Shown: positions 1 through 64,000, counted from the first letter of the stretch. The stretch is DNA of 64,000 bases from Thioalkalivibrio sp. ALJ12 (GCF_000378305.1 NZ_KB899539.1:95854-159853); one strand, 5' to 3'. Numbers and translations: made by a program. Notes: generated from the letters alone by a model not told the origin.

Positions 1-8
1 CCCGCCGG

Positions 9-36
9 TAGGAGCGCAGCCCTCTGCGCGATGGGG
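9..36. repeat. Half of a CGCAGC-type REP-like palindrome
   Basis: Begins TAGGAGCGCAGCCCTCTG and matches the left arm of the repeats found as an array near 19.5-19.96 kb. No right arm is seen here. The remaining bases up to the first gene at 269 show no convincing coding region or promoter. Confidence 0.75.
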
Positions 37-268
37 TGGTGGGTGATGCCGATCGGCCGGCGTCGGTTGATTTGGGACTTTGGTGGCACCATTTGCATGA
101 GCCGCGTCATCGCAGCCTGCTGTATTGCTGTTGATATCCGTGACCGGGCCGACAAGATCGGGATTTTCGAGCTGTCAGGTGCCATGAGGGGCGTAGTATC
201 CTTGTCTCCTTTTCGCACACAGGAGCCGAGCCCCCTCGACGATCCTGTCTCCTTGATCCCGGCAGCGG

Positions 269-1993
269 TTGAACAGCTTGATTCGCGACATTCTGGACAG
301 CCTGAGATGGAATAGCCGCCTGGGAGCCAAGTTTTTCTGGGCCGTCCCAACGGCTACCAGTGGGGTGGTGCTGTTTACCCTGGTATCGCAGCTGTCCATG
401 CTGCTCGCCTTTTTCCTTCCGCTGAAGGTCATCATCCTGCTGGGTTCGGACGGCATCCCGCGGTATTTCCCGCCGGCCTTCGAGCAGTTTGACCGCGATG
501 CGCTGATCGTCTGGCTGAGTATTGCCACCGTCGCGTTCTACGCCCTGTATCTGGTGGCGGAACGGATCGTGGAGTTTGGCGGCGAGCGGGGTTCCCGGGC
601 CCTGCTCGCGCGCAGCCGCAAGATGGTCCTGTTCGAGAACCAGGACGAGCTCGCCGCCCGCGCGTACAAGCGCCATGCCGAGGTGATTGCGGGCGCCGTG
701 TTCCTGCTGCTGGCGGTGGTGGTTCTGTTCTGGCTGTATCCGGGTGTGGCGTTCCTTGTCTCCGGCTACCTGGCCCTGGTAACTGCGGTGCTCGTGAGCA
801 TGCTTGCCACGAACACGGGTTTCCGCAACCGTTTTCAGGAGAACCTGAACGCTTGGCTAAGCGTCCTTTCGGGTACGGGTTTCATGCTGGCCTTTGCCTA
901 CCTGGTCATCGACTTCCTGTATCTGGATCCACCGGGGCTGATCCCCGCCATCATCGCGTTGTTGTTGTCGCGCCAGAGCTTTGGGCGGCTGTCGAGTGTG
1001 GTCTCGGGGTTGGTGGGGCAGCACAGCCAGAAGGCCAAGCTGAGCGCGTTGTTCTTCCACTCGACTGCCTTCAGCCCGGAAGGGGACGACAAAAAGGAAT
1101 CGATCTGGACGCTGCTGGCGCCAAAAGCCCGACGGGAATGGGTGCCGGACCTGGTCGCGGAAATGCTTGGCGAGACTGTGCCCGCCGAATTGGATATCCA
1201 GTGGTGGCAGACAGACGTTTCCAATGTGGGTGTCCTGCGCTGCGTCGTGCCAGGGCAGCGGAGCCTCTTCATCAAGCTGTTCGCGCCTGGGCGCGCCTCG
1301 TACGCCCAGCACGAAGCGACCTTGCTGGCGGATTCGCCAGAAGGCCTGCCCGGGCTGAAATGGGTCGGCGCCACGCAGGTTCGAGGCTTTCATTGCCACG
1401 TGCTTCAGGCTCCCGAAGAGCTTCCGGAACGCCAGGGCGATGCCTCCCGGGGAGTAGAGGAGATTCGCAAAGCCCTGCTCCTGGTGCGTCCGCCGCAGTC
1501 CCTGCTGACCCGTTACCAGCGTTCCCGGCTGATGCTCTGGCAGCGCCTGCACGAAGGCATGCTGGATCGCCTGCAGATCGCCGTAACCGATCCGGCAACA
1601 CAGACGAAACTGGATGCGCTTCGCGCCCAGCTGCAAAACTGGCGCGACCAGCTTGCGGCGCTGCCTCCTGCGCTCACAACCGCTGGCATAGGGCCTGGCA
1701 ACATCGTGCTGACCCGCTCGGGGCAGGCGTGCCTGATCCACTGGGGGCAATGGGTGATCGAACCCGCAGGGGCCTCCTGGCCGGGCAAGCCGAAAAGCCT
1801 GCAGGCACTCGAGGAGATGAGCGACGAGCTCCGCTGCCCGCACCGCGGTTTGATACTCGCCGCCTTGAGCTATGAGTTCGAACGGCTCTTCGACCGGCAG
1901 CGCTATGCCCGGGCGCTCAGACTGGTGCCGCGAATCGCCGGGCTGCTGACAGCGGAGCACGAGGCCGCGGTTCTTGAGGTTGAGCCGTCATGA
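269..1993 (+). CDS. Membrane protein with degenerate phosphotransferase/kinase-like C-terminus
   Basis: About 574 aa from a TTG start; no strong Shine-Dalgarno is visible, and a second TTG lies three codons downstream. The first 245 residues hold about six hydrophobic segments (roughly 30-62, 79-100, 140-185, 195-240), in a layout like an ABC-exporter membrane domain but with no ATPase domain after it. The rest is soluble. Near the end, GIGPGN followed by LIHWGQW sits where aminoglycoside-phosphotransferase-like kinases have the HxDxxxxN catalytic loop and the DxD/DFG metal site. Both Asp residues are absent, so it may be a pseudokinase or a lipid- or sugar-binding derivative. It is translationally coupled (ATGA) to the next glycosyltransferase, which suggests a role in glycan assembly at the membrane. 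Exact function unknown. Confidence 0.7.
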   Translation: MNSLIRDILDSLRWNSRLGAKFFWAVPTATSGVVLFTLVSQLSMLLAFFLPLKVIILLGSDGIPRYFPPAFEQFDRDALIVWLSIATVAFYALYLVAERIVEFGGERGSRALLARSRKMVLFENQDELAARAYKRHAEVIAGAVFLLLAVVVLFWLYPGVAFLVSGYLALVTAVLVSMLATNTGFRNRFQENLNAWLSVLSGTGFMLAFAYLVIDFLYLDPPGLIPAIIALLLSRQSFGRLSSVVSGLVGQHSQKAKLSALFFHSTAFSPEGDDKKESIWTLLAPKARREWVPDLVAEMLGETVPAELDIQWWQTDVSNVGVLRCVVPGQRSLFIKLFAPGRASYAQHEATLLADSPEGLPGLKWVGATQVRGFHCHVLQAPEELPERQGDASRGVEEIRKALLLVRPPQSLLTRYQRSRLMLWQRLHEGMLDRLQIAVTDPATQTKLDALRAQLQNWRDQLAALPPALTTAGIGPGNIVLTRSGQACLIHWGQWVIEPAGASWPGKPKSLQALEEMSDELRCPHRGLILAALSYEFERLFDRQRYARALRLVPRIAGLLTAEHEAAVLEVEPS

Positions 1994-2922
1994 CCGGGGC
2001 TCCTGCCGTGACTGCAACCGACGTGACATGTCAGTGCGAGGGGAAGCAGCCAACCCGCCCGGCTTACTCCGTCATTGTGCCGGTCTATGATCACTGGTCG
2101 CTTGTACCCGAGCTGCTGGATTGCCTGCGAGCGCAGACCCTGCCGCAAGACGAGTTCGAAGTCATTCTGATCAACAACGGCTTGAAGGCCTTCACGGCGC
2201 CCAAAACGCTTCCCCGTAACGTTCGTATCCTGCAGTGCGACAGGCGGGGTTCCTACGCCGCCCGAAACGCCGGGGTGTCGGCAGCCGCCGGGGACTGGCT
2301 GGTATTCACGGATGCGGACTGCCGCCCGGTGCCCGAGTGGCTCGAAGCCATGAGAGACGCAAGCAGAAAAGAGCCCGGAAACGTTCTGCTGGCCGGCCCC
2401 GTCGAGATGTATGCGGACACTCTTCGGCCCAATGCCTACCAGATCTATGACCTGATTCGCGGCATCCCGCAGGAGCACTACGTGCGCCGCGGGTATGCCG
2501 CCACCGCCAACCTTCTGATTCCACGACCGGTTCTGGAGGAATTGGGTGGTTTCGACGCCACGCGATTTTCGGGTGGTGATGCTGATCTTTGCCGCCGCGC
2601 GGTTGCCCGCGGGTATCCCATCCGCTTTGTCCCCGAGGCGCTGGTGTACCACCCGGCCCGCGAGTCCTGGGAAGAAGTGGTAGCCAAGGCGCGTCGAATC
2701 AAGGGTGGACAGATCTTGTGCGGCTCGAGCACCTCACGCACGTACTGGGTGTTACGGACACTGCTTCCGCCCGTAGCCCTGTATTACCGGTATGCGCTGG
2801 CGAGCCAATACCCCGTCCGGTATCGGCTGGTCAGCCTGGCTGTTCAGTCCCGATTGTGGGGCCACGAACTGATGGAGACGCTGCGCCTGCTGATGCGCCT
2901 GTCGCGCCGTCAGCGGTCATAG
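1990..2922 (+). CDS. Family 2 glycosyltransferase (GT-A)
   Basis: 310 aa. YSVIVPVYD at about residue 27 is the GT2 nucleotide-binding start, AARNAGVSAAAGDWLVFTDAD holds the metal-binding DxD (TDAD) near 105, and GGFDATRFSGGDADLCRRA has the acceptor-side ED-like motif near 190. No transmembrane segment is obvious, so it is probably a cytoplasmic inner-face enzyme. The start ATG overlaps the previous stop as ATGA, so the two genes form an operon. It transfers a sugar from a nucleotide sugar to a growing glycan or lipid; donor and acceptor cannot be read from the sequence. Confidence 0.9.
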   Translation: MTGAPAVTATDVTCQCEGKQPTRPAYSVIVPVYDHWSLVPELLDCLRAQTLPQDEFEVILINNGLKAFTAPKTLPRNVRILQCDRRGSYAARNAGVSAAAGDWLVFTDADCRPVPEWLEAMRDASRKEPGNVLLAGPVEMYADTLRPNAYQIYDLIRGIPQEHYVRRGYAATANLLIPRPVLEELGGFDATRFSGGDADLCRRAVARGYPIRFVPEALVYHPARESWEEVVAKARRIKGGQILCGSSTSRTYWVLRTLLPPVALYYRYALASQYPVRYRLVSLAVQSRLWGHELMETLRLLMRLSRRQRS

Positions 2923-2997
2923 GGCGCTCGGCGCAGCCCCGCCGCGCCGAGTCGGTGTATAACCCAAAGTAACAACCGCAAAAGGATTCGCCACACA

Positions 2998-5700
2998 ATG
3001 CCGACAGAAGCTCATCCTTCCGGTCCAGCCGAACAAGGTGGCGGTTTCGTCTCCATCGAGAAGGCGATTCTTCTGGACGTGTGTCTCGGTGTGCCGCTGG
3101 GCTATGTCTGGTTTCGGGTTCCCGCCGCTTATGAGGCCGACGTCTCGCTGGTCAAGCCGGATACCTGTCTGTTTCGGGGTGAGCAGCTCGCGTTCATGAA
3201 AGACCGGTACGAAGCCGGTGATCCCGAGATCGGCCGGGCAGTGGACAGCCTGTGCGAAAAAGCCGACCAACTGCTGGAGCGTGGCCCCTTCTCGGTGACG
3301 AACAAGCAGGGGAGGCCCGCATCCGGCGACCCACACGACTACCACAGCCTGGCCAAATACTGGTGGCCCAACCCGGACACCCCCGATGGTCTGCCCTTCG
3401 TCCGGGAGGACGGGCGGATCAACCCGGACTGCTATTCCGACACCTACGACTTCTCCGAGCTAGAGGCATTTGCCGAGGCCGTACTCGCGCTTGCGCTGGC
3501 GGCCTTCCTGACCGGCGACCGGCGTTATGCGGACCAGGGGGCGCGCTTGCTGCGCGCATGGTGCGTGGATGAAGAAACCCGGCAGAACCCGCACTTCGAG
3601 TATGCGCAGTCTGTACCCGGCGAGAAGGATGGCGGCTGGCAGGGCATCATCGAGGCCCGGCGTCTGATCTACATCACCGAGTCGGCCCGGCTGCTGGAGG
3701 CGGCGGGTGGCCTTGCCGCGGACGACGTGCACCACATCCAGAAATGGTTTTCCGAGCTGCTGCAGTGGATGATGGAAAGCGAGTTCGGAAAGGCCGCCGC
3801 CAGCCGCAACAACAACATCGCCTTCTGGTGCGACCTGCAGCGGATGGTGTACGCCGACTTCTGTGGCAAGGACGACCTGGCGACCGGCATCGCCCGCGAT
3901 GTCTCCATCCCGCGCCTGCAGGAGCAGATGCTGGAGGACGGCAGCCTGCCCGCGGAGCTGGAGCGCGCGTACCCCCAGGACTACGTGGCATTCACGGTCA
4001 TGGCCATGGCGCTGATCAGCCGCGTGGGAGAGAAGCACGGGCTCCAGCTATGGGAACCGCAGGAGGCCGATGGCCACGGCTTTCGGGTGGCGCACGACTG
4101 GCTGCGCCGCGTGACCCGCAGCCATCACCTGCTGGAGAATCTGTGGCAGCCGGACGGCAACGCGCTGTCCGGCGCGGCGGCCGCGGACGGCGGCCAAACC
4201 ACGCCGCACTGGGACGGCGAGCAAATCGCCCGGCTGGAGGATCTGGGCGTTCAGTTGCGATCCCTGGCGCATATCGCCCAGGCGCGCGGTCAGCAACTCG
4301 CGACCGAACGCAAACGTGCGGCCGAACAGACAGACGCGACCTTTCGCGACATCCGGGAAGCGCACGTCCGCGAACGCCAGGGCTTTCAGGCTCAGCTGGA
4401 CGCGGCCACTGCCACCGGAAACCGCCATGCCGAACAGGCAGAGGCCCTTGAGCAGCAGCTCGCGGACACCCGCAAAGAGCTGGAACAGCTTCGCGCAGAG
4501 CACAAAGCCGCACTGGAGGAAACCGAAGCCTCCAAGCTGCAGGAACTGCAAGACCTCCAGGACGCGCACGAGAAGGAAAAGCGCTATCTGCGGGCCCAGA
4601 TCGAGGCCGCCAACACCATGTGGGGCCACCACGGCGAACAAGAGTCCGAGCTGAAGCACAAACTCGGGGAGCTGCGCAACGAGCTCAATGCCAGCCGCAA
4701 GGAGTGCGCCGATGCTCGCAAGGCGCTCAAAAACGCCCAGGAACGGCTGGAGGAGGCCCGCACGGAGCATCAGCAGTCCATCGAGGCGGCCGAGGCAGAC
4801 AAGCAGCGGGAGCTTCAGGAATACCGGGATGCACACGAACGGGAGAAGCACTACCTGCAGGCCCAGATCGAGGCCGCCAACACGATGTGGGAGCGCAATG
4901 CCGAGCAGGAAAACGAGCTCAAACGGCAACTCCGGGATGCGCGCAAGCAACTGACCGAGCTGCGCAGCCGCCCGCCTGCCCCGGCCGAGCCCGGCCGCCA
5001 GGAGCCGGCCGAGGCCGATAGCCTGCAACAGGAGCATGAGAGGCAGCTGCAGTACCTGCAGGCGCAGCTGGATACCGCCAACGCGATGTGGGGGTGGTAT
5101 GCCGCTCGCGCGGGCGATGCGGGCCCATCGGCCGATACTGTGGTGGCTCCGTCCACCGTCCACAATGACGCGGCCCCGGCAGGCCAGGGTGACGCGGCAG
5201 CGCCCCGGCGTGCGAAGCCGGCAAGTGCGAAGCAAGACGCCAAGCAAATCGCCAGGGCGAAAAAGGACCGCCGGGAGCGCGCACGCCACTACCTGGAAAT
5301 GGTCCGCTATGCGGAGAAACTGGAAAAGCAGTACACCGCCCTGTTAAGCAGCCGGTCCTGGCGTACGCCCGGTGCGGGCCGGGTGCTCCATCGGCGGCTC
5401 AAGGGGCTGGTCGGTGGCCGGGTGCCCGGGCACAACCAGTGGCCTTCGCGCCCCGACGCGATGAACGCGGAATACGCCCGTTTAGGGCGGGACGAGCTCG
5501 CCAGGCGGATCACCGAAGGCGATATCCAGGCCATCCGTCGCTACGCCCTGGCGCTGGAAAAAAAGATCACCGCCCTGGTGAACTCCACGAGCTGGAAGGT
5601 AATGGCGCCGGTTCGGATAGCCGGCCGGGCCTATCGTCGGGTTATCATGCGCCGGCCAGCCGACCGCACGCGGCTGCCCAAACGACCCAAACGCTTCTGA
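2998..5700 (+). CDS. Alginate-lyase-fold protein with coiled coil, probably catalytically inactive
   Basis: 900 aa. Residues about 60-400 match the PL5/AlgL alpha/alpha toroid: the DPHDY...YWWPNPDTPDG signature near 112, and the active-site region 271-330. Where its two relatives in this window read NNHG, this protein reads NNN (271-273), so the catalytic His is Asn. The later Arg (323) and Tyr (329) are kept. Residues about 413-720 form a charged coiled coil with four related units built around QAQIEAANTMW. The tail carries two copies of an ALxSSRSWR / ALVNSTSWK motif (near 783 and 862) of the kind seen as a linker in multidomain glycosyltransferases. No signal peptide is seen. It may be a glycan-binding scaffold or length gauge rather than a lyase (inference). 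Confidence 0.75.
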   Translation: MPTEAHPSGPAEQGGGFVSIEKAILLDVCLGVPLGYVWFRVPAAYEADVSLVKPDTCLFRGEQLAFMKDRYEAGDPEIGRAVDSLCEKADQLLERGPFSVTNKQGRPASGDPHDYHSLAKYWWPNPDTPDGLPFVREDGRINPDCYSDTYDFSELEAFAEAVLALALAAFLTGDRRYADQGARLLRAWCVDEETRQNPHFEYAQSVPGEKDGGWQGIIEARRLIYITESARLLEAAGGLAADDVHHIQKWFSELLQWMMESEFGKAAASRNNNIAFWCDLQRMVYADFCGKDDLATGIARDVSIPRLQEQMLEDGSLPAELERAYPQDYVAFTVMAMALISRVGEKHGLQLWEPQEADGHGFRVAHDWLRRVTRSHHLLENLWQPDGNALSGAAAADGGQTTPHWDGEQIARLEDLGVQLRSLAHIAQARGQQLATERKRAAEQTDATFRDIREAHVRERQGFQAQLDAATATGNRHAEQAEALEQQLADTRKELEQLRAEHKAALEETEASKLQELQDLQDAHEKEKRYLRAQIEAANTMWGHHGEQESELKHKLGELRNELNASRKECADARKALKNAQERLEEARTEHQQSIEAAEADKQRELQEYRDAHEREKHYLQAQIEAANTMWERNAEQENELKRQLRDARKQLTELRSRPPAPAEPGRQEPAEADSLQQEHERQLQYLQAQLDTANAMWGWYAARAGDAGPSADTVVAPSTVHNDAAPAGQGDAAAPRRAKPASAKQDAKQIARAKKDRRERARHYLEMVRYAEKLEKQYTALLSSRSWRTPGAGRVLHRRLKGLVGGRVPGHNQWPSRPDAMNAEYARLGRDELARRITEGDIQAIRRYALALEKKITALVNSTSWKVMAPVRIAGRAYRRVIMRRPADRTRLPKRPKRF

Positions 5701-5912
5701 ACTGAGCTGGATCAATAGGTCCCATTGTGCCTGGCCCCATGGTTTCCGGGGTCATGCCTCGGTACGTGCGGACTACGGGCACGCCGGGCGCCGTGGGGAG
5801 ACCGGCTTGGCACGATTTGCATACCTGGTTGCGCAAGTGTTACTGCGTGCCCGTACCCACTGATGAAAGGGTTTTTTACAGCCCCCGAACGGATTGAACG
5901 AGCAACAGAACC

Positions 5913-8900
5913 ATGGACCTGGATAGCCTTCCTGACGAACTGAAAGCCCTGTACGCCCACCGCTGCCCGGCGGATGCGGAGCGGAAAGCTGCCTACGAGG
6001 CTTCGCCACTGAGTGAAGAGGCGGACACCTTTGTGCTGTACCGCATCATCGGTAACGACCTCTACCCGCGCCATGCCAAGGGCCAGTCGCGTCAGAACGT
6101 GCGCTTCATCCTGGAAAACGAGCCCGAGCTGGCAGGCTGCGAAAAGCGCTGGGTGCTCAACCGCATCTTCGATGCCGGCGAACGCCAGGCGATTATTGAA
6201 CTGCTGGAGCAGCACGGCCAGTCGTACCTGGAGATCCCGTTCGACGCCGCGGCGTTCGCGCAGATCGGGTGGGACTACTCCGCCTATCCGGAGCCGGGCT
6301 TCCTCAGTTCCGCGGCCTTTCACAATCTGGAGCCGCTGCAGCAGGATCGAGTGCTCACCGCGGCCTACCGGAAGAAGAACCTTTACCTGATGAACAACAA
6401 CGGGGCGCGCAATGCCGCGCTGGAGGACGGGCGCGGCCGCGCCAAATGGGTGCTGCCCTGGGATGGCAACTGTTTCGTCACCCCCTCCGCCTGGGATTCC
6501 ATCCGCTCGGCCGTGCGCGCCGCGCCGTACCTGCCGTATTTCGCCGTGCCCATGCAGCGCATCACGGATAATGCCGAGCTGCTGCGGGACAACTTTAGCC
6601 CCAGTCCGGTGGAAGAGCCGCAGCTGCTGTTCCGTCGCGATGCCCGCGAACGCTTTGGCGAAAACCACCCCTACGGTCGACGCCCCAAGGTGGAACTCTT
6701 CTGGCGCCTGGGCATCCCGGGCAAATGGGATCGCTGGAAAGATGCCTCCTGGGACCAGCCGCGAGCCGAGCCTTCACCCGAGGCCGGTGCCTGGGGCGTG
6801 GCCGGCTGGGTGGCGCGCCTTGCCAGCGGAAAGGCCCATCTCGAGGCCTCTACAAACGAGAGCTTTCAGAATCGTGGTGTAGAGCGCCAGAAGGCGATTC
6901 GTGCCGCCATCAACCATGTGACGCGGCAAGTCTCCGCGCAGCCCGATCCCATCGGTCTGACCAGCTACCGTTTTGAAGCGATCGAAGCCCTGCGCGCCGA
7001 GTACCAGGAGCAGAGCGAGGCCGGCCCCCGGGCCGGGCTGTTGCAAACCCTGCTGCAGAATGCGGCGGATGCGCTGGAACGCCAGCCGGAATCGCCGGTG
7101 GACAAACCCGAGCCGGGCCCCTCCGGCGACCCGCAGGACTACTACCACCCCGCGCCCTACTGGTGGCCCAACCCGGACACGAAGGATGGCCTGCCCTACG
7201 TGCGGCGCGACGGTGAACGTGTGCCCGGTACCCGCATGTACGAGCCTGAGAGCCACCGCTACGACCGCACCCGGCTGCAGCGGCTGTTCGACGACACCAC
7301 GACCCTGGCCCTGGCCGCCTTCGTGACCGGAGACCAGCGCCACGCCACTCATGCCGTTCGCTGGCTGGAGCGCTGGTTCATCGACCCGGCCACGCGCATG
7401 AACCCGCATCTCACTTACGCGCAGGTGCGTTGGGGCCGAAACGGGAACCGCGGTGCACAGACCGGCATCATCGAGATGAAGGACCTGTATTACGCCCTGG
7501 ATGCCGTGCGCCTGTTGCACCATATCGGCGCGCTCTCCAGCGACCAACTGGAGCGCCTGCGCGCCTGGTTCCGCGACTATCTCGACTGGCTTCTCACCAG
7601 CGAGCAGGGCACAAAGGAAGCCCAGGCCCGAAACAACCACGGCACCTATTACGACCTGCAGGTGGCCGCGGTCGCCGCATTCCTGGACGAACACGATACC
7701 CTGTACGCCACGCTGGCCCGGGCCGAAGAGCGGATCCCGCTGCAGATCTCCCCGACCGGCATCCAGTACGAGGAGATGACCCGGACCATCACGGCCCATT
7801 ACTGCTGCTTCACCCTGCAGGGCTGGCTGAACCTGCTGAACCTGGCCGCCCGTTTCGACGGCAGCTTTGTTGCGCGTGCCGCCGAACCCGACCATCCCTT
7901 ACGCAAGGCCGTCGAGTGGCTGTTGGCGCACGAAGGCTTCCCGTGGCCTTATCCTCAGATCGACGAGTTCCATGATCTCCGCTTTTGGCCGTTGAAAGTT
8001 TTGGCAAAAGAACTAGGACTCGTGCTCGCCAAAATCTCGATTAACGAGCGTCCTGTGCGTGTCTCCTTCCCACCCCATGATGGGGTACAGGCCTACTGGC
8101 CGCTTTCCATTTCGTCCTTGCTAATTTCACGCCTCCCATCCACAAAGGTAAATACGCCATCGAACCACAGTGTCTTCGAAACGAAGTGCCGGAGACACAA
8201 ACAAGACGAAAGATCGGCGATACCCCTGACAATTGCGTTTCCTCACCGTGGAGCAAAGAGGGTTCTTAAACCAAGCGGTTCTACAATCTCCATGATGCTA
8301 CTAGCATCGGGCCTTCGTGCGGCTGGTATAAATGCTGTCGTCCTCTTGCACAAAGATGGAGCTTCTACCGCGGAGTGTTCTGGTGAGCTTCGTAAGACCG
8401 TTGGTCCGTGGGCAGAATACTGTAGTTCGTACGGCGTCCCTTGTTATACCGTCGATTCGCCCTATATGGGAAAGGATATGCCTTCTGATTCGGAGCAAGA
8501 GAAGAAAGTTCAAGAGTTTATCCCGGCATGGCGAAAAGCACTAAATACAATTGGGGTGGACGCCATACATACTAACGATGCCTCTATGCACTCGACTTGG
8601 GGCGTGCTTCTAGAACGATTGATGCTTCCTCACGTCTGGCATGAGCGTGGCTTATTCAAGCACAAGAGAGCTCACCTTATCCGGCAGGCTAGCGTAGTCC
8701 TCGCTATATCCGATTATGTACGTGGCCTAGCCGCAGAAGGCGAAAAAGAAAGGATCCTAGTAGTTGAGAATCCCGTCGATGTGCCGTCTGAGATCAATCC
8801 TGAAGAAGCTCACGCTCGCCTTCGGAGTGAGCTGGGACTTGAGTCAGGTGCGGTGGTTTTTGGCGCAGTCGCAAGTGCTAACCAAAGAAAGCGTTGGGAT

Positions 8901-10322
8901 CGATTTGTCGAGCTCGCTCGACGCGTTTTTCTCGAATGGTCCTCTAGTAATCTGCGCTCGCCCGTTTATTTCGTGGCAATCGGGGGTGGGTGTGCAGAGG
9001 TGGCAAGAATCCTGCAATCCGAGAATTGTGGTGGAGAAAAACCATATAACATCGTTCTGGCCGGCTATCGGTCGCCTGCATTCGAGAGCATCGCAGGACT
9101 GGATTGCCTGTTGGCACTAGCGGACGAAGAACCGCTTGGGCGAACCTTGGTCGAGGCGGGCCAGTTAGGTGTCCCAGTCTTCGCGAATAAATCTGGTGGG
9201 CATGTCCATGTTCTTGAGCCTTACGCGCCGGACTGGTTATTTTCTCTTGATGATGGCCTGGACGATTTAATTAAAAGTTGTATAAGCCTTATCCGAGATC
9301 CCAATAAATTCAAGGAAAGGGCGACGCGGGAAGAATCTTCCTTAAAGCATCGGTTTAGTCCAAGTACCCATGTAAGGAACATTTTTGATATCTACAAAGA
9401 GCGCTTGGGGAATGGAAAAGGCTCTTCTGGGTCAGTCTTTAACAATATGTTAGCGAGGAAACATACCAATGATTGCTACGGTCAACTGGTGGGCCCTCAA
9501 CCTGAGCGCGGCTTGGATGCGTTTGAGCATGGCACTGCCTTGATCGGTCGGAATGGATTCGAGGTTTTTGTTAATCCTGAGGATTCCCGGGTTGCAATGA
9601 TGAAGAGAAAGGGCGGCCTGGGGCAGAAGGCCGTTTATAGGGTGTGGGATTGGGCGGCCCGAGAGAATTTCTCGACACATTTTCTGGATGTCGGAGCAAA
9701 TTATGGGGAGATTGCGCTTGGCGTTCGTTACCCTGAGGGTGCTACGGTAAGGCTCTTCGAAGCGAATCCGGAATTGAGTGGATACTTGGAAACCTCTATC
9801 CGAAAACACCCAGATGGATTGAAGATGGCAAGATATATGGTTGCCATAGGAGATCAGGCGGGAACCGTGGAATTTGCAAAGAGTGAGCGATCGTCTGGTG
9901 TCTCTTCAGTTGTTTTTGATCGGAGCGAGGGAGAAGTAAAGGGATTTGAGGTAATTGAAGTTCCCATTGCCCGTTTGAGTGATTTGGCGCAATCATGTAT
10001 GTGGTCGGATGATAGCGCTGTCTTGAAAATTGATGTGGAAGGGGCGGAGGTGGATGTTCTAAGCGGTGCATGCGATTGGCTGGAGAGGATGGAGAACTAT
10101 CTTGCGATTATTGAGTTTAATCCGGAATGCATGAGGAAGGCGAGAGGCTCGTTGGAGAAATTTATTGGCGACATAGAGGAATTTGGAGAGTTGTTCGAAG
10201 TTTCTGGGAGTGGGCTTATTCCGTTTAGGGCCGAGAAGTTTCTGGCAGATGAGAAGAATCGGGATGTCGTTTTGGTGTCTGGGGCGGATTGGCTTGATCG
10301 TATCTCGCGCGCTCGATTATAG
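5913..10322 (+). CDS. Four-domain fusion: GT-like, alginate lyase, GT4 glycosyltransferase, FkbM methyltransferase
   Basis: 1469 aa. Residues about 30-300 are an unnamed GT-A-like domain (FVLYRIIGNDL near 36, WVLPWDGNCF with Asp184 as a possible metal ligand). Residues about 330-730 are a PL5-type lyase with NNHG at 574-577, Arg624 and HY at 629-630; the 48-residue His-to-Arg spacing fits the family. Residues about 773-1165 are a GT-B/GT4 domain with an EEPLGRTLVEAG nucleotide-sugar motif near 1070. Residues about 1195-1450 are an FkbM SAM-dependent methyltransferase (DVGANYGE near 1259, KIDVEGAE near 1374). The first 688 codons are GC-rich and the rest is markedly AT-richer, so the C-terminal half looks recombined in. 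The 775-aa paralogue at 16457 ends where the GT4 domain begins here. No stop or frameshift is present at the junctions. Confidence 0.85.
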   Translation: MDLDSLPDELKALYAHRCPADAERKAAYEASPLSEEADTFVLYRIIGNDLYPRHAKGQSRQNVRFILENEPELAGCEKRWVLNRIFDAGERQAIIELLEQHGQSYLEIPFDAAAFAQIGWDYSAYPEPGFLSSAAFHNLEPLQQDRVLTAAYRKKNLYLMNNNGARNAALEDGRGRAKWVLPWDGNCFVTPSAWDSIRSAVRAAPYLPYFAVPMQRITDNAELLRDNFSPSPVEEPQLLFRRDARERFGENHPYGRRPKVELFWRLGIPGKWDRWKDASWDQPRAEPSPEAGAWGVAGWVARLASGKAHLEASTNESFQNRGVERQKAIRAAINHVTRQVSAQPDPIGLTSYRFEAIEALRAEYQEQSEAGPRAGLLQTLLQNAADALERQPESPVDKPEPGPSGDPQDYYHPAPYWWPNPDTKDGLPYVRRDGERVPGTRMYEPESHRYDRTRLQRLFDDTTTLALAAFVTGDQRHATHAVRWLERWFIDPATRMNPHLTYAQVRWGRNGNRGAQTGIIEMKDLYYALDAVRLLHHIGALSSDQLERLRAWFRDYLDWLLTSEQGTKEAQARNNHGTYYDLQVAAVAAFLDEHDTLYATLARAEERIPLQISPTGIQYEEMTRTITAHYCCFTLQGWLNLLNLAARFDGSFVARAAEPDHPLRKAVEWLLAHEGFPWPYPQIDEFHDLRFWPLKVLAKELGLVLAKISINERPVRVSFPPHDGVQAYWPLSISSLLISRLPSTKVNTPSNHSVFETKCRRHKQDERSAIPLTIAFPHRGAKRVLKPSGSTISMMLLASGLRAAGINAVVLLHKDGASTAECSGELRKTVGPWAEYCSSYGVPCYTVDSPYMGKDMPSDSEQEKKVQEFIPAWRKALNTIGVDAIHTNDASMHSTWGVLLERLMLPHVWHERGLFKHKRAHLIRQASVVLAISDYVRGLAAEGEKERILVVENPVDVPSEINPEEAHARLRSELGLESGAVVFGAVASANQRKRWDRFVELARRVFLEWSSSNLRSPVYFVAIGGGCAEVARILQSENCGGEKPYNIVLAGYRSPAFESIAGLDCLLALADEEPLGRTLVEAGQLGVPVFANKSGGHVHVLEPYAPDWLFSLDDGLDDLIKSCISLIRDPNKFKERATREESSLKHRFSPSTHVRNIFDIYKERLGNGKGSSGSVFNNMLARKHTNDCYGQLVGPQPERGLDAFEHGTALIGRNGFEVFVNPEDSRVAMMKRKGGLGQKAVYRVWDWAARENFSTHFLDVGANYGEIALGVRYPEGATVRLFEANPELSGYLETSIRKHPDGLKMARYMVAIGDQAGTVEFAKSERSSGVSSVVFDRSEGEVKGFEVIEVPIARLSDLAQSCMWSDDSAVLKIDVEGAEVDVLSGACDWLERMENYLAIIEFNPECMRKARGSLEKFIGDIEEFGELFEVSGSGLIPFRAEKFLADEKNRDVVLVSGADWLDRISRARL

Positions 10323-10744
10323 TGGCCGTATCCTATTATTGTTGTGCATAATTGAGGAGTTACCTGTCACGTCCCGGATGATTGCATTGATGCGACGCGA
10401 CGTGCATTGTTTATAGGGGCGGGGTGATGGGAGACTTCTTGGGGAGCTAAACAGGTTCGCCTGATGGAGATCCGATTACACAAGAGCGGCACGACTACGC
10501 CGACCGTGTTAAAGGGGGCGGATTTAGTTTTCACTTGAATAGATGGGGTTCGGTGGCGCGACACGATGAAATGCAAAAAGTGTATGAGTGGTAGCGGTGC
10601 TGCAGGGGCGCAACGTTGCCTGGAGTGAAATATCTGCGTGCGAGAGTTATCGGCATAGGGGGCTGCATCAGGCGTTGGTTCAATATAGTCGGGCAGTCGC
10701 GGTTTGCCAGGGGTTGGGCATCCGATGGGGGCGTGCCGGGCGGG
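10323..10744. other. Gap with no supported gene
   Basis: About 420 bases of lower GC than the flanking GC-rich genes. An open frame from 10616 runs into the next gene but gives a basic, unremarkable 43-residue leader just before a good signal peptide, so I treat it as non-coding. No repeat or clear promoter was recognised. Confidence 0.5.
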
Positions 10745-11497
10745 ATGTATGCGGCGGTACTGTTCTTGACTGTGGGAGTCGTGAGTAGCCCTGCGGCGGC
10801 GGATAGCGAGGCGGTGCTTGAAACGCTGGATGGCCTGATGGCCGAGGTGGTCGAGCAGGGCCCGGAGGCGGAGCTGGACGGCGAGCCGGTGTTTACCGGG
10901 CGGGACCGTTTCCTGCCGGGCAAGGTGGCTCTGGGGTTTGGCTGGTTGCTGTGGGCAGACGAGGCTCCGGACGGGGAGGCGTTCGATGCGCGCCTGGGGC
11001 AGTATCGAACGCTGCTGGAGTGGACGCAGGATGAGCCGAATCGGAGCTGGGGGATCTATTACTCGCTGAGCGCGCTGAACCGGCTGCGCCAGGCAGGGCT
11101 GCTGGAGGACGCAGTGCCGGCGGAGGTGCTGAAGCAGATGCGCGCCGATCTGGACTGGCGGGGGCTCGTGGATGCGGAAACCTACGAGCTGAAGCGCTAC
11201 CCGGCGAACTATTACGGGGTGGCGTTCAGCATCGCCCGCTTGCGGGCGACACTGGGATGGGACGATCCCGAGCATTCGGATGCGTTGCTGGAACGCAAGG
11301 TGCGGCACGACACGGAACACGCCGGAGATTCGGGCTTCTCGGACGAGGCGACCGATGGCGAAGGCCGTGTCGACCGACACAGCGTGGTGTTGTCGGCCGA
11401 GATGGCGCAGCGCTTTCGCGAGACCCGAACACCCCTGGACGATTGGGTGCGGCACCGGCTGGAGCGTTCGGGCGGGTTGGTGCTTGCAGATCCCTAG
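10745..11497 (+). CDS. Secreted all-helical protein, possibly a truncated polysaccharide-degrading toroid
   Basis: 250 aa if started at the ATG that opens a signal peptide (MYAAVLFLTVG...SPAAA, cleavage predicted before DSEA). The mature part is helical and rich in Trp, Arg and Glu, with YYSLSALNRLRQAG and YPANYYGVAFSIARLRA helices reminiscent of alpha/alpha-toroid lyases or hydrolases, but no catalytic motif can be assigned. It stops abruptly after GLVLADP, shorter than such families, and may be a 3'-truncated gene. It lies between the fusion lyase and the GT29-like gene, so an export or glycan-processing role is plausible. I do not recognise a named family. Confidence 0.5.
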   Translation: MYAAVLFLTVGVVSSPAAADSEAVLETLDGLMAEVVEQGPEAELDGEPVFTGRDRFLPGKVALGFGWLLWADEAPDGEAFDARLGQYRTLLEWTQDEPNRSWGIYYSLSALNRLRQAGLLEDAVPAEVLKQMRADLDWRGLVDAETYELKRYPANYYGVAFSIARLRATLGWDDPEHSDALLERKVRHDTEHAGDSGFSDEATDGEGRVDRHSVVLSAEMAQRFRETRTPLDDWVRHRLERSGGLVLADP

Positions 11498-11559
11498 GGT
11501 ACGCGGAAACCTGTTCATGAGCTGCGTAAGCTGAACCGAGACCTGGGTGAAATGCGATT

Positions 11560-12921
11560 ATGTATAACGACGTAAAGGCGGACCTGCACGCGGCTGCGGA
11601 CTCTTTCCTACAATATCGAGAAGGAATGTCAACCTCACGCCTCTACAAAGTTTTCGCGGACCTAGTGGCAAATGAAAGGCTGTGGTTCGGTACTGGCCTT
11701 TGTCCAGGTTCTAGAACAGACGTCCCTTTTGTATCCTTTGAGCGTGCGTGTAGATCGGAGGGTTCGTGTATCGAGATCGCGGAAAAGATCATCGGCGTTC
11801 GGCATGACCATGCTGGGCGCGGCGCGGTTCTTTTTGTGTTGGCAGCGCGTGCCATTCTTGCTCACAACAAGCCGGAATTAGCGGATCATTTAATTACTCG
11901 ATGGAATGAATCGTGCGGGACGCCGCACAACGCCGATATTGACCGACTGTTCTTGCGGATCCGATGCCGTGTATGTGATTCCGAGACAGACAACATTTTC
12001 TACAAGCTATTGCAATTGAGGCCTCCAACGTTGGGCGACATTGTAGTGGAGTGGGTTTCCCACAAGTGGCGTTACGAAGGTCCCACCGAGAGTCTTTTCC
12101 AGTTTTTGTTTGACGTAATGGAGGACGAAAGGCTCCGAAACAAGCGGATGTTAGCCTTGGCTGTTGCGCTTGCTTTTCGTCTGGACTCACATTGGGGCGT
12201 TGATGCTGTGCTTTCAGCAAGTCCGGTCGCGGAATCACTGTACGATAAAGTCCTTCCCCTCGCTGCATATTTGGGCAGTCAAGGGAGAGCGACTCAAGAG
12301 ACGCGACCGTTTGCTGATTTGAGCGAATCAATCGCCCAGACGAGTACCCATATGGAACAGCTCGTTAGTGAACGGGAACGAAGTATTGCTATTGTGGGAA
12401 ACTCGGGGATAGAGCTGGGCCAAGGGAAAGGTGAGCTTGTCGATGGGCACGAAGAAGTGGTCCGTTTTAATTGTTTTAGCATGGACGGAAGATTTAAAAA
12501 AGACTATGGCGAAAAGTTCACCATCCATGCGCGCGGAGCACGTAATGAAAATGCTATGAATGCACGCAGCGAGATGGCGCGTTTAGCCGTTATTTGCTCT
12601 TACGATTTCGTTAATGTGCCGAGGGATTGGAAGCCCTTTGTTAAGCTATCCCTAACGGGCGCTAGGTTGGCCTGCCTTCCGGTAGGGTTTCATTTGCCAA
12701 TTCAAAGAAAGTTAAACGCGGATCCAAGCATGGGGTTGGCATTTAGCGCCTATCTCAAGAGTGTGAGAGGTGAATTGCGCCGAGAATCCTGTTTTGGCTT
12801 CGGGTTTGTGGATCAGATAGGCGCCGGCGCGGCCTCTGCACATTATTTTGAGGACGCCAGACCAGCGTTGACCCATCGCTGGGAAAAAGAGCAGGAACTG
12901 TTTGTCTCCATGCTCTCATAG
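11560..12921 (+). CDS. GT29 (sialyltransferase-type) glycosyltransferase with an uncharacterised N-terminal region
   Basis: 453 aa. The C-terminal half has the signatures of the GT29 family. Sialylmotif L is at about 278-303 (GNSGIELGQGKGELVDGH then VVRFN). A motif-S-like stretch is at about 389-413 (SMGLAF...CFGFGF). The VS motif HxxE is at His439/Glu442 (HRWEKE). GT29 enzymes use CMP-sialic acid or related CMP-sugars; they are common in animals and sporadic in bacteria. No CMP-sialate synthetase gene is in the window, so the donor is unproven. Residues 1-270 are mainly helical with no recognised domain and no signal peptide. The gene is much AT-richer than the first 8 kb, which suggests acquisition. 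Confidence 0.75.
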   Translation: MYNDVKADLHAAADSFLQYREGMSTSRLYKVFADLVANERLWFGTGLCPGSRTDVPFVSFERACRSEGSCIEIAEKIIGVRHDHAGRGAVLFVLAARAILAHNKPELADHLITRWNESCGTPHNADIDRLFLRIRCRVCDSETDNIFYKLLQLRPPTLGDIVVEWVSHKWRYEGPTESLFQFLFDVMEDERLRNKRMLALAVALAFRLDSHWGVDAVLSASPVAESLYDKVLPLAAYLGSQGRATQETRPFADLSESIAQTSTHMEQLVSERERSIAIVGNSGIELGQGKGELVDGHEEVVRFNCFSMDGRFKKDYGEKFTIHARGARNENAMNARSEMARLAVICSYDFVNVPRDWKPFVKLSLTGARLACLPVGFHLPIQRKLNADPSMGLAFSAYLKSVRGELRRESCFGFGFVDQIGAGAASAHYFEDARPALTHRWEKEQELFVSMLS

Positions 12922-13028
12922 GAAGGGTCTAGAGTGCGTAATGTTTTCGGTAACTTATTAACGAACGCTTCAGGTTCAGTTGCCTTTCGATACCGTCAGT
13001 ACTCGTAACTCCAGACGTTGGAGGTACC

Positions 13029-13754
13029 ATGATTGCTTCGTTTTTAAGGAATTTCGTGTTTATCAAGACCAGAAAAACAGCGGGTACTAGCGTCGAGATT
13101 GTTCTTTCGCCGTTTTGCGCGGGCGACGATATCGTGTCGCCAATGGTTCCCGAGGACGAGCTGTTGCGGGCCGAGTGGGGAGGTCTCCCCATGAATTATT
13201 GTGAGCGGGCTAGCGAAGAGCAAGCCTACCGGAATGCAATAATCGAGGGCGACATGGGGTTGGTGGGCAAGATTCATCGCGAGCAGAGAAAAAGACTCCG
13301 TGCGAACGGCTACTACGGTCATATGCCCGCCGAGAGCGTTGCTGCGAAACTTCCCGAGCTCTGGGAGAATGCGCTCACGTTTACCGTCGAACGACACCCT
13401 TATGAAAAGGTCGTTTCTAGGGCGTACTGGTGGACACGGTCAAGGAACGATGATCGGAATATTGATGATATCATAGAGGACGTTATAGCTGATCCGCGTT
13501 TAAGCGATAAATACCTGTATGCCAGGGGCGATAGAATTCTGGTAGACCGTGTCATTATGTTTGATCGCTTGTGGGAAGAAGTTTCAGAGATAATCACCGC
13601 TTTTGGAGGGTCGGTATCACAACGAAGGCCGGCGGCCAAGGGATACACGCGCAAAGATCGGAGGTCCGCAGCGGAGATTCTAAGTGACTCGCAGAAACGA
13701 AGGGTGCGGGACAGATGCGCGTTTGAATTTGAGGTCTTTGAATTCGCTAGGTGA
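13029..13754 (+). CDS. Sulfotransferase (Sulfotransfer_2-like)
   Basis: 241 aa with a clear GGAGG ribosome site six bases before the ATG. FIKTRKTAGTSVE (residues 12-24) is the PAPS 5'-phosphosulfate-binding loop in the KTAGTS form typical of carbohydrate sulfotransferases, and FTVERHPYEKVVSR near 119-132 is the 3'-phosphate-binding segment. The expected reaction is transfer of sulfate from PAPS to a sugar hydroxyl in the cytoplasm. It is followed after ten bases by a second, differently built sulfotransferase, so the two probably sulfate different positions of the same glycan. Low GC marks it as part of the imported block. Confidence 0.85.
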   Translation: MIASFLRNFVFIKTRKTAGTSVEIVLSPFCAGDDIVSPMVPEDELLRAEWGGLPMNYCERASEEQAYRNAIIEGDMGLVGKIHREQRKRLRANGYYGHMPAESVAAKLPELWENALTFTVERHPYEKVVSRAYWWTRSRNDDRNIDDIIEDVIADPRLSDKYLYARGDRILVDRVIMFDRLWEEVSEIITAFGGSVSQRRPAAKGYTRKDRRSAAEILSDSQKRRVRDRCAFEFEVFEFAR

Positions 13755-13764
13755 GGGGAATGAT

Positions 13765-14721
13765 ATGCGTCTGGTTCTGCATGCCGGAACTCATAAAACG
13801 GCTACAACATCGCTTCAAAGAGCGTTGCATGACAATGTGTCATGGCTTCGGACTTCCGGGGTGGAATATGCGCAGTTTTCGGATTGTAAGCGGAGCCACA
13901 ATATGTTGGCCCATCGATTGGCGCAAGTGCTGCCAGCGGAAGTGGCGGATGTGCAACAAGAGATCATCAGGCAAGCGGAACGCGCAGATGTACTAGTTTT
14001 AAGTGCCGAGGAGTTTTCGGTGAGGGCGCTGGGTAAAGAGCACTGGCATGGTTTCGGTCGGGAGGATCATCGTGAAAAGAGGCTTCGTTACCTGGACCGG
14101 TTGGCGATGCTGGCCGATTCGTTTGATGATGTGTCGGTATACGTGTGCTTCCGTGAGCGGGAGCAATATGCGAAATCGCTCTACGCGACCAATCTGTTAA
14201 GCGGGCTTTTTAATTGGTCTTTGGACGAGTTTGTTTCGCGATGTGTGTCTATATTTGATTACGAGACTACGATCAAGGACTTTCGCGAGAGGTTTTCGAA
14301 TGTGAATGTTGCTCGCTTTGAGGATGTGCGAAAAGGCAACGTAGTGAGTTGGTATTGCGATTGGTTTGGCATTCCTTGTCCGCCGGGTAGTCATCGGGTC
14401 GAAAAGGTCACTCCCGATTCACGGTTGGTAATGTGGGTCTACGAGCGCTCTAGAGATGGGGAGGCGGAAGCGCAGCGGTTAAGGGGGCGTTTTGCACGTT
14501 CAAAGTATGCGAAGGGGTTGTTTAGCGAGAATGGGGGCTGCACGCTTTGGTTGCGGGAGGATGAGCGCGTGCGGTTTCTTAGCAGTTTTCCGGTTTGGGA
14601 GGACGAGGCGAGTATATCGCGGAATGGTTGGGCTACTCGGTACGTCACCGAGGCGGAATTGAAGTGTATTGATGAGTCATTTGAAAGGTGGTGTTCGGGA
14701 AGTTCGCGATCCGCTCGATGA
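13765..14721 (+). CDS. Sulfotransferase family protein
   Basis: 318 aa from the ATG preceded by GAGGGG; an upstream in-frame extension overlaps the previous gene and is rejected. LHAGTHKTATTSLQ (4-17) is the PAPS-binding loop in the H-G-x-H-K-T form, and YVCFREREQYAKSLY near 130 is the 3'-phosphate loop. It is related in mechanism, but not closely in sequence, to the sulfotransferases at 13029 and 25351. It ends as ATGA, coupled to the remnant gene at 14718, so that remnant was probably once the next gene of this operon. Confidence 0.8.
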   Translation: MRLVLHAGTHKTATTSLQRALHDNVSWLRTSGVEYAQFSDCKRSHNMLAHRLAQVLPAEVADVQQEIIRQAERADVLVLSAEEFSVRALGKEHWHGFGREDHREKRLRYLDRLAMLADSFDDVSVYVCFREREQYAKSLYATNLLSGLFNWSLDEFVSRCVSIFDYETTIKDFRERFSNVNVARFEDVRKGNVVSWYCDWFGIPCPPGSHRVEKVTPDSRLVMWVYERSRDGEAEAQRLRGRFARSKYAKGLFSENGGCTLWLREDERVRFLSSFPVWEDEASISRNGWATRYVTEAELKCIDESFERWCSGSSRSAR

Positions 14722-14945
14722 TTGGTGACCCGAGAAGGCTTGGAGATGTCGCGGTGGTGATGAGGGCCTCGCGTTCGTGGTGCTGTGAACGTCCGGTGTA
14801 TGCGCTTGTGGGTCCGTTTGTGAATGCAACGTGGCTGGTGTTCGGTTTGCAGGGCTTTGGCGGTCCGGCTGCGGCGGGCGATGCGGGGCGGGGGCCGGGG
14901 AGGACCGGCGCGCTGGGGCGAATCGGCAGTGGCGAGAGGGCGTGA
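14718..14945 (+). pseudogene. 5' remnant of a GT-like/alginate-lyase fusion gene
   Basis: 75 codons from an ATG overlapping the sulfotransferase stop. Residues RPVYALVGPFVN...LVFGLQ...GGPAA align with RPVYALMGPFVD...LVFGLQ...GGPAA in the N-terminal leader of the 775-aa protein at 16457. The frame then ends in a stop where the relative continues into the GT-like domain, and I find no continuation in the next 300 bases in any frame. It is best read as the stump of a third copy of the lyase-fusion family. Confidence 0.7.
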
Positions 14946-15257
14946 CCTTGCCCTTTGCGCCATTGGATAAGGGGCGATGGACGGGCTTTGAGTCCCCCAG
15001 GGCAGGTAGCAACCGCATAAGAGAGCGTGCGCGGTTTCGAAGTGCTCGGGGTGGATTCCTGAGTCTTTTCCGATGTCTCTGGCGACCCGCTCTACCGGAA
15101 GCCGCAGGGGACGAATGCAACCCGAAGTCGCTGCGAACGTGCGATGGGTGCGCCCGATTAGCACACGGTGGAATTGGGGTGGGGGTTTCCCTACGAGCAT
15201 GCAGGGTGACAGGCCGAGCGTTGGCAGGTGAGACGGGCTTTGAAGAGTACAGGCCAA
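14946..15257. other. Gap with no supported gene
   Basis: About 310 GC-rich bases after the remnant. An open frame exists, but its product is an Arg/Gly-rich, motif-free sequence typical of chance frames in GC-rich DNA. No repeat or terminator was recognised; it may be scar DNA from loss of the gene whose 5' end is at 14718. Confidence 0.45.
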
Positions 15258-16460
15258 ATGCACCCGTGGCAGTCCCGGACCAAGGATCGTGGGATCGTTG
15301 AACAGCCCATAGCTATCCTGCTGGATCCTGCCAAGACGAAAAGCGGGCGTTCGCGGTTCTTTTGCGATCTGGCGGGAATCCTGCGCGGGCTTGGGTATAG
15401 CGTTGGATTTGGTTATCCCGGCAGTGCCGTTCAGCGGCGTGAGTATCCGTATCCTCCAGAAGTTTTTGAGCGGACCCTGGAACGGCGCAGCACCACACCC
15501 GATGGTGGGGAGGGCTGGCTGAAGTGGGTGCCAGCCAAGTCTCATGTCATCACGCGCAGAAGCCTTTTCGCTGCGATTCATGATGCGGCCCTGGTCATCG
15601 TACCGGCGACGGTGGATGCCGAGATTGGGGCGGCAATCCGGTCCGCTCCGGAGTTCGCCGGTCGGTTGTTGTTGACCGATCACACGGGTTCGCGCTTGAC
15701 GACGGGTACTGCCGAGGGCAGGCCTCTGGAGAGCTATCGGGCCTGGATGGATCTGGCGGATGGTGTGCATACGGTGAACGACGGGCTGGCCGAGATCGCC
15801 CGGCGCTACGGTGCGCGCCGCGTATTTACTATCCCGCCTGCAATCGACAACAGGGCGTTCGTCTCCCGCTGGCGTGTTGGTTTCGAGCGACTCCTGCCCC
15901 GTCGACGCGCGATTCTGGTACCGGGTGCTCTATCGGAATCCAAGGGCTGTGTGACAATGCTTCGCGCGTTTGCGGGTGTTAGCGCGCGGTATCCGAGCTG
16001 GCGTATGGAGTTTTTCGGCGAGGGACCCGAGCGATCGACCATGGAGACGCTCATTCGTGAGTGGAAGCTGGGCGATGTTGTACGTCTTCGCGGTTTTGAT
16101 CCCGACCTTGTCACGCGCTACCGGGGTTACCCTATCGTGGCGTCGGCTACTGCGTTCGAGGCGTTTCCACTGGTTTTGACGGAAGCCATGGCGTCCGGTT
16201 GTATCGCCGTGTTTCCCGCTACGTCAGGCGGGCCGGCTGCGATTATTGGAAATGGGAACAACGGCCTGTTGGCGCAAACGGACAATGAGGCGGATGTGGC
16301 AGTGGCACTGATGGATGCGATCGAGCGATTCGAGTCGCGCTCAGGATCGTGGCGGGAGATGCAAGCACAGGCGATGAAATCTGCGCAGGTAGCCAAGCAC
16401 TCGACGGTCACCGAAGCCTGGCGTGCGCAGCTAGGCGCACTGGGGTGCGGGGCAGAATGA
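15258..16460 (+). CDS. GT4-type glycosyltransferase
   Basis: 400 aa from the ATG at 15258; an upstream GTG/ATG extension is possible, but the recognisable domain begins at PIAILLDPAKTKSG. The C-terminal GT-B Rossmann half is clear: AILVPGALSESKG near 215, FFGEGPERSTME near 250, and the EX7E signature in EAFPLVLTEAMASG near 305. The N-terminal half is shorter on conserved motifs. It is a retaining glycosyltransferase expected to act at the inner face of the membrane. The stop overlaps the next ATG as ATGA, so it is co-translated with the lyase-fusion protein that follows. Confidence 0.85.
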   Translation: MHPWQSRTKDRGIVEQPIAILLDPAKTKSGRSRFFCDLAGILRGLGYSVGFGYPGSAVQRREYPYPPEVFERTLERRSTTPDGGEGWLKWVPAKSHVITRRSLFAAIHDAALVIVPATVDAEIGAAIRSAPEFAGRLLLTDHTGSRLTTGTAEGRPLESYRAWMDLADGVHTVNDGLAEIARRYGARRVFTIPPAIDNRAFVSRWRVGFERLLPRRRAILVPGALSESKGCVTMLRAFAGVSARYPSWRMEFFGEGPERSTMETLIREWKLGDVVRLRGFDPDLVTRYRGYPIVASATAFEAFPLVLTEAMASGCIAVFPATSGGPAAIIGNGNNGLLAQTDNEADVAVALMDAIERFESRSGSWREMQAQAMKSAQVAKHSTVTEAWRAQLGALGCGAE

Positions 16461-18784
16461 ACTGGCGCAGATCCGTTTCGCGGGCCGCGATGGCGGTCCG
16501 GTTTTCGCGTGCGTGGCCGTGGGTGCGTCCGGTGTATGCGCTGATGGGGCCGTTTGTCGATCTGAGGTCGCTGGTGTTCGGGTTGCAGGCCGGTGGCGGA
16601 CCGGCGGCGTCGGCGATGCCGCGAGCGCGGGATCGGGGAGCACCGCCGCTCTGTGGCGAGCCGGCAGGGGGTGGCCGTGCGGATGCGCGGACAGGCAGCG
16701 ACTTTGTGCTGTACCGGATCGTGGGCAATGACCTCTGGCCCCGGCACCGGGTGGGGCAGTCGCGGGAGAATGTGGCCTGGATCCTGGAGCATGAGCCGGA
16801 ACTGGCCGGCTGCGAGAAGCGGTGGGTGGTCAATCGCATCGTGGATCCCGGCGAGGAGGAGGCGATCCTGCGGCTTCTGGAAGAGGCTGGGCAGCCGTAT
16901 GTGCACATCCCGTTTCGCTGGGACGAGTACCGGGTGGTGGGCTGGGACGTGTGCGGGGTGCCGCCGGAGTACACGCCGGGGACGCGGGGCTTTCGCCAGC
17001 TTTCGGAGCTTATGCAGGGGCGGGTGCTGATGCGGCTGTATCGGCACAAGAACAACTATGTGATGAACAACAACGGGGCGCGCAACGCGGCGCTGCGGGA
17101 TGGTCGCGGCCGAGCCGATTGGGTGTTGCCCTGGGACGGCAACTGCTTTGTAACGCGCGAGGCCTGGAGCGAGATCGTGGAGGGCGTGCGTGCGCGCTCG
17201 GAGCGGCCTTACCACATCGTGCCGATGGCGCGGATTACCCGAAACGAGGACCTGTTGAACGACGGCTTTCGCCCGGAGGCGCTGGAGGAGCCGCAGGTCG
17301 TCTTTCGCCGGGATGCGCAGGAGCGCTTCGACGAGGCGTTTTGCTATGGCCGCCGGCCGAAGGTCGAGCTGCTGTGGCGGCTGGGCGTGACGGGGCCGTG
17401 GGATGACTGGCCACAGGAGCCCTGGGACCTGGATTTCCCCGCGTTTGCGGCCGAGGCGGGTTGCTATACCGAGTGTGGCTGGGTGGCGCGGCTGTTCTCT
17501 GGCCGGGCGGAGCAGGAGGTTTCGAAAGGAGACGAGGCGTTCCAGAGCCGCGGACTTGCGCGGATCGAGGCCGTGGGGGCGATGCTGGAGCGTGTCGACG
17601 AGCTTGCCTTTGATGAGGGACGCGATCGGCTGGCGCTGTGCGTGTTCAACGAGGACCGGCTGAACGACGAAAGCCTGGCGCAGTCACTGCGCGAGCCGCT
17701 TCTGGCATACGCGGACGAGGCACTCGGGCGCGGGCCGTTCAGCGTGGTGGACAAGACGACACTGCCGCCCAGTGGCGATGGGCATGATTACTGGCATCCG
17801 GCGCCTTACTACTGGCCGCATCCGCTGCGTATTCCGGGCCTGCCGTATGTGATGCGGGACGGTGAACGGGTCCCGGGGACACGGTTGTACGAGCCGGAAA
17901 GTGATCGTTACGACCGCACGCGGCTGCAGCGCCTGTTCGACGATGGGCTGGTGCTGGCGATGGCGCACCACGCCACAGGAGACAAACGTTACGGCGAGCA
18001 TGCGGCCAGGCTGGTGCGGCGCTGGTTCCTGGATGCCGACACGGCGATGCATCCGCACCTGGAATATGCGCAGGTGCGGCGGGGGCACAACCGGAATCGT
18101 GGTTCCAGTTCCGGCTTGATCGAATTCAAGGATCTTTACTACTTCCTGGATGGCGTGCGCCTGCTGCTACGGGGCGGCGTGCTGGGCGAGAGTGATCGCG
18201 CGAGGCTGGAAAACTGGATGGGCCGTTATCTCGACTGGCTGCGGACCAGTCCGCAGGGACTGGACGAGCGGGCATCGCAGAACAACCATGGCACCTACTA
18301 TGACCTTCAGGTGGCCTCGATCGGGGCGTTTCTGGGGGAGTGGAAGGTCGTTCGCGAAACGCTGCGCGACAGCCGTTCGCGGATTCTGGGACAGTTCGCG
18401 CCCGATGGCAGCCTGCCCAAGGAGTTGGCGCGTACCACTTCGGCCCATTACGAGTGTTTTACGATCCAGGGCTGGATTCATCTGGCGCGGCTGGCCGAGT
18501 CCATTGGCGAGGATCTCTGGTCCTTCGAGGGGCCGGAAGGGCAGGGGCTGCGTCGAGGCATGGAGTGGCTGCTCGCGCACATGGGGAAGCCGTGGCCGTA
18601 TCAGCAGATTGATGCGTTCGACGAGGCGCGCTTCCACCCGATTCTGTTCGCCTATCAGGAGAAGTACGGTGATCCACCGGTTGAGCTCGACGAGCTGCCA
18701 GCGCCCGGTGCGATTAAACCCGTGTTCTTCCCGCACGACGGGATCCCGCCATTCTGGCAGTACACGCTCAGATCAGACTCGTAA
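16457..18784 (+). CDS. GT-like domain fused to a PL5-type alginate lyase domain
   Basis: 775 aa. Residues 1-75 are a leader with RPVYALMGPFVDLRSLVFG, probably membrane-associated. Residues about 78-375 are the unnamed GT-A-like domain (FVLYRIVGNDLWPRH near 79, WVLPWDGNCF with Asp227). Residues about 430-770 are the lyase toroid (DYWHPAPYYWPHP near 440, NNHG at 609-612, Arg659, His664, Tyr665), with the family's catalytic set intact. The protein is closely similar to the first 730 residues of the 1469-aa protein but ends just after FFPHDGIPPFW. A biosynthetic and a degradative domain in one chain suggests editing or release of the glycan while it is made (inference). No secretion signal is evident, unlike classical periplasmic AlgL. 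Confidence 0.8.
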   Translation: MNWRRSVSRAAMAVRFSRAWPWVRPVYALMGPFVDLRSLVFGLQAGGGPAASAMPRARDRGAPPLCGEPAGGGRADARTGSDFVLYRIVGNDLWPRHRVGQSRENVAWILEHEPELAGCEKRWVVNRIVDPGEEEAILRLLEEAGQPYVHIPFRWDEYRVVGWDVCGVPPEYTPGTRGFRQLSELMQGRVLMRLYRHKNNYVMNNNGARNAALRDGRGRADWVLPWDGNCFVTREAWSEIVEGVRARSERPYHIVPMARITRNEDLLNDGFRPEALEEPQVVFRRDAQERFDEAFCYGRRPKVELLWRLGVTGPWDDWPQEPWDLDFPAFAAEAGCYTECGWVARLFSGRAEQEVSKGDEAFQSRGLARIEAVGAMLERVDELAFDEGRDRLALCVFNEDRLNDESLAQSLREPLLAYADEALGRGPFSVVDKTTLPPSGDGHDYWHPAPYYWPHPLRIPGLPYVMRDGERVPGTRLYEPESDRYDRTRLQRLFDDGLVLAMAHHATGDKRYGEHAARLVRRWFLDADTAMHPHLEYAQVRRGHNRNRGSSSGLIEFKDLYYFLDGVRLLLRGGVLGESDRARLENWMGRYLDWLRTSPQGLDERASQNNHGTYYDLQVASIGAFLGEWKVVRETLRDSRSRILGQFAPDGSLPKELARTTSAHYECFTIQGWIHLARLAESIGEDLWSFEGPEGQGLRRGMEWLLAHMGKPWPYQQIDAFDEARFHPILFAYQEKYGDPPVELDELPAPGAIKPVFFPHDGIPPFWQYTLRSDS

Positions 18785-19084
18785 TGTCGGATGGCCGAAT
18801 GACGATGTAGCGGTCGTGATTCTGCTAGACGACCCGGCTGATCAGATGGTGGAGCGTGTGCTAATGCCTCTGAACATTAGGGCGTTGGCCTTTGGGTCCT
18901 GGTGTTGGGGATTAGATGTGGAAGCCGCATATTCGGCGGCTAACTGACTGCAGTTGATGCCTTGGTAAGCTACTTGGCGTGTGGCGGCTGGGTAGGGTGC
19001 ACACTTTTGATCATGTGGGCCAGCGGGCGTGGGAGCCGTTGGCCTCGTCCGCATCGAAGAGCGCGTGCGAGGGATCTCCGTGAG
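18785..19084. other. Gap with no supported gene
   Basis: About 300 bases after the lyase-fusion gene. Frames here are tails of shadows. Nothing recognisable was seen before the palindromic element that begins at 19085. Confidence 0.5.
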
Positions 19085-19156
19085 AAATGGGGACAGACTT
19101 ATTTGCTTACGTCCATCATCACGCCGGGCGTAAGCAAATAGATCTGTCCCCAGTTT
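19085..19156. mobile_element. MITE-like palindrome with RAYT transposon ends
   Basis: A 72-bp near-perfect inverted repeat with arms of about 27 bases, whose outer part reads GGGGACAGACTTATTTGC and whose inner ends are CTTACG/CGTAAG. The outer sequence matches the terminal repeats of the RAYT transposons at 24005 and 28080, so this is probably a non-autonomous derivative mobilised by that transposase. The following 300 bases (19157-19458) hold no supported gene. Confidence 0.75.
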
Positions 19157-19458
19157 CGCTGATCGTCGTACCGACTGGGCGGCTTGAGAACTGCGTTGCA
19201 AACATGCTCCAATCCGCCTGCGCGTCTTGGACGCGTACCCTTGCAGGAGGCCAGCCCCTGGCCGATCAGACGCCAAACCAGCCCCATCGACCTGAGGGCG
19301 GGCCTCCTGCGCAGGATCACGCCAACGGAACCCGCTCCTCGTGAACATCCCCACCAATGGCGCTGCTCTCTACCGCGCCGCGACCTTCCTGGTCAGCGCA
19401 ATGTGGTGCGGCCTGCGCCCGATCCGCCAGGGCGCGCAAGCCCGTGGCTATGGCGCTG

Positions 19459-19960
19459 TAGGAGCGCAGCCCTCTGCGCGATGGGGCGTGTCTTGCGTCC
19501 AATCGGCCAGGGGGCTGGCCTCCTACGGTGTCCGGGGCCGCTACCCCTTTAGGAGCGCAGCCCCCTGCGCGATGCGGCGTGTCTTGCACCCGATGGTCCA
19601 GGTTGCGCAAGCCCGTGGCTATACCGCTGTAGGAGCGCAGCCCTCTGCGCGATGGGGCGTGTCTTGCATCCAATCGGCCAGGGGGCTGGCCTCCTACGGT
19701 GCCCGGGGCCGCTACCCCGGTAGGAGCGCAGCCCTCTGCGCGATGGGGCGTGTCTTGCGCCCGATGGTCCAGGTTGCGCAAGCCCGTGGCTATACCGCTG
19801 TAGGAGCGCAGCCCTCTGCGCGATGGGGTGTGTCTTGCGCCCAATCGGCCAGGGGGCTGGCCTCCTACGGTGCCCGGGGCCGCTACCCCTGTAGGAGCGC
19901 AGCCCCCTGCGCGATGCGGCGTGTCTTGCGCCCGATCGGCCAGGGGGCTGACCTCCTACA
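19459..19960. repeat. Tandem array with exact 171-bp period, made of two REP-like palindromes per unit
   Basis: Left arms TAGGAGCGCAGCCCTCTG (or CCCCTG) start at 19459, 19550, 19630, 19721, 19801 and 19892. The first, third and fifth are spaced by exactly 171 bases, as are the second, fourth and sixth. Each unit has a half ending in a GGCCAGGGGGCTGGCCTCC arm and a half with GGTTGCGCAAGCCCGTGGC. The copies are nearly identical, implying recent expansion. The array ends about 30 bases before the ABC transporter start, so it lies in its upstream region. It is not a CRISPR: the spacers are themselves repeated. Confidence 0.9.
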
Positions 19961-19990
19961 AAACCGGGCGTACCAGCGGGCGCTGGCACG

Positions 19991-21802
19991 ATGAACACTT
20001 GGCGCAAAACGCTGGCGCTGCTCACCCCGAAGGAAAAACGCCGTGGTGGGCTTGTCCTGGGAATGGTGATCGTGATGGCCGTTCTCGAGACGGTCGGTGT
20101 CGCTTCGGTTATGCCGTTTCTGAGCGTGTTGGGCAACCCCGACGTGGTGCAGACCAATCCTGTGCTCAACACGGCCTACGAAGGCCTTGGCTTCACCTCG
20201 GTGGACGCCTTCATCCTGACGCTTGGCGCGGTGGCCTTCGGGCTCATTCTGTTTTCCGCTTTCTTCCGCTCGCTCACGCACTACGCGATGAATCGCTTCA
20301 TCGAGATGCGCCGCCACAGCATCGGCAAGCGGCTGCTGGAGACCTACCTGCGCCAGCCTTATGCCTTCTTCCTCGACCGCCACAGCGGCGACATGGCCAA
20401 GAACATCCTCTCCGAGGTTGACCAGCTCGTGCAGAACGTCTTCCGCCCCGGCATGCAGATGGTTGCCTACGGTGTGGTGGTGATCGCGCTGGTGATTCTG
20501 CTGATCGTCGTGGACCCGTGGCTGGCACTGGGCGTGGCGGTAGTGATTGGTGGCATGTATGCGCTGATCTTCGGCACTGTACGGGGCGTTCTCGGCCGCG
20601 TGGGGCGTGACCGCGCTCGTGCCAACCAGGAGCGCTTCACCGCCGCCAGCGAGGCCCTGGGCGGTATCAAGGACATCAAGCTGTTGGGCCGCGAACACGC
20701 CTACCTTTCCCGGTTCGACGGCCCCTCGGCCCGCCAGGCCCGCCACCAGGCCACCAACCAGACACTCGGCGAAATCCCCAAGTTCATCATCGAGGCGATC
20801 GGTTTTGGCGGTGTGATCGCACTTACGCTGGTCCTGCTGGCCACCCAGGGCGGAACTGGCAGCAACGCCCTGGGCGACATCCTGCCCATTCTTGGCCTCT
20901 ACGCATTTGCGGGCTATCGCCTGCTGCCAGCGGCCCAGCGCATCTATGCCGGCATGGCAAAACTGCGCTTTGGTGGGGCTGCGGTCGACAACGCCTACTA
21001 CGATCTGCATCAGCGCGCGGCGTTGGCCGAATTGTACAAACGCGCGCCTCAACCGTTAGTACCCAGGCGGAACATCACGCTGCAGAAGGTCCACTACACC
21101 TACCCGAACGCCGAACGCGCGGCCCTGCATGGGATCAACCTGGAAATCCCCGTGGGCAGCTCCGTGGGCATCGTCGGCGCCTCCGGCGCAGGCAAGACGA
21201 CGCTGGTCGACGTGCTACTCGGCCTGCTGCGCCCCACCGAAGGCGCCATCGTGGTGGACGGCAAGCCGATCACCGACGACAACCTGCGCGCCTGGCAACA
21301 GGCGCTTGGTTATGTGCCGCAGGACATCTTCCTGACCGACTCGACCGTGGCCGAAAACATCGCCCTGGGCGTGCCGCCCGAGCAGATCGATCACGAGCAG
21401 GTGGAACGCTGCGCCCGCATGGCCCAGGTGCACGACTTCATCGTCCAGGATATGCCGCAGGGCTACGAAACCCTAGTGGGTGAGCGCGGCGTCCGCTTGT
21501 CGGGCGGGCAGCGCCAGCGGATCGGCATTGCCCGGGCGCTCTACCATGATCCACCCGTACTCGTGTTCGACGAGGCCACCAGCGCACTGGACCACGAGAC
21601 GGAAACTGCAGTCATGGAGGCCGTTGCCGTGCTGTCCAGCACCAAGACGATCATCATGATCGCCCATCGGCTGGGCACTGTCTCGCGATGCGATTCCATC
21701 GTGAAATTGCAGCAGGGTGCGGTGCAGTCATGTGAAGCACCCGTCACTGCGCCACCGGATGGTCAGGTCGTGGACAAAGACACCACCAAGCGAGCCCCGT
21801 GA
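19991..21802 (+). CDS. ABC exporter, MsbA/PglK-like (membrane domain fused to ATPase)
   Basis: 603 aa. Six transmembrane helices occupy about residues 20-310; the ATPase follows with Walker A GASGAGKTT near 396, Q-loop YVPQD near 440, signature LSGGQRQR near 503 and Walker B VLVFDEATSALD near 520, and an H-loop AHR near 556. A half-transporter of this type works as a homodimer and flips lipid-linked oligosaccharides across the inner membrane. Its position in the glycan locus, beside UDP-sugar and transferase genes, fits that role. Part of its 3' end is duplicated at 24795. Transcription must pass, or start within, the repeat array just upstream. Confidence 0.92.
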   Translation: MNTWRKTLALLTPKEKRRGGLVLGMVIVMAVLETVGVASVMPFLSVLGNPDVVQTNPVLNTAYEGLGFTSVDAFILTLGAVAFGLILFSAFFRSLTHYAMNRFIEMRRHSIGKRLLETYLRQPYAFFLDRHSGDMAKNILSEVDQLVQNVFRPGMQMVAYGVVVIALVILLIVVDPWLALGVAVVIGGMYALIFGTVRGVLGRVGRDRARANQERFTAASEALGGIKDIKLLGREHAYLSRFDGPSARQARHQATNQTLGEIPKFIIEAIGFGGVIALTLVLLATQGGTGSNALGDILPILGLYAFAGYRLLPAAQRIYAGMAKLRFGGAAVDNAYYDLHQRAALAELYKRAPQPLVPRRNITLQKVHYTYPNAERAALHGINLEIPVGSSVGIVGASGAGKTTLVDVLLGLLRPTEGAIVVDGKPITDDNLRAWQQALGYVPQDIFLTDSTVAENIALGVPPEQIDHEQVERCARMAQVHDFIVQDMPQGYETLVGERGVRLSGGQRQRIGIARALYHDPPVLVFDEATSALDHETETAVMEAVAVLSSTKTIIMIAHRLGTVSRCDSIVKLQQGAVQSCEAPVTAPPDGQVVDKDTTKRAP

Positions 21803-21832
21803 GACGGGCCGGATAAGGAAAGCAAAACTGCC

Positions 21833-22795
21833 ATGCAATACAGCCTTCGAAAGAAAGTCCTGGTCACGGGTGGCGCCGGGTTTCTGGGGTCCCGCTTGTG
21901 CGAGCGACTCTTGCAGGAGGGGCACGAAGTGTTGTGCGTGGATAACTTCTTTACAGGCTCCCGCGACAATATTCGAGATCTTGTTCCCAACCCGCTATTC
22001 GAAGTGGTGCGGCACGATATTACGCAGCCCCTGTATGTCGAGGCGGACGAGATCTACAACCTGGCATGCCCGGCTTCACCCGTGCATTATCAGTTTGACC
22101 CCGTTCAGACGACCAAGGTGTGCGTGCATGGTGCGATCAACATGCTGGGTCTGGCCAAGAGGACCGGTGCCCGGATCCTCCAGGCATCGACCAGCGAGGT
22201 GTACGGCGACCCGGAAGTGCACCCCCAGAAGGAAGACTACTGGGGCCGCGTGAACCCCATTGGCCCGCGCGCCTGCTACGACGAAGCCAAGCGCTGTTCC
22301 GAAACCCTGTTCTTTGACTATCGGCGCCAGCATGCGATGCCGATCAAGGTGGCTCGCATCTTCAATACCTACGGGCCAAGGATGCAGCCGCGCGATGGTC
22401 GAGTCATTTCCAATTTCGTCGTTCAGGCGCTGCAGGGCGAGCCCATCACGATCTACGGCAGCGGTGATCAGACGCGCTCATTCTGTTTTGTCGATGACAT
22501 GGTCCAGGGCCTGATGGACCTGATGAAAACGGACGACGGCTTTACCGGCCCAATCAATCTGGGCAACCCGCAGGAAGTGTCAGTACTCGATCTGGCACGC
22601 CAGATTATCCGACAGACGGGCTCGAACTCACCGCTGGTCCACGAAGACCCGCCAGAGGATGATCCGCGGCAACGCCGGCCCGACATTTCCCTGGCGAGGG
22701 ACGAACTCGGGTGGCAGCCTACCGTTCCACTCGAGGCGGGCCTGGAGCAGACGATCTCATGGTTCCACGACCTGCGCGCGCGAGGGTTGGCTTGA
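21833..22795 (+). CDS. uxs: UDP-glucuronate decarboxylase (UDP-xylose synthase)
   Basis: 320 aa extended short-chain dehydrogenase. The NAD site GGAGFLGS is at residues 14-21; [25 protein letters not shown] and the later [17 protein letters not shown] are diagnostic of the UXS family; the catalytic YxxxK is YDEAK in [10 protein letters not shown] near 148. It oxidises UDP-glucuronate, decarboxylates it and reduces the product to UDP-xylose. The GT61 gene that follows is a candidate user of UDP-xylose. No UDP-glucose dehydrogenase is in the window, so UDP-glucuronate must come from elsewhere. A broken copy of the first third lies 3111 bases downstream. Confidence 0.92.
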
Positions 22796-22826
22796 GCATG
22801 AAGATTGTCGACAAGGGGCCCGTTGG

Positions 22827-24002
22827 ATGACACAGCACTTGAATCCCGTGCGTCTGGCCAAAACTGCAGCGCGCAGAGCACTGCATGCGCTGGAGGACAT
22901 CACGTCGGTTCGGCCTGGTGACACTGGCCCGGTGCGCTGGATCGACGCGGAGCCGTCGGGCTGGGCCCCTGGTACAGGTTCGTACGCCCCAACCCGTGAT
23001 CAGGACACACTCCGATGGGATGAGCAGCATTCCATTGGGCTCGCGGGAGTCTGTCACGTCGAAAGAGCCGATGTCCTCATGCTCCAGCCAAGTGCGACGG
23101 GGCGGCATCCACTGGATCGGCGGGCTGCCGTGCGCGTACACCCCTTTCGCAGAGTGAACTATCCAGGTGCTCTGTACCTGTCTTCCCGACGGATTAGAAG
23201 TGTCTTCCACAAGAGGCAGCGGCTTCCGCAAAACAGCCACCACCTTAAGGGCCGGGTAGCCTTGTTGGGCAATGAAGTGAGTGATGCCTGCAACTACTAC
23301 CATTTCTGGCTGGATACGGTCGGAGACTTGCTGATGCTGCGCGATACGCTCCCTTCGAGCCTGCAGCCGGATCGCTTTTTGGTGTCCCATGCCGGAGCAC
23401 CCTGGCAGGATGAAATACTGCACCGGATGGGCATCGCGCCGGAGCAAGTCACTCGATATGCCGACCACGAGCGGTTAACGGCTGATGAGCTTCTTGTGCC
23501 TCTCCGGGGCAAGGGTGCCGTAGGTGTCACGCCTGGGCTCGTCAACCGTATCCGCCGCGAGGTCAATCCGCGCATTGACGCGCCACAAGCCGGCCGCTTG
23601 CTCTATATCTCCAGGGGCGACAGCCCTCGCCGAACGGTCACAAACGAAGCGGAGGTTCGCGATCTGGTTCGGCGTTATGGCATAGAGGTGCTGGAGCTAT
23701 CCGGCATGAGCGTAGCCGACCAGATCGACCTGTTCGCCTCGGCACGGCTAGTGGTCGCCACACATGGCGCAGGTCTAACCAACCTGATGTGGTGCCAGGA
23801 AGGGACCACCGTGATCGAACTGCTGCCGGACCGTCATCGAAACCCATGCTTTCGCGATATTTGTGCACAACGGCAGCTCAGGCATGACGCTATCCTTTGT
23901 CCGCAGGCCGGGGCCACGAAGGGACTTGATGCGCCTATGACGGTCACGCTTGACGAATTGCACGCGTTGTTACTCCGCTATGGACCACATGACTGCCGTT
24001 AA
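22827..24002 (+). CDS. GT61 family glycosyltransferase
   Basis: 391 aa from the ATG preceded by AAGGGG; an upstream in-frame extension overlaps the decarboxylase gene and is rejected. NYYHFWLDTVGDLLMLRD near 155 and ATHGAGLTNLMWC near 312 are the hallmark motifs of GT61 (formerly DUF563). Plant members are xylosyl- and arabinosyltransferases and animal EOGT belongs here; bacterial members sit in capsule loci. Being directly after a UDP-xylose synthase makes xylose transfer a good guess (inference). A RAYT transposon begins two bases after the stop codon. Confidence 0.88.
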   Translation: MTQHLNPVRLAKTAARRALHALEDITSVRPGDTGPVRWIDAEPSGWAPGTGSYAPTRDQDTLRWDEQHSIGLAGVCHVERADVLMLQPSATGRHPLDRRAAVRVHPFRRVNYPGALYLSSRRIRSVFHKRQRLPQNSHHLKGRVALLGNEVSDACNYYHFWLDTVGDLLMLRDTLPSSLQPDRFLVSHAGAPWQDEILHRMGIAPEQVTRYADHERLTADELLVPLRGKGAVGVTPGLVNRIRREVNPRIDAPQAGRLLYISRGDSPRRTVTNEAEVRDLVRRYGIEVLELSGMSVADQIDLFASARLVVATHGAGLTNLMWCQEGTTVIELLPDRHRNPCFRDICAQRQLRHDAILCPQAGATKGLDAPMTVTLDELHALLLRYGPHDCR

Positions 24003-24004
24003 GG

Positions 24005-24777
24005 AAACGGGGACAGATTTATTTTCGCCTCAGTGAGCAGGTGGGTGATTTAGGGAGGAAGGTATGCCAAGGATGGCGCGACTGGTGCTGCCGCATATGC
24101 CGCACCATGTAATGCGGCGCGCACAACCGGCAGGTGTTTTTTGCCGGGGCGAGGATTGCGAGCGGTTCCTTGAAGGTTTGCGCGAGCTGAGCTGTGCGCT
24201 GGAAATTCGGGTGTATGCATACTGCCCGATGACTAACCATGTGCATCTGTTGCAGGGGCCGGGCGAGGAGGTCGCGGCGATAGGGTGGCTGACTAAGGTT
24301 CTGGCGGCGAGTACCACGCGGTATTGCAATCAGATCGAGGGGCTGATCCGGTACGTTGTGGGAAGGACGTTATAAATCCAGCCCGGTACAGACAGACACG
24401 TAGCTGCTCTCCTGCACGAGGTACATCGAGCTGAACCCGGTTCGGGCCAGCATGGTAGCGGCTGCCAACGAGTATCCATGGTGCAGCTACCGCAAGCGAA
24501 CGGGCGAGACGGAGTCCTGGGTTGCTCTCGACCCGGCGTATCTCGACTTGGCGGCCCAAGAGGCCGAACGTCATGAATGCTACGCTCGCTTCGTGGAGCA
24601 GGGCGTCCCGCAGCAGGAGCTGACGCTGATGCGAGAGGCCCTCCAGCGCGGCCAGCTGATCGGAAACCGATGCTCCCTGGACAACGTGGAACAGATCATC
24701 GGCTGCCGAATCGAGCGACCCCGCACGGGCCACCCGTCGTCGCGTTGGACGTGAGAAAAATAAATCTGTCCCCGTTT
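24005..24777 (+). mobile_element. RAYT-type transposon with terminal inverted repeats
   Basis: Both ends carry an inverted repeat with core GGGGACAGATTTATTTT (24012 region) and AAATAAATCTGTCCCC (24762 region), pointing inward. Between them lies a broken Y1/IS200-like REP-associated tyrosine transposase gene. It sits immediately after the GT61 stop codon and 17 bases before a duplicated chromosomal segment. Confidence 0.85.
24064..24754 (+). pseudogene. REP-associated tyrosine transposase, frameshifted
   Basis: Starts MPRMARLVLPHMPHHV and contains the HUH metal motif in NHVHLLQGPG near 61. Compared with the second copy at 27367, about 14 bases are missing at 24369-24374 between two short CGTTA repeats. 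This shifts the frame; the C-terminal part (ELNPVRASMV, WCSYRKRTGE) continues in another frame to 24754, and an extra TAG lies shortly after the deletion. The enzyme is dead, but its ends could still be recognised by an active relative elsewhere. Confidence 0.85.
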
Positions 24778-24794
24778 TTTCCGTTTTTTGGAAC

Positions 24795-25304
24795 CGCGAT
24801 GCGATTACATCGTGAAACTGCAGCAGGATGCGGTGCAGCCATATGAAGCACCCGTCACTGCGTCACCGGGTGATCAGGCCAAGGAAAATGCAACGGACAA
24901 ACAAACCATGTGAGAACGGCCGGCCAAGCAACGCAAAACTACCACGCCCTACAGACATCGGAAGAAAGTGCCGGTCACGGGGCCGCTAGGTTTTCCGGAG
25001 TCTCGCTGGTCTGACCGAATCTTAGACGAGGGGCATGACGTGTTGTGCGTGGACGGCATCTTTACAGGCTCCCGCGACGACACTCGAGATCTCGTTCACG
25101 ACCCACTATTCCAAGTGGCCCGGCACGATATCATCCAGCCCTTGTGCGTCGAGGCGTACAAGATCTACACCCTTGCGGACGCGGCGTTCTCCGTGCATTG
25201 TCAGTTTGCTCCCATGCAGAAGACAAAGTTGTGATTGCATGGTGCGATTGACATGATAGGCGGGCACAAGAGGACCGGTCCCCGGATCCTCCCGGCATCG
25301 CCCG
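24795..25304 (+). pseudogene. Diverged duplicate of ABC-exporter 3' end and UDP-xylose synthase 5' end
   Basis: Collinear with 21684-22193 at a constant offset of 3111 bases, with no net insertion or deletion. The copy keeps the ABC stop codon (24911-24913), but the decarboxylase ATG has become ACG (24944), the GGAGF dinucleotide site has become GPLGF, and a TGA interrupts the frame at 25232-25234. By eye roughly three quarters of bases match. The duplicate therefore encodes nothing functional and forms, with the intact copy, direct repeats flanking the UXS-GT61-RAYT block. Confidence 0.88.
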
Positions 25305-25350
25305 GCGCTTTGACGCCGAGAATTGATTTATCTGAAAATGGTTATCGAGT

Positions 25351-26157
25351 ATGCCACCAAAAAGAATATTTATCGTAGGGCCTCCGCGTAGTGGCACTAC
25401 ACTGGTGCAGAGCCTTCTGGCAACGTCGGGTGCATTTTTAGCCTGCACTGAGTCTCACTTTCTCAGAAAGCTTCCGCACACATCCAACGCTGTCTCAGCT
25501 GTTAGGTGTTCGAAATCTTTCCTTAGTCTGCGATCATGGGCAAAAAGAAATCGATTCAAGGCCCGCCCGGAGATATTTTTCAATAAGAAAAGGGGGTTCG
25601 TGGTCTTTCAAGAGTTGCTTGATTCGGAAACCCGTATTCGCAAACTGAGCGGCTGGGTTGAGAAGACCCCCTCGCATCTTCATCAGGTTCAGTCTATAAG
25701 GGACAATATCGACAGCCCACTTTTTATTTTTACAAGAAGGTCCGCGCCTGGGAATATCGCATCGCTACATAAACTGCAACACGATTGGTATCGTGCTAAC
25801 CCGGATAAACAAGATGTAGCGTATGCTGTTGGTCGTTGGGTATACGACACTGCTCTATCGGCTTGTCGTTATGGCCAAAACGATTCTTTCTGGTTCGATT
25901 ATGATGAGGCGATATTAAACCCAGCGGATGCGATCGAAAAGCTAGAAACTTGGCTCAACTTAAAAGATGGTTATAAAATAAAAGAAGAAATGCTCGGCGA
26001 AGCTGCAAAACAACTTATAGATCGAGGAGAATATTGGAAAGACAATAACCTTCACTATATAATTAAGAAGAGAGAGCAATCAGGGATTGATAAGGTTGTG
26101 CAAGCCCAGTCAGAAAAAGCGCTAGATATGGTGTGTTATCTTCGTCAGGAGATGTAA
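25351..26157 (+). CDS. Sulfotransferase (Sulfotransfer_3-like)
   Basis: 268 aa. IVGPPRSGTTLVQSLL (8-23) is the PAPS 5'-phosphosulfate loop and LFIFTRRSAPGNIASLHKL near 126-144 the 3'-phosphate loop; WVEKTPSHLH near 109 is also typical of the family. It should transfer sulfate from PAPS to a carbohydrate or other hydroxyl. It is distinctly AT-rich with many AAA/ATA codons, unlike its GC-rich neighbours, so it was probably acquired separately. It is the third sulfotransferase in the locus. Confidence 0.85.
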   Translation: MPPKRIFIVGPPRSGTTLVQSLLATSGAFLACTESHFLRKLPHTSNAVSAVRCSKSFLSLRSWAKRNRFKARPEIFFNKKRGFVVFQELLDSETRIRKLSGWVEKTPSHLHQVQSIRDNIDSPLFIFTRRSAPGNIASLHKLQHDWYRANPDKQDVAYAVGRWVYDTALSACRYGQNDSFWFDYDEAILNPADAIEKLETWLNLKDGYKIKEEMLGEAAKQLIDRGEYWKDNNLHYIIKKREQSGIDKVVQAQSEKALDMVCYLRQEM

Positions 26158-26181
26158 TGCGAATGATCTGTAACGAAACAT

Positions 26182-26190
26182 CCCCCCCCC
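26182..26190. other. C9 homopolymer tract upstream of a glycosyltransferase
   Basis: Nine consecutive C followed by TCCTCCC, about 67 bases before the ATG at 26258. Such tracts can slip and alter promoter spacing. No matched -35/-10 pair was identified with confidence. Confidence 0.4.
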
Positions 26191-26257
26191 TCCTCCCTTT
26201 CTTGGTGCGTTAAGCATTGTCCGCGAATCCAATGAGCATTTGAGGGTATAAAACGCC

Positions 26258-27283
26258 ATGTCGCAAGCTTCACACTACCCCTTCTCCACCTTGAATCCGT
26301 ATCAGCGCCTGATGTTTGCGGGCCTCGCGGTTCATGGCTTCAGCGCCACCGGGATCGATAACGGACTCCGTGGGTTGATTGCCGAAGCCCGCTCCGGGTG
26401 CGCCAAGGTCGTTCATCTGCACTGGATCCATGGCGCGGTGACGTTTGACAAACCTTGGGGGGCATTGGCTAGGTTAAGCGTGTTTCACATTGCGATTTTA
26501 ATTGCGCGTTTGCGCGGGAAACGCATTGTATGGACGGTTCACAACTTGATCAACCACGAGCGTAAGCGTGGCTGGCTCGACCGCTGGAACGCGAAGCTTG
26601 TTGCCCGAGAAGCGCATGCTATCCTCGTTCATGGCGAAAGTGCCATTGATGTAGCTGTGGCTCAGCTTGGCGTTAACAAGGAGAAGATCTACGTTGTTCA
26701 CCATGGGAACTACGCAGGCGTAGTTTGTCCGCAGCCCCCACGTGCGCCCGCGGAAGGGGTGCGCTTCCTATTCTTTGGCATGATCCGGCCGTATAAGGGC
26801 GTAGAGGATCTGCTCGTCGCTTTCCGCCAGACGCCTGGGCCGCACGAACTGCATATTGCTGGGAAGGCCAGCTCGGGTGAGCTTCAGCAGGCCATCGAGG
26901 ATTATGCCGCTCGAGACGCTGAGCGTGTGACTACGGAGCTTTGTTTCGTTCCGGATGGGCGACTACAGGAGCTGCTTGGCTGGAGCGATGTCGTCGTGCT
27001 GCCGTACCGAGATATCTTCACATCCGGAAGCCTTTTGATGGCGATGACCGCTGGGCGGCCGGTGGTCGCCCCCCGCGCTGGACTCATTCCTGAGTACATT
27101 GATGGTCGGGCCGCCTTTCTCTATGACCCCAACGAGCCAAATGCATTGGAGTACGCGATCGCCGAAGCTGCGCAATGTAGTCAACTGGATGACATGGCCC
27201 GGCAAGCGGCAGAGCGGGCCAAATACTTCGACTGGTCCTTGATTGGGGCCAAGTTGTCGGCGATTTACAGCGGACGGATGTAA
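26258..27283 (+). CDS. GT-B glycosyltransferase (GT4-like)
   Basis: 341 aa. VVHLHWIHGA near 49 and RIVWTVHNLINHE near 88 are the acceptor-half motifs of a common capsule/EPS transferase group. VRFLFFGMIRPYKGVEDLLVAF near 168 and SDVVVLPYRDIFTSGSLLMAM near 245 form the nucleotide-sugar half; the latter has Ser-Gly where classical GT4 enzymes have the first Glu of EX7E. Cytoplasmic, inner-membrane associated. Sugar specificity is not readable. It is GC-intermediate and separated by transposon debris from the next genes. Confidence 0.85.
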   Translation: MSQASHYPFSTLNPYQRLMFAGLAVHGFSATGIDNGLRGLIAEARSGCAKVVHLHWIHGAVTFDKPWGALARLSVFHIAILIARLRGKRIVWTVHNLINHERKRGWLDRWNAKLVAREAHAILVHGESAIDVAVAQLGVNKEKIYVVHHGNYAGVVCPQPPRAPAEGVRFLFFGMIRPYKGVEDLLVAFRQTPGPHELHIAGKASSGELQQAIEDYAARDAERVTTELCFVPDGRLQELLGWSDVVVLPYRDIFTSGSLLMAMTAGRPVVAPRAGLIPEYIDGRAAFLYDPNEPNALEYAIAEAAQCSQLDDMARQAAERAKYFDWSLIGAKLSAIYSGRM

Positions 27284-27366
27284 TACCAGGGGAGACCGGA
27301 AGCGCAGAATCTGCCGCAGAGTGAGTTTGGACGCATGGAGCATTTGAGATGATTCGCGGAGGCGCT

Positions 27367-28032
27367 ATGCCAAGGATGGCGCGAGCGGTATTGCCGCGTA
27401 TGCTGCACCATGTGGTGCAACGCGGGCACAACCGGCAGGTGGTGTTTGTCGGGGTCGAGGATTATGGGTGGTACATGGAGGGCCTGTGCGAGCTGAGCAG
27501 TGCGCTGGAGATTCGGGTGTACGCGTATTGTCTGATGACCAACCATGTGCATCTGCTGCTGGGGCCGGGCGAGGAGGTCGCGCCGATGGGGCGACTGATG
27601 AAGGCGCTGGCGGCGTGTGCCTCGCGGTGTCGCACTCTGCTGGAGGGGCGCTCGGGCACGTTATAGGAGGGGCGTTACAAGTCGAGCCCGGTGCAGACGG
27701 AGACCTGTCTGCTGGCCTGCACGCAGTACGTCGAGTTGAATCTGGTGCGCGCGCGTATGGTGGCGGCCGCCGGCGAGTACCCTTGGTCTAGCTACCTCCA
27801 GCGGATGGGGGAGACGGAGTGCTTGATCGACTTCGACCCGGCGTATCTCTACCTGGCGGACGAAGGGACCGAACGTCGTGAATGCTACGCCCGTTTCGTT
27901 GAGCTGGGCGTACCTCAGCAGGAGCCGACGCTGTTGCGTGAGGCCCTGCAGCGCGGCCATCTCACTGGGAACCAGCGTTTCGTGGACAAAGTGGAGCAGA
28001 TCATCGGCGTGCGAATCGAGCCTCGCCGCTAG
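27367..28032 (+). pseudogene. REP-associated tyrosine transposase with a single in-frame stop
   Basis: Reads MPRMARAVLPRMLHHVVQRG, HUH motif NHVHLLLGPG near 61, then a TAG at 27664-27666 where the family has Trp (GTL-W-EGRYKSS). The same frame then continues intact to 28032 (ELNLVRARMV, PWSSYLQRMGE). One base change (TGG to TAG) therefore inactivated it; the copy at 24064 has different damage. A right-end inverted repeat core, AAATAAATCTATCCCC, is at 28063-28078. No clear left end remains upstream, so the element is also truncated or its left end has decayed. Confidence 0.85.
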
Positions 28033-28148
28033 GGCCGCCCGTCATCGCGCTGGACGTGAGAAAATAAATCTATCCCCATTTCTCGATGTGCCGTTGGATT
28101 GTGGAAACATCCAGACCTATGAACTAACTGCGGAAAATAGGAAGGTTA

Positions 28149-29087
28149 ATGTCGGGCATTTCTGTCGTGATACCGCTTTATAATAAGGCAATGACGATTG
28201 AGAGGGCGGTTCGTTCAGCACTGGCGCAAAGCGTTTCTCCAATGGAAATAATAGTGATTGATGATTGTTCTTCTGACGACAGCGCTGCGCGTTTAAAAAG
28301 AATCCCCGATCCGCGCGTTCGTTTGGTTGGTCGAACATCGCCCGGGCCAGGCGGCTACGCAGCGCGGAATCTGGGGTTAAGGTTGGCTTCCGGTGAATGG
28401 GTCGCATTCTTAGACGCCGACGATTATTGGGACGAAAATCACCTGGCGTCGCTATTGGAAGCTGCCGAAGCTGACACTCCTGTGCGCGTGGTGGCGTCTG
28501 GCGTGACGCGTGTTCGCGACGGTGAGGCACCGACGATCGATCCGTTTTCACAGGCGATGAAGACGGATGTGGAGACCATAGAGGTAGGCGCATTTCTAGC
28601 GGCGGCGTTTAGGAAAAGAAACCCCATGAAAACGTCTGCGGTGTTCATTCATCGCTCATGCGTGTTGGATTCCCAGTTGTTTCCAGAGCAGCGTACGGAG
28701 CGATCCGGAGATTTGTATGCGTGGGTCAAACTTGTTGCGAATTGTGGCCCGTTACGCCGAATTCGGACGCAGACTTGCGTTTCTGATAGGGATTCATCAA
28801 CGGTTTCCCGTATGTGCGTGGCTTCACTAGACCTTCCGAGAGACATGGTCGAAGAGCTTTGTCCCAAGATGTCGGAGAAGGAGTGCTATTGGGTGCGTCG
28901 GTATGCAAATAAGATGATAAAAGATGCGTGGCTGGAGGGTGTCCGTTTGGGCCTGTATCGTGGAATGCTAATTGGTCGATGGGTTGAAGGCGGAGGGCGT
29001 CTGTACAAGATCGTTTGGAATGTGGTTTCCCTTTTCCCCGCTCGGTGGATTAATGGGCTTCGGGCACTGCGTGGCATGAGGTTTTGA
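28149..29087 (+). CDS. Family 2 glycosyltransferase
   Basis: 312 aa. ISVVIPLYNKAMTIERAV at residue 4, IIVIDDCSSDDS near 34 and WVAFLDADDYWDENHL near 83 (DxD) define a GT-A GT2 enzyme. RSGDLYAWVKLV near 190 supplies the acceptor-base region. The C-terminal 60 residues are basic and hydrophobic and may bind the membrane. The gene is AT-richer than the locus average. It begins just after transposon debris, so it may be read from a local promoter, though none was identified. Confidence 0.9.
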   Translation: MSGISVVIPLYNKAMTIERAVRSALAQSVSPMEIIVIDDCSSDDSAARLKRIPDPRVRLVGRTSPGPGGYAARNLGLRLASGEWVAFLDADDYWDENHLASLLEAAEADTPVRVVASGVTRVRDGEAPTIDPFSQAMKTDVETIEVGAFLAAAFRKRNPMKTSAVFIHRSCVLDSQLFPEQRTERSGDLYAWVKLVANCGPLRRIRTQTCVSDRDSSTVSRMCVASLDLPRDMVEELCPKMSEKECYWVRRYANKMIKDAWLEGVRLGLYRGMLIGRWVEGGGRLYKIVWNVVSLFPARWINGLRALRGMRF

Positions 29088-29163
29088 TGCGAGCAATCGG
29101 CTCCGATAAGGATAGATCCGAAGGGAGAGCCGTGGTTAACACTTCAGTGGCCGAGCGTTAGTG

Positions 29164-30375
29164 ATGGAAGTTCGCTACGTTTTTATGCAATTCCCGGCGC
29201 CGTCCGAGGCGTTCGGTGCTGCAGAGATTGAGGCCTTGCGTGATGCTGGGATTGGGATCTCTGTCGGATGTATGAGGCGAAAACCGCGGAACTCGAACGG
29301 CCTGCTGGCAGAGAGGGGTTTGGCGGATCTGAGCGTCACGTACTCAGGTGTGGCGGCATTTGGTAGGGGTTTGGCTGTAATGGTGCGGAAGCCCGCGTCT
29401 GCGCTTAAGGTGATTGGCAAGTGTCTGTTGGGGACTTGGCGCTCGCCGAAAGAAATGGTGATTTCTCTTGCATTGCTGCCCAGGGCGTTCGGGATAGCGG
29501 AGGAGGCGGATGTTGAAGGCGTGGATGTGGTGCACCTGTTTTGGGGGCATTATCCGAGTTTAGTTGCCCTCGCGATTCGTGAGATGCGGTTGGGTACGAG
29601 TGTCAGCATATCGTTAGGGGCGTACGATTTGATCCGGGAATATCCACTTTCAAGGGTGGTGTCAAAAGCGGGATCGATCGTTACGCAGGCCGAGGCCAAT
29701 CGTGGATGGGTTGCGCGAGTGTGTGGGGTCGGGGGCGACGATGTCCATGTCGTGTATCGAGGCGTGGCTGTCCCGCCGGACCCAGGTCCTGTAGGGAAGG
29801 AGGCTCTAATCTTGGTTGCTGAACGGTTAATCGCTCCCAAGAAAACCATTGATGCATTAAAAGTATTTGCCAAGATAGCACGGGGATATCCGGGATTGCG
29901 CTTGGAGGTGCTTGGGGATGGACCGGAAAGAGCAACGTTGGAATCGTGGGTAGAGAGAGCCGGGCTTTCGGAGCGAGTGCAATTTTTTGGACACGTTCCA
30001 CACCATGAGGCGCTTTGGCGCATGGAGGTGGCTGGGGTGCTGTTAAGTATGTCGCAGTACCCGGGGGAAAGACTACCGAACGTAGTTAAAGAAGCAATGG
30101 TCCGTCGGTGCGCCTGCGTCGTGACACGAACGCCTGGTATCGAAGAGTTGGTGCGGCCGGGCTATACCGGGTTTATCGTGGAGCCGGGAGATGTCGATAC
30201 GGCTGCGGTCCGGCTAAGGGAAATTCTCGGCGACGAGGCTGTCTTGGCTCGGATGGGAGGTTGTGGTCGCCGCCATATCAAAGAGTGGTTCGATCTTGAG
30301 AAAACAACGAAGCAGCGGATAGAGACTTGGGAATCGGTATTGGCGAACCGGAAATGCGGCGCAGGTATCAAGTGA
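29164..30375 (+). CDS. GT4 glycosyltransferase
   Basis: 403 aa from ATG at 29164 (a GTG directly precedes it). Typical GT4 C-terminal half: LILVAERLIAPKKTIDALKVFA near 218, EVLGDGPERATLESWV near 250, and YPGERLPNVVKEAMVRRCACVV near 300, carrying the EX7E-type pair. The N-terminal half includes VVHLFWGHYPSLVALA near 122. Similar to colanic-acid and other EPS transferases that add hexoses to lipid-linked intermediates. Starts in the moderately low-GC block shared with the upstream GT2 gene. Confidence 0.88.
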   Translation: MEVRYVFMQFPAPSEAFGAAEIEALRDAGIGISVGCMRRKPRNSNGLLAERGLADLSVTYSGVAAFGRGLAVMVRKPASALKVIGKCLLGTWRSPKEMVISLALLPRAFGIAEEADVEGVDVVHLFWGHYPSLVALAIREMRLGTSVSISLGAYDLIREYPLSRVVSKAGSIVTQAEANRGWVARVCGVGGDDVHVVYRGVAVPPDPGPVGKEALILVAERLIAPKKTIDALKVFAKIARGYPGLRLEVLGDGPERATLESWVERAGLSERVQFFGHVPHHEALWRMEVAGVLLSMSQYPGERLPNVVKEAMVRRCACVVTRTPGIEELVRPGYTGFIVEPGDVDTAAVRLREILGDEAVLARMGGCGRRHIKEWFDLEKTTKQRIETWESVLANRKCGAGIK

Positions 30376-30779
30376 ACGCGGGAGGGACCGCCGCGCTGCG
30401 TCCCCTGAGCCCGCAAGCCTGAGGCGTGATGTATCGCCGTGTTGGAGCGATGAACACTGATGGCCTTGACCAAAGACTGGTGGGCTGGCTGCAGTTGAGG
30501 TTGCGACGTGGACCGGCGCAAGTGGGCCTAGAAGGCATCGGGGTCCTATGGGGCGTAACTAAGCGGCATGAGCCGAATTGGTGCATTGTCGGCTGGCACC
30601 GACGACGCAGGTGGACATCGCCGCCAAGATCCCTGGAAATTGGAGACTTCCGGGCGACAATGGTGCCGCCATGGGGGCGACCGGGCCGGAGTACATAGGT
30701 CGCGCGACACCCGAGTTAAAGCCGGGCGCAGGCCGTGCGGCGGTGCGGCGTGCCAACAGTGAATGGAACAGACCCACGA
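30376..30779. other. Gap with probable gene debris
   Basis: About 400 bases with no intact gene. A short frame from 30426 includes NTDGLDQRLVGW, which faintly recalls the N-x-DGLEW motif of the DUF1972 domain in some GT4 enzymes. The match is too weak to call a pseudogene, but it agrees with the GT4 stump that follows. Confidence 0.35.
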
Positions 30780-30890
30780 ATGCGAATCACCTATCTGCAT
30801 GCGTATTGGAGCACCCTCTGCCTGGCGGGTGGCGTGCGTTCGTACGACATGGCTCGGCGGATTTCCGTTCTAGCGGCGGTATTCGCATGA
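30780..30890 (+). pseudogene. 36-codon stump of a GT4 glycosyltransferase
   Basis: ATG CGA ATC opens MRITYLHAYWSTLCLAGG followed by VRSYDMARRI, which is the standard start of a GT4 family (MRI-YLHQYF...GG-RSYE-ARRL), then degenerates and stops. The TGA overlaps the ATG of the next glycosyltransferase as ATGA. The leader may be translated and couple translation of the downstream gene, but it cannot be an enzyme. Confidence 0.65.
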
Positions 30891-31738
30891 CGCCGTTGGT
30901 GTCGGTTGTGACGCCTGTGCACAACGGGGCGGCGTTTATTCGAGAAACGATTGCCTCTGTCCAGGCGCAGACGTGGGGTGATTGGGAGCTTCTTGTTGTG
31001 GACGACGCTTCTGAGGACGATTCGGCTGAGGTCGTGGAAGCGCTGGCGGCCGAGGACGAGCGGATACGGCTGTTTCGGCTTGAGCGAAATGGAGGAGCAG
31101 CTGTAGCTCGTAATACGGCTATTGCGGCCGCGCGTGGTCGGTACATCGCGTTTCTGGATGGGGATGATTTGTGGTTGCCTCACAAGTTGGATCGGCAGCT
31201 GGCGTTCATGCGCGAGAAGGAGGCGGCATTCTCGTACGGGGCTTATGAGCGCGTTGATGAGAAAGGACGGCATCTCTCGCCAGTGGGGGTGCCTGACCGG
31301 TTGCGCTACGGAGAACTTCTGAAGACTTGTTACGTCGGGTGTTTGACGGCGATGTATGACACGAACGTGTTTGGAAAGCGGTATATGCCGTTGATTCGAC
31401 GGCGGCAGGATTATGCTCTGTGGCTGGATTTGTTGCGTGACGGCGAGACGGCGATGGGCCTTAACGAAGTGTTGGGCATCTATCGAGTACGGTCTGGGTC
31501 GATTTCGGCTAACAAGGCTTCTACATCGTTGTACACATGGCGCATGTATCGGGAAGTTGAGGCGCTTTCTCTGGCGCGAAGTGCATGGTGTTTTACCCAT
31601 CAGACTGGTCGAGCGGTGGTGCGACATCGGATGCCAGGGTTGGCGCGCCGGCTAGGGTGGTTACATTCGGTTGATGGGGCTTCGGCTGGCGATTGCCGCA
31701 GGCCTTGCGGGCCCTCGCAAGGACGGGATACGGAGTGA
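30887..31738 (+). CDS. Family 2 glycosyltransferase
   Basis: 283 aa from the ATG coupled to the GT4 stump; a longer open frame reaches back to 30578 but only adds debris. PLVSVVTPVHNGAAFIRETI at residue 3, LLVVDDASEDDS near 37 and GRYIAFLDGDDLWLPHKLD near 84 identify a GT2 enzyme with its DxD. RRRQDYALWLDLL near 170 is the conserved acceptor-side motif of the WaaE/EPS group. The last 30 residues are low-complexity and unlike the family, as if the 3' end had been replaced before the next gene. The stop overlaps the epimerase start (TGATG). Confidence 0.88.
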   Translation: MTPLVSVVTPVHNGAAFIRETIASVQAQTWGDWELLVVDDASEDDSAEVVEALAAEDERIRLFRLERNGGAAVARNTAIAAARGRYIAFLDGDDLWLPHKLDRQLAFMREKEAAFSYGAYERVDEKGRHLSPVGVPDRLRYGELLKTCYVGCLTAMYDTNVFGKRYMPLIRRRQDYALWLDLLRDGETAMGLNEVLGIYRVRSGSISANKASTSLYTWRMYREVEALSLARSAWCFTHQTGRAVVRHRMPGLARRLGWLHSVDGASAGDCRRPCGPSQGRDTE

Positions 31739-32691
31739 TGGTAGGTCGGGTTCTGGTAACCGGAGCGACAGGCTTCGTGGGCGGCGCCGTGATTGAGCGG
31801 CTGGCGGTGGATGGCCGTCGGGTGCCGGTCGCAGCGTGTCGGCGCGGTGTCTCGGTGCCGGCGGGTGCGGAGCTGGCGGTAACGCCGTCGCTTGGCCCGG
31901 AAGCGGACTGGAGCGGCGCGCTGCAGGATGTAGAGGCCGTGGTGCATGCGGCGGCCCGCGTGCATGTGATGGACGAGGACGCCGCCGATCCGCTGGCGGA
32001 GTATCGACGCGCCAATGTGGAGGGCACGCTGGCGCTGGCGCGGCAGGCGGCGCAGGCGGGTGTGCGGCGGTTTGTGTTTGTCAGCTCCATCAAGGTGAAT
32101 GGGGAGCAGACTGCGCCGGGCAGTGTGTTTTCCGTGGCGGATGCGCCGGCGCCGGTGGATCCGTACGGCGTCTCCAAGGCGGAGGCCGAGGCGGCGCTGT
32201 TTGCGCTGGGGCGCGAGACGGGGATGGAGATCGTGGCGGTGCGGCCGCCGCTGGTGTACGGCCCGGGTGTGGGCGGGAATTTCGCAAGGATGATGCAGTG
32301 GGTGGCGCGTGGTGTGCCACTGCCGCTGGGGGCGGTGGACAATCGGCGTTCGATGGTGGGTCTGGATAACCTGGTGGATCTGCTGGTGACGTGCCTGGAG
32401 CATCCGGCGGCGGCGAATCGGGTGTTTCTGGCGGGGGATGGGGAGGATCTTTCCACCACCGATCTGCTGCGCCGGGTGGCGGCGGCGATGGATCGGCGCG
32501 CGCGGCTGCTGCTGGTGCCGCCGGTGCTGTTGCGTGCCGGGGCGCGTGCGGTGGGGCGCGGGGAGATGGCGCGGCGGTTGCTGGATTCGCTGCAGGTGGA
32601 TATTTCGCATACGCGGGAGACGCTTGGGTGGGAGCCTCCGGTAAGTGTGGATGAGGGGTTAAGGCGGGCGGTGGTGTCGTTGGTTGGGTAG
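31738..32691 (+). CDS. NAD-dependent nucleotide-sugar epimerase/dehydratase (WbpV-like)
   Basis: 317 aa. NAD site VTGATGFVGGAV near residue 6, VVHAAARVHVMDEDAADP near 65, Ser in FVSSIKVNG near 113 and YxxxK in DPYGVSKAEAE near 141 define the extended SDR family. The AARVHVM and NRRSM-GLDNL motifs are typical of the UDP-GlcNAc/GlcNAcA C4-epimerase-like group found at the end of O-antigen loci. It returns to the high GC of the host, is coupled to the preceding GT2 gene and is the last gene of the glycan locus. Exact substrate unproven. Confidence 0.85.
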   Translation: MVGRVLVTGATGFVGGAVIERLAVDGRRVPVAACRRGVSVPAGAELAVTPSLGPEADWSGALQDVEAVVHAAARVHVMDEDAADPLAEYRRANVEGTLALARQAAQAGVRRFVFVSSIKVNGEQTAPGSVFSVADAPAPVDPYGVSKAEAEAALFALGRETGMEIVAVRPPLVYGPGVGGNFARMMQWVARGVPLPLGAVDNRRSMVGLDNLVDLLVTCLEHPAAANRVFLAGDGEDLSTTDLLRRVAAAMDRRARLLLVPPVLLRAGARAVGRGEMARRLLDSLQVDISHTRETLGWEPPVSVDEGLRRAVVSLVG

Positions 32692-32719
32692 GTTGGTGGT
32701 TTTTCCGGCTTTGGCGGGG

Positions 32720-32745
32720 GCTTCGCGGGCGAGCCCGCTCCCACA
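32720..32745. repeat. REP-like palindrome (GCTTCGCGGGC type)
   Basis: GCTTCGCGGGCGAGCCCGC then TCCCACA. The same sequence, with one change, recurs at 41964. This motif is widespread in gammaproteobacterial intergenic DNA; here it could act as a transcript end after the epimerase gene. Confidence 0.8.
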
Positions 32746-32762
32746 GGGGGTGTGATTTGGTG

Positions 32763-32829
32763 TAGGAGGCCAGCCCTCTGGCCGATGGGGCCTGTCCAAC
32801 ATCCAATCGGCCAGGGGGCTGGCCTCCTA
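32763..32829. repeat. GGCCAG-type REP-like inverted repeat
   Basis: Left arm TAGGAGGCCAGCCCTCTGG and right arm CCAGGGGGCTGGCCTCCTA around a short spacer. One of a family also found at 33620, 34423, 48373 and 48612. Confidence 0.85.
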
Positions 32830-32860
32830 CACGGGGGGCATTGGTGTTGTGGTGTTGGGG

Positions 32861-33145
32861 TTAATGGGCGGCGAGTTCGTTGAAGAAGCTGGGGTTGTCG
32901 CGGATGGTGGCCAGGACCTTGGCGGCGAGTCCGGTGGGGTTTCGTCGTTTGGCTTCCCAGCTCTTGATGGTGTCGACGCTGGTTCCCATGGCCTTGGCGA
33001 GCTCGGCTTGCGAAACGTGCAATTGGGCGCGAATGGCCTTCACGTCCGCCACTTCGTGTCGGGTGATACGGCTGGCTGCTTTCCTGCCCTGTTTGATGTC
33101 GACCGCTTCTTGCAGTGATGTCTGGAGCTCGTCGTAGATGTTCAT
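32861..33145 (-). CDS. Antitoxin, XRE-type (HigA/NadS-like)
   Basis: 94 aa. The helix-turn-helix lies at about 43-70 (VSQAELAKAMGTSVDTIKSW), and WEAKRRNPTGLAAKVL is diagnostic of the HigA/NadS-type antitoxin group. It should neutralise the upstream RelE-like toxin and repress the shared promoter. Its ATG overlaps the toxin stop (ATGA), so the order is toxin then antitoxin, as in HigBA systems. It is flanked by REP-like palindromes on both sides. Confidence 0.85.
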   Translation of the reverse strand: MNIYDELQTSLQEAVDIKQGRKAASRITRHEVADVKAIRAQLHVSQAELAKAMGTSVDTIKSWEAKRRNPTGLAAKVLATIRDNPSFFNELAAH

Positions 33146-33480
33146 TCGAGAACTTCCTCTTTTAGTTGGGCGGTGAGTTTCTTGAGCGCAGCCTTCTCGG
33201 TGGCGGTGAGGTCGTCTTTCACATTCTTGGGGTAGGCTAGGATCAGGTAGATCGTCTCTGTGTTCGCGAGAAAGTAGATGACACGGCCGCCGCTACGCTT
33301 TCCTTGCCGCCCCAGCCCAATGCGAATCTTGCGTAATCCTCCCGTTCCCTGGATCAGGTCGCCTTTGTCGGGTTGGGCGATCAGGATGCGCTGTAGTTCC
33401 TTCAGCTCATCATCGCTGGCGATTGCCTGAAATTGCCGGGTGAATGTTGGCGTTTCAATAAATTCAATGGTATCGGGCAC
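33142..33480 (-). CDS. Toxin, RelE/HigB-like
   Basis: 112 aa. FIETPTFTRQF near 7, a basic central stretch GGLRKIRIGLGRQGKRSGGRVIYF near 47-70 and YLILAYPKNVKDDLTATEKAALKK near 77 are typical of the HigB-2-type branch of the RelE fold. These toxins cleave mRNA on the ribosome. First gene of the toxin-antitoxin operon; the promoter should lie in 33481-33530, where the antitoxin would bind. Confidence 0.85.
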   Translation of the reverse strand: MPDTIEFIETPTFTRQFQAIASDDELKELQRILIAQPDKGDLIQGTGGLRKIRIGLGRQGKRSGGRVIYFLANTETIYLILAYPKNVKDDLTATEKAALKKLTAQLKEEVLE

Positions 33481-33619
33481 GTGAAGACATGTCCTTATGT
33501 CTGCGGTCCTTGGGGTACAGTGTACACCTGTTGGGGCGTGTGTCGAGTTCGATCGGGTTGGGGTGGGGCTGGTGGGGGTGATCGCGTGCGGGCCCCGCCT
33601 CTACAACGGGTATTCGGTG

Positions 33620-33690
33620 TAGGAGGCCAGCCCTCTGGCCGATCACCCACGCCAGCTCAATGCCCCATCGGCCAGAGGGCTGGCCTCCTA
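33620..33690. repeat. GGCCAG-type REP-like inverted repeat
   Basis: Arms TAGGAGGCCAGCCCTCTGG and CCAGAGGGCTGGCCTCCTA with a spacer of about 33 bases, unlike the spacer of the copy at 32763. Confidence 0.85.
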
Positions 33691-33758
33691 CAGGGGTGGG
33701 TGGTTTTGTGATGGGGTTTGGATTAGCGTGCGGGGGATTGTGAATTGGAGGGGCTGTG

Positions 33759-34190
33759 ATGGACGAGTGGGCCGAGCGTTTGGCGGGGTTGGGGACCGCG
33801 AGTATTGGGCGTGTGGTTGAAGGCTTGTTGCGCGGGATGGGGTATGTGCTGGTGGATGCGCCGGCGGATGGTCGCGATGTGTGGCAGGAGTATGTGGTGG
33901 CCCCGGCGCGCGGTGGCGACGATGCGCCGCGCTTGATTGTGGGGGTGGCGCGTGATCGCGACAGCGAGGTGGAGCCGCCGGAGCTGGAGGCCTTTGTCTC
34001 GGGACGCGAGGGTAGCGATCGCGGGATGTATGTGAGCCTGGCCGGGTTTGCGCCGGAGGCGCGTGAGCAGGCGGCGGAGCTGGCGATGCCGGTGATCTTG
34101 CTGGAGCCGGCGGATTTGGCGGAGCGGCTGCGCAGCCACTGGGGTGCGCTGGATGGCGAGACGCAGGCGCTGGTTGAGGGGCGTGGTTAG
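33759..34190 (+). CDS. Small restriction-endonuclease-like (Mrr-type) protein
   Basis: 143 aa from an ATG with GGAGGGG six bases upstream (a GTG lies one codon earlier). The fold pattern beta-alpha with MGYVLVDAPADGRDVWQEYVVAP, then RLIVGVARDRDSEVEPPELEAFV and GMYVSLAGFAPEAREQAAELAMPVILLEPADLAE, resembles Mrr/archaeal-HJR-like domains, where a D..(E/Q)xK site acts. Here the expected catalytic Lys is not evident (VARDRD), so nuclease activity is uncertain. It stands alone between repeats with its own terminator; a role in DNA defence is only a possibility. Confidence 0.55.
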   Translation: MDEWAERLAGLGTASIGRVVEGLLRGMGYVLVDAPADGRDVWQEYVVAPARGGDDAPRLIVGVARDRDSEVEPPELEAFVSGREGSDRGMYVSLAGFAPEAREQAAELAMPVILLEPADLAERLRSHWGALDGETQALVEGRG

Positions 34191-34216
34191 CGGTTTGTGT
34201 TTTCTTGGTCGAGTGT

Positions 34217-34253
34217 GAAGAGGGCCTTTCCTGTTGGGATGGGCCCTTTTTTG
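34217..34253 (+). terminator. Rho-independent terminator
   Basis: AGGGCC and GGCCCT arms close a loop and are followed by a run of six T. Located 27 bases after the Mrr-like gene. Confidence 0.7.
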
Positions 34254-34287
34254 TGGGGCGGGTTTGGTGCGGTATTCGGGCGTGGGT

Positions 34288-34446
34288 ATCGCCGAGGGGG
34301 CTCGGCTCCTACAGGGGCGGGTGTTGGCATGTGGATGGGTGGTCTTCTGGCTGATGGGGGTTATGTCTAATGCCGCATCGCGCAGGGGGCTGCGCTCCTA
34401 CAAGGGGCGGGTGTGGTTGGTGTAGGAGGCCAGCCCTCTGGCCGAT
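34288..34446. repeat. Cluster of three REP-like half-palindromes
   Basis: ATCGCCGAGGGGGCTCGGC at 34288-34311, ATCGCGCAGGGGGCTGCGC at 34377-34400, and TAGGAGGCCAGCCCTCTGG at 34423-34446. Three subtypes, each only half of the usual inverted pair, lie side by side downstream of glgB. Confidence 0.8.
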
Positions 34447-34473
34447 TTGGGTCTGTCCGGTAGCAGCGTGCGA

Positions 34474-36684
34474 TCAGCCGGCAGGTTCCAGAAGGAGCGC
34501 GGTCAGCGGGGGCAGGTGGAGGTAGAGCGTGGCGGGGTGGCCGTTGCGCTCGATGGGTTCGGCGTGGGCGTGGGCGGGGCCGCGCGATTCGCCGCCGTAG
34601 GCCTGGGCGTCGGTGTTGAGGGCAACGCGCCAGGGACCGGGGTGCGGGGCCGGGACGGGGTGAGCGCCGCGTTCGATGGGGGTGAGGTTGAGCACGACGA
34701 CGCATTCGCGGCCGTGGATGTCGCGGCGCAGGAAGCTGAGGGTGGAGTGCGAGGCGTCGTCGCAGTCCAGCCAGGAGAAGCCGTCGGGTTCGAATTCGCG
34801 GCCGTGCAGGGCGGCGTGGTCGCGGTAGACCTGGTTAAGGTCGCGCACGAGCTGCTGCAGGCCCTGGTGCAGCGGGTATTGCAGGACGTACCAGTCCAGT
34901 TCGCCATCCTCGGACCACTCCGGGCCCTGGCCGAATTCCTGGCCCATGAACAGGAGCTTCTTGCCGGGGTAGAGCCACTGCCAGGCATAGAGCAGGCGCA
35001 GGTTGGCGTGCTGTTCCCATTCGTTGCCGGGCATGCGGCCGCGCAGGCTGCGCTTGCCGTGCACGACTTCGTCGTGGGAGAAGGGCAAGACGAAGTTCTC
35101 GCTGTAGGCGTAGATCTGGCCGAAGCTGAGCTGGTTGTGGTGGTAGTGGCGGTAGATCGGGTCCATGCCGAAGTAGGTCAGGGTGTCGTGCATCCAGCCC
35201 ATGTTCCATTTCATGGTGAAACCGAGTCCGCCCATGGACGGCGGGCGGCTGACGCCGGGCCACGCGGTGGATTCCTCGGCGATCATCACCACGCCCGGGT
35301 GCGCGGTCTGCACGGTCTCGTTCAGGTGGCGCAGGAAGTCGATCGCCTCCAGGTTTTCGTTGCCGCCGTGGATGTTGGGCAGCCAGTCGTGCGGTTCGCG
35401 GTCGTAGTCGCGATAGAGCATGGAGGCGACGGCGTCGACGCGCAGGCCGTCGAGGTGGAAGTCCTCGACCCAGCACAGCGCGCTGGAGAGCAGGAAGTTG
35501 CGCACCTCGGGGCGGGAATAGTTGAAGATCAGCGTGCCCCAGCCGCGGTGCTCGCCGATGCGCGGGTCTTCGTGTTCGTACAGTGCGGTGCCGTCGAAGC
35601 GGGCGAGGGCGAATTCGTCGCGCGGGAAGTGGCCGGGCACCCAGTCGAGCAGTACGCCGAGCCCGGCCTGGTGCGCCTGGTCGACGAAGTAGCGGAAATC
35701 GTCCGGGTCGCCGAAGCGCGAGGTGGGGGCGAAGAAGCCGGTGCTCTGGTAGCCCCAGGAGCCGTCGAACGGGTGTTCGGTGATCGGCAGCAACTCGAGA
35801 TGGGTGAAACCCATGTCGCGGGCATAAGGCACGAGGCGCTCCGCCAGCTCGCGGTAGTTGGGCCACTGGCCCTCGGGGCTGCGCTGCCAGGAGCCGAGAT
35901 GCACTTCGTAGATGCTCATCGGGCGGTGCTTCCAGCCCTCGGGATCTCGGTTCTGCAGCCAGTCGTCATCGCCCCAGGTGTAGTCGCTCTGCGGCTGGAT
36001 GCGCGCGGCCGTCTCCGGGCGCAGCTGGTAGGCGCGGGCGTAGGGGTCGGTGCGGACGTGGATGGTGCCGTGGTCGCGGTTGCGGATCTCGAATTTGTAC
36101 AGGGTGTCGCGGTCCAGCCCCGGGATGAACAGCTCCCAGATGCCGCTGCCCGGGTGCACGGTCATCGGGTGGCAACGGCCATCCCAGCGGTTGAAGTCGC
36201 CGACGACGGAGGCGCGCTCGGCGTTCGGGGCCCATACGGCGAAGCGCACGCCGTCGATCCCGTCGCGGGTCTCCGGGTGGGCGCCGAGCATGCGGTGGGC
36301 GTGCCAGTGCCGGCCTTCGGCGAACAGGTGGCGGTCGAACTCGGGGATGTCCGGGGTGAAGCTCCACGGGTCAACGGTTTGTAATGTCTGCGTGCCACCC
36401 TCGGGCTTCCAGCGGAGTTCGGGGTGCGCGGGGAGGGCATTCAGCTTGCCCTGCCAGGTGAAGAGCCCCGGGATTTTGGTACTGGGTGTGAGCGGTTCGT
36501 CGGATCCGCCCGAAAGTGTGATCGAGGCCTCGCTGGCGTGCGGCAGCCAGCCACGGTAGCAGGCAGTCTCTTGATCCAGCGCATGAAGGCCCAGGACGCT
36601 GTGTGGATCATGGAGGCGCGCCTCCGGCAAACGCGCGAGGGTTTCGGCAACGGGTGTGATGCATTTGCTGGAGGCTGTTGTCAT
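34474..36684 (-). CDS. glgB: 1,4-alpha-glucan branching enzyme
   Basis: 736 aa, the usual length for long bacterial GlgB with N1 and N2 domains. Catalytic GH13 residues are visible: nucleophile Asp in [16 protein letters not shown] near 390, acid/base Glu in [12 protein letters not shown] near 444, and His-Asp in [15 protein letters not shown] near 508. It makes alpha-1,6 branches in glycogen. It is transcribed away from glgC, with only 68 bases between the two starts, so a divergent shared control region is likely. Confidence 0.97.
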
Positions 36685-36752
36685 ACTCGAATCACGCTCG
36701 GTGTTTGATCGGGGTCACAGCCCCGGAGAGGTTTAATGGCAAGGATGGGTGC

Positions 36753-38018
36753 ATGAATCCGCAACCGCAACGTTTTGTTAGTCGTCTGACCCGCGAGACC
36801 CTGGCTCTGATCCTCGCCGGTGGGCGCGGATCGCGGCTGAAGCAGCTGACGCTCTGGCGGGCCAAGCCGGCCGTACCGTTCGGCGGCAAGTTCCGCATCA
36901 TCGACTTTCCACTGTCCAACTGTATCAACTCGGGCATCCGTCAGGTGGCGGTGCTGACGCAGTACAAGGCGCATTCGCTGATCCAGCATATCCAGCGCGG
37001 CTGGAGCTTCCTGCGCGGGGAGTTCGGCGAGTTTATCGAGCTGTTGCCGGCGCAGCAGCGCATCGAGACGTCCTGGTACCAGGGTACGGCGGACGCGGTG
37101 TACCAGAACATCGACATTATCCGTCAGCACGCGCCAAGTTACGTGCTGATCCTGGCCGGGGACCACATCTACAAGATGGACTACGGCCAGATGATCGCCT
37201 TCCACGTGGAGAGCGGGGCGGACATGACGGTGGGCTGCCTGGAGGTGGAGCGTGAACGCGCCAAGGCCTTCGGGGTGATGGGCGTCGATGCCGCGAGCCG
37301 CATTACCTCGTTTGCGGAGAAGCCGGATGACCCGGCGAGCATCCCGGGCAAGAGCACCCATTCGCTGGCCTCGATGGGGATCTACGTGATCAACACGCAG
37401 TTCCTGTTCGAGCAGCTGATCAAGGACGCGGATGACACCTTCTCCACGCACGATTTCGGCAAGGACATCATCCCCGGCATCATCGATCGCTATCAGGTGA
37501 TGGCCTACCCGTTCCGCGACGAGCAGGGCGTGCGCCAGGGCTACTGGCGTGATGTCGGCACGATCGACTCCTACTGGCAGGCGAACCTGGAACTGATCGG
37601 GGTGACCCCCGAACTGAATCTGTACGACTCCGACTGGCCGATCTGGACGTATCAGGAGCAGCTGCCGCCGGCGAAGTTCGTGTTTGACGACGACGATCGC
37701 CGCGGCATGGCGATCGACTCCATGGTGTCGGGGGGCTGCATCATCTCGGGCAGCACGATCCGCCACTCGCTGCTGTTCTCCAACGTGCAGGTGAACGCCG
37801 GTTCGACGGTGGAAGACTCGGTGATCCTGCCCAGCGTGAAGGTGGGCGAGGACTGCGTAATCCAGAAGGCGGTGATCGACAAGGGTTGCAGGGTGCCCGA
37901 CGGGACCCAGATTGGTGTGGACGACGAGGCGGATGCCCGCGACTACTACATATCGCCCGAAGGTGTACGGGTGGTAACCCCCGAGATGCTCGGACAGGCC
38001 ACGCATCATGTGCGCTAG
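36753..38018 (+). CDS. glgC: Glucose-1-phosphate adenylyltransferase (ADP-glucose pyrophosphorylase)
   Basis: 421 aa from the ATG with AAGGA upstream. [15 protein letters not shown] near 20 binds the nucleotide, [14 protein letters not shown] near 134 and FAEKPDDP near 186 are active-site segments, and the C-terminal beta-helix begins around 300. Arginines near the N-terminus ([10 protein letters not shown]) match the fructose-1,6-bisphosphate-type allosteric region. It makes ADP-glucose for glycogen. Its last 11 bases overlap the GH57 gene. Confidence 0.97.
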
Positions 38019-39750
38019 TACTGCACTGGTGCCGATCCCACCCAAACTCGATGTGGTGCTGTGCTGGCACATGCACCAGCCACAGTACTTCGAGAGCGGC
38101 GCGGGTGAATACGCGCTGCCCTGGACTTACCTCCATGCGCTGAAGGACTACACGGACATGGCCGCCCACCTGGAGGCCTGCCCGAAGGCGCGCGCGGTGG
38201 TCAATTTTGCGCCAATCCTGCTGGAGCAACTGGCGGACTATGGCGAGCGCCTGGACGCTTGCGTGCGCGAGCGCCAGCTTGTTGGCGACCCGGTGCTCGA
38301 CCTGTTGCACATGGATGCGGTGCCGACGGACTCTGCGCAGCGCGAGGAGATCCTGCGGGTATGCCTGCGGGCGCATGCCCCGCGCATGATCGAGCCGTTC
38401 CCGCTGTTCCAGCGCCTCGCCGATATCGCGCGCAAGGCGATGGAGGAGCCGCTGCTGCTGGGGCATCTGGATGACCGCTTTTTCCAGGATCTGGCTACCT
38501 GTTACCACCTGGCCTGGCTGGGCGAGACCATTCGCTGGGCCTATCCCGAGGTGCGCGGCTGGCTGAAGGCGGATACGAACTTCGACCCTGCCATGCGTCA
38601 GCGTCTGTTGACGCTGATCCGCGACGAGGTCAAGGGCATCCTGCCGCGCTATCGGGAATTGGCGGAGAGTGGTCGGGTCGAGTTGTCGTTTACCCCGTAT
38701 GCCCACCCGATCATGCCGCTGATGATTGACCTGGCCTCTGCCCGCGAGGCGATGCCGGAGGTGGAACTGCCCAAGGCCCCCGCCTATCCGGATGGGGAGG
38801 CCCGGGTGCGCTGGCACATCGATCGGGGGATCGAGGTCTTCGAGAAGCATTTTGGCTTCCGCCCGCGCGGGTGCTGGCCCTCCGAGGGCAGCCTGAGCGA
38901 GGCGACCATACGCCTGCTGGACGAATACAAGCTGTGCTGGACGGCCAGCGGCCAGACGGTGCTCGCCAACAGCCTGGCGGCGGCGGGCGAGACGGCCGAG
39001 TCCAACACCGGCTCCGCCGAAGAGGAAGGCTGGCTGCACCGCCCCTATCAACTGCAGGGCAGTGACATCGAACTGTTTTTCCGTGACGACGGGCTGTCCG
39101 ATGCGATCGGGTTTCGCTATGCCGACTGGCATGCGGACGACGCGGTGGGGGACTTCATCCACCACCTGGAGAACATCGCCGCCGTTTCGCCCCAGGGTGG
39201 GGTGGTCTCGGTGATCCTGGATGGCGAGAACGCCTGGGAGTACTACCCCGAGAACGGTTATCACTTCCTCAATGCGCTGTACGAGCGCCTGGCGCAGCAT
39301 GCCACACTGAATCTTTGCACCTTTGCCGACGTCTGCCGGCGCAGCGGCAAGGATCGCGATCGTGGCGAGCTGCCGGGGCTGGTCGCGGGCAGCTGGGTAT
39401 ACGGCACGTTCTCCACCTGGATCGGCGACCCCGACAAGAACCGGGGCTGGGACAGCCTGATCGCGGCCCGCAAGGCGGTAGACCAGGCCGTGGCCGAGGA
39501 TCCCTCGCTGGATACACCGGAACTGCGCGAGCAACTGGCCATCTGCGAAGGGTCGGACTGGTGCTGGTGGTTCGGGGCGTATAACCCGGCCGGTTCGGTC
39601 AGTGACTTCGAGCAGCTTTATCGTCGACATCTGGCGCGGCTTTATCAGCTTGCCAACCTCACGGTCCCCGAATCGCTGGGCGAGGTGCTCTCGGTCGGCG
39701 GGGGTGATCCGTCCGCGGGCGGCACGATGCGCAAGGGGCAGGGCGACTGA
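38008..39750 (+). CDS. Glycoside hydrolase family 57 (alpha-glucan enzyme)
   Basis: 580 aa. [12 protein letters not shown] near 20 is the GH57 first motif, the likely nucleophile Glu lies in [10 protein letters not shown] near 292, and the acid/base Asp in [16 protein letters not shown] near 408. Family members are alpha-amylases, amylopullulanases, branching enzymes or 4-alpha-glucanotransferases; the length and the neighbours suit an alpha-glucan-remodelling enzyme. It overlaps glgC at the start and malQ at the end (TGATG), so the three genes are one translationally coupled operon. Confidence 0.92.
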
Positions 39751-41219
39751 TGGTCGGCGAGGGCCATGCCAACCCGCTGATGCAGCGCCGGCGGGCGGGC
39801 GTGCTGCTTCATCCCACCTCCCTGCCCGGCAGCGAGCCGGTCGGGACGCTCGGCGGCGAGGCCTACGCCTTTCTCGATTGGGCTCGTAGGGCAGGCTTCA
39901 CGCTGTGGCAGATCCTGCCGCTACACCCCCCGCATGAGGATGGCTCGCCCTACGCGTGCATCTCCGCCTTTGCGGGTGATGCGCGCCTGATCGATCCCCG
40001 GTTGCTGGCCGAGCGGGTTGGGCTGTCGGCGGACAGCGGCACCGGGGAGGCCATGCTGGCCCGGGCGCATGCCCGATTGAATGACACCCCGGCCGTCTGG
40101 CGAGAGGCCTATCAGCGGTTCTGTCAGGAGCAGGGGCCGGTCTGGCTGGACGACTACGCCCGCTTCGTGGTGATCCGCGCACGCGAGCAGGATCGGCCCT
40201 GGTGGGAGTGGGACCCGGTGCTGCGCGACCGCGACCCGGACGCAATGGAGCGGATCGAGGACGAGGCGCGCGACGAGCTGGAGCGGGTGCGCTTCGCCCA
40301 GTTCGTGTTCTTTGACCAGTGGCAGGACCTGCGTCGTCAGGCGAAGGATCTGGATATCCTCATCCTGGGCGATATGCCGATCTTCGTGGCGCACGACTCG
40401 GCCGATGTCTGGGCTCATCGCGACCTGTTCGCCCTGGACGAGACGGGCCATCCGGTCACCGTCGCCGGTGTTCCTCCGGACTACTTCTCCGAGACCGGGC
40501 AGCGCTGGGGCAACCCCCAGTACCACTGGGACCGGCTGGAGGCCACCGGTTACCGCTGGTGGGTCGATCGCATGCGCTGGGCATTGGAAACCCTGGATGC
40601 CGTCCGCATCGACCATTTCCGTGGCTTCGAGGCGAGCTGGGGGATCCCGGCCGAGGAACCGGACGCGACCAATGGCCGCTGGGTGCCGGGCCCGGGCGAG
40701 CCGTTCTTTCGCCGCCTGGAAGACGAGCTGGGCACGCTGCCGCTGCTGGCCGAGGATCTCGGGGTGATCACGCCTGAAGTCACCGCGCTGCGCGAACACT
40801 TCGACCTGCCGGGTATGCGTATCCTGCAGTTCGCCTTCGAGGGTGGCGAGGACAACCCGTACCTGCCGAACAACCACAACGAGGCCAGCGCCGTCTACAC
40901 CGGCACGCACGATAACGACACCACGCTGGGCTGGTTTCAATCGCTCGCCCCCGAGATGCAGGAGCACGTGATCAACACCCTGAACGAGGGCGGGGCCGAG
41001 GAGATCCCGTGGCCGTTGATCCGCGCCGCCTACCGCTCCGTAGCACAGCTGGCCATCCTGCCGATGCAGGACGCACTCGGCCTGGACAACCGGGCCCGCA
41101 TGAACCGACCCGGCACCATGGATGACGGCAACTGGCGCTGGCGCTTCTCCTGGAAGCAGGTGCCCGAGGACCGCGCCGCCGAACTGCAGGCCCTGGCGCG
41201 CGAAACGGACCGCCTGTAG
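39750..41219 (+). CDS. malQ: 4-alpha-glucanotransferase (amylomaltase, GH77)
   Basis: 489 aa. GVLLHPTSLPG near 16 opens the GH77 fold, the nucleophile Asp is in VRIDHFRGF near 288, the Glu in LLAEDLGVITPEV near 336 and the third acid in YTGTHDNDTTLGW near 386. It disproportionates malto-oligosaccharides, feeding glycogen turnover. Last gene of the glgC-GH57-malQ operon; the tRNA cluster follows within 60 bases. Confidence 0.96.
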   Translation: MVGEGHANPLMQRRRAGVLLHPTSLPGSEPVGTLGGEAYAFLDWARRAGFTLWQILPLHPPHEDGSPYACISAFAGDARLIDPRLLAERVGLSADSGTGEAMLARAHARLNDTPAVWREAYQRFCQEQGPVWLDDYARFVVIRAREQDRPWWEWDPVLRDRDPDAMERIEDEARDELERVRFAQFVFFDQWQDLRRQAKDLDILILGDMPIFVAHDSADVWAHRDLFALDETGHPVTVAGVPPDYFSETGQRWGNPQYHWDRLEATGYRWWVDRMRWALETLDAVRIDHFRGFEASWGIPAEEPDATNGRWVPGPGEPFFRRLEDELGTLPLLAEDLGVITPEVTALREHFDLPGMRILQFAFEGGEDNPYLPNNHNEASAVYTGTHDNDTTLGWFQSLAPEMQEHVINTLNEGGAEEIPWPLIRAAYRSVAQLAILPMQDALGLDNRARMNRPGTMDDGNWRWRFSWKQVPEDRAAELQALARETDRL

Positions 41220-41275
41220 CGACTTCCCGCCCGCCATTGCCAGCCCGCCCCACATCCCGGAGAATGCCGGCCACC

Positions 41276-41432
41276 GGAGGGGTGGCAGAGCGGTTGAATG
41301 CACCGGTCTTGAAAACCGGCAGGGATTCACGTCCCTCGTGGGTTCAACAAGGCGGCGCAGCCGCCGCAGGACGTCGCCGCGAGCGGCGACGCCCGAAGGG
41401 TGAGGGCGCGAGCCCGAATCAATCCCACCCCC
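41276..41432 (+). pseudogene. tRNA-Ser(UGA) copy split in the T-loop by a hairpin-rich insert
   Basis: Bases 41276-41347 match the intact tRNA at 41513, including the TGA anticodon loop and TTCAA of the T-loop. The next 74 bases are foreign; then ATCCCACCCCC resumes the tRNA 3' half, but the acceptor strand after it is wrong (GGGCG instead of TCCGCCA). About 35 bases upstream are also duplicated from in front of the intact gene. The transcript could not fold into a normal tRNA. Confidence 0.85.
41348..41421. repeat. T-loop insertion element, copy A (74 nt)
   Basis: Contains hairpins GGCGGC-GCA-GCCGCC, CGTCGCCG-CGAG-CGGCGACG and GGGC-GCGA-GCCC, and the string CCCGAAGGGTGAGG. Inserted between T-loop positions 58 and 59 of a tRNA-Ser copy. 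Two elements of 74 and 72 nt with the same layout sit at the same T-loop position near 42107 and 42291. I know no named family for it. Confidence 0.75.
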
Positions 41433-41512
41433 GGGCGCCCGCAGGGCGCCGTGCGCGTACCCGGGCGCCATCATTGCCAGCTTGCCCCGTATCCCGGAGA
41501 ATGCCGGCCACC

Positions 41513-41602
41513 GGAGGGGTGGCAGAGCGGTTGAATGCACCGGTCTTGAAAACCGGCAGGGATTCACGTCCCTCGTGGGTTCAAATCCCACCCCCTCCGC
41601 CA
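41513..41602 (+). tRNA. tRNA-Ser (anticodon UGA)
   Basis: 90 nt, class II with a long variable arm. The acceptor arm GGAGGGG pairs with CCCCTCC, the anticodon loop is CTTGAAA (anticodon TGA), the T-loop is TTCAAAT and CCA is encoded. Confidence 0.95.
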
Positions 41603-41660
41603 TTTCCCAGGTGTTTCAAGCTTGTACGCGCCAGCCCGCCGCGGGATCGAGTGCGACACT

Positions 41661-41749
41661 CGTAGGGTGCGGTTGAGCACCGCGAAACGCACCATCCCCT
41701 GCGCCGAGCGAAACCCCGATGCGATTCGCTATGCTCATCGCATCCTACG
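41661..41749. repeat. Intergenic palindrome of the CGTAGGGTGCG type
   Basis: CGTAGGGTGCGGTTGAGCAC at the left and GCATCCTACG at the right, with CGAAACGCACCATC inside. A common proteobacterial intergenic repeat form; here a single imperfect copy between tRNA-Ser and tRNA-Val. Confidence 0.6.
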
Positions 41750-41829
41750 GTGCTGCGGCGGGTTTACTCTCTTGGTAACTGTTCTCCCTTGACGCGGAAC
41801 CCCGCTGGACGTAATCTTGCCGCCGTTCT

Positions 41830-41904
41830 GGGCGGTTAGCTCAGCGGTAGAGCACTGCCTTCACACGGCAGGGGTCACTAGTTCGAACCTAGTACCGCCC
41901 ACCA
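41830..41904 (+). tRNA. tRNA-Val (anticodon CAC)
   Basis: 75 nt. GGGCGGT pairs with ACCGCCC, the anticodon stem CTGCC/GGCAG encloses TTCACAC (CAC), the T-loop is TTCGAAC, and CCA is encoded. Followed by a strong terminator. Confidence 0.95.
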
Positions 41905-41915
41905 GAAAATGACGC

Positions 41916-41954
41916 AAAAAAGGCGACCCACGGATTCCGGGGTCGCCTTTTTTG
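41916..41954. terminator. Bidirectional Rho-independent terminator after tRNA-Val
   Basis: Stem GGCGACCC / GGGTCGCC with A-run before and T-run after, so it can stop transcription from both sides. Confidence 0.9.
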
Positions 41955-41963
41955 TGCGCAGGG

Positions 41964-41989
41964 GCTTCGCGGGCAAGCCCGCTCCCACA
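41964..41989. repeat. REP-like palindrome (GCTTCGCGGGC type)
   Basis: GCTTCGCGGGCAAGCCCGC then TCCCACA; second copy of the motif at 32720. Confidence 0.8.
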
Positions 41990-42106
41990 AGTCCCCCTCA
42001 AGATACTTCCCACAGGCTTCGGTTTCGAATTCCAGAAGGCTGGGGCCAGACATTCGAAAGGGGCCACTGGGCCCCTTTGCTTGAATCTGGCGGAGAGGGA
42101 GGGATT

Positions 42107-42180
42107 ACGGCGACGTTGTCGCCGCCCTACGGGCCGCCTCCGCTGCGCTGCGGCGTTCCGATGTCGCGATGCGCCATCGG
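42107..42180 (-). repeat. T-loop insertion element, copy B (74 nt)
   Basis: On the minus strand it lies between GGTTCGA and AATCCCTCC of a tRNA-Ser 3' fragment. Hairpins: CCGATG...CATCGG, CCGC...GCGG, GCCC-GTA-GGGC and GGCGAC-AAC-GTCGCC. Same length and insertion site as copy A. Confidence 0.7.
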
Positions 42181-42290
42181 TCGAACCATCGTTTCGGATT
42201 CCTCGGGTTCGAATCCCGGAACGCTGGGGCTAGAAATGCAAAAGGGGCCACGCAGGCCCCCATGCTGAATCTGGCGGAGAGGGAGGGATT

Positions 42291-42362
42291 ACTCGGCACG
42301 ATGTGCCTCGCCCTGCGGGCCGTCGCCTGAGGCGACGTTCGGGTGCCGCTTCGCGTCACCCG
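42291..42362 (-). repeat. T-loop insertion element, copy C (72 nt)
   Basis: On the minus strand it lies between GGTTCGA and AATCCCTCC. Hairpins: CGGGTG...CACCCG, CGTCGCC-TCA-GGCGACG, GCCC-GCA-GGGC and GGCAC-ATC-GTGCC. Shares the central CGTCGCC hairpin and the following GCCCGNAGGGCGAGG string with copy A, but the outer hairpins differ in sequence, suggesting that structure is conserved more than sequence. Confidence 0.7.
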
Positions 42363-42455
42363 TCGAACCATCATTTTCTATCCCTCGGGTTCGAATCTCG
42401 ACACCTTAGGGGACAGACATGCGAAAGGGGCCACTTGGGCCCCCTTGCTTGAATC

Positions 42456-42545
<90 letters not shown>

Positions 42546-42623
42546 GAATTGTTGCACCGTGCGGGGTCGAGCCGCGACGGCGGAGCGAATCCTAGCAGAT
42601 TCGGAGGCTGTAGCGGTAGCGCG

Positions 42624-43268
42624 TCAGGGCATCAGGCGAGTGATGTGCCAGCCGTTGTCCGCGCGGTGGTACTGGAAGCGGTCGTGCAGGCGGCCGGCGC
42701 GCCCCTGCCAGAACTCGAACAGCTCGGGCTGCAGGCGGTAGCCGATCCAGGCGGGATCGCGGGGGATCGCGCCTTCGGGGTACTGCGTTTCCAGCGTCTG
42801 GACACGGGCCTCGAGCTCGGCGCGCGTGCCGATGGGCTGGCTCTGGATGGAGGCCGCTGCAGCCAGCTGGCTGGCGCGCGGCCGCTGGGCGAAGTATTCG
42901 TCCGCGGCCTCGCCGGGCAGGGCGGTTACGCTGCCTTCGACGCGGATCTGGCGCTCGGTCTCGGGCCAGTAGAACAGGAGTGCGGCGCGCGGATTCTCGG
43001 TGAGGTCCTGACCCTTGCGGCTGCGGGAGTCGGTGTACCAGCAGAGGTCTTCGCCCTCCACGTGCTTGAGCAGAATCGTGCGCGCGGAGGGCTGGCCGTC
43101 GGCGTCGGCCGTGGCGAGGATCATCGCGGTGGGGTCCGGGTTTCCGGCTTCGCGCGCGTCGACCAGCCAGCGGTCCAGCAGGGTCAGGGGGTTGTCGAGC
43201 AGGTCGCGGCGGTGGAGCTCGCCCTGGGTGTAGTCGCGGCGCGTGTGGCGGTGGTCGGTGGTGCTCAT
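42624..43268 (-). CDS. pdxH: Pyridoxamine 5'-phosphate oxidase
   Basis: 214 aa, normal length. RRDYTQGELHRRDLLDNPLTLLDRWL at the start, PSARTILLKHVEGEDLCWYTD near 63 (FMN-binding) and SRKGQDLTENPRAALLFYW near 82, ending EFWQGRAGRLHDRF near 190, all match PdxH. It oxidises pyridoxine or pyridoxamine phosphate to pyridoxal phosphate with FMN and O2. Single gene on the minus strand, divergent from the CDGSH gene. Confidence 0.96.
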   Translation of the reverse strand: MSTTDHRHTRRDYTQGELHRRDLLDNPLTLLDRWLVDAREAGNPDPTAMILATADADGQPSARTILLKHVEGEDLCWYTDSRSRKGQDLTENPRAALLFYWPETERQIRVEGSVTALPGEAADEYFAQRPRASQLAAAASIQSQPIGTRAELEARVQTLETQYPEGAIPRDPAWIGYRLQPELFEFWQGRAGRLHDRFQYHRADNGWHITRLMP

Positions 43269-43396
43269 CGGGTCTCCCGGAGGCCTTTGTGTCCATAATA
43301 AAGGCTGCTATCGCGAACGGCACGGGAAATTTGCGGTGGCTTTGTTGTCACAGGGACAGTACACGACCTGTGTGCCCAAACAGCAAGGAGCGGATG

Positions 43397-44953
43397 ATGG
43401 CTGGAGCGAAGATCGCGGCAGTGGAGCCCAAGGGTGTCGAGCTCAAGAAGGGGGAGGAGTACTACTTCTGCCGCTGCGGGCGATCCAAGGACCAGCCATT
43501 TTGCGACGGCTCGCACGAGGGTACGGGGCTGGAGCCCATCGCCTTTACTCCCGAGGAAGACGGCGAGGCGTTTCTCTGCCAGTGCAAGCAGTCGGGTGAT
43601 CTGCCGTACTGCGATGGGACGCACCAGCAGTTCGACGAAGACGATATCGGCACGGAGCCGGAGGCGGACAAGGGTTCCAGCGAGGATGATAGTGACGGTG
43701 CACCGGACCCGCGTAACACGGAGACAGAGCCTCATGTCGAACTGATCCATCGCATGGCCCGTTCGGGGCTGGACGAAGTGGGCCACTACGGGCCGACAGT
43801 CGCCATGGGCGTGCCGCGCAGCCGGCTCCCGATCTGGGACGACCTGCAGCTGCTGGCGGCGCAACTGGCGAGTCGGCCGTTGCCGGATGGCGCTCCGGTC
43901 GAGACGGGGCTGGTGATCGGGCCCGAGGCGAAACGCCCGCTGCAGCTGGATATCCCGATGCTGGTATCGGACATGAGCTTTGGCGCGCTTTCGCGCGAGG
44001 CGAAGATTGCGCTGGCACGCGGGGCCGAGCAGGCCGGGACGGGAATCTGTTCCGGCGAGGGCGGGATGCTGGATGCCGAACAGGCGGAGAACTCGCGCTA
44101 TCTGTTCGAGCTGGGGCCGGCGCGGTTTGGCTATTCCGACGAGGTGCTGGAGAAGGTACAGGCCTTTCATTTCAAGGCCGGCCAGGCGGCCAAGACCGGG
44201 GTGGGTGGTGTGCTGCCCGGGGCGAAGGTGAGTGACGAGATCGCCCGGGTGCGCGGGATCGACGCGGGGCAGGACGCCATCTCGCCACCCAGCCTGGACG
44301 GGTTCGAGACGCCAGCGGATTACCGGCGTTTTGCCGACGAGGTGCGGGAGAAGACCGGGGGCATCCCCGTCGGCTTCAAGCTCTCGGCCAACCACATCGA
44401 GGCGGATCTGGCCTTCGCCCTGGAGGCGGGGGCGGACTACGTGATCCTGGACGGTCGCGGTGGCGGGACCGGGGCCTCGCCTGCGCTGCTGCGCGACCAC
44501 ATCAGTGTGCCCACGATCCCCGCCCTGGGTCGCGCGCGGCGATTCCTGGACGCCAATGGCGCCAGTGGCCGGGTCACGCTGCTGGTGACGGGCGGGCTGC
44601 GTACACCTGCGGATTTCGTGAAGGCCCTGGCGCTGGGGGCGGACGGCATTGCGTTGGCGAATGCCGCGATCCAGGCGGTGGGCTGCGTGGGTGCGCGGAT
44701 CTGCCACACGAATCGCTGCCCGTCCGGTGTGGCGACACAGGACCCGAAGCTGCGTGCGCGGCTGGATCCCCAGGAGGGCGGGGAGCGGCTGGGCCGCTTC
44801 CTGCAGGCCTCGAGCGAGCTGATGTGCGTACTGGCGCGGGCTTGCGGCCACAACCGTCTGGAGGACTTCGGCCCGAACGACCTGACGACGTTCGACCGCG
44901 AGCTGGCGGAACTGGCCGGCATTCAGTATGCGGGGGTGTATCCGAAGTCCTGA
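43397..44953 (+). CDS. Two CDGSH iron-sulfur motifs fused to an FMN-binding glutamate-synthase-like domain
   Basis: 518 aa; ATG at 43397 has AAGGAG at an ideal distance (an ATG one codon earlier is too close). Residues about 17-80 hold two CxCx..CxGx(S/T)H clusters (CRCGRSKDQPFCDGSH and CQCKQSGDLPYCDGTH), each expected to bind a 2Fe-2S centre. Residues about 125-515 are a GltB-like alpha/beta barrel: DMSFGALSREAK near 192, GEGGML near 216, YVILDGRGGGTGASP near 350 and CHTNRCPSGVATQDP near 435. The glutamine amidotransferase domain of true GltB is missing, so it is probably a stand-alone FMN oxidoreductase of unknown substrate, with the CDGSH part passing electrons. Confidence 0.88.
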   Translation: MAGAKIAAVEPKGVELKKGEEYYFCRCGRSKDQPFCDGSHEGTGLEPIAFTPEEDGEAFLCQCKQSGDLPYCDGTHQQFDEDDIGTEPEADKGSSEDDSDGAPDPRNTETEPHVELIHRMARSGLDEVGHYGPTVAMGVPRSRLPIWDDLQLLAAQLASRPLPDGAPVETGLVIGPEAKRPLQLDIPMLVSDMSFGALSREAKIALARGAEQAGTGICSGEGGMLDAEQAENSRYLFELGPARFGYSDEVLEKVQAFHFKAGQAAKTGVGGVLPGAKVSDEIARVRGIDAGQDAISPPSLDGFETPADYRRFADEVREKTGGIPVGFKLSANHIEADLAFALEAGADYVILDGRGGGTGASPALLRDHISVPTIPALGRARRFLDANGASGRVTLLVTGGLRTPADFVKALALGADGIALANAAIQAVGCVGARICHTNRCPSGVATQDPKLRARLDPQEGGERLGRFLQASSELMCVLARACGHNRLEDFGPNDLTTFDRELAELAGIQYAGVYPKS

Positions 44954-45053
44954 CAGGGAGCACCCCGGCTGGCACGATGGGCCGCGTTAGCATGCGTTAT
45001 CGCGGGGCATCGGCAGGCTGCGTAGCATCGCGGGTTTTGGAACGGAGTTCCGT

Positions 45054-45482
45054 ATGTTCTTCCCCGATGTTCGCGCGAGCCATGATCGCTGCATGCGAAC
45101 CGATGCCTTCCTGCGCCATTTCCGGCTGTTGTTGATGGCGGCGGACCCGCGGATCCCCGAAGTATTTGGCGACAGCGAACCCACGCACCAGGAGCATATC
45201 CTTAACGAGTCGGTGCTGGCGGCGCTGGATTTTGCCGAGCGTCGCAGCGATGGTCGGGCTCCGGTGCACACCATGGCCATGGTGCACGGCGCACATGGCC
45301 GTGTGCCGGTTGCGCCCGCGCTGAACGATTGTTGGGTCGAGGCCCTGATCGAGGCCGCACGGGATACCGACCCCGAGTGGCAAGACGAACTGGCCTCGCG
45401 CTGGCGCGCGGCGACGGCGCCGACGGTGGATCTGTTTGCCCAGTTGCACTGGGTGGACGCGACGGCTGCCAGGGAAGCTTGA
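45054..45482 (+). CDS. Single-domain globin (copy 1)
   Basis: 142 aa. FRLLLMAADPRIPEVFGDSE gives the CD-corner Phe38, and MAMVHGAHGRVPVAP places the proximal haem ligand at His78. It is about 60 bases upstream of a second globin with the same spacing, so the pair arose by tandem duplication. Such single-domain bacterial globins bind O2 or NO; the helix signatures are clear, but the specific role is not. The distal region EPTHQEHIL differs from copy 2 (LSQQKRAL), which suggests different ligand properties. Confidence 0.8.
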   Translation: MFFPDVRASHDRCMRTDAFLRHFRLLLMAADPRIPEVFGDSEPTHQEHILNESVLAALDFAERRSDGRAPVHTMAMVHGAHGRVPVAPALNDCWVEALIEAARDTDPEWQDELASRWRAATAPTVDLFAQLHWVDATAAREA

Positions 45483-45548
45483 TCTGGCTCAATCGCTCGG
45501 TCTCCGAGAGGCTCTATCCTTGCGTCTTCTTACGGCGCAGGGATAGTC

Positions 45549-45947
45549 ATGAATTTCTCCGACGTGCACCAGAGCTACGGGCGATGCCGCCGGGCGGGCG
45601 ACTTCGTTACGCGTTTCTACGAACACTTCCTCCAGGCCGACCCACGGGTGAAGGCCGCGTTTGGCTCGACGGATCTCTCGCAGCAAAAACGTGCACTCGG
45701 GCAGGCCATCTCGACGGCAATCAGCTATGCCGAGGGCGAGAGCTTCGTGGCTTCCACCATGGAGCGCATGGGCCAGGTCCATTCCCGCGAAGGGCGTGTA
45801 CCCGTGGAGCCGGATCTGTACCCGATCTGGCTGGACTGCATGGTGCGCACGGCTGCCGAGATCGATCCGCGCTGGGAGCCGGATCTGGAAGAGCGCTGGC
45901 GCGGTGCGATGCAGCCGGCGATTGATCTGTTTGTAAAGCTTTACTGA
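45549..45947 (+). CDS. Single-domain globin (copy 2)
   Basis: 132 aa. FYEHFLQADPRVKAAFGSTD supplies Phe38 at the CD corner, and MGQVHSREGRVPVEPDLYPIW places the proximal His at 78, as in copy 1. GGAT-like ribosome site before the ATG. It is the more canonical of the two and probably retains haem binding. A terminator follows, so the pair may be one short operon. Confidence 0.85.
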   Translation: MNFSDVHQSYGRCRRAGDFVTRFYEHFLQADPRVKAAFGSTDLSQQKRALGQAISTAISYAEGESFVASTMERMGQVHSREGRVPVEPDLYPIWLDCMVRTAAEIDPRWEPDLEERWRGAMQPAIDLFVKLY

Positions 45948-45971
45948 GGCTGGCCGTACTCGATGAGATTT

Positions 45972-46002
45972 CGGCCCCGCAAGCGCCGGGGCCGTTTGAT
46001 TT
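45972..46002 (+). terminator. Rho-independent terminator after the globin pair
   Basis: Stem CGGCCCC / GGGGCCG with a short loop, followed by TTTGATTT. Confidence 0.75.
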
Positions 46003-46068
46003 GGCGGCGTTTCCGGCGTGTAATGCGCGGGTTTGAATCCACCGGCCCCGCGCCGGGAGCCCGAGCCC

Positions 46069-48345
46069 ATGTCCGCTGTCCCTGATTTCCCGCCTTCGCT
46101 GTTTGCGCACAAGCCCTACTGGGCCAAGCGCTTCGGTACGGCCCCGTTTCTGCCGACCACCCGCGAGGAGATGGACGACCTCGGCTGGGACAGCTGCGAC
46201 ATCGTGCTGGTCACGGGGGACGCTTATGTTGACCACCCGAGCTTCGGCATGGCGATCATCGGGCGGCTGCTGGAGGCACAGGGCTTTCGCGTCGGCATCA
46301 TCGCGCAGCCGGACTGGACCTCCGCCGAGCCGTTTCGCGCGCTGGGCCGCCCCAATCTGTTCTTCGGCGTCACTGCCGGCAATATGGACTCGATGGTCAA
46401 CCACTACACGGCTGACCGGAAGATCCGCTCCAACGACGCCTATACCCCCGGGGATGTACACGGCCACCGGCCGGACCGTGCCGTGATTGTCTACGCCCAG
46501 CGCGCCCGCGAGGCGTACAAGGACGTGCCGGTGGTCGCCGGCGGCATCGAGGCGAGCCTTCGTCGCATCGCCCACTACGATTACTGGCAGGACAAGGTGC
46601 GCCGCTCGGTGCTGCTGGATGCGCGTGCCGACATCCTGCTGTTCGGCAATGCCGAGCGCGCCCTGGTCGAGCTGGCCCATCGCGTGGCGGCTGGCGAGCA
46701 CCCGCGGGAGATCACCGACCTGCGGGGTACGGCGTTCCTGCGCGATGCGGTGCCGGGCGGTTATGTGGTGCTGGACTCCAGCGAAGTGGATACCCCGGGG
46801 CCGGTGGATGCCAACCCCGACCCGTACGCGATGGTCTCGCCGTCGACCTGTGCCGAGGCCGACACGAAGCAGGAATCGAAAGGTGCCGCCGAGGAGGGTG
46901 GCGCTCAGGTCGTTCGCTTCCACCGCGACATCCCGCGCGGGACCCCGCGAGACCAGACGGTCATCCGCATCCCGGCCTTTGAACAGGTCAAGGGCGATTC
47001 CGTGCTGTACGCCCATGCCTCCCGCGTGCTGCATCTGGAGACCAACCCGGGCAATGCCCGCGCGATCGTCCAGCGCCATGGCGACAAGGAGGTCTGGCTG
47101 AACCCGCCGCCGATCCCGCTGACCACCGCGGAGATGGATGCGGTGTTCGACCTGCCGTATGCGCGTGCGCCGCATCCCTCCTATGGCGATGCGCGTATCC
47201 CGGCCTGGGAGATGATCCGCTTCTCGGTGAACATCATGCGCGGCTGCTTTGGCGGCTGTACGTTCTGCTCGATCACCGAGCACGAGGGCCGCATCATCCA
47301 GAGCCGCTCCGAGGAGAGCGTGCTCAAGGAGATCGAGGAGATCCGCGACAAGGTCGACGGCTTTACTGGCGTGGTCTCCGATCTCGGCGGGCCGACCGCG
47401 AACATGTACCGTCTGGCCTGCAAGGACCCGGAGATCGAGCGCAGCTGCCGCCGGCTGTCCTGTGTCTATCCCGGGATCTGCAAGAACCTCGATACCGACC
47501 ACACGCCGCTGGTGAACCTCTACCGCAAGGCACGCGCGCTGCCCGGGATCAAGAAGATCCTGATTGCCTCGGGCCTGCGCTACGACCTGGCCGTGGAATC
47601 ACCGGAGTACGTGAAGGAACTGGTTACCCATCATGTGGGAGGTTACCTGAAGATTGCGCCGGAACATACGGAATCCGGGCCGCTTTCTCGCATGATGAAG
47701 CCGGGCATGGGCGCCTACGACCGCTTCAAGGCGATGTTCGAGAAATACTCGAAGCAGGCGGGCAAGGAGCAGTACCTGATCCCGTATTTCATCGCCGCGC
47801 ACCCGGGTACGTCGGACGAGGACATGCTGAACCTCGCGCTGTGGCTCAAGCGGCACAACTTCCGCGCCGACCAGGTGCAGGCCTTCCTGCCCAGCCCGAT
47901 GGCGCTCGCAACCGCGATGTGGCACTCCGGGCGGGACCCGCTGCGCGGTATCAAACGCAAGGCCGGGGACCGGGTGCCGGTCGCGCGCGGCGCACGGGCG
48001 CGGCGCCTGCACAAGGCGTTCCTGCGCTATCACGATCCGAACAACTGGCCGCTGCTGCGCGATGCGCTCAAGCGCATGGGCCGCGCGGACCTGATCGGCA
48101 ATGGCAAGCAACACCTGATCCCCACCTGGCAGCCTGCCGGCACCGGCCAGGGTACCGGTGGTGCGAGGGCGGCCACCGGCGGCCGTGTGACCCGCGGCGG
48201 CAAGGCCCTGAATAAACGCGGCCAGACTTTCCAGACCCAGCACAAGGGCGTGGAGACCGCCGCCCGCCCGGCCGGACCCGGGCCGAAGAAGGGCCCGCCC
48301 CGGGCCAAATCCCGCCCGGGCAAGCGCCGCCCGCAGCGTCCGTAG
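46069..48345 (+). CDS. ygiQ: YgiQ-family radical SAM protein
   Basis: 758 aa from ATG at 46069 (an upstream in-frame ATG adds 12 proline-rich residues). The N-terminal B12-binding-like region begins at about 44 ([18 protein letters not shown]). The radical SAM cluster C-FGG-C-TF-C is in [17 protein letters not shown] near 396-402. The C-terminal 60 residues are basic and low-complexity. This family (UPF0313) is widespread but its reaction is not established. It stands as a single gene with repeats directly downstream. Confidence 0.93.
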
Positions 48346-48372
48346 AGCTCCACCTCCGCTACCTGAATTGCG

Positions 48373-48439
48373 TAGGAGGCCAGCCCTCTGGCCGATGGGG
48401 CATGTCCGACACCCGATCGGCCAGGGGGCTGGCCTCCTA
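48373..48439. repeat. GGCCAG-type REP-like inverted repeat
   Basis: Arms TAGGAGGCCAGCCCTCTGG and CCAGGGGGCTGGCCTCCTA with a 29-base spacer. The 48346-48712 gap holds this repeat and the next, and no supported gene. Confidence 0.88.
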
Positions 48440-48611
48440 CAGGGGGTGAGGGCCGGGCCGGGGAAATGCGCTTATTCTGGCCGTTGGGGGTGTCCACCCT
48501 TGCCATCCTGCCGCCATGACCCGCGGTCCTAGTCATCGTGTTGCTCTGCCTCCCTGGCATCCCGGATAGCCGCTGCACGGTTGTTGGGGCGCCGGGAGAA
48601 GCAATGTCTTG

Positions 48612-48678
48612 TAGGAGGCCAGCCCTCTGGCCGATGGGGTCTGTCCGGCATCCAATCGGCCAGAGGGCTGGCCTCCTA
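48612..48678. repeat. GGCCAG-type REP-like inverted repeat
   Basis: Arms TAGGAGGCCAGCCCTCTGG and CCAGAGGGCTGGCCTCCTA; same size as the copy at 48373. Just downstream of the SDR gene's stop on the minus strand. Confidence 0.88.
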
Positions 48679-48712
48679 CAGGGGGGGCGCCCCGGGTTGT
48701 CAGGGGCGGTGG

Positions 48713-49522
48713 TTAGCCCTCCTGGGGCTGGCGGTGCGGGCGGGGCGCCGGCTCGGGTACGTGGCCTTCCAGCGACAGGTGCAGGCCGGTGTGTTCCGGG
48801 TCGGTGGTGTCCAGCAGGTAGAGGTACGGGCCGACGACGTCTTCCGGGCGTGGCAGTTTCTCGGCGTTCTCGGCCGGGTAGTGGCCGGCGCGGAAGCGCG
48901 AGCGCACGGGGCCGGTATCGATGCCGTTCACATGGATGAAGTGCTTCTCGTTGCGGTGTTCGCGCGCGAGGATGTCGATCATCGCGTCCTGCGCGGCCTT
49001 GGCCATGCCGAACGCACCCCAGAAGGCCTTGCGGCAGTCCTGGGTGGAGACGACCAGGCTGCCGTGCGGGCTGTCTTCCAGCAGCGGGAGCACGGCCTGA
49101 GAGAGGAAGAACGGGCCGTGCAGGTTGCTGTTGATGACCTTGAACCACAGCTCGGGGTCGTATCCCTTCATCGGCGTCAGCGTCCCGGCCCAGCCGGCGT
49201 GCAGCACCAGCCCGTCCAGGCGCCCGAGGGAGTCGCGGATGTTCTCGGCGAGGTCGCCGTAGTCCTTGACCGTGGCGCCCTCCAGATTGAGCGGATAGAT
49301 GGCGGGCTGCGGGTGGCCTTCCTGCTCGATCAGGTCGTAGGTCTTCTCCAGCCCCTTGATGTCCTTGTCCAGCAGCACGACGACCGCGCCTGCCGCCGCG
49401 CAGGCCTGCGCGATCGCACGTCCGATGCCCGCGGCCGCGCCGGTCACCAGGACCACGCGGTCGTTGAAGGCGCCCGGTTCCGGGCGATAGTCCAGCAGGG
49501 CGGGGATGTCGAGATCGGTCAA
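48713..49522 (-). CDS. Short-chain dehydrogenase-like protein (YciK-like) lacking the catalytic Tyr
   Basis: 269 aa from a TTG that overlaps the stop of hpnE (TTGA); longer frames are shadows of hpnE. LLDYRPEPGAFNDRVVLVTGAAAGIG near 8-32 gives the dinucleotide site TGAAAGIG, and VLHAGWAGTL near 101 replaces the usual NAG. At the catalytic site, where SDRs have Ser...YxxxK, it reads STQD...FGMAK: Tyr is replaced by Phe and Lys is kept. It may be a non-catalytic or altered SDR. It is the last gene of the hpnD-hpnE-SDR operon. Confidence 0.82.
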   Translation of the reverse strand: MTDLDIPALLDYRPEPGAFNDRVVLVTGAAAGIGRAIAQACAAAGAVVVLLDKDIKGLEKTYDLIEQEGHPQPAIYPLNLEGATVKDYGDLAENIRDSLGRLDGLVLHAGWAGTLTPMKGYDPELWFKVINSNLHGPFFLSQAVLPLLEDSPHGSLVVSTQDCRKAFWGAFGMAKAAQDAMIDILAREHRNEKHFIHVNGIDTGPVRSRFRAGHYPAENAEKLPRPEDVVGPYLYLLDTTDPEHTGLHLSLEGHVPEPAPRPHRQPQEG

Positions 49523-50853
49523 GGCAGCGTCTCCAGTAGCTTGTGGGCTGATTCTAATCCAGACCGCACGGCGGCTTCGAGGGTCGAGGGCAGGCCCGGG
49601 GTCACATAGTCGCCGGCCAGGAACAGTCCGGGCCAGGGGGTGCCGGCCACCGGGCGCAGTGCGTCCAGATCGACGCGGGCATCGATCGTGGCGCGTCTCT
49701 CGCACACGACATGACCGGTCTGGGGGATTCCCAGTTCGCGGAAGGTCCGTTCCAGTTCTTCCGCGACGCGACGCCAGCGCTCCTCCGCCGTCATCGCCGG
49801 CAGGTCGTCCGCGGTGGAGATCACGACGGCCAGCCAGTGCGGCTCGCCGGCCACCCGGCGGGGAATGAGCCATTGTCCGTGCTGGTCGATGAGCCCCTGT
49901 AGCGGCGGGCGTTCCAGGATCGGGCCGGGGTAGCGCAGGTACACCGTGCAGATGCTGCGCTCGCCCATGGCCACCAGGGCCCGATGGTGGGGTTGCAGCT
50001 CGGGGGCCTCGGGCAGGAGCCGAGCGGCCGCGCTGGGCGCGGTGGCGAGGATCACCGCGTTGGCATGGGTGACGCGATGGTTGCGGTCGCGGAGCTGGTA
50101 GCGGGCCTCCGTGCCCCCGGATTCGATGGCCACAATGCGCCGCCCGGTCTCGACCGTGGCGCCGCGTTCGCGCAGTTCGCGCAGGGCCGGTTCCGGGTAC
50201 AGCGATCCCAGTGGCCGGGTCGGGATGAGCAGCCGGGCGTCGTCCGGCCCGTGGTTGAGGGCCAGACGCAGCACGTTCTGGAAGATCTGTGCCGAGGCGC
50301 TGCGGGTCGGCGTGTTCATGATCGCGAGGCACAGCGGTTCCCAGAGCTGGCGGATCAGCGTGTCCGGCTGATGCCGCGCCTGCAGCCATTCGAGTACGTC
50401 GAGGTCCTCGTCCAGCGGCCGATGCAGGATCGAGGCCGCCCCCAAAAGGGCCGGGAGGCGCCTGTGCAGCGGGGTGCCCGCGAGGCTTTGCCACAGGCCC
50501 CTGGCGAGGGCGGGCAGGCGTGGCGACCGGGGCTCCAGGGCAAAGGCCGGATGAGGGCGGCCCGGTGCATGCATGCGCAGGCCGAACGGCAGCGCCGCAA
50601 AGGCGCGGTCCGGTTCGGTGCCGACCGAGCGCAGTTGTTCCAGGGTGGCGTGACAGGCGCCGACCAGCACGTGCTGGCCGTTGTCCAGTAAGGCGCCATC
50701 GCGGTTCAGGCTGCGGGCCCGCCCGCCCGCGGTGGCGGCGGCCTCGATCAGGTGGACCGCGATGCCGGCCCGGGCCAGGGTCAGCGCGGCGGTCAGACCG
50801 GCCCAGCCGGCGCCGAGCACGACGACCGGATGCGATGCGGGAACGGCAGCCAT
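49519..50853 (-). CDS. hpnE: Hydroxysqualene dehydroxylase
   Basis: 444 aa FAD amine-oxidase-like protein. VVVLGAGWAGLTAALTLARAG near 9-29 binds FAD, GGRARSLNRDGALLDNGQHV follows, and the C-terminal GLFLAGDYVTPGLPSTLEAAVRSG near 411 is the second FAD motif; GQH is diagnostic for the phytoene-desaturase-like HpnE branch. It converts hydroxysqualene to squalene in the HpnCDE route to hopanoids. Begins 12 bases after hpnD and overlaps the SDR gene at its end. Confidence 0.93.
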   Translation of the reverse strand: MAAVPASHPVVVLGAGWAGLTAALTLARAGIAVHLIEAAATAGGRARSLNRDGALLDNGQHVLVGACHATLEQLRSVGTEPDRAFAALPFGLRMHAPGRPHPAFALEPRSPRLPALARGLWQSLAGTPLHRRLPALLGAASILHRPLDEDLDVLEWLQARHQPDTLIRQLWEPLCLAIMNTPTRSASAQIFQNVLRLALNHGPDDARLLIPTRPLGSLYPEPALRELRERGATVETGRRIVAIESGGTEARYQLRDRNHRVTHANAVILATAPSAAARLLPEAPELQPHHRALVAMGERSICTVYLRYPGPILERPPLQGLIDQHGQWLIPRRVAGEPHWLAVVISTADDLPAMTAEERWRRVAEELERTFRELGIPQTGHVVCERRATIDARVDLDALRPVAGTPWPGLFLAGDYVTPGLPSTLEAAVRSGLESAHKLLETLP

Positions 50854-50865
50854 GGGGCGGGCCGG

Positions 50866-51723
50866 TCAGCCCGCGCGGCGGTAGTCGCGCTTCAGGCGGC
50901 GCGCGGTGCGCCAGGCGATCCACAGCTTGCGGATCGGGGTCAGGCGGACGCGGTGCTCCAGCACGCGATAGCCGTCGTCCTGGATCTCGTCGAGCAGGGT
51001 GCGGTAGATCGCGGCCATGATCAGGCCCGGGCGCTGGGCGTAGCGGTCCTCGGCGGGCAGGTGCTCCTCCGCGCGCTGATAGTAGCGGCGGGCCCGTTCG
51101 GCCTGCTCGGCGAACAGGGCGCGGTGGCGGTCGTCTGTAACGTTAAGCTGGAATTCCTCGGGCTTTACGCCGTGCTTTTTCAGCTCGTCCAGCGGGATGT
51201 AGACCCGGCCGCGCATCGCGTCTTCGTGGACGTCGCGCAGGATGTTGGTCAGCTGCAGGGCCATCCCCAGGTCATGCGCGTATTTCAGCGTGCGCCGGTC
51301 CGAGAAGCCGAAGATATGGGCGGACAGGATCCCGACTACGCTGGCCGCGCGGTAGCAGTACAGCGACAGTGTGGTGAAGTCGGGATAGCTGTCGTAGTCG
51401 AGATCCATCTGCATGCCGTCGATGATCTCGTCGAAATACTCGCGGCTGAGATCGAACGGCGCCAGATGCGGTTGCAGGGCCTGGGTGATCGGGTGGCGCG
51501 GCTGATGGTCGAACAGACGCTCGATCTCCTCGCGCCACCACTGGAGCTTGGTGCGCGCCACGCTCTCCTCGCTGACCTCGTCGACGATGTCGTCCACCTC
51601 GCGGCAGAACGCGTACAGCGCGGTGATCGCACGGCGCCGGTCGGGTTCCAGGAACCGGAATGCGTAGTAGAAGCTGGAGCCGCTCTTCGCGGCCTTCTCC
51701 TCGCAATATTCGTCGGGGGACAT
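50866..51723 (-). CDS. hpnD: Presqualene diphosphate synthase
   Basis: 285 aa. Both Asp-rich motifs of squalene/phytoene synthases are present: REVDDIVDE near 42 and LTNILRDVHED near 158. SSFYYAFRFLEPDRRRAI at the start and YYQRAEEHLP near 212 fit HpnD. It joins two farnesyl diphosphates into presqualene diphosphate. First gene of the hpnD-hpnE-SDR operon, transcribed away from hemN, with the FNR-like site in the shared intergenic region. Confidence 0.94.
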   Translation of the reverse strand: MSPDEYCEEKAAKSGSSFYYAFRFLEPDRRRAITALYAFCREVDDIVDEVSEESVARTKLQWWREEIERLFDHQPRHPITQALQPHLAPFDLSREYFDEIIDGMQMDLDYDSYPDFTTLSLYCYRAASVVGILSAHIFGFSDRRTLKYAHDLGMALQLTNILRDVHEDAMRGRVYIPLDELKKHGVKPEEFQLNVTDDRHRALFAEQAERARRYYQRAEEHLPAEDRYAQRPGLIMAAIYRTLLDEIQDDGYRVLEHRVRLTPIRKLWIAWRTARRLKRDYRRAG

Positions 51724-51812
51724 ACGCGCTCGGGATCGGGGTTCCGTCTTGGGACGGCAAGGCTAGCACAGCGGGGCCGGGATGCGGATGGCGGCGGTGA
51801 TCGAAGCCACGT

Positions 51813-51826
51813 TTGACATACATCAA
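51813..51826. promoter_or_regulatory. FNR/ANR-like binding site
   Basis: TTGACATACATCAA differs from the consensus TTGAT-N4-ATCAA at one base. It lies 79 bases before the hemN start and 90 bases before the hpnD start, a fitting position to activate hemN without oxygen. Confidence 0.7.
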
Positions 51827-51904
51827 CCGTACCCGGCTGGAGGCCGCGTAGGGTGGGGGTGTCAGGGTGGCGCAAGGGCCCGCCCTCCCGTTGCGGAGAG
51901 TCGT

Positions 51905-53293
51905 ATGGAACAACGTCTGGTATTCGATCCCGAGGTGCTGCGCCGCTATGACGTGAGCGGACCTCGTTATACGTCCTACCCAACGGCTCCGCAGTTCCAT
52001 GAGGGGTTTGACGCGCAGGCCTATGCGCGGGTGGCGCGGGCGACGAATGCCGAAGGTGAAGCGCGCCCGTTGTCGCTCTACGTCCACGTGCCCTTCTGCG
52101 ACACGGTGTGTTTCTACTGTGCCTGCAACAAGGTGATTACCGGCAATTATCGGCGCGCGACGAGCTATCTCGACTCGCTGGAGCAGGAGATCGCCCTGCA
52201 GGGCGGGCTGTTCGATCGCGATCGGCCGGTACGCCAGCTGCACTTCGGGGGCGGGACGCCGACGTATCTGTCCGACGAGGACCTGACCCGGGTCATGAAG
52301 GCCCTGGGCCGGCATTTCACGCTGGAGACCGGTCCGGAGCGGGAATTCTCGATCGAGATTGATCCGCGTGCCGTGCGCCCCGGCACCCTGCCGCTCCTGG
52401 CGTCGCTGGGCTTCAACCGCATCAGTGTCGGGGTGCAGGATGTCGATCCGGCCGTGCAGAAGGCCGTCAACCGCATCCAGCCGTTCGAGGTCACCGAGCA
52501 GGCGGTACGCCAGGCGCGCGAGCAAGGCTTTACCTCCACCAACCTGGACCTGATCTACGGGCTGCCCCTGCAGACGGTCGACACGTTCTCCGCGACACTG
52601 GACCGCGTGCTGGAACTGCGCCCGGAACGGCTGGCCGTGTACAACTACGCGCACCTGCCGGAGCTGTTCAAGACGCAGCGCCAGATCCGCGACGGCGACC
52701 TCCCGCCGGCCACGGAGCGGCTCGCGATCCTTGAGATGACCATCCAGCGACTGACCGACGCGGGGTATGTGTACATCGGCATGGATCACTTTGCGCTGCC
52801 CGATGACGAACTCGCGATCGCCCAGCGCGCGGGCACACTGCAGCGAAACTTCCAGGGCTACTCGACGCGCGCGGAGTACGACCTCGTGGCACTGGGGCCG
52901 ACCGCCATTGGCAAGGTCGGGGACAGCTACAGCCAGAATCTGCGCGAGGTCGATGCCTATCAGGAACGGCTGGCATCCGGCCGGCTGCCCGTGTTCCGCG
53001 GCCTGGAGCTGAGCGCGGATGACCGCCTGCGGCGCGCCGTGATCAGCGAGTTGATGTGTCACTCGAGGGTCGACTTCGGCGGCATCGAGGCCGCATTCGG
53101 CATCGACTTCCGGGAGACCTTTGGCGATGCCCTGGACCGTCTGGCCGAGATGGAGGCCGACGGCCTCGTCACCATCGGCAGCGACTGCCTGGAGGTCCAG
53201 CCACGCGGCCGGCTCCTGCTCCGCAACATCGCCATGGCCTTCGACGCCTACCTGAACCGCGAAGCGCAGCGCCGCTACTCCAAGGTCGTCTAG
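51905..53293 (+). CDS. hemN: Oxygen-independent coproporphyrinogen III oxidase
   Basis: 462 aa from the ATG after TTGCGGAGAGTCGT; an in-frame extension upstream would cross the FNR-like box and is rejected. Radical SAM cluster C-DTV-C-FY-C-A-C is in VPFCDTVCFYCACNK near 62-72, and the GGGTPT motif is near 116. It decarboxylates coproporphyrinogen III to protoporphyrinogen IX without O2. It sits between hpnC and hpnDE on the opposite strand, and its TAG shares a CTAG palindrome with the convergent hpnC stop. Confidence 0.97.
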   Translation: MEQRLVFDPEVLRRYDVSGPRYTSYPTAPQFHEGFDAQAYARVARATNAEGEARPLSLYVHVPFCDTVCFYCACNKVITGNYRRATSYLDSLEQEIALQGGLFDRDRPVRQLHFGGGTPTYLSDEDLTRVMKALGRHFTLETGPEREFSIEIDPRAVRPGTLPLLASLGFNRISVGVQDVDPAVQKAVNRIQPFEVTEQAVRQAREQGFTSTNLDLIYGLPLQTVDTFSATLDRVLELRPERLAVYNYAHLPELFKTQRQIRDGDLPPATERLAILEMTIQRLTDAGYVYIGMDHFALPDDELAIAQRAGTLQRNFQGYSTRAEYDLVALGPTAIGKVGDSYSQNLREVDAYQERLASGRLPVFRGLELSADDRLRRAVISELMCHSRVDFGGIEAAFGIDFRETFGDALDRLAEMEADGLVTIGSDCLEVQPRGRLLLRNIAMAFDAYLNREAQRRYSKVV

Positions 53294-54168
53294 CTAGTGT
53301 TACGCCTGCGGCGGCGGGGGCGCAGGCTGTGGGCGAGGATGATCCAGGCGTCGCGGGCGCGCAGGCGCGGGCGGGCGAAGACGTCGTCCTGCTGGCGCAG
53401 GCGCCAGAGTACGCGGGCGCCGCCGTTGATGATGGCGCGGATCTCCAGGCCCATGCGTCCGCGCAGCATGCCGCCGAGCGGTGCCCCGGCGCGCAGCAGG
53501 CGATCGGCGCGTGCGTACTGGAACTGCATCAGGTTGCGTAACTGAAAGGTCGTCTGGCCGCCCGTGATCATCTCCTCGCTGACGCCGTACTGTGCCATCT
53601 CGTTCTGCGGCAGGTAGATCCGGTTGTTCTCGGTGATGTCCTGGTGCAGGTCCTGATAGAAGTTGATCAGCTGCAGGGCCGAGCAGACCGCGTCGGAGTA
53701 GCCGATCATCTCCTCGGTCGGGTTGCCGTCGAGGTACAGCATCAGCCGCCCGACCGGGTTGGCGGAGCGCCGGCAGTACTCCATGACCTCGCCAAAGGTG
53801 GTATAGCGCGTCTGTTCCAGATCCTGGATGAAGGCGTCGACCAGATCGACGAACGGGGCGGCGGGCAGGCTGAAGCGCTGCCGTGCATCGGCCAGCGCGA
53901 TCCATTCCGGTTCGGATTCCGCGGCCGGGTCTTCGAGGATCTGCACGCGTTCCTGCATTGCGATCAGGTCGGCCCGCCGCTCGTCGACGGTGCGCTGATC
54001 CTCATCGGCGAGGTCGTCGGCATCGCGAGCGAAGCAGTAGATCGCGGCGACCGGCCCGCGCAGGCGCGCGGGCAACAGCCAGGAGGCGACCGGAAAGTTC
54101 TCGTAGTGCTCCGCCGCACGGCGCTGGCAGTGGCGGTACGCGGCGCGGATGTCGGGGCGGCCCGCCAT
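53290..54168 (-). CDS. hpnC: Hydroxysqualene synthase
   Basis: 292 aa. Asp-rich motifs ARDADDLADE near 48 and FYQDLHQDI near 168, with ALQLIN before the second, are those of HpnC. It converts presqualene diphosphate to hydroxysqualene. In many genomes hpnC is next to hpnD; here hemN lies between, in opposite orientation. The C-terminus is strongly basic. Five bases separate its start from the end of rmuC. Confidence 0.94.
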   Translation of the reverse strand: MAGRPDIRAAYRHCQRRAAEHYENFPVASWLLPARLRGPVAAIYCFARDADDLADEDQRTVDERRADLIAMQERVQILEDPAAESEPEWIALADARQRFSLPAAPFVDLVDAFIQDLEQTRYTTFGEVMEYCRRSANPVGRLMLYLDGNPTEEMIGYSDAVCSALQLINFYQDLHQDITENNRIYLPQNEMAQYGVSEEMITGGQTTFQLRNLMQFQYARADRLLRAGAPLGGMLRGRMGLEIRAIINGGARVLWRLRQQDDVFARPRLRARDAWIILAHSLRPRRRRRNTS

Positions 54169-54173
54169 GCGGC

Positions 54174-55511
54174 TCAGTCCCGCGAGCCCGTGTCCGGAGC
54201 GGTGTCGCCGTCCGGGTTGTCGTCCGGGAGGTTCGCGTCGACGGGCTGGCGGGCGCGATTGTTCAGGGTATCCGGCGCCTCCGGGTTCTTGCGCGCGCGG
54301 ATACCCAGCTCCTGGAACCGTCGGGCGCTCGGCATGACCTGGCGCTCCAGGCTGCCCACGGTCTTGTTGAAGGCGTCGGTGCTCTGGTCCAGCGCCTTGC
54401 CGAGGCGCGCCAGGTGCTCGGTCATGGTGCCCAGACGGTGGGAGAGTTCCGCGCCGAGGTCGCGAATCTCCAGCGCATGTTCGGTGAGCTGCGCCTGTTG
54501 CCAGCCGTACTCGACCGTGCGCAGCAAGGCGATCAGCGTGCTCGGGGTGGCCAGCAGCACCTGGCGCTCCAGCGCGTACTCCAGCAGACCGGGTTCGTGC
54601 TCCAGCGCGGCGGCGAGGAACGGGTCGCCGGGCAGGAACAGGACGGCGAATTCCGGGGATTGCTCGACGCTGGCCCAGTATTGCTTGCTGGAGAGCTCGG
54701 TAACACGCGAGCGCAGGTGCTGGGCGTGACGCTTGAAGGCCGCTGCGCGCGGTTCCGGGTCAGCCGCGGCGACGGCGTCGAGATAGGCATCCAGGGGGGT
54801 CTTGGCGTCCACGACCAGGGCGCGGTTGCCGGGCATGTGCACCAGCAGGTCCGGGCGCTGGCGGCCGCCGTCGCCGTCCAGCGCTGGCTGTTCGGTGAAG
54901 TCACAGTGCGCCGAGAGGCCGGCGAGTTCCACTGCCCGCTTGAGGGTCAGCTCGCCCCAGCGCCCGCGCACGCCGGGGCGGGACAGGGCCTGCACGAGGT
55001 TGTGTGCCTCGCGCTGGAGCGTGGCGTTGTCCGAGCTCAGGCGCTGGATCTGTTCGTTCAGTGCGGCGAAGGCCTGAGCCCGTGAGCGTTCCATCGCGTT
55101 GATCTCGGCCTCGGTCTTGCCCAGCGTCTCGCGGATGGGCTTGAGCATCGCCTCGACCTTGTTCTCCGAACGCTCGATCTCGTTCTGCCCCTCGTTGAGC
55201 TTCTGCGACAGGATTGACTGGGCCAGGCGCAGGAACTGGTTGGAGTTGGCCTCCAGCGCCTCGCTGGCGAGTGCCGAGAAGGAGCGGTCGAGTTCCTGGC
55301 GCGCGGTCTCGAAGCTCTGGCGCAGGTCCTCGCGGCGCTGTTCCGCGGCTTCGAGCTCGGCCTCCAGGCGGGCATTGCGCGTCTGCAGATCGCCTACGCG
55401 GCGATTCAGGCGCAGTCCGGCCAGGGCATAGCCGAGCACGAGGCCGACCAGGAGGGTCGCCCCGAGCGCGGTCCAGGCGGTGAGGGGGAGTGCGGTCAGC
55501 TCGCCAGCCAT
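54174..55511 (-). CDS. rmuC: DNA recombination protein RmuC
   Basis: 445 aa. One transmembrane helix near 13-35 is followed by a coiled coil (about 40-190), then the conserved nuclease-like domain: GRWGELTLKRAVELAGL near 196, DLLVHMPGNRALVVDAKTPLDAY near 230 and FLPGDPFLAAAL near 295. RmuC limits recombination at inverted repeats, which is of interest in a repeat-rich genome. Its start overlaps the end of gph by 16 bases. Confidence 0.95.
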   Translation of the reverse strand: MAGELTALPLTAWTALGATLLVGLVLGYALAGLRLNRRVGDLQTRNARLEAELEAAEQRREDLRQSFETARQELDRSFSALASEALEANSNQFLRLAQSILSQKLNEGQNEIERSENKVEAMLKPIRETLGKTEAEINAMERSRAQAFAALNEQIQRLSSDNATLQREAHNLVQALSRPGVRGRWGELTLKRAVELAGLSAHCDFTEQPALDGDGGRQRPDLLVHMPGNRALVVDAKTPLDAYLDAVAAADPEPRAAAFKRHAQHLRSRVTELSSKQYWASVEQSPEFAVLFLPGDPFLAAALEHEPGLLEYALERQVLLATPSTLIALLRTVEYGWQQAQLTEHALEIRDLGAELSHRLGTMTEHLARLGKALDQSTDAFNKTVGSLERQVMPSARRFQELGIRARKNPEAPDTLNNRARQPVDANLPDDNPDGDTAPDTGSRD

Positions 55512-56182
55512 TGCGGGCCTGCCTTGGCCTGGTGCCAGTCCCAGAAGTCGCCCGGTTGATCGAGGGCGCCATCGGCGCCCCAGCGGTCCGGGTCCTGGGT
55601 GGCGTCGATGTAGCCCCAGCGCGCGATCAGCGTGGCCATGCCGGCGGCGCGACCGGCCGCGATATCGCGTTCGGCGTCACCCCAGTAGCAATGTTGTTCG
55701 GGCGGGAGCCCCGTCTGGCGTGCGGCCAGCCACATGGGCTCGGGGGCCGGTTTGCGTTGCGGGAGGGTGTCGCCGCTGACGATCGCGGCCAGCCGGGGCG
55801 TCAGGCCCAGGGCCTCCAGGAGCGGTTCGGTTAGCCAGGCGGGCTTGTTGGTCACCACACCAAGCGGCCAGCCGCGCTGCTCGCAGGCGTCCAGCACCTG
55901 GTCCAGCCCGGGGAAGAGGCTGGTGTCGATGCACAGGTCGCGGGCGTAGATCTCGAGGTAGCGCTGCTTGAGGGCCTCGCGGCGCGCACCCTCGACATCC
56001 GGAAAGCCCAGCTGCACAAGGGCCTGGGACCCGTGCGAGACGTGATTGCGCACGGCGTTGAAGGGCAGCGGCGGGCGATCGTTCTCGGCCAGCAGCACGG
56101 TGAGCGCGGCGTGCATGTCCGGGGCCGTGTCGAGCAGGGTCCCGTCCAGGTCGAACAGGACCCCGCGGATTTCGCGGCTCAT
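55496..56182 (-). CDS. gph: Phosphoglycolate phosphatase
   Basis: 228 aa from the ATG overlapping the ubiG stop; a much longer open frame upstream is a shadow of ubiG. GVLFDLDGTLLDTAPDM near 7 carries the nucleophile Asp of the HAD family, VVTNKP near 108 is motif II and YWGDAERDI near 170 motif IV. It clears 2-phosphoglycolate. The order mtaD-ubiG-gph is also seen in Pseudomonas. Confidence 0.93.
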   Translation of the reverse strand: MSREIRGVLFDLDGTLLDTAPDMHAALTVLLAENDRPPLPFNAVRNHVSHGSQALVQLGFPDVEGARREALKQRYLEIYARDLCIDTSLFPGLDQVLDACEQRGWPLGVVTNKPAWLTEPLLEALGLTPRLAAIVSGDTLPQRKPAPEPMWLAARQTGLPPEQHCYWGDAERDIAAGRAAGMATLIARWGYIDATQDPDRWGADGALDQPGDFWDWHQAKAGPQWLAS

Positions 56183-56922
56183 GGGGTCTCGCTGTCGCTG
56201 TCCGGGCGGCGCGCGGCCATCAGGTAGTTGACGTCCGTGCGCGGGGCCAGCCGATAGCGGCCGGACAGTGGCGAGTAGGTAAGCCCCGTCATGTCGACGA
56301 CCTCGAAACGGTGCTTGCGCAGGACCGCGCCCAGCTCCGAGGGGCGGATAAAGCGGCTGAACTCGTGCGTGCCGGTGGGCAGCAGTCGCAGCACGTATTC
56401 GGCACCGACGATCGCCTCGGCGAACGCGCGGGGGGTGCGGTTGATGGTCGAGAGGAACAGCCAGCCACCCGGGCGTACCAGCTGGACCAGGGCGTCGATG
56501 ACCGCCTCGGGATCGGGCACGTGTTCCAGCATCTCCAGGCAGGTGACCACGTCGTAGTCGCCCGCATGATGCTCGGCATGGGCCTCGGCGGTGGTGTGCA
56601 GGTAGTGGATCTCCAGCCCGGAGTCGTGTGCGTGCTCGCGCGCGACCTCCAGGTGTTCGGCCCCGGCATCCAGTGCGGTCACCTGTGCACCGCGCACCGC
56701 CATCGCCTCGGACAGGATGCCCGCGCCACAGCCGACATCCAGCACCTTCTTGCCGGCCAGATCGGCGTGCTGGTCGATCCATTCCAGACGCAGGGGGTTG
56801 ATCGCGTGGAGGGTGGCAAAGGCACCGTTCGGGTCCCACCACTCGTGTGCCCGATGCGTGAACTTGTGCAGTTCGGCGTGATCGACGTTGTCGCCAGTGC
56901 TGCTTTGGGATTCGCGGGTCAT
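56179..56922 (-). CDS. ubiG: Ubiquinone biosynthesis O-methyltransferase
   Basis: 247 aa. HEWWDPNGAFATLHAINPLRLEWI near 26 and LDVGCGAGILSEAM near 61 (SAM site) are the UbiG hallmarks, and HVPDP near 135 follows. It carries out both O-methylations of the ubiquinone ring. An upstream in-frame extension is rejected because it runs back to the mtaD end. Overlaps gph by four bases. Confidence 0.96.
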   Translation of the reverse strand: MTRESQSSTGDNVDHAELHKFTHRAHEWWDPNGAFATLHAINPLRLEWIDQHADLAGKKVLDVGCGAGILSEAMAVRGAQVTALDAGAEHLEVAREHAHDSGLEIHYLHTTAEAHAEHHAGDYDVVTCLEMLEHVPDPEAVIDALVQLVRPGGWLFLSTINRTPRAFAEAIVGAEYVLRLLPTGTHEFSRFIRPSELGAVLRKHRFEVVDMTGLTYSPLSGRYRLAPRTDVNYLMAARRPDSDSETP

Positions 56923-56933
56923 GGTTATCTCGA

Positions 56934-58271
56934 TTACGCGGCCAGTTCGCGCTGGATTTCCAGCACGCGCGCGCCCCATTCGCGGGCCTCGGCCTGGAGC
57001 TCGTCCAGGTCCAGCGTAAGCAGTTCCCGGTCCCTGAGCAATGGCCGTCCTGCGACATGGACGTCGGTTACCGCCTCGCGGGTGGCGGCGTAGACGATCT
57101 GGGCGGCGGGCTCGTGCATGGGTTGCAGCTCGATGGCGCTAAGATCGATGCTGACCACGTCGGCCTGCTTGCCCGGTTCCAGGCTGCCGATGCGGTCAGC
57201 CAGGCCCAGCGCACGGGCGCTGCCCAGCGTGGCCATCTCCAGCGCGGCGGTGGCGGGCAGGGCCGAGGCGTCGCCACTGACGCCCTTGGCCAGCAGCGCG
57301 GCCGTGCGCATCTCCCCGATCATGTCGAGATCGTTGTTGGAGGCGGTACCATCGGTGCCCAGCCCCACGGTCACGCCGGCGCCCAGCAGTTCCGCGACCG
57401 GACAGAAGCCCGAGGCGAGCTTGAGATTGGATTCCGGGCAGTGTGCGACCGACACCGGACGCCCTTGCAACAACTCGCGGTCCTGTGCGCTGACCTGGGT
57501 CATATGCACGGCGATGAACGGCTGGTCCAGGAGTCCCAGGCGTGCCAGCCGGGCCAGCGGCCGCTCCCCGTGGTCACGTTCGGCATCGGCGATCTCGCCG
57601 GCGGTCTCGTGCACATGCATGTGGATGGGGACGGCCAGCTCGCGGGCACGCTCCGCCACGCGCTGCAGGCTCTCGTCCCCGACGGTGTAGGGCGCATGAG
57701 GTGCCACGGTGTAGTGGATGCGGTCGTGGTGCTGCCAGTTCTCCACGACCTCGGCGCCCCGCTGGAAGTACTCGTCCGTGGTCTGGGCCCAGGGCGTGGG
57801 GAAGTCGAACACGGTCAGCCCCAGTGCGGCACGGATGCCGGATTCGTCGACCACGCGCGCGGCATTGTCGACGAACAGGTACATGTCACTGAAGCAGGTA
57901 GTGCCGCCGCGCAGCATCTCGGCGACCGAGAGGCGCGTGCCCGCGCGTACGAACTCGGGTGACAACAGGCGCCCTTCGGCCGGCCAGATGTAGCGCTTGA
58001 GCCAGTCCATCAGCGGGCGGTCGCTGCCTACACCGCGCAGCAGACTCATGCCGGAGTGGGTATGTACGTTGACCAGGCCGGGGGTCAGGGCATGGCCCTC
58101 GCGGTGCAGATGTTCGGCATCGGGGTACTGCGCGAGGGCTTCTTCGCGCGGCAGCAGGGTCTCGATGATGCCGTCGCGAATCACCAGTGCGTGATCGACG
58201 AGCACCGTGTCGCGCGGGATCACCGGCAGAATCTGCGAGGCACTGAGAACCAGAGTTCGGGTTGTCGACAT
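56934..58271 (-). CDS. mtaD: 5'-methylthioadenosine/S-adenosylhomocysteine deaminase-like amidohydrolase
   Basis: 445 aa from ATG at 58271; a longer frame upstream is a shadow. Metal ligands of the TRZ/ATZ family are present: HTH in VNVHTHSGMSLLRG near 67, His in HMHVHETAGEI near 200-210, AHCPESNLKLASG near 285 and Asp in LGTDGTASNNDLD near 308. It deaminates methylthioadenosine or S-adenosylhomocysteine, which are by-products of methylation, so its pairing with ubiG makes sense. First gene of the mtaD-ubiG-gph-rmuC-hpnC run. Confidence 0.9.
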   Translation of the reverse strand: MSTTRTLVLSASQILPVIPRDTVLVDHALVIRDGIIETLLPREEALAQYPDAEHLHREGHALTPGLVNVHTHSGMSLLRGVGSDRPLMDWLKRYIWPAEGRLLSPEFVRAGTRLSVAEMLRGGTTCFSDMYLFVDNAARVVDESGIRAALGLTVFDFPTPWAQTTDEYFQRGAEVVENWQHHDRIHYTVAPHAPYTVGDESLQRVAERARELAVPIHMHVHETAGEIADAERDHGERPLARLARLGLLDQPFIAVHMTQVSAQDRELLQGRPVSVAHCPESNLKLASGFCPVAELLGAGVTVGLGTDGTASNNDLDMIGEMRTAALLAKGVSGDASALPATAALEMATLGSARALGLADRIGSLEPGKQADVVSIDLSAIELQPMHEPAAQIVYAATREAVTDVHVAGRPLLRDRELLTLDLDELQAEAREWGARVLEIQRELAA

Positions 58272-58312
58272 GGGAGGCCAGACCGAGGGAATTCGGCCGC
58301 GCATGGTACCGC

Positions 58313-58338
58313 AAAGGGGCGGCGAAGGCCGCCCCTTT
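58313..58338 (-). terminator. Terminator after wrbA
   Basis: Perfect 11-bp stem AAAGGGGCGGC / GCCGCCCCTTT with a four-base loop. It separates wrbA from mtaD. Confidence 0.85.
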
Positions 58339-58354
58339 GGGCAGGCCGATCCGG

Positions 58355-58975
58355 TTAGCTGGCCTGGCGTCCCAGGACCTGGGCGCGTGTGACCTCGGCG
58401 ACATGTCGGCCCTGGGAGGCGGCCATCGCAAGTTCGTTCTCGCTCGGCTGACGCGAGCCGTCGCCATCGGCCAGGGTAGTGGCACCGTAGGGTGTGCCGC
58501 CGCTGATTTCGCTCATATCCAGCAGCCGCTTCTCGGTGTAGGGCAGCCCGACAATGGTCATGCCGTAGTGCATCAGGTTGACGATGGTCGAGACCAGCGT
58601 GGTCTCCTGGCCCCCGTGCTGCGAGGCGGTGGAACCGAATACAGAGCCAATCTTGCCGACCAGTTTGTCGCCAAACCACAGCGCACCGGTCTGATCGAGG
58701 AAATTGGCCATTTGCGCGGACATGCGGCCAAAGCGGGTCGGGGTGCCGATGATGACCGCGTCATAGTCCGCCAGTTCTTCCGGTCTGGCGATGGGGGCGG
58801 CCTGGTCCAGCTTGGCCCCGGCCTGCTTTGCGACATCCTCGGGCATTAGTTCCGGGACGCGCTTGATCGTGACCTCGGTGCCAGGGATCTCGCGGGCGCC
58901 ACGGGCGACCGCCTCGGCCATCTGCTCGATATGGCCCCAGGTGGAGTAGTACAGGATCAGGACTTTGGTGCTCAT
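58355..58975 (-). CDS. wrbA: NAD(P)H:quinone oxidoreductase
   Basis: 206 aa. [21 protein letters not shown] near 6-26 is the FMN phosphate loop of the WrbA flavodoxin family; [13 protein letters not shown] near 78 and [13 protein letters not shown] near 115 complete the FMN site. It reduces quinones by two electrons, which protects against redox stress. Single gene with its own terminator and a large inverted repeat directly upstream. Confidence 0.95.
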
Positions 58976-58989
58976 GGGAAGGACCTCCG

Positions 58990-59025
58990 GGTTTAATCGA
59001 GGTCCAGCTTAATTCGCATTAAACC
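58990..59025. promoter_or_regulatory. Operator-like inverted repeats upstream of wrbA
   Basis: GGTTTAAT at 58990 is mirrored by ATTAAACC at 59018 (20 bases between), and TTAAT-TCGC-ATTAA lies inside at 59009. The AT-rich symmetry stands out from the GC-rich context and sits 15-50 bases before the wrbA start, where a repressor would block transcription. The regulator is unknown. Confidence 0.6.
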
Positions 59026-59074
59026 GAACAAAAATGGCCTTTTAATGGCTTTATCGTTCGATTAAGTAGAACCG

Positions 59075-61873
59075 TTAACGGGGTGACTGCGCGGCGCTTT
59101 GTTGCGCGGGTGATGTCCCGAGTACTGCCCTTTCCAGGTCCGACAAGTCACCCGGGTAGCCGTACAGGAAGCCCTGGAAGTGGCGGCAGCCCAGTCCGAA
59201 CAGGAAGGCCCGCTGCTCGGCCGTTTCGACCCCTTCGGCAATCACGTCCAGGTCCAGCGTGTGGGCCAGATTGACGACCATCTGCGCAATCGCGGCGTCG
59301 TTGGGGTCGTCCAGCACATCGCGCACGAAGGACTGGTCGATCTTCAGCTGTGCCAGTGGGAGCTGTTTCAGGTAGGCGAGGGACGAGTAGCCGGTGCCGA
59401 AGTCATCCAGGGCGAATTCCACGCCCAGTGTGCGCAGTTCGTCGATGTGGGCGACGACGGTGTCGATCTCCTCGAGCAGCATGCTCTCGGTCAGCTCGAG
59501 TTTCAGCCGGTCGCCCGGGGCGCCGGTCTCCTGGAGGATCTCGCGCAGCTGCTGGACGAAGTGCTTGTTGCGGAACTGCCGGGCGCTGATATTGACCGAG
59601 AGGGTCAGTTCCCGGAAGGCGGCGATGTGCTGCCAGGCACCGAGCTGGGCGCAGGCGGTGCGCAGCACCTTCCGCCCGATGGGAACGATCAGGCCGGTCT
59701 GCTCGGCGATGGGGATGAACTCGCCGGGGGAGATCGCGCCGCGCTGCGGATGCGGCCAGCGCAACAGCAGCTCGGCGCCGATGACTCGGCCGTCGGCTTC
59801 GACCTGGGGTTGATAGACGATGGTAAATCGATCCTCGTCCAGGGCGTGGCGCAGCTCGTTTTCGAGTTCGAAGCGGGCCTCCACCGCGCGATGCAGCCCG
59901 GGGTCGTAGAAACGCACGGTATTGCGCCCGGCGTTCTTGGCCCGATACATGGCGAGGTCAGCCTGCTTCAGCACCTCTTCCACGCCGAGGCTGTGGCCGC
60001 TGAACAGGGTTGCACCAATACTGGGGGTGACGTGGCGGTTCTGGCCGGCCAGCTCGAAGGGCTCGCGCAATAGATTGATCAGCTTGCGTCCTACCGCCTC
60101 GGCCTCGGTGGCAGCGCGGGCCGGATCCGGGTGGAGGTCGTTGAGGATGACCACGAACTCATCGCCGCCCAGGCGGGCGAGCGTATCGGCCTCGCGCACG
60201 GAGTCCTCCATGCGGCGGGCGACCTGGCGCAGCAGATCATCTCCAACCGCGTGTCCCAGGGTGTCGTTGATGTCCTTGAAGTTGTCCAGATCGATGAACA
60301 GGACCGCGCCGTGGTGGCGCGAGCGCGCCGTGTTGGCGAGGGCCTGACCCAGACGGTCGTGCAGGAGCGTGCGATTGGGCAGCCCGGTCAGGCCATCGAA
60401 GAAGGCCAGGCGACGGATTTCCTCTTCGGCTTCCTTGCGGTCGGAGATGTCCATCATGGTGCCGAAGGTCGCCATGATCTGGCCGTCTTCATCAAAGCGC
60501 GCACTGGCGTAGATGCTGACCCAGCGATGACTGCCGTCGTGCGTGCGCAGGCGGATTTCCTCGGACTGCGCGTGGGTGCCCCCTTCTAGCAGGGTGTCAC
60601 AGAAGTTCTGTGCGTCGTCTTGGTCCTCGGGATCCACGAAGGCACACATCGGTTTGCCGAGGGTCTCTTCGACCGGGAATCCTGTCAGGCTCTCCCAGGC
60701 TGGATTGAGCAGCGTCCAGCGGCCCTCGGCATCGGTGCGGAAGATCACCTCGGAAATGTGGTTGACGACATCCTGGTAGCGGTTCTCGCTCTCCTTCAGG
60801 GCCGCGGTGGCCCGTCGGTGGGCGGTGACGTCGAGGGTCAGGCCGCGCAGGCTGCGAGGGCTGCCCGTGCCCTCGGCCCAGGAAAGGATGTCGCGTAGCC
60901 AGATCCACTGCCCGTTGCGGTGCGCGAAGCGGTAGTCGACGACCTTGGGTTCGTTGCCGGGCTCGCGCGCAGCATCGCGTACACGGGGCAGATCGTCCGG
61001 GTGAATATGCCGGGCACGCAGTTCCCCCCGCCCCAGGTTGCGCGAGGGGAAGCCCAGTAGCTTGCGGGTGTCTCCGGCGACGAACTCCCATTCGTGGTTT
61101 TCGGGGTTCGCCTCCCAAAGGATGGCATTGGCCCCGCCCAACATGGACTCCAGGCGGGCGACGGAGCGATTCAACTGCAGGTTTTGCTGGAGCAGTGTGG
61201 ACTGTGTGGTGCCCAGGTGGGCCGCCATGTCGTTGAAGGTCCGCGCCAGGTCGCCGAACTCGTCGCGGGAATCGATGCGTACCCGATGGTCAAGCTGCCC
61301 GGCCTCCAGGGCCCTGCCCCCTTGCAGGAGCAGACGCAGGCGGCGGGTCGTCATCAGGGCGAACAAAATGGCCGCGAGGATCGAGAGCCCCAGCACGCCC
61401 AGGGCCAGCAAGACATTGCGTTCCAGCAGGTTGGTCGAGAGCTGGTCGATGGCATCGGTCGAGTAGCCAACGGCGACGGTCCCCAGGGACTGACCGGAAA
61501 GCTCGATCTGCCGGGCAATCTCGACCTGGCCGGATTCACTGCGCACGCCCGCTTCGGCGGCCGGGAGGGTGTCCGGGGCGACACCGACCGAGGCCATGGG
61601 GCGCTCGCTAGCGTCGAGTACGACCGCGTACAGGACGTTGGAGTCGTCCCCCAGCAGGTCGAGGAGATCCTGGAGCATCGCGGGGTCGGCGTAGGCCAGG
61701 CCGGGCGTCAGGGCGGAGCCCAGCAGCCGGCTTTGTTGTTCGGCTGTGCGCTCCAGAACCTCCTGTTGGTTCTGCTGGACCTGGGTGATCCCGCTAAAGA
61801 GCAGCGCCGCGACCATCACGACCTGAATCGCGACGGTGCCGATGATGATCTGCCAGGCGACGTTCAGGCGCAT
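59075..61873 (-). CDS. Membrane-bound PAS-GGDEF-EAL signalling protein
   Basis: 932 aa. A transmembrane helix near 7-27, a periplasmic sensor to about 152, a second helix near 155-178 and a HAMP domain follow. Two PAS domains lie at about 250-365 and 370-480. GGDEF at about 490-655 has an intact RLGGDEFVVIL site. EAL at about 665-920 reads ELLLRW instead of EALLRW, but keeps ELTESML, DDFGTGYSS and KIDQSF, so it is probably an active phosphodiesterase. It makes and/or degrades cyclic-di-GMP in response to an outside signal, and could affect the glycan locus. Confidence 0.95.
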   Translation of the reverse strand: MRLNVAWQIIIGTVAIQVVMVAALLFSGITQVQQNQQEVLERTAEQQSRLLGSALTPGLAYADPAMLQDLLDLLGDDSNVLYAVVLDASERPMASVGVAPDTLPAAEAGVRSESGQVEIARQIELSGQSLGTVAVGYSTDAIDQLSTNLLERNVLLALGVLGLSILAAILFALMTTRRLRLLLQGGRALEAGQLDHRVRIDSRDEFGDLARTFNDMAAHLGTTQSTLLQQNLQLNRSVARLESMLGGANAILWEANPENHEWEFVAGDTRKLLGFPSRNLGRGELRARHIHPDDLPRVRDAAREPGNEPKVVDYRFAHRNGQWIWLRDILSWAEGTGSPRSLRGLTLDVTAHRRATAALKESENRYQDVVNHISEVIFRTDAEGRWTLLNPAWESLTGFPVEETLGKPMCAFVDPEDQDDAQNFCDTLLEGGTHAQSEEIRLRTHDGSHRWVSIYASARFDEDGQIMATFGTMMDISDRKEAEEEIRRLAFFDGLTGLPNRTLLHDRLGQALANTARSRHHGAVLFIDLDNFKDINDTLGHAVGDDLLRQVARRMEDSVREADTLARLGGDEFVVILNDLHPDPARAATEAEAVGRKLINLLREPFELAGQNRHVTPSIGATLFSGHSLGVEEVLKQADLAMYRAKNAGRNTVRFYDPGLHRAVEARFELENELRHALDEDRFTIVYQPQVEADGRVIGAELLLRWPHPQRGAISPGEFIPIAEQTGLIVPIGRKVLRTACAQLGAWQHIAAFRELTLSVNISARQFRNKHFVQQLREILQETGAPGDRLKLELTESMLLEEIDTVVAHIDELRTLGVEFALDDFGTGYSSLAYLKQLPLAQLKIDQSFVRDVLDDPNDAAIAQMVVNLAHTLDLDVIAEGVETAEQRAFLFGLGCRHFQGFLYGYPGDLSDLERAVLGTSPAQQSAAQSPR

Positions 61874-62091
61874 GAAAGCGCCACAGGCCGGCCAGAGCGG
61901 GCAAGGAACGGCGGGACGCGGTGCGGCTTTGATGCGAGCAAGAGACGAAACATTGGCGTCCGGGGCAACCCGCGCCGAGCGGGATCATCGTAAAAAAGTC
62001 TTGCTACTCTACCTTAACGGGGGGTTGGTTTCTTCAATGCGAGACGGCGGACACGCTTTAGGTCGAACGCCTCAATCGCCGCACCGTAGTG

Positions 62092-62119
62092 GGCTCGTGC
62101 CGCAAGGTCGGCACGAGCC
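62092..62119 (-). terminator. Strong hairpin downstream of the DoxX gene
   Basis: Perfect 11-bp stem GGCTCGTGCCG / CGGCACGAGCC with a six-base loop, ten bases after the stop. No T-run follows, so termination is probable but not certain. The 61874-62128 gap has no gene. Confidence 0.5.
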
Positions 62120-62128
62120 TTGGCGACT

Positions 62129-62521
62129 CTAATAGCGGTTGATCGCGAGGCGACCCGGGCCGGTAAGGGCGAGAGCGATCGCCGAGAACAGGAACATGGC
62201 CTGCAGTTCGATGGCCCAGCCGCCGTGCTGGGTCAGCTGGACGACCTCGTCGGCATGCGCCAGGCCAATGGCGAACAGCATGTTGACCGCGATGAGTACG
62301 GCGCCAATCCTTGCATACAGGCCAATGATCAACAGGACGGGTGCCAGGACCTCCCCGATATACGCGCCATAGGCCAGCGCGCCGGGTAGCCCGGCCCCGG
62401 CCAGCATCCCCTCGATATGTCCCACGCCTCCGGAGATCTTGTCGATCCCGTGCAGCAGGATCATGACGCCCAGCGCCAGTCGCAGGATCAGCTTCCCGGT
62501 GTCGTCCAGCATGTTATCCAT
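62129..62521 (-). CDS. DoxX-family membrane protein
   Basis: 130 aa from the ATG with AGGAGA upstream. Four hydrophobic helices; LILRLALGVMILLHGIDKI near 11 and GAYIGEVLAPVLLIIGLYARIGAVL near 52 are typical of DoxX/DoxD-like proteins. Some members are thiosulfate:quinone oxidoreductase subunits and others unrelated; this one stands alone, so its role is open. Confidence 0.85.
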   Translation of the reverse strand: MDNMLDDTGKLILRLALGVMILLHGIDKISGGVGHIEGMLAGAGLPGALAYGAYIGEVLAPVLLIIGLYARIGAVLIAVNMLFAIGLAHADEVVQLTQHGGWAIELQAMFLFSAIALALTGPGRLAINRY

Positions 62522-62596
62522 ATCGTTTTCTCCTGGTTCCCTGGTCAAGGGGAGGGTGTAGTTGATCGGTGTGGCCAACCTGTCGAGCGATCACAT

Positions 62597-63454
62597 TCAT
62601 AGGTCGTCCATGAGACTCTTGAAGGCCTGATAGTCCTCGGGGCTCGCCGGTTCAAAGCCACGGGGGTGGCCAAAGGTTCTGAGCTGTTGTTGCCCCTGAG
62701 TGGTGTCGGAGAGCTGCAGGAACAGCGTCTCCAATTCTAGAACATCCCTCTGCGCGCGTTCGTGCAACACGATGGTCATGCCGGGGAAGGGGTCCGACTG
62801 GGCCAGGATGCGGGCCAGGCTGCCATCGGCAAGGGCGATGGTGCGGGGTTCGTCCCGGAGCGGGCGAGGAGGGTCGAGGGCGCGGGCATCGATCACGAGC
62901 ACGGCGGCTTCGGCAAGCCCCCGCTGCATGGCCGACACGGCGGCATTGTGGTGCGGGAACTCGAGGAATCGGACGGGTGGATCTTCACTGTCGAACACCG
63001 CGCCGACTCGCTCTCGAGCCAGCCGAGTGCCCAGACTGTGACGGGCGGGGGTTGCCAGCGTCGTGTCCTCCAGGTCCGCCAGTTGCCGGGGGGAGGTGTC
63101 CATGGGTACTACGATGATCATGGCCAGTTCGTCGCGTGAGCGTACGAGCGGTCGGTACGGGCTGCTCTCTCCAAGCGCGGGCACGACATGCGGGGCGACA
63201 ATCGCCACGTCGTAGCGCTCAGTCTGCAGGCGTTCGAGAAAATGCAGGAAGTCCCGTGAGGCCTCCAGACGAACGGGCGCTTGCCGTACCTCCGCGAACC
63301 AGTCGCGTAGTGGTGCGTATCGCTGAAAGAGGTCGTGAGGGCTCGCGAATGGCTGCAGCCCAAGCTCCCAGGTGTCGTCCGCGAGCGCATGCCCGGTGAG
63401 TAGGGCGAGAGCCAGTATCAGTCCCGGCCCCCATCGGCGGGGCCGGCGACTCAT
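62597..63454 (-). CDS. PhnD-like periplasmic substrate-binding protein
   Basis: 285 aa from the internal ATG that starts a signal peptide (MSRRPRRWGPGLILALALL, cleavage after HALA). LGLQPFASPHDLFQRYAPLRDW near 30-50 and a hinge and C-lobe with SLGTRLARERVG and DPFPGMTIVLHE follow the phosphate/phosphite/phosphonate-binding PhnD pattern. No permease or ATPase gene is nearby; orphan PhnD-like proteins are sometimes sensors linked to c-di-GMP proteins, and one lies 700 bases downstream on the same strand. Confidence 0.85.
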   Translation of the reverse strand: MSRRPRRWGPGLILALALLTGHALADDTWELGLQPFASPHDLFQRYAPLRDWFAEVRQAPVRLEASRDFLHFLERLQTERYDVAIVAPHVVPALGESSPYRPLVRSRDELAMIIVVPMDTSPRQLADLEDTTLATPARHSLGTRLARERVGAVFDSEDPPVRFLEFPHHNAAVSAMQRGLAEAAVLVIDARALDPPRPLRDEPRTIALADGSLARILAQSDPFPGMTIVLHERAQRDVLELETLFLQLSDTTQGQQQLRTFGHPRGFEPASPEDYQAFKSLMDDL

Positions 63455-63730
63455 GGCGGCTGGAGGGGGCGCTCCGGCACTGGCTTGGTCCATCGGGTGG
63501 GATCCCGGCGGCAGGGCTTACAGGTGTCTATAGTCAACCGCACTCGGTGTGTCCATGCGTCAATAAATCGGCGCCGCAGCCGGACGTTCGTTCGTGCTGC
63601 TGTCGGGAATCCGTTGAATCCGCCCGGGCGCGTCTCATCGGGCGGGTTGCGAGGGGGCTGGCGTCGAATTTGCATGAAGCGGTCTCGCATGCAGATGACC
63701 GCGTCGACGGGCGCGGCCGGAGGAATCAAT

Positions 63731-64000
63731 ATGACCATTTTCGACCGGGTAGCCGAGGCGTTGCTCGCCACTTTGCAGGGGCTGACCCCGCTCACCGTTA
63801 TCGGGGCCTTTTCGCTGTTGCTGTTCGCGCTCTTTCTGGTGGCCCTGATGGCGCTGACGCTTCGCCGGGCGAACGCGTTTCAGGGTGCCGCGCCGGCGCT
63901 GCTGACCACGCTCGGGGTTCTGGGTACGTTCCTCGGGGTGGCGATCGGCCTGATCGACTTCGATGCGGCGCGGGTAGAGGCGAGCATTCCGGCGTTGCTG
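63731..64000 (+). CDS. MotA/TolQ/ExbB-type channel protein, ZorA-like (cut by window end)
   Basis: First 90 codons, with GGAGG ten bases upstream. One transmembrane helix (about 22-45) is followed by APALLTTLGVLGTFLGVAIG near 54-73, the second-helix motif of MotA/TolQ/ExbB proteins and especially of ZorA from Zorya defence systems. The Pro and the LGTFLG pore-side motif are kept. The rest of the gene, and any zorB/C/D partners, lie beyond the window, so the defence assignment is inference. Confidence 0.7.
   Translation, partial: MTIFDRVAEALLATLQGLTPLTVIGAFSLLLFALFLVALMALTLRRANAFQGAAPALLTTLGVLGTFLGVAIGLIDFDAARVEASIPALL

Follow-up and report, generated by a model that had tools for sequence, protein, structure and literature searches.

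A predicted single-chain glycan assembly enzyme of Thioalkalivibrio with a glycosyltransferase-lyase core and an apparently exchanged GT4-FkbM tail

We describe a gene of Thioalkalivibrio sp. ALJ12 that joins four enzyme-like domains in a single open frame and whose 3' half sits on an exchanged DNA cassette. The gene lies in the window analysed here, a stretch of 64,000 nucleotides from a genome of 2.78 Mb. We consider it likely (probability about 0.68) that the product is a soluble cytosolic protein of surface-polysaccharide assembly, in which a constant core consisting of a GT-A-fold glycosyltransferase and a PL38-like lyase carries an exchangeable tail consisting of a GT4 glycosyltransferase and an FkbM methyltransferase; the activities of the domains, their substrate and the order of the reactions are predictions from sequence. 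According to this explanation, the GAG-synthase-like GT-A domain of the core would extend a uronate-containing chain, the lyase would edit, trim or release that chain by beta-elimination, and the GT4-FkbM module would add and O-methylate a strain-specific sugar. The 3' end was exchanged by recombination, with a crossover within the last 50 lyase codons and a cassette that reaches the next gene, and the closely related strain ALJ16 carries another, glycosyltransferase-like domain at the equivalent place. A more far-reaching proposal, in which the core is a fixed platform, recombination swaps the tails, the type of surface glycan switches within one gene and the lyase edits the nascent uronate chain, is tentative, and the odds are somewhat against it. 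The relevant features of the window are as follows.

5913..10322, plus strand: fused gene, GT-A / PL38-like lyase / GT4 / FkbM, 1469 aa (ORF list, Pfam, NCBIfam)
6021..6902, plus strand: GT-A-fold glycosyltransferase domain, residues ~37-330 (AlphaFold model, structural match, invariant columns)
6948..8123, plus strand: PL38-like polysaccharide lyase domain, residues ~346-737 (PF05426, profile, fold, invariant residues)
8220..9407, plus strand: GT4 glycosyltransferase, residues ~770-1165 (PF13439, PF00534, E-x7-E motif EPLGRTLVE)
9420..10319, plus strand: FkbM methyltransferase region, residues ~1170-1469, core 1257-1401 (TIGR01444, PF05050, motifs)
7970..7971, no strand: left boundary of the exchanged cassette, codon 686, within the 3' end of the lyase (blastn against ALJ16, change points of mismatch and G+C3)
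7971..10737, plus strand: low-G+C segment with lyase tail, GT4 and FkbM (blastn collinearity; ALJ16 has unrelated DNA, L004:12800-15951, instead)
2998..5700, plus strand: third PL38-like lyase domain, then coiled-coil repeats (PF05426, E 9e-62; 96% conserved in ALJ16)
16457..18784, plus strand: paralogue with GT-A and PL38-like lyase only, 775 aa (PF05426; 51% identity to residues 40-735 of the fused chain)
19991..21802, plus strand: ABC exporter/flippase of the same cluster (PF00664, PF00005)
21833..22795, plus strand: NAD-dependent epimerase/dehydratase (PF16363, PF01370)

The frame of the fused gene runs from ATG to TAG over 1469 codons without an internal stop, and the sequence around it contains no N. 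About 785 codons stay open 3' of the lyase; they contain two domain matches whose motifs are intact, and a run of this length far exceeds chance. A four-domain fusion in one chain, as put forward in a preliminary description of this DNA, is thus borne out by the open frame together with the Pfam and NCBIfam matches, which place PF05426, GT4/GT1 and FkbM in the same 1469-aa chain, and by the predicted fold of the N-terminal domain, which that description had called GT-like. The same description had noted that the paralogue at 16457 ends directly after the lyase, and this also holds, with the alignment covering residues 40-735 of the fused chain and stopping there. Hydropathy gives no sign of a signal peptide or a membrane span, and therefore the fused chain is probably cytosolic.

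Neither Pfam, even with the threshold at E 10, nor NCBIfam matches residues 1-365. The AlphaFold model of the domain, built with 19 relatives, is confident (pLDDT 87.5, pTM 0.85), and its top structural match is the chondroitin polymerase of E. coli K4 (K4CP, 2z87; Z 15.0 over 199 residues, 3.3 Å). The model matches 361 chains at Z >= 8; the matches listed belong to GT-A glycosyltransferases, and many are enzymes of GAG or teichoic acid. From the model, the N-terminal domain has a GT-A glycosyltransferase fold. The motifs NNGARN and PWDGN are invariant, and the invariant D184-G185-N186 falls at the expected strand end, with N in the third position rather than the D of the metal-binding DxD. 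We count DGN at this site, where DxD is found in most relatives, against the preferred explanation. Comparison of this half of the core with ALJ16 gives dN/dS 0.19, i.e., purifying selection.

The lyase domain matches PF05426 at residues 397-672 (E 7e-69). Its assignment to PL5 (AlgL-type) in the preliminary description has to be replaced, as both sequence profile and fold place the domain with PL38, and beta-elimination is the predicted reaction. A 19-row profile of the lyase (A3) finds the alginate lyase of B. ovatus 3nfv as the best PL38-like chain at E 7e-97 and BoPL38 (8bdq) at E 6e-79, against E 3e-6 for A1-III and 0.003 for AlgL of PL5; even the single sequence reaches 7e-40 against characterised PL38 in phmmer. 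The fold superimposes on 3nnb and BoPL38 with Z 36-39.5 over ~370 residues, compared to Z 20-23 for PL5, and on the (alpha/alpha) barrel of BoPL38 with Z 36.3 over 370 residues at 3.2-3.3 Å. The domain carries Y416, D433, Q504, N575, H576, R624, H629 and Y630. The residues mutated in PDB entries of BoPL38, namely Y91, D108, Q173, N242, H297 and Y298, are paired by phmmer with Y416, D433, Q504, N575, H629 and Y630, all of which are invariant in 17 relatives. The lyase half is under purifying selection as well (dN/dS 0.09 against ALJ16), and the 740-residue core of GT-A and lyase is modelled as one confident unit (pLDDT 85, pTM 0.85). Characterised PL38 enzymes are all lyases (PMC13027841), with glucuronan, alginate, or HA and CS as their substrates (PMC9029943, PMC13027841); the background on this family is drawn from these two papers and PMC12088678.

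By profiles and motifs, the C-terminal half is predicted to consist of a GT4 glycosyltransferase and an FkbM methyltransferase. The GT4/GT1 matches PF13439 and PF00534 at residues 789-1136 are above the cut-off (E 1e-7 and 3e-8), and TIGR01444 matches at 1257-1401 with E 4e-20 and 72.6 bits against a cut-off of 37.7. The E-x7-E motif of GT4 (EPLGRTLVE) is intact, as are the FkbM motifs FLDVGANYGE (SAM-binding), LFEANPE and LKIDVEGAE.

Among named relatives, Thioalkalivibrio sp. ALJ16 (L004) is the closest, with 95.3% nucleotide identity over window positions 5-7970 (blastn) and 89% protein identity over the core. Within the gene, the match breaks off at codon 686; it returns at 10738 (90%) and 16451 (96%). 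A likelihood change point at nt 7970 separates in-gene mismatch of 7.6% from 56% (dLL 103), that is, identity falls from about 92% to 44%. A change point at codon 678 (range 672-694) marks a drop in G+C3 from 0.82 to 0.49, with dLL 88, and none of 2000 shuffles exceeded 8.7. In general, evolution is faster in the tail than in the core, which counts against the preferred explanation but leaves the sharpness of the nucleotide break unaccounted for. In ALJ16 the frame runs on into a different domain, likewise on low-G+C DNA, which is GT2-like by a weak Pfam match (E 0.17) and a DADD motif. Because identity and G+C collapse at codon 686 and ALJ16 has another in-frame domain there, the GT4-FkbM half is placed on an exchanged cassette. 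Lyase homology extends 50 codons beyond the break, so the imported DNA also holds the last 50 lyase residues, and the frame is unbroken across the break; the residues H722, D723, G724 and W729, which follow the break, are invariant in the family. A break within the lyase is the pattern expected from recombination in homologous lyase sequence, and it counts against an assembly join. A search of 398 genomes from the phylum gave neither a donor of the GT4-FkbM tail nor another copy of it, the best match having 30% identity and covering the GT4 part only, and the whole tail is absent from 72,556 plasmids, which carry separate GT4 genes with ~28% identity beside sulfotransferase genes. None of the relatives retrieved has this tail, GT4 plus FkbM being missing in ALJ16 and in every other one, and we count this against the preferred explanation.

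A family scan of 84,980 species genomes yielded 18 loci, distributed over Gammaproteobacteria, Alphaproteobacteria, Verrucomicrobiota, Deinococcota and others; judging in part by the names of the isolates, many of them come from soda lakes or saline habitats. In the class, 2 genomes out of 369 have the GT-A and lyase pair, and it occurs in 4 of 296 genomes of the family of a Rhodobacteraceae locus (L015), and in about 10 full copies among 250 genomes of the Salinicola family. It is rare, spread across phyla, and mostly found in saline or alkaline environments. Most copies stop after the lyase at 750-790 aa, while the remaining ones carry various tails: PF11316 (L006, L020), GT2 (L010, L011, L015), GT2 plus GT_PLOD with a disrupted frame (L008), and, in an Opitutales locus (L005), a GT2-like domain followed by a methyltransferase-like end, the latter assigned solely by motifs in the sequence. 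The two-domain gene of Glycocaulis is followed, after 8 bp, by the start of a separate GT4 gene with weak similarity to the GT4 described here. The fused gene and its ALJ16 counterpart are sisters in the core tree and differ in their tails. Because a Verrucomicrobiota sequence with 72% identity adjoins this Thioalkalivibrio pair in the tree, the core itself appears to move between phyla; a phage origin of the core was rejected, the phage comparison having given just two weak lyase matches.

The surroundings of the gene are consistent with polysaccharide assembly. From its sequence and general knowledge, we take the product of 21833..22795 to resemble UDP-glucuronate decarboxylase (UXS-like), which points to UDP-GlcA and UDP-Xyl metabolism. 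There is a sulfotransferase at 25351, and Pfam finds several more glycosyltransferases in the cluster. Since these genes occur together with the ABC exporter, the cluster product is probably a sulfated glycan containing uronate or xylose.

The composition and identity break inside the frame could also mean that the gene is an assembly join or a recent pseudogene, with a second half that lies outside any working protein. This we find scarcely credible, as H722, D723, G724 and W729 follow the break in frame, the contig extends over 617 kb with no N in the region, the GT4 and FkbM motifs are intact, and ALJ16 has its own in-frame fusion at the equivalent boundary. The preliminary description had named two observations that would tell against it, an assembly join and relatives that always exist as separate genes. 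On the unbroken frame, the lyase-tail homology and the ALJ16 fusion, the former is rejected as very unlikely, and ALJ16, with another domain fused in frame at the same place, runs counter to the latter. The description had further suggested control of chain length by a chain that elongates, trims and caps with methyl. In such a scheme, elongation by the transferases and trimming by the lyase would end once FkbM had methylated the non-reducing end. Trimming combined with methyl capping is possible by analogy, as two glycosyltransferases and a methyltransferase in one chain resemble WsaE, whose methyltransferase adds a 2-O-methyl cap that is thought to end chain growth (PMC2943079), and the Opitutales locus has GT-A, lyase, a GT2-like domain and a methyltransferase-like end. 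However, many relatives stop after the lyase, and since the GT4-FkbM tail is not shared with ALJ16 or the other relatives, comparison of the sequences indicates that capping cannot be the conserved function of the core or of the architecture. FkbM enzymes also methylate internal sugars. We regard chain-length control as distinctly unlikely.

A cytosolic lyase alongside glycosyltransferases might, if left unchecked, break down its own product, and we count this against the preferred explanation. The lyase-fold domain might instead be a uronyl C5-epimerase or a chain-binding scaffold that acts in synthesis rather than a depolymerase: an epimerase would be less self-destructive within a synthase, dermatan sulfate epimerase 1 has the same fold (Z 20.3), and the cluster contains three lyase-fold domains. 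Nevertheless, at Z 36-39.5 the domain is far nearer to the PL38 family, in which every characterised member is a lyase (PMC13027841), and every residue mutated in BoPL38 is kept, which leaves an epimerase or scaffold rather unlikely. The preferred reading of a lyase-containing core with an exchangeable tail has several implications. With a GAG-synthase-like transferase and a lyase in one, probably cytosolic, chain, the role of a lyase inside a glycan synthase becomes testable. The change of tail between close strains likewise makes it testable whether surface glycans diversify via domain swaps within one gene, and suggests that a bacterium may alter the sugars on its surface when one gene receives a new end. 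Modular enzymes from halophiles could also serve for making uronate glycans.

The domains resemble several known systems. The lyase is like the PL38 lyases BoPL38 (8bdq), BACOVA_01668 (3nnb), CUL-I and TpPL38A in profile, fold and the counterparts of Y91/D108/Q173/N242/H297/Y298; the known PL38 enzymes are degradative, whereas here the lyase is fused between glycosyltransferases, encoded in a biosynthetic cluster, and lacks an apparent signal peptide. K4CP and related GT2 GAG synthases share the GT-A fold as the best structural match (Z 15), but the fused chain has one GT-A domain rather than two, about 12% identity, DGN for DxD, and an attached lyase. As a rule, uronate polymers are made and broken down by separate proteins in separate compartments. 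AlgL (PL5) is likewise a uronate lyase encoded in a polysaccharide synthesis cluster and is distantly related in fold; however, it is a separate periplasmic enzyme, while the domain in the window is PL38-like and fused. A text search of the open-access literature found no description of a glycosyltransferase-lyase fusion. The nearest described multi-enzyme is WsaE of Geobacillus stearothermophilus, in which one soluble chain also combines two glycosyltransferases with a sugar O-methyltransferase, and methylation by WbdD is likewise thought to stop chain growth. WsaE differs from the fused chain in that it has no lyase and consists of other families in another order, with an N-terminal methyltransferase followed by two rhamnosyltransferases.

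Comparison of the window with the sister strain Thioalkalivibrio sp. ALJ16 (locus L004) reveals an interrupted gene downstream of the fused gene; it is listed here with two further features:

10738-11497 and 15025-15202, gene remnant, identified by comparison with ALJ16
11560-12921, GT29 (sialyltransferase) match in a bacterial protein (residues 251-327, E 1e-10)
19414-19944, repeat array (unit 171 bp, 3.1 copies, 93% alike)

The ALJ16 counterpart of the remnant is an intact gene of 660 aa (L004:15796-17778), whereas in the window its middle is broken by a stretch of ~3.3–3.5 kb, most of it low in G+C, at about 11494-15024, which contains one GT29-like gene and two genes whose starts look sulfotransferase-like. 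Judged from the sequence comparison, this segment is a second cassette insertion in the window.

The exchanged cassette of ALJ16 also includes a 536-aa gene (L004:13971-15581) that looks like an asparagine-synthase relative by a sequence motif and a weak NCBIfam match (E 0.005). Further related copies of the 171-bp repeat occur at 32.7, 33.6, 48.4 and 48.6 kb of the window as well as in ALJ16.

Among relatives of the fused gene, a Bacteroidales MAG protein (L019:390-3209) has the reversed order, with the GT-A domain C-terminal to the lyase. The core of L006:1007-4255, a relative with a PF11316 tail, looks mosaic: identity to the window is ~50% at residues 1-240, ~85% at 241-640 and low again beyond.
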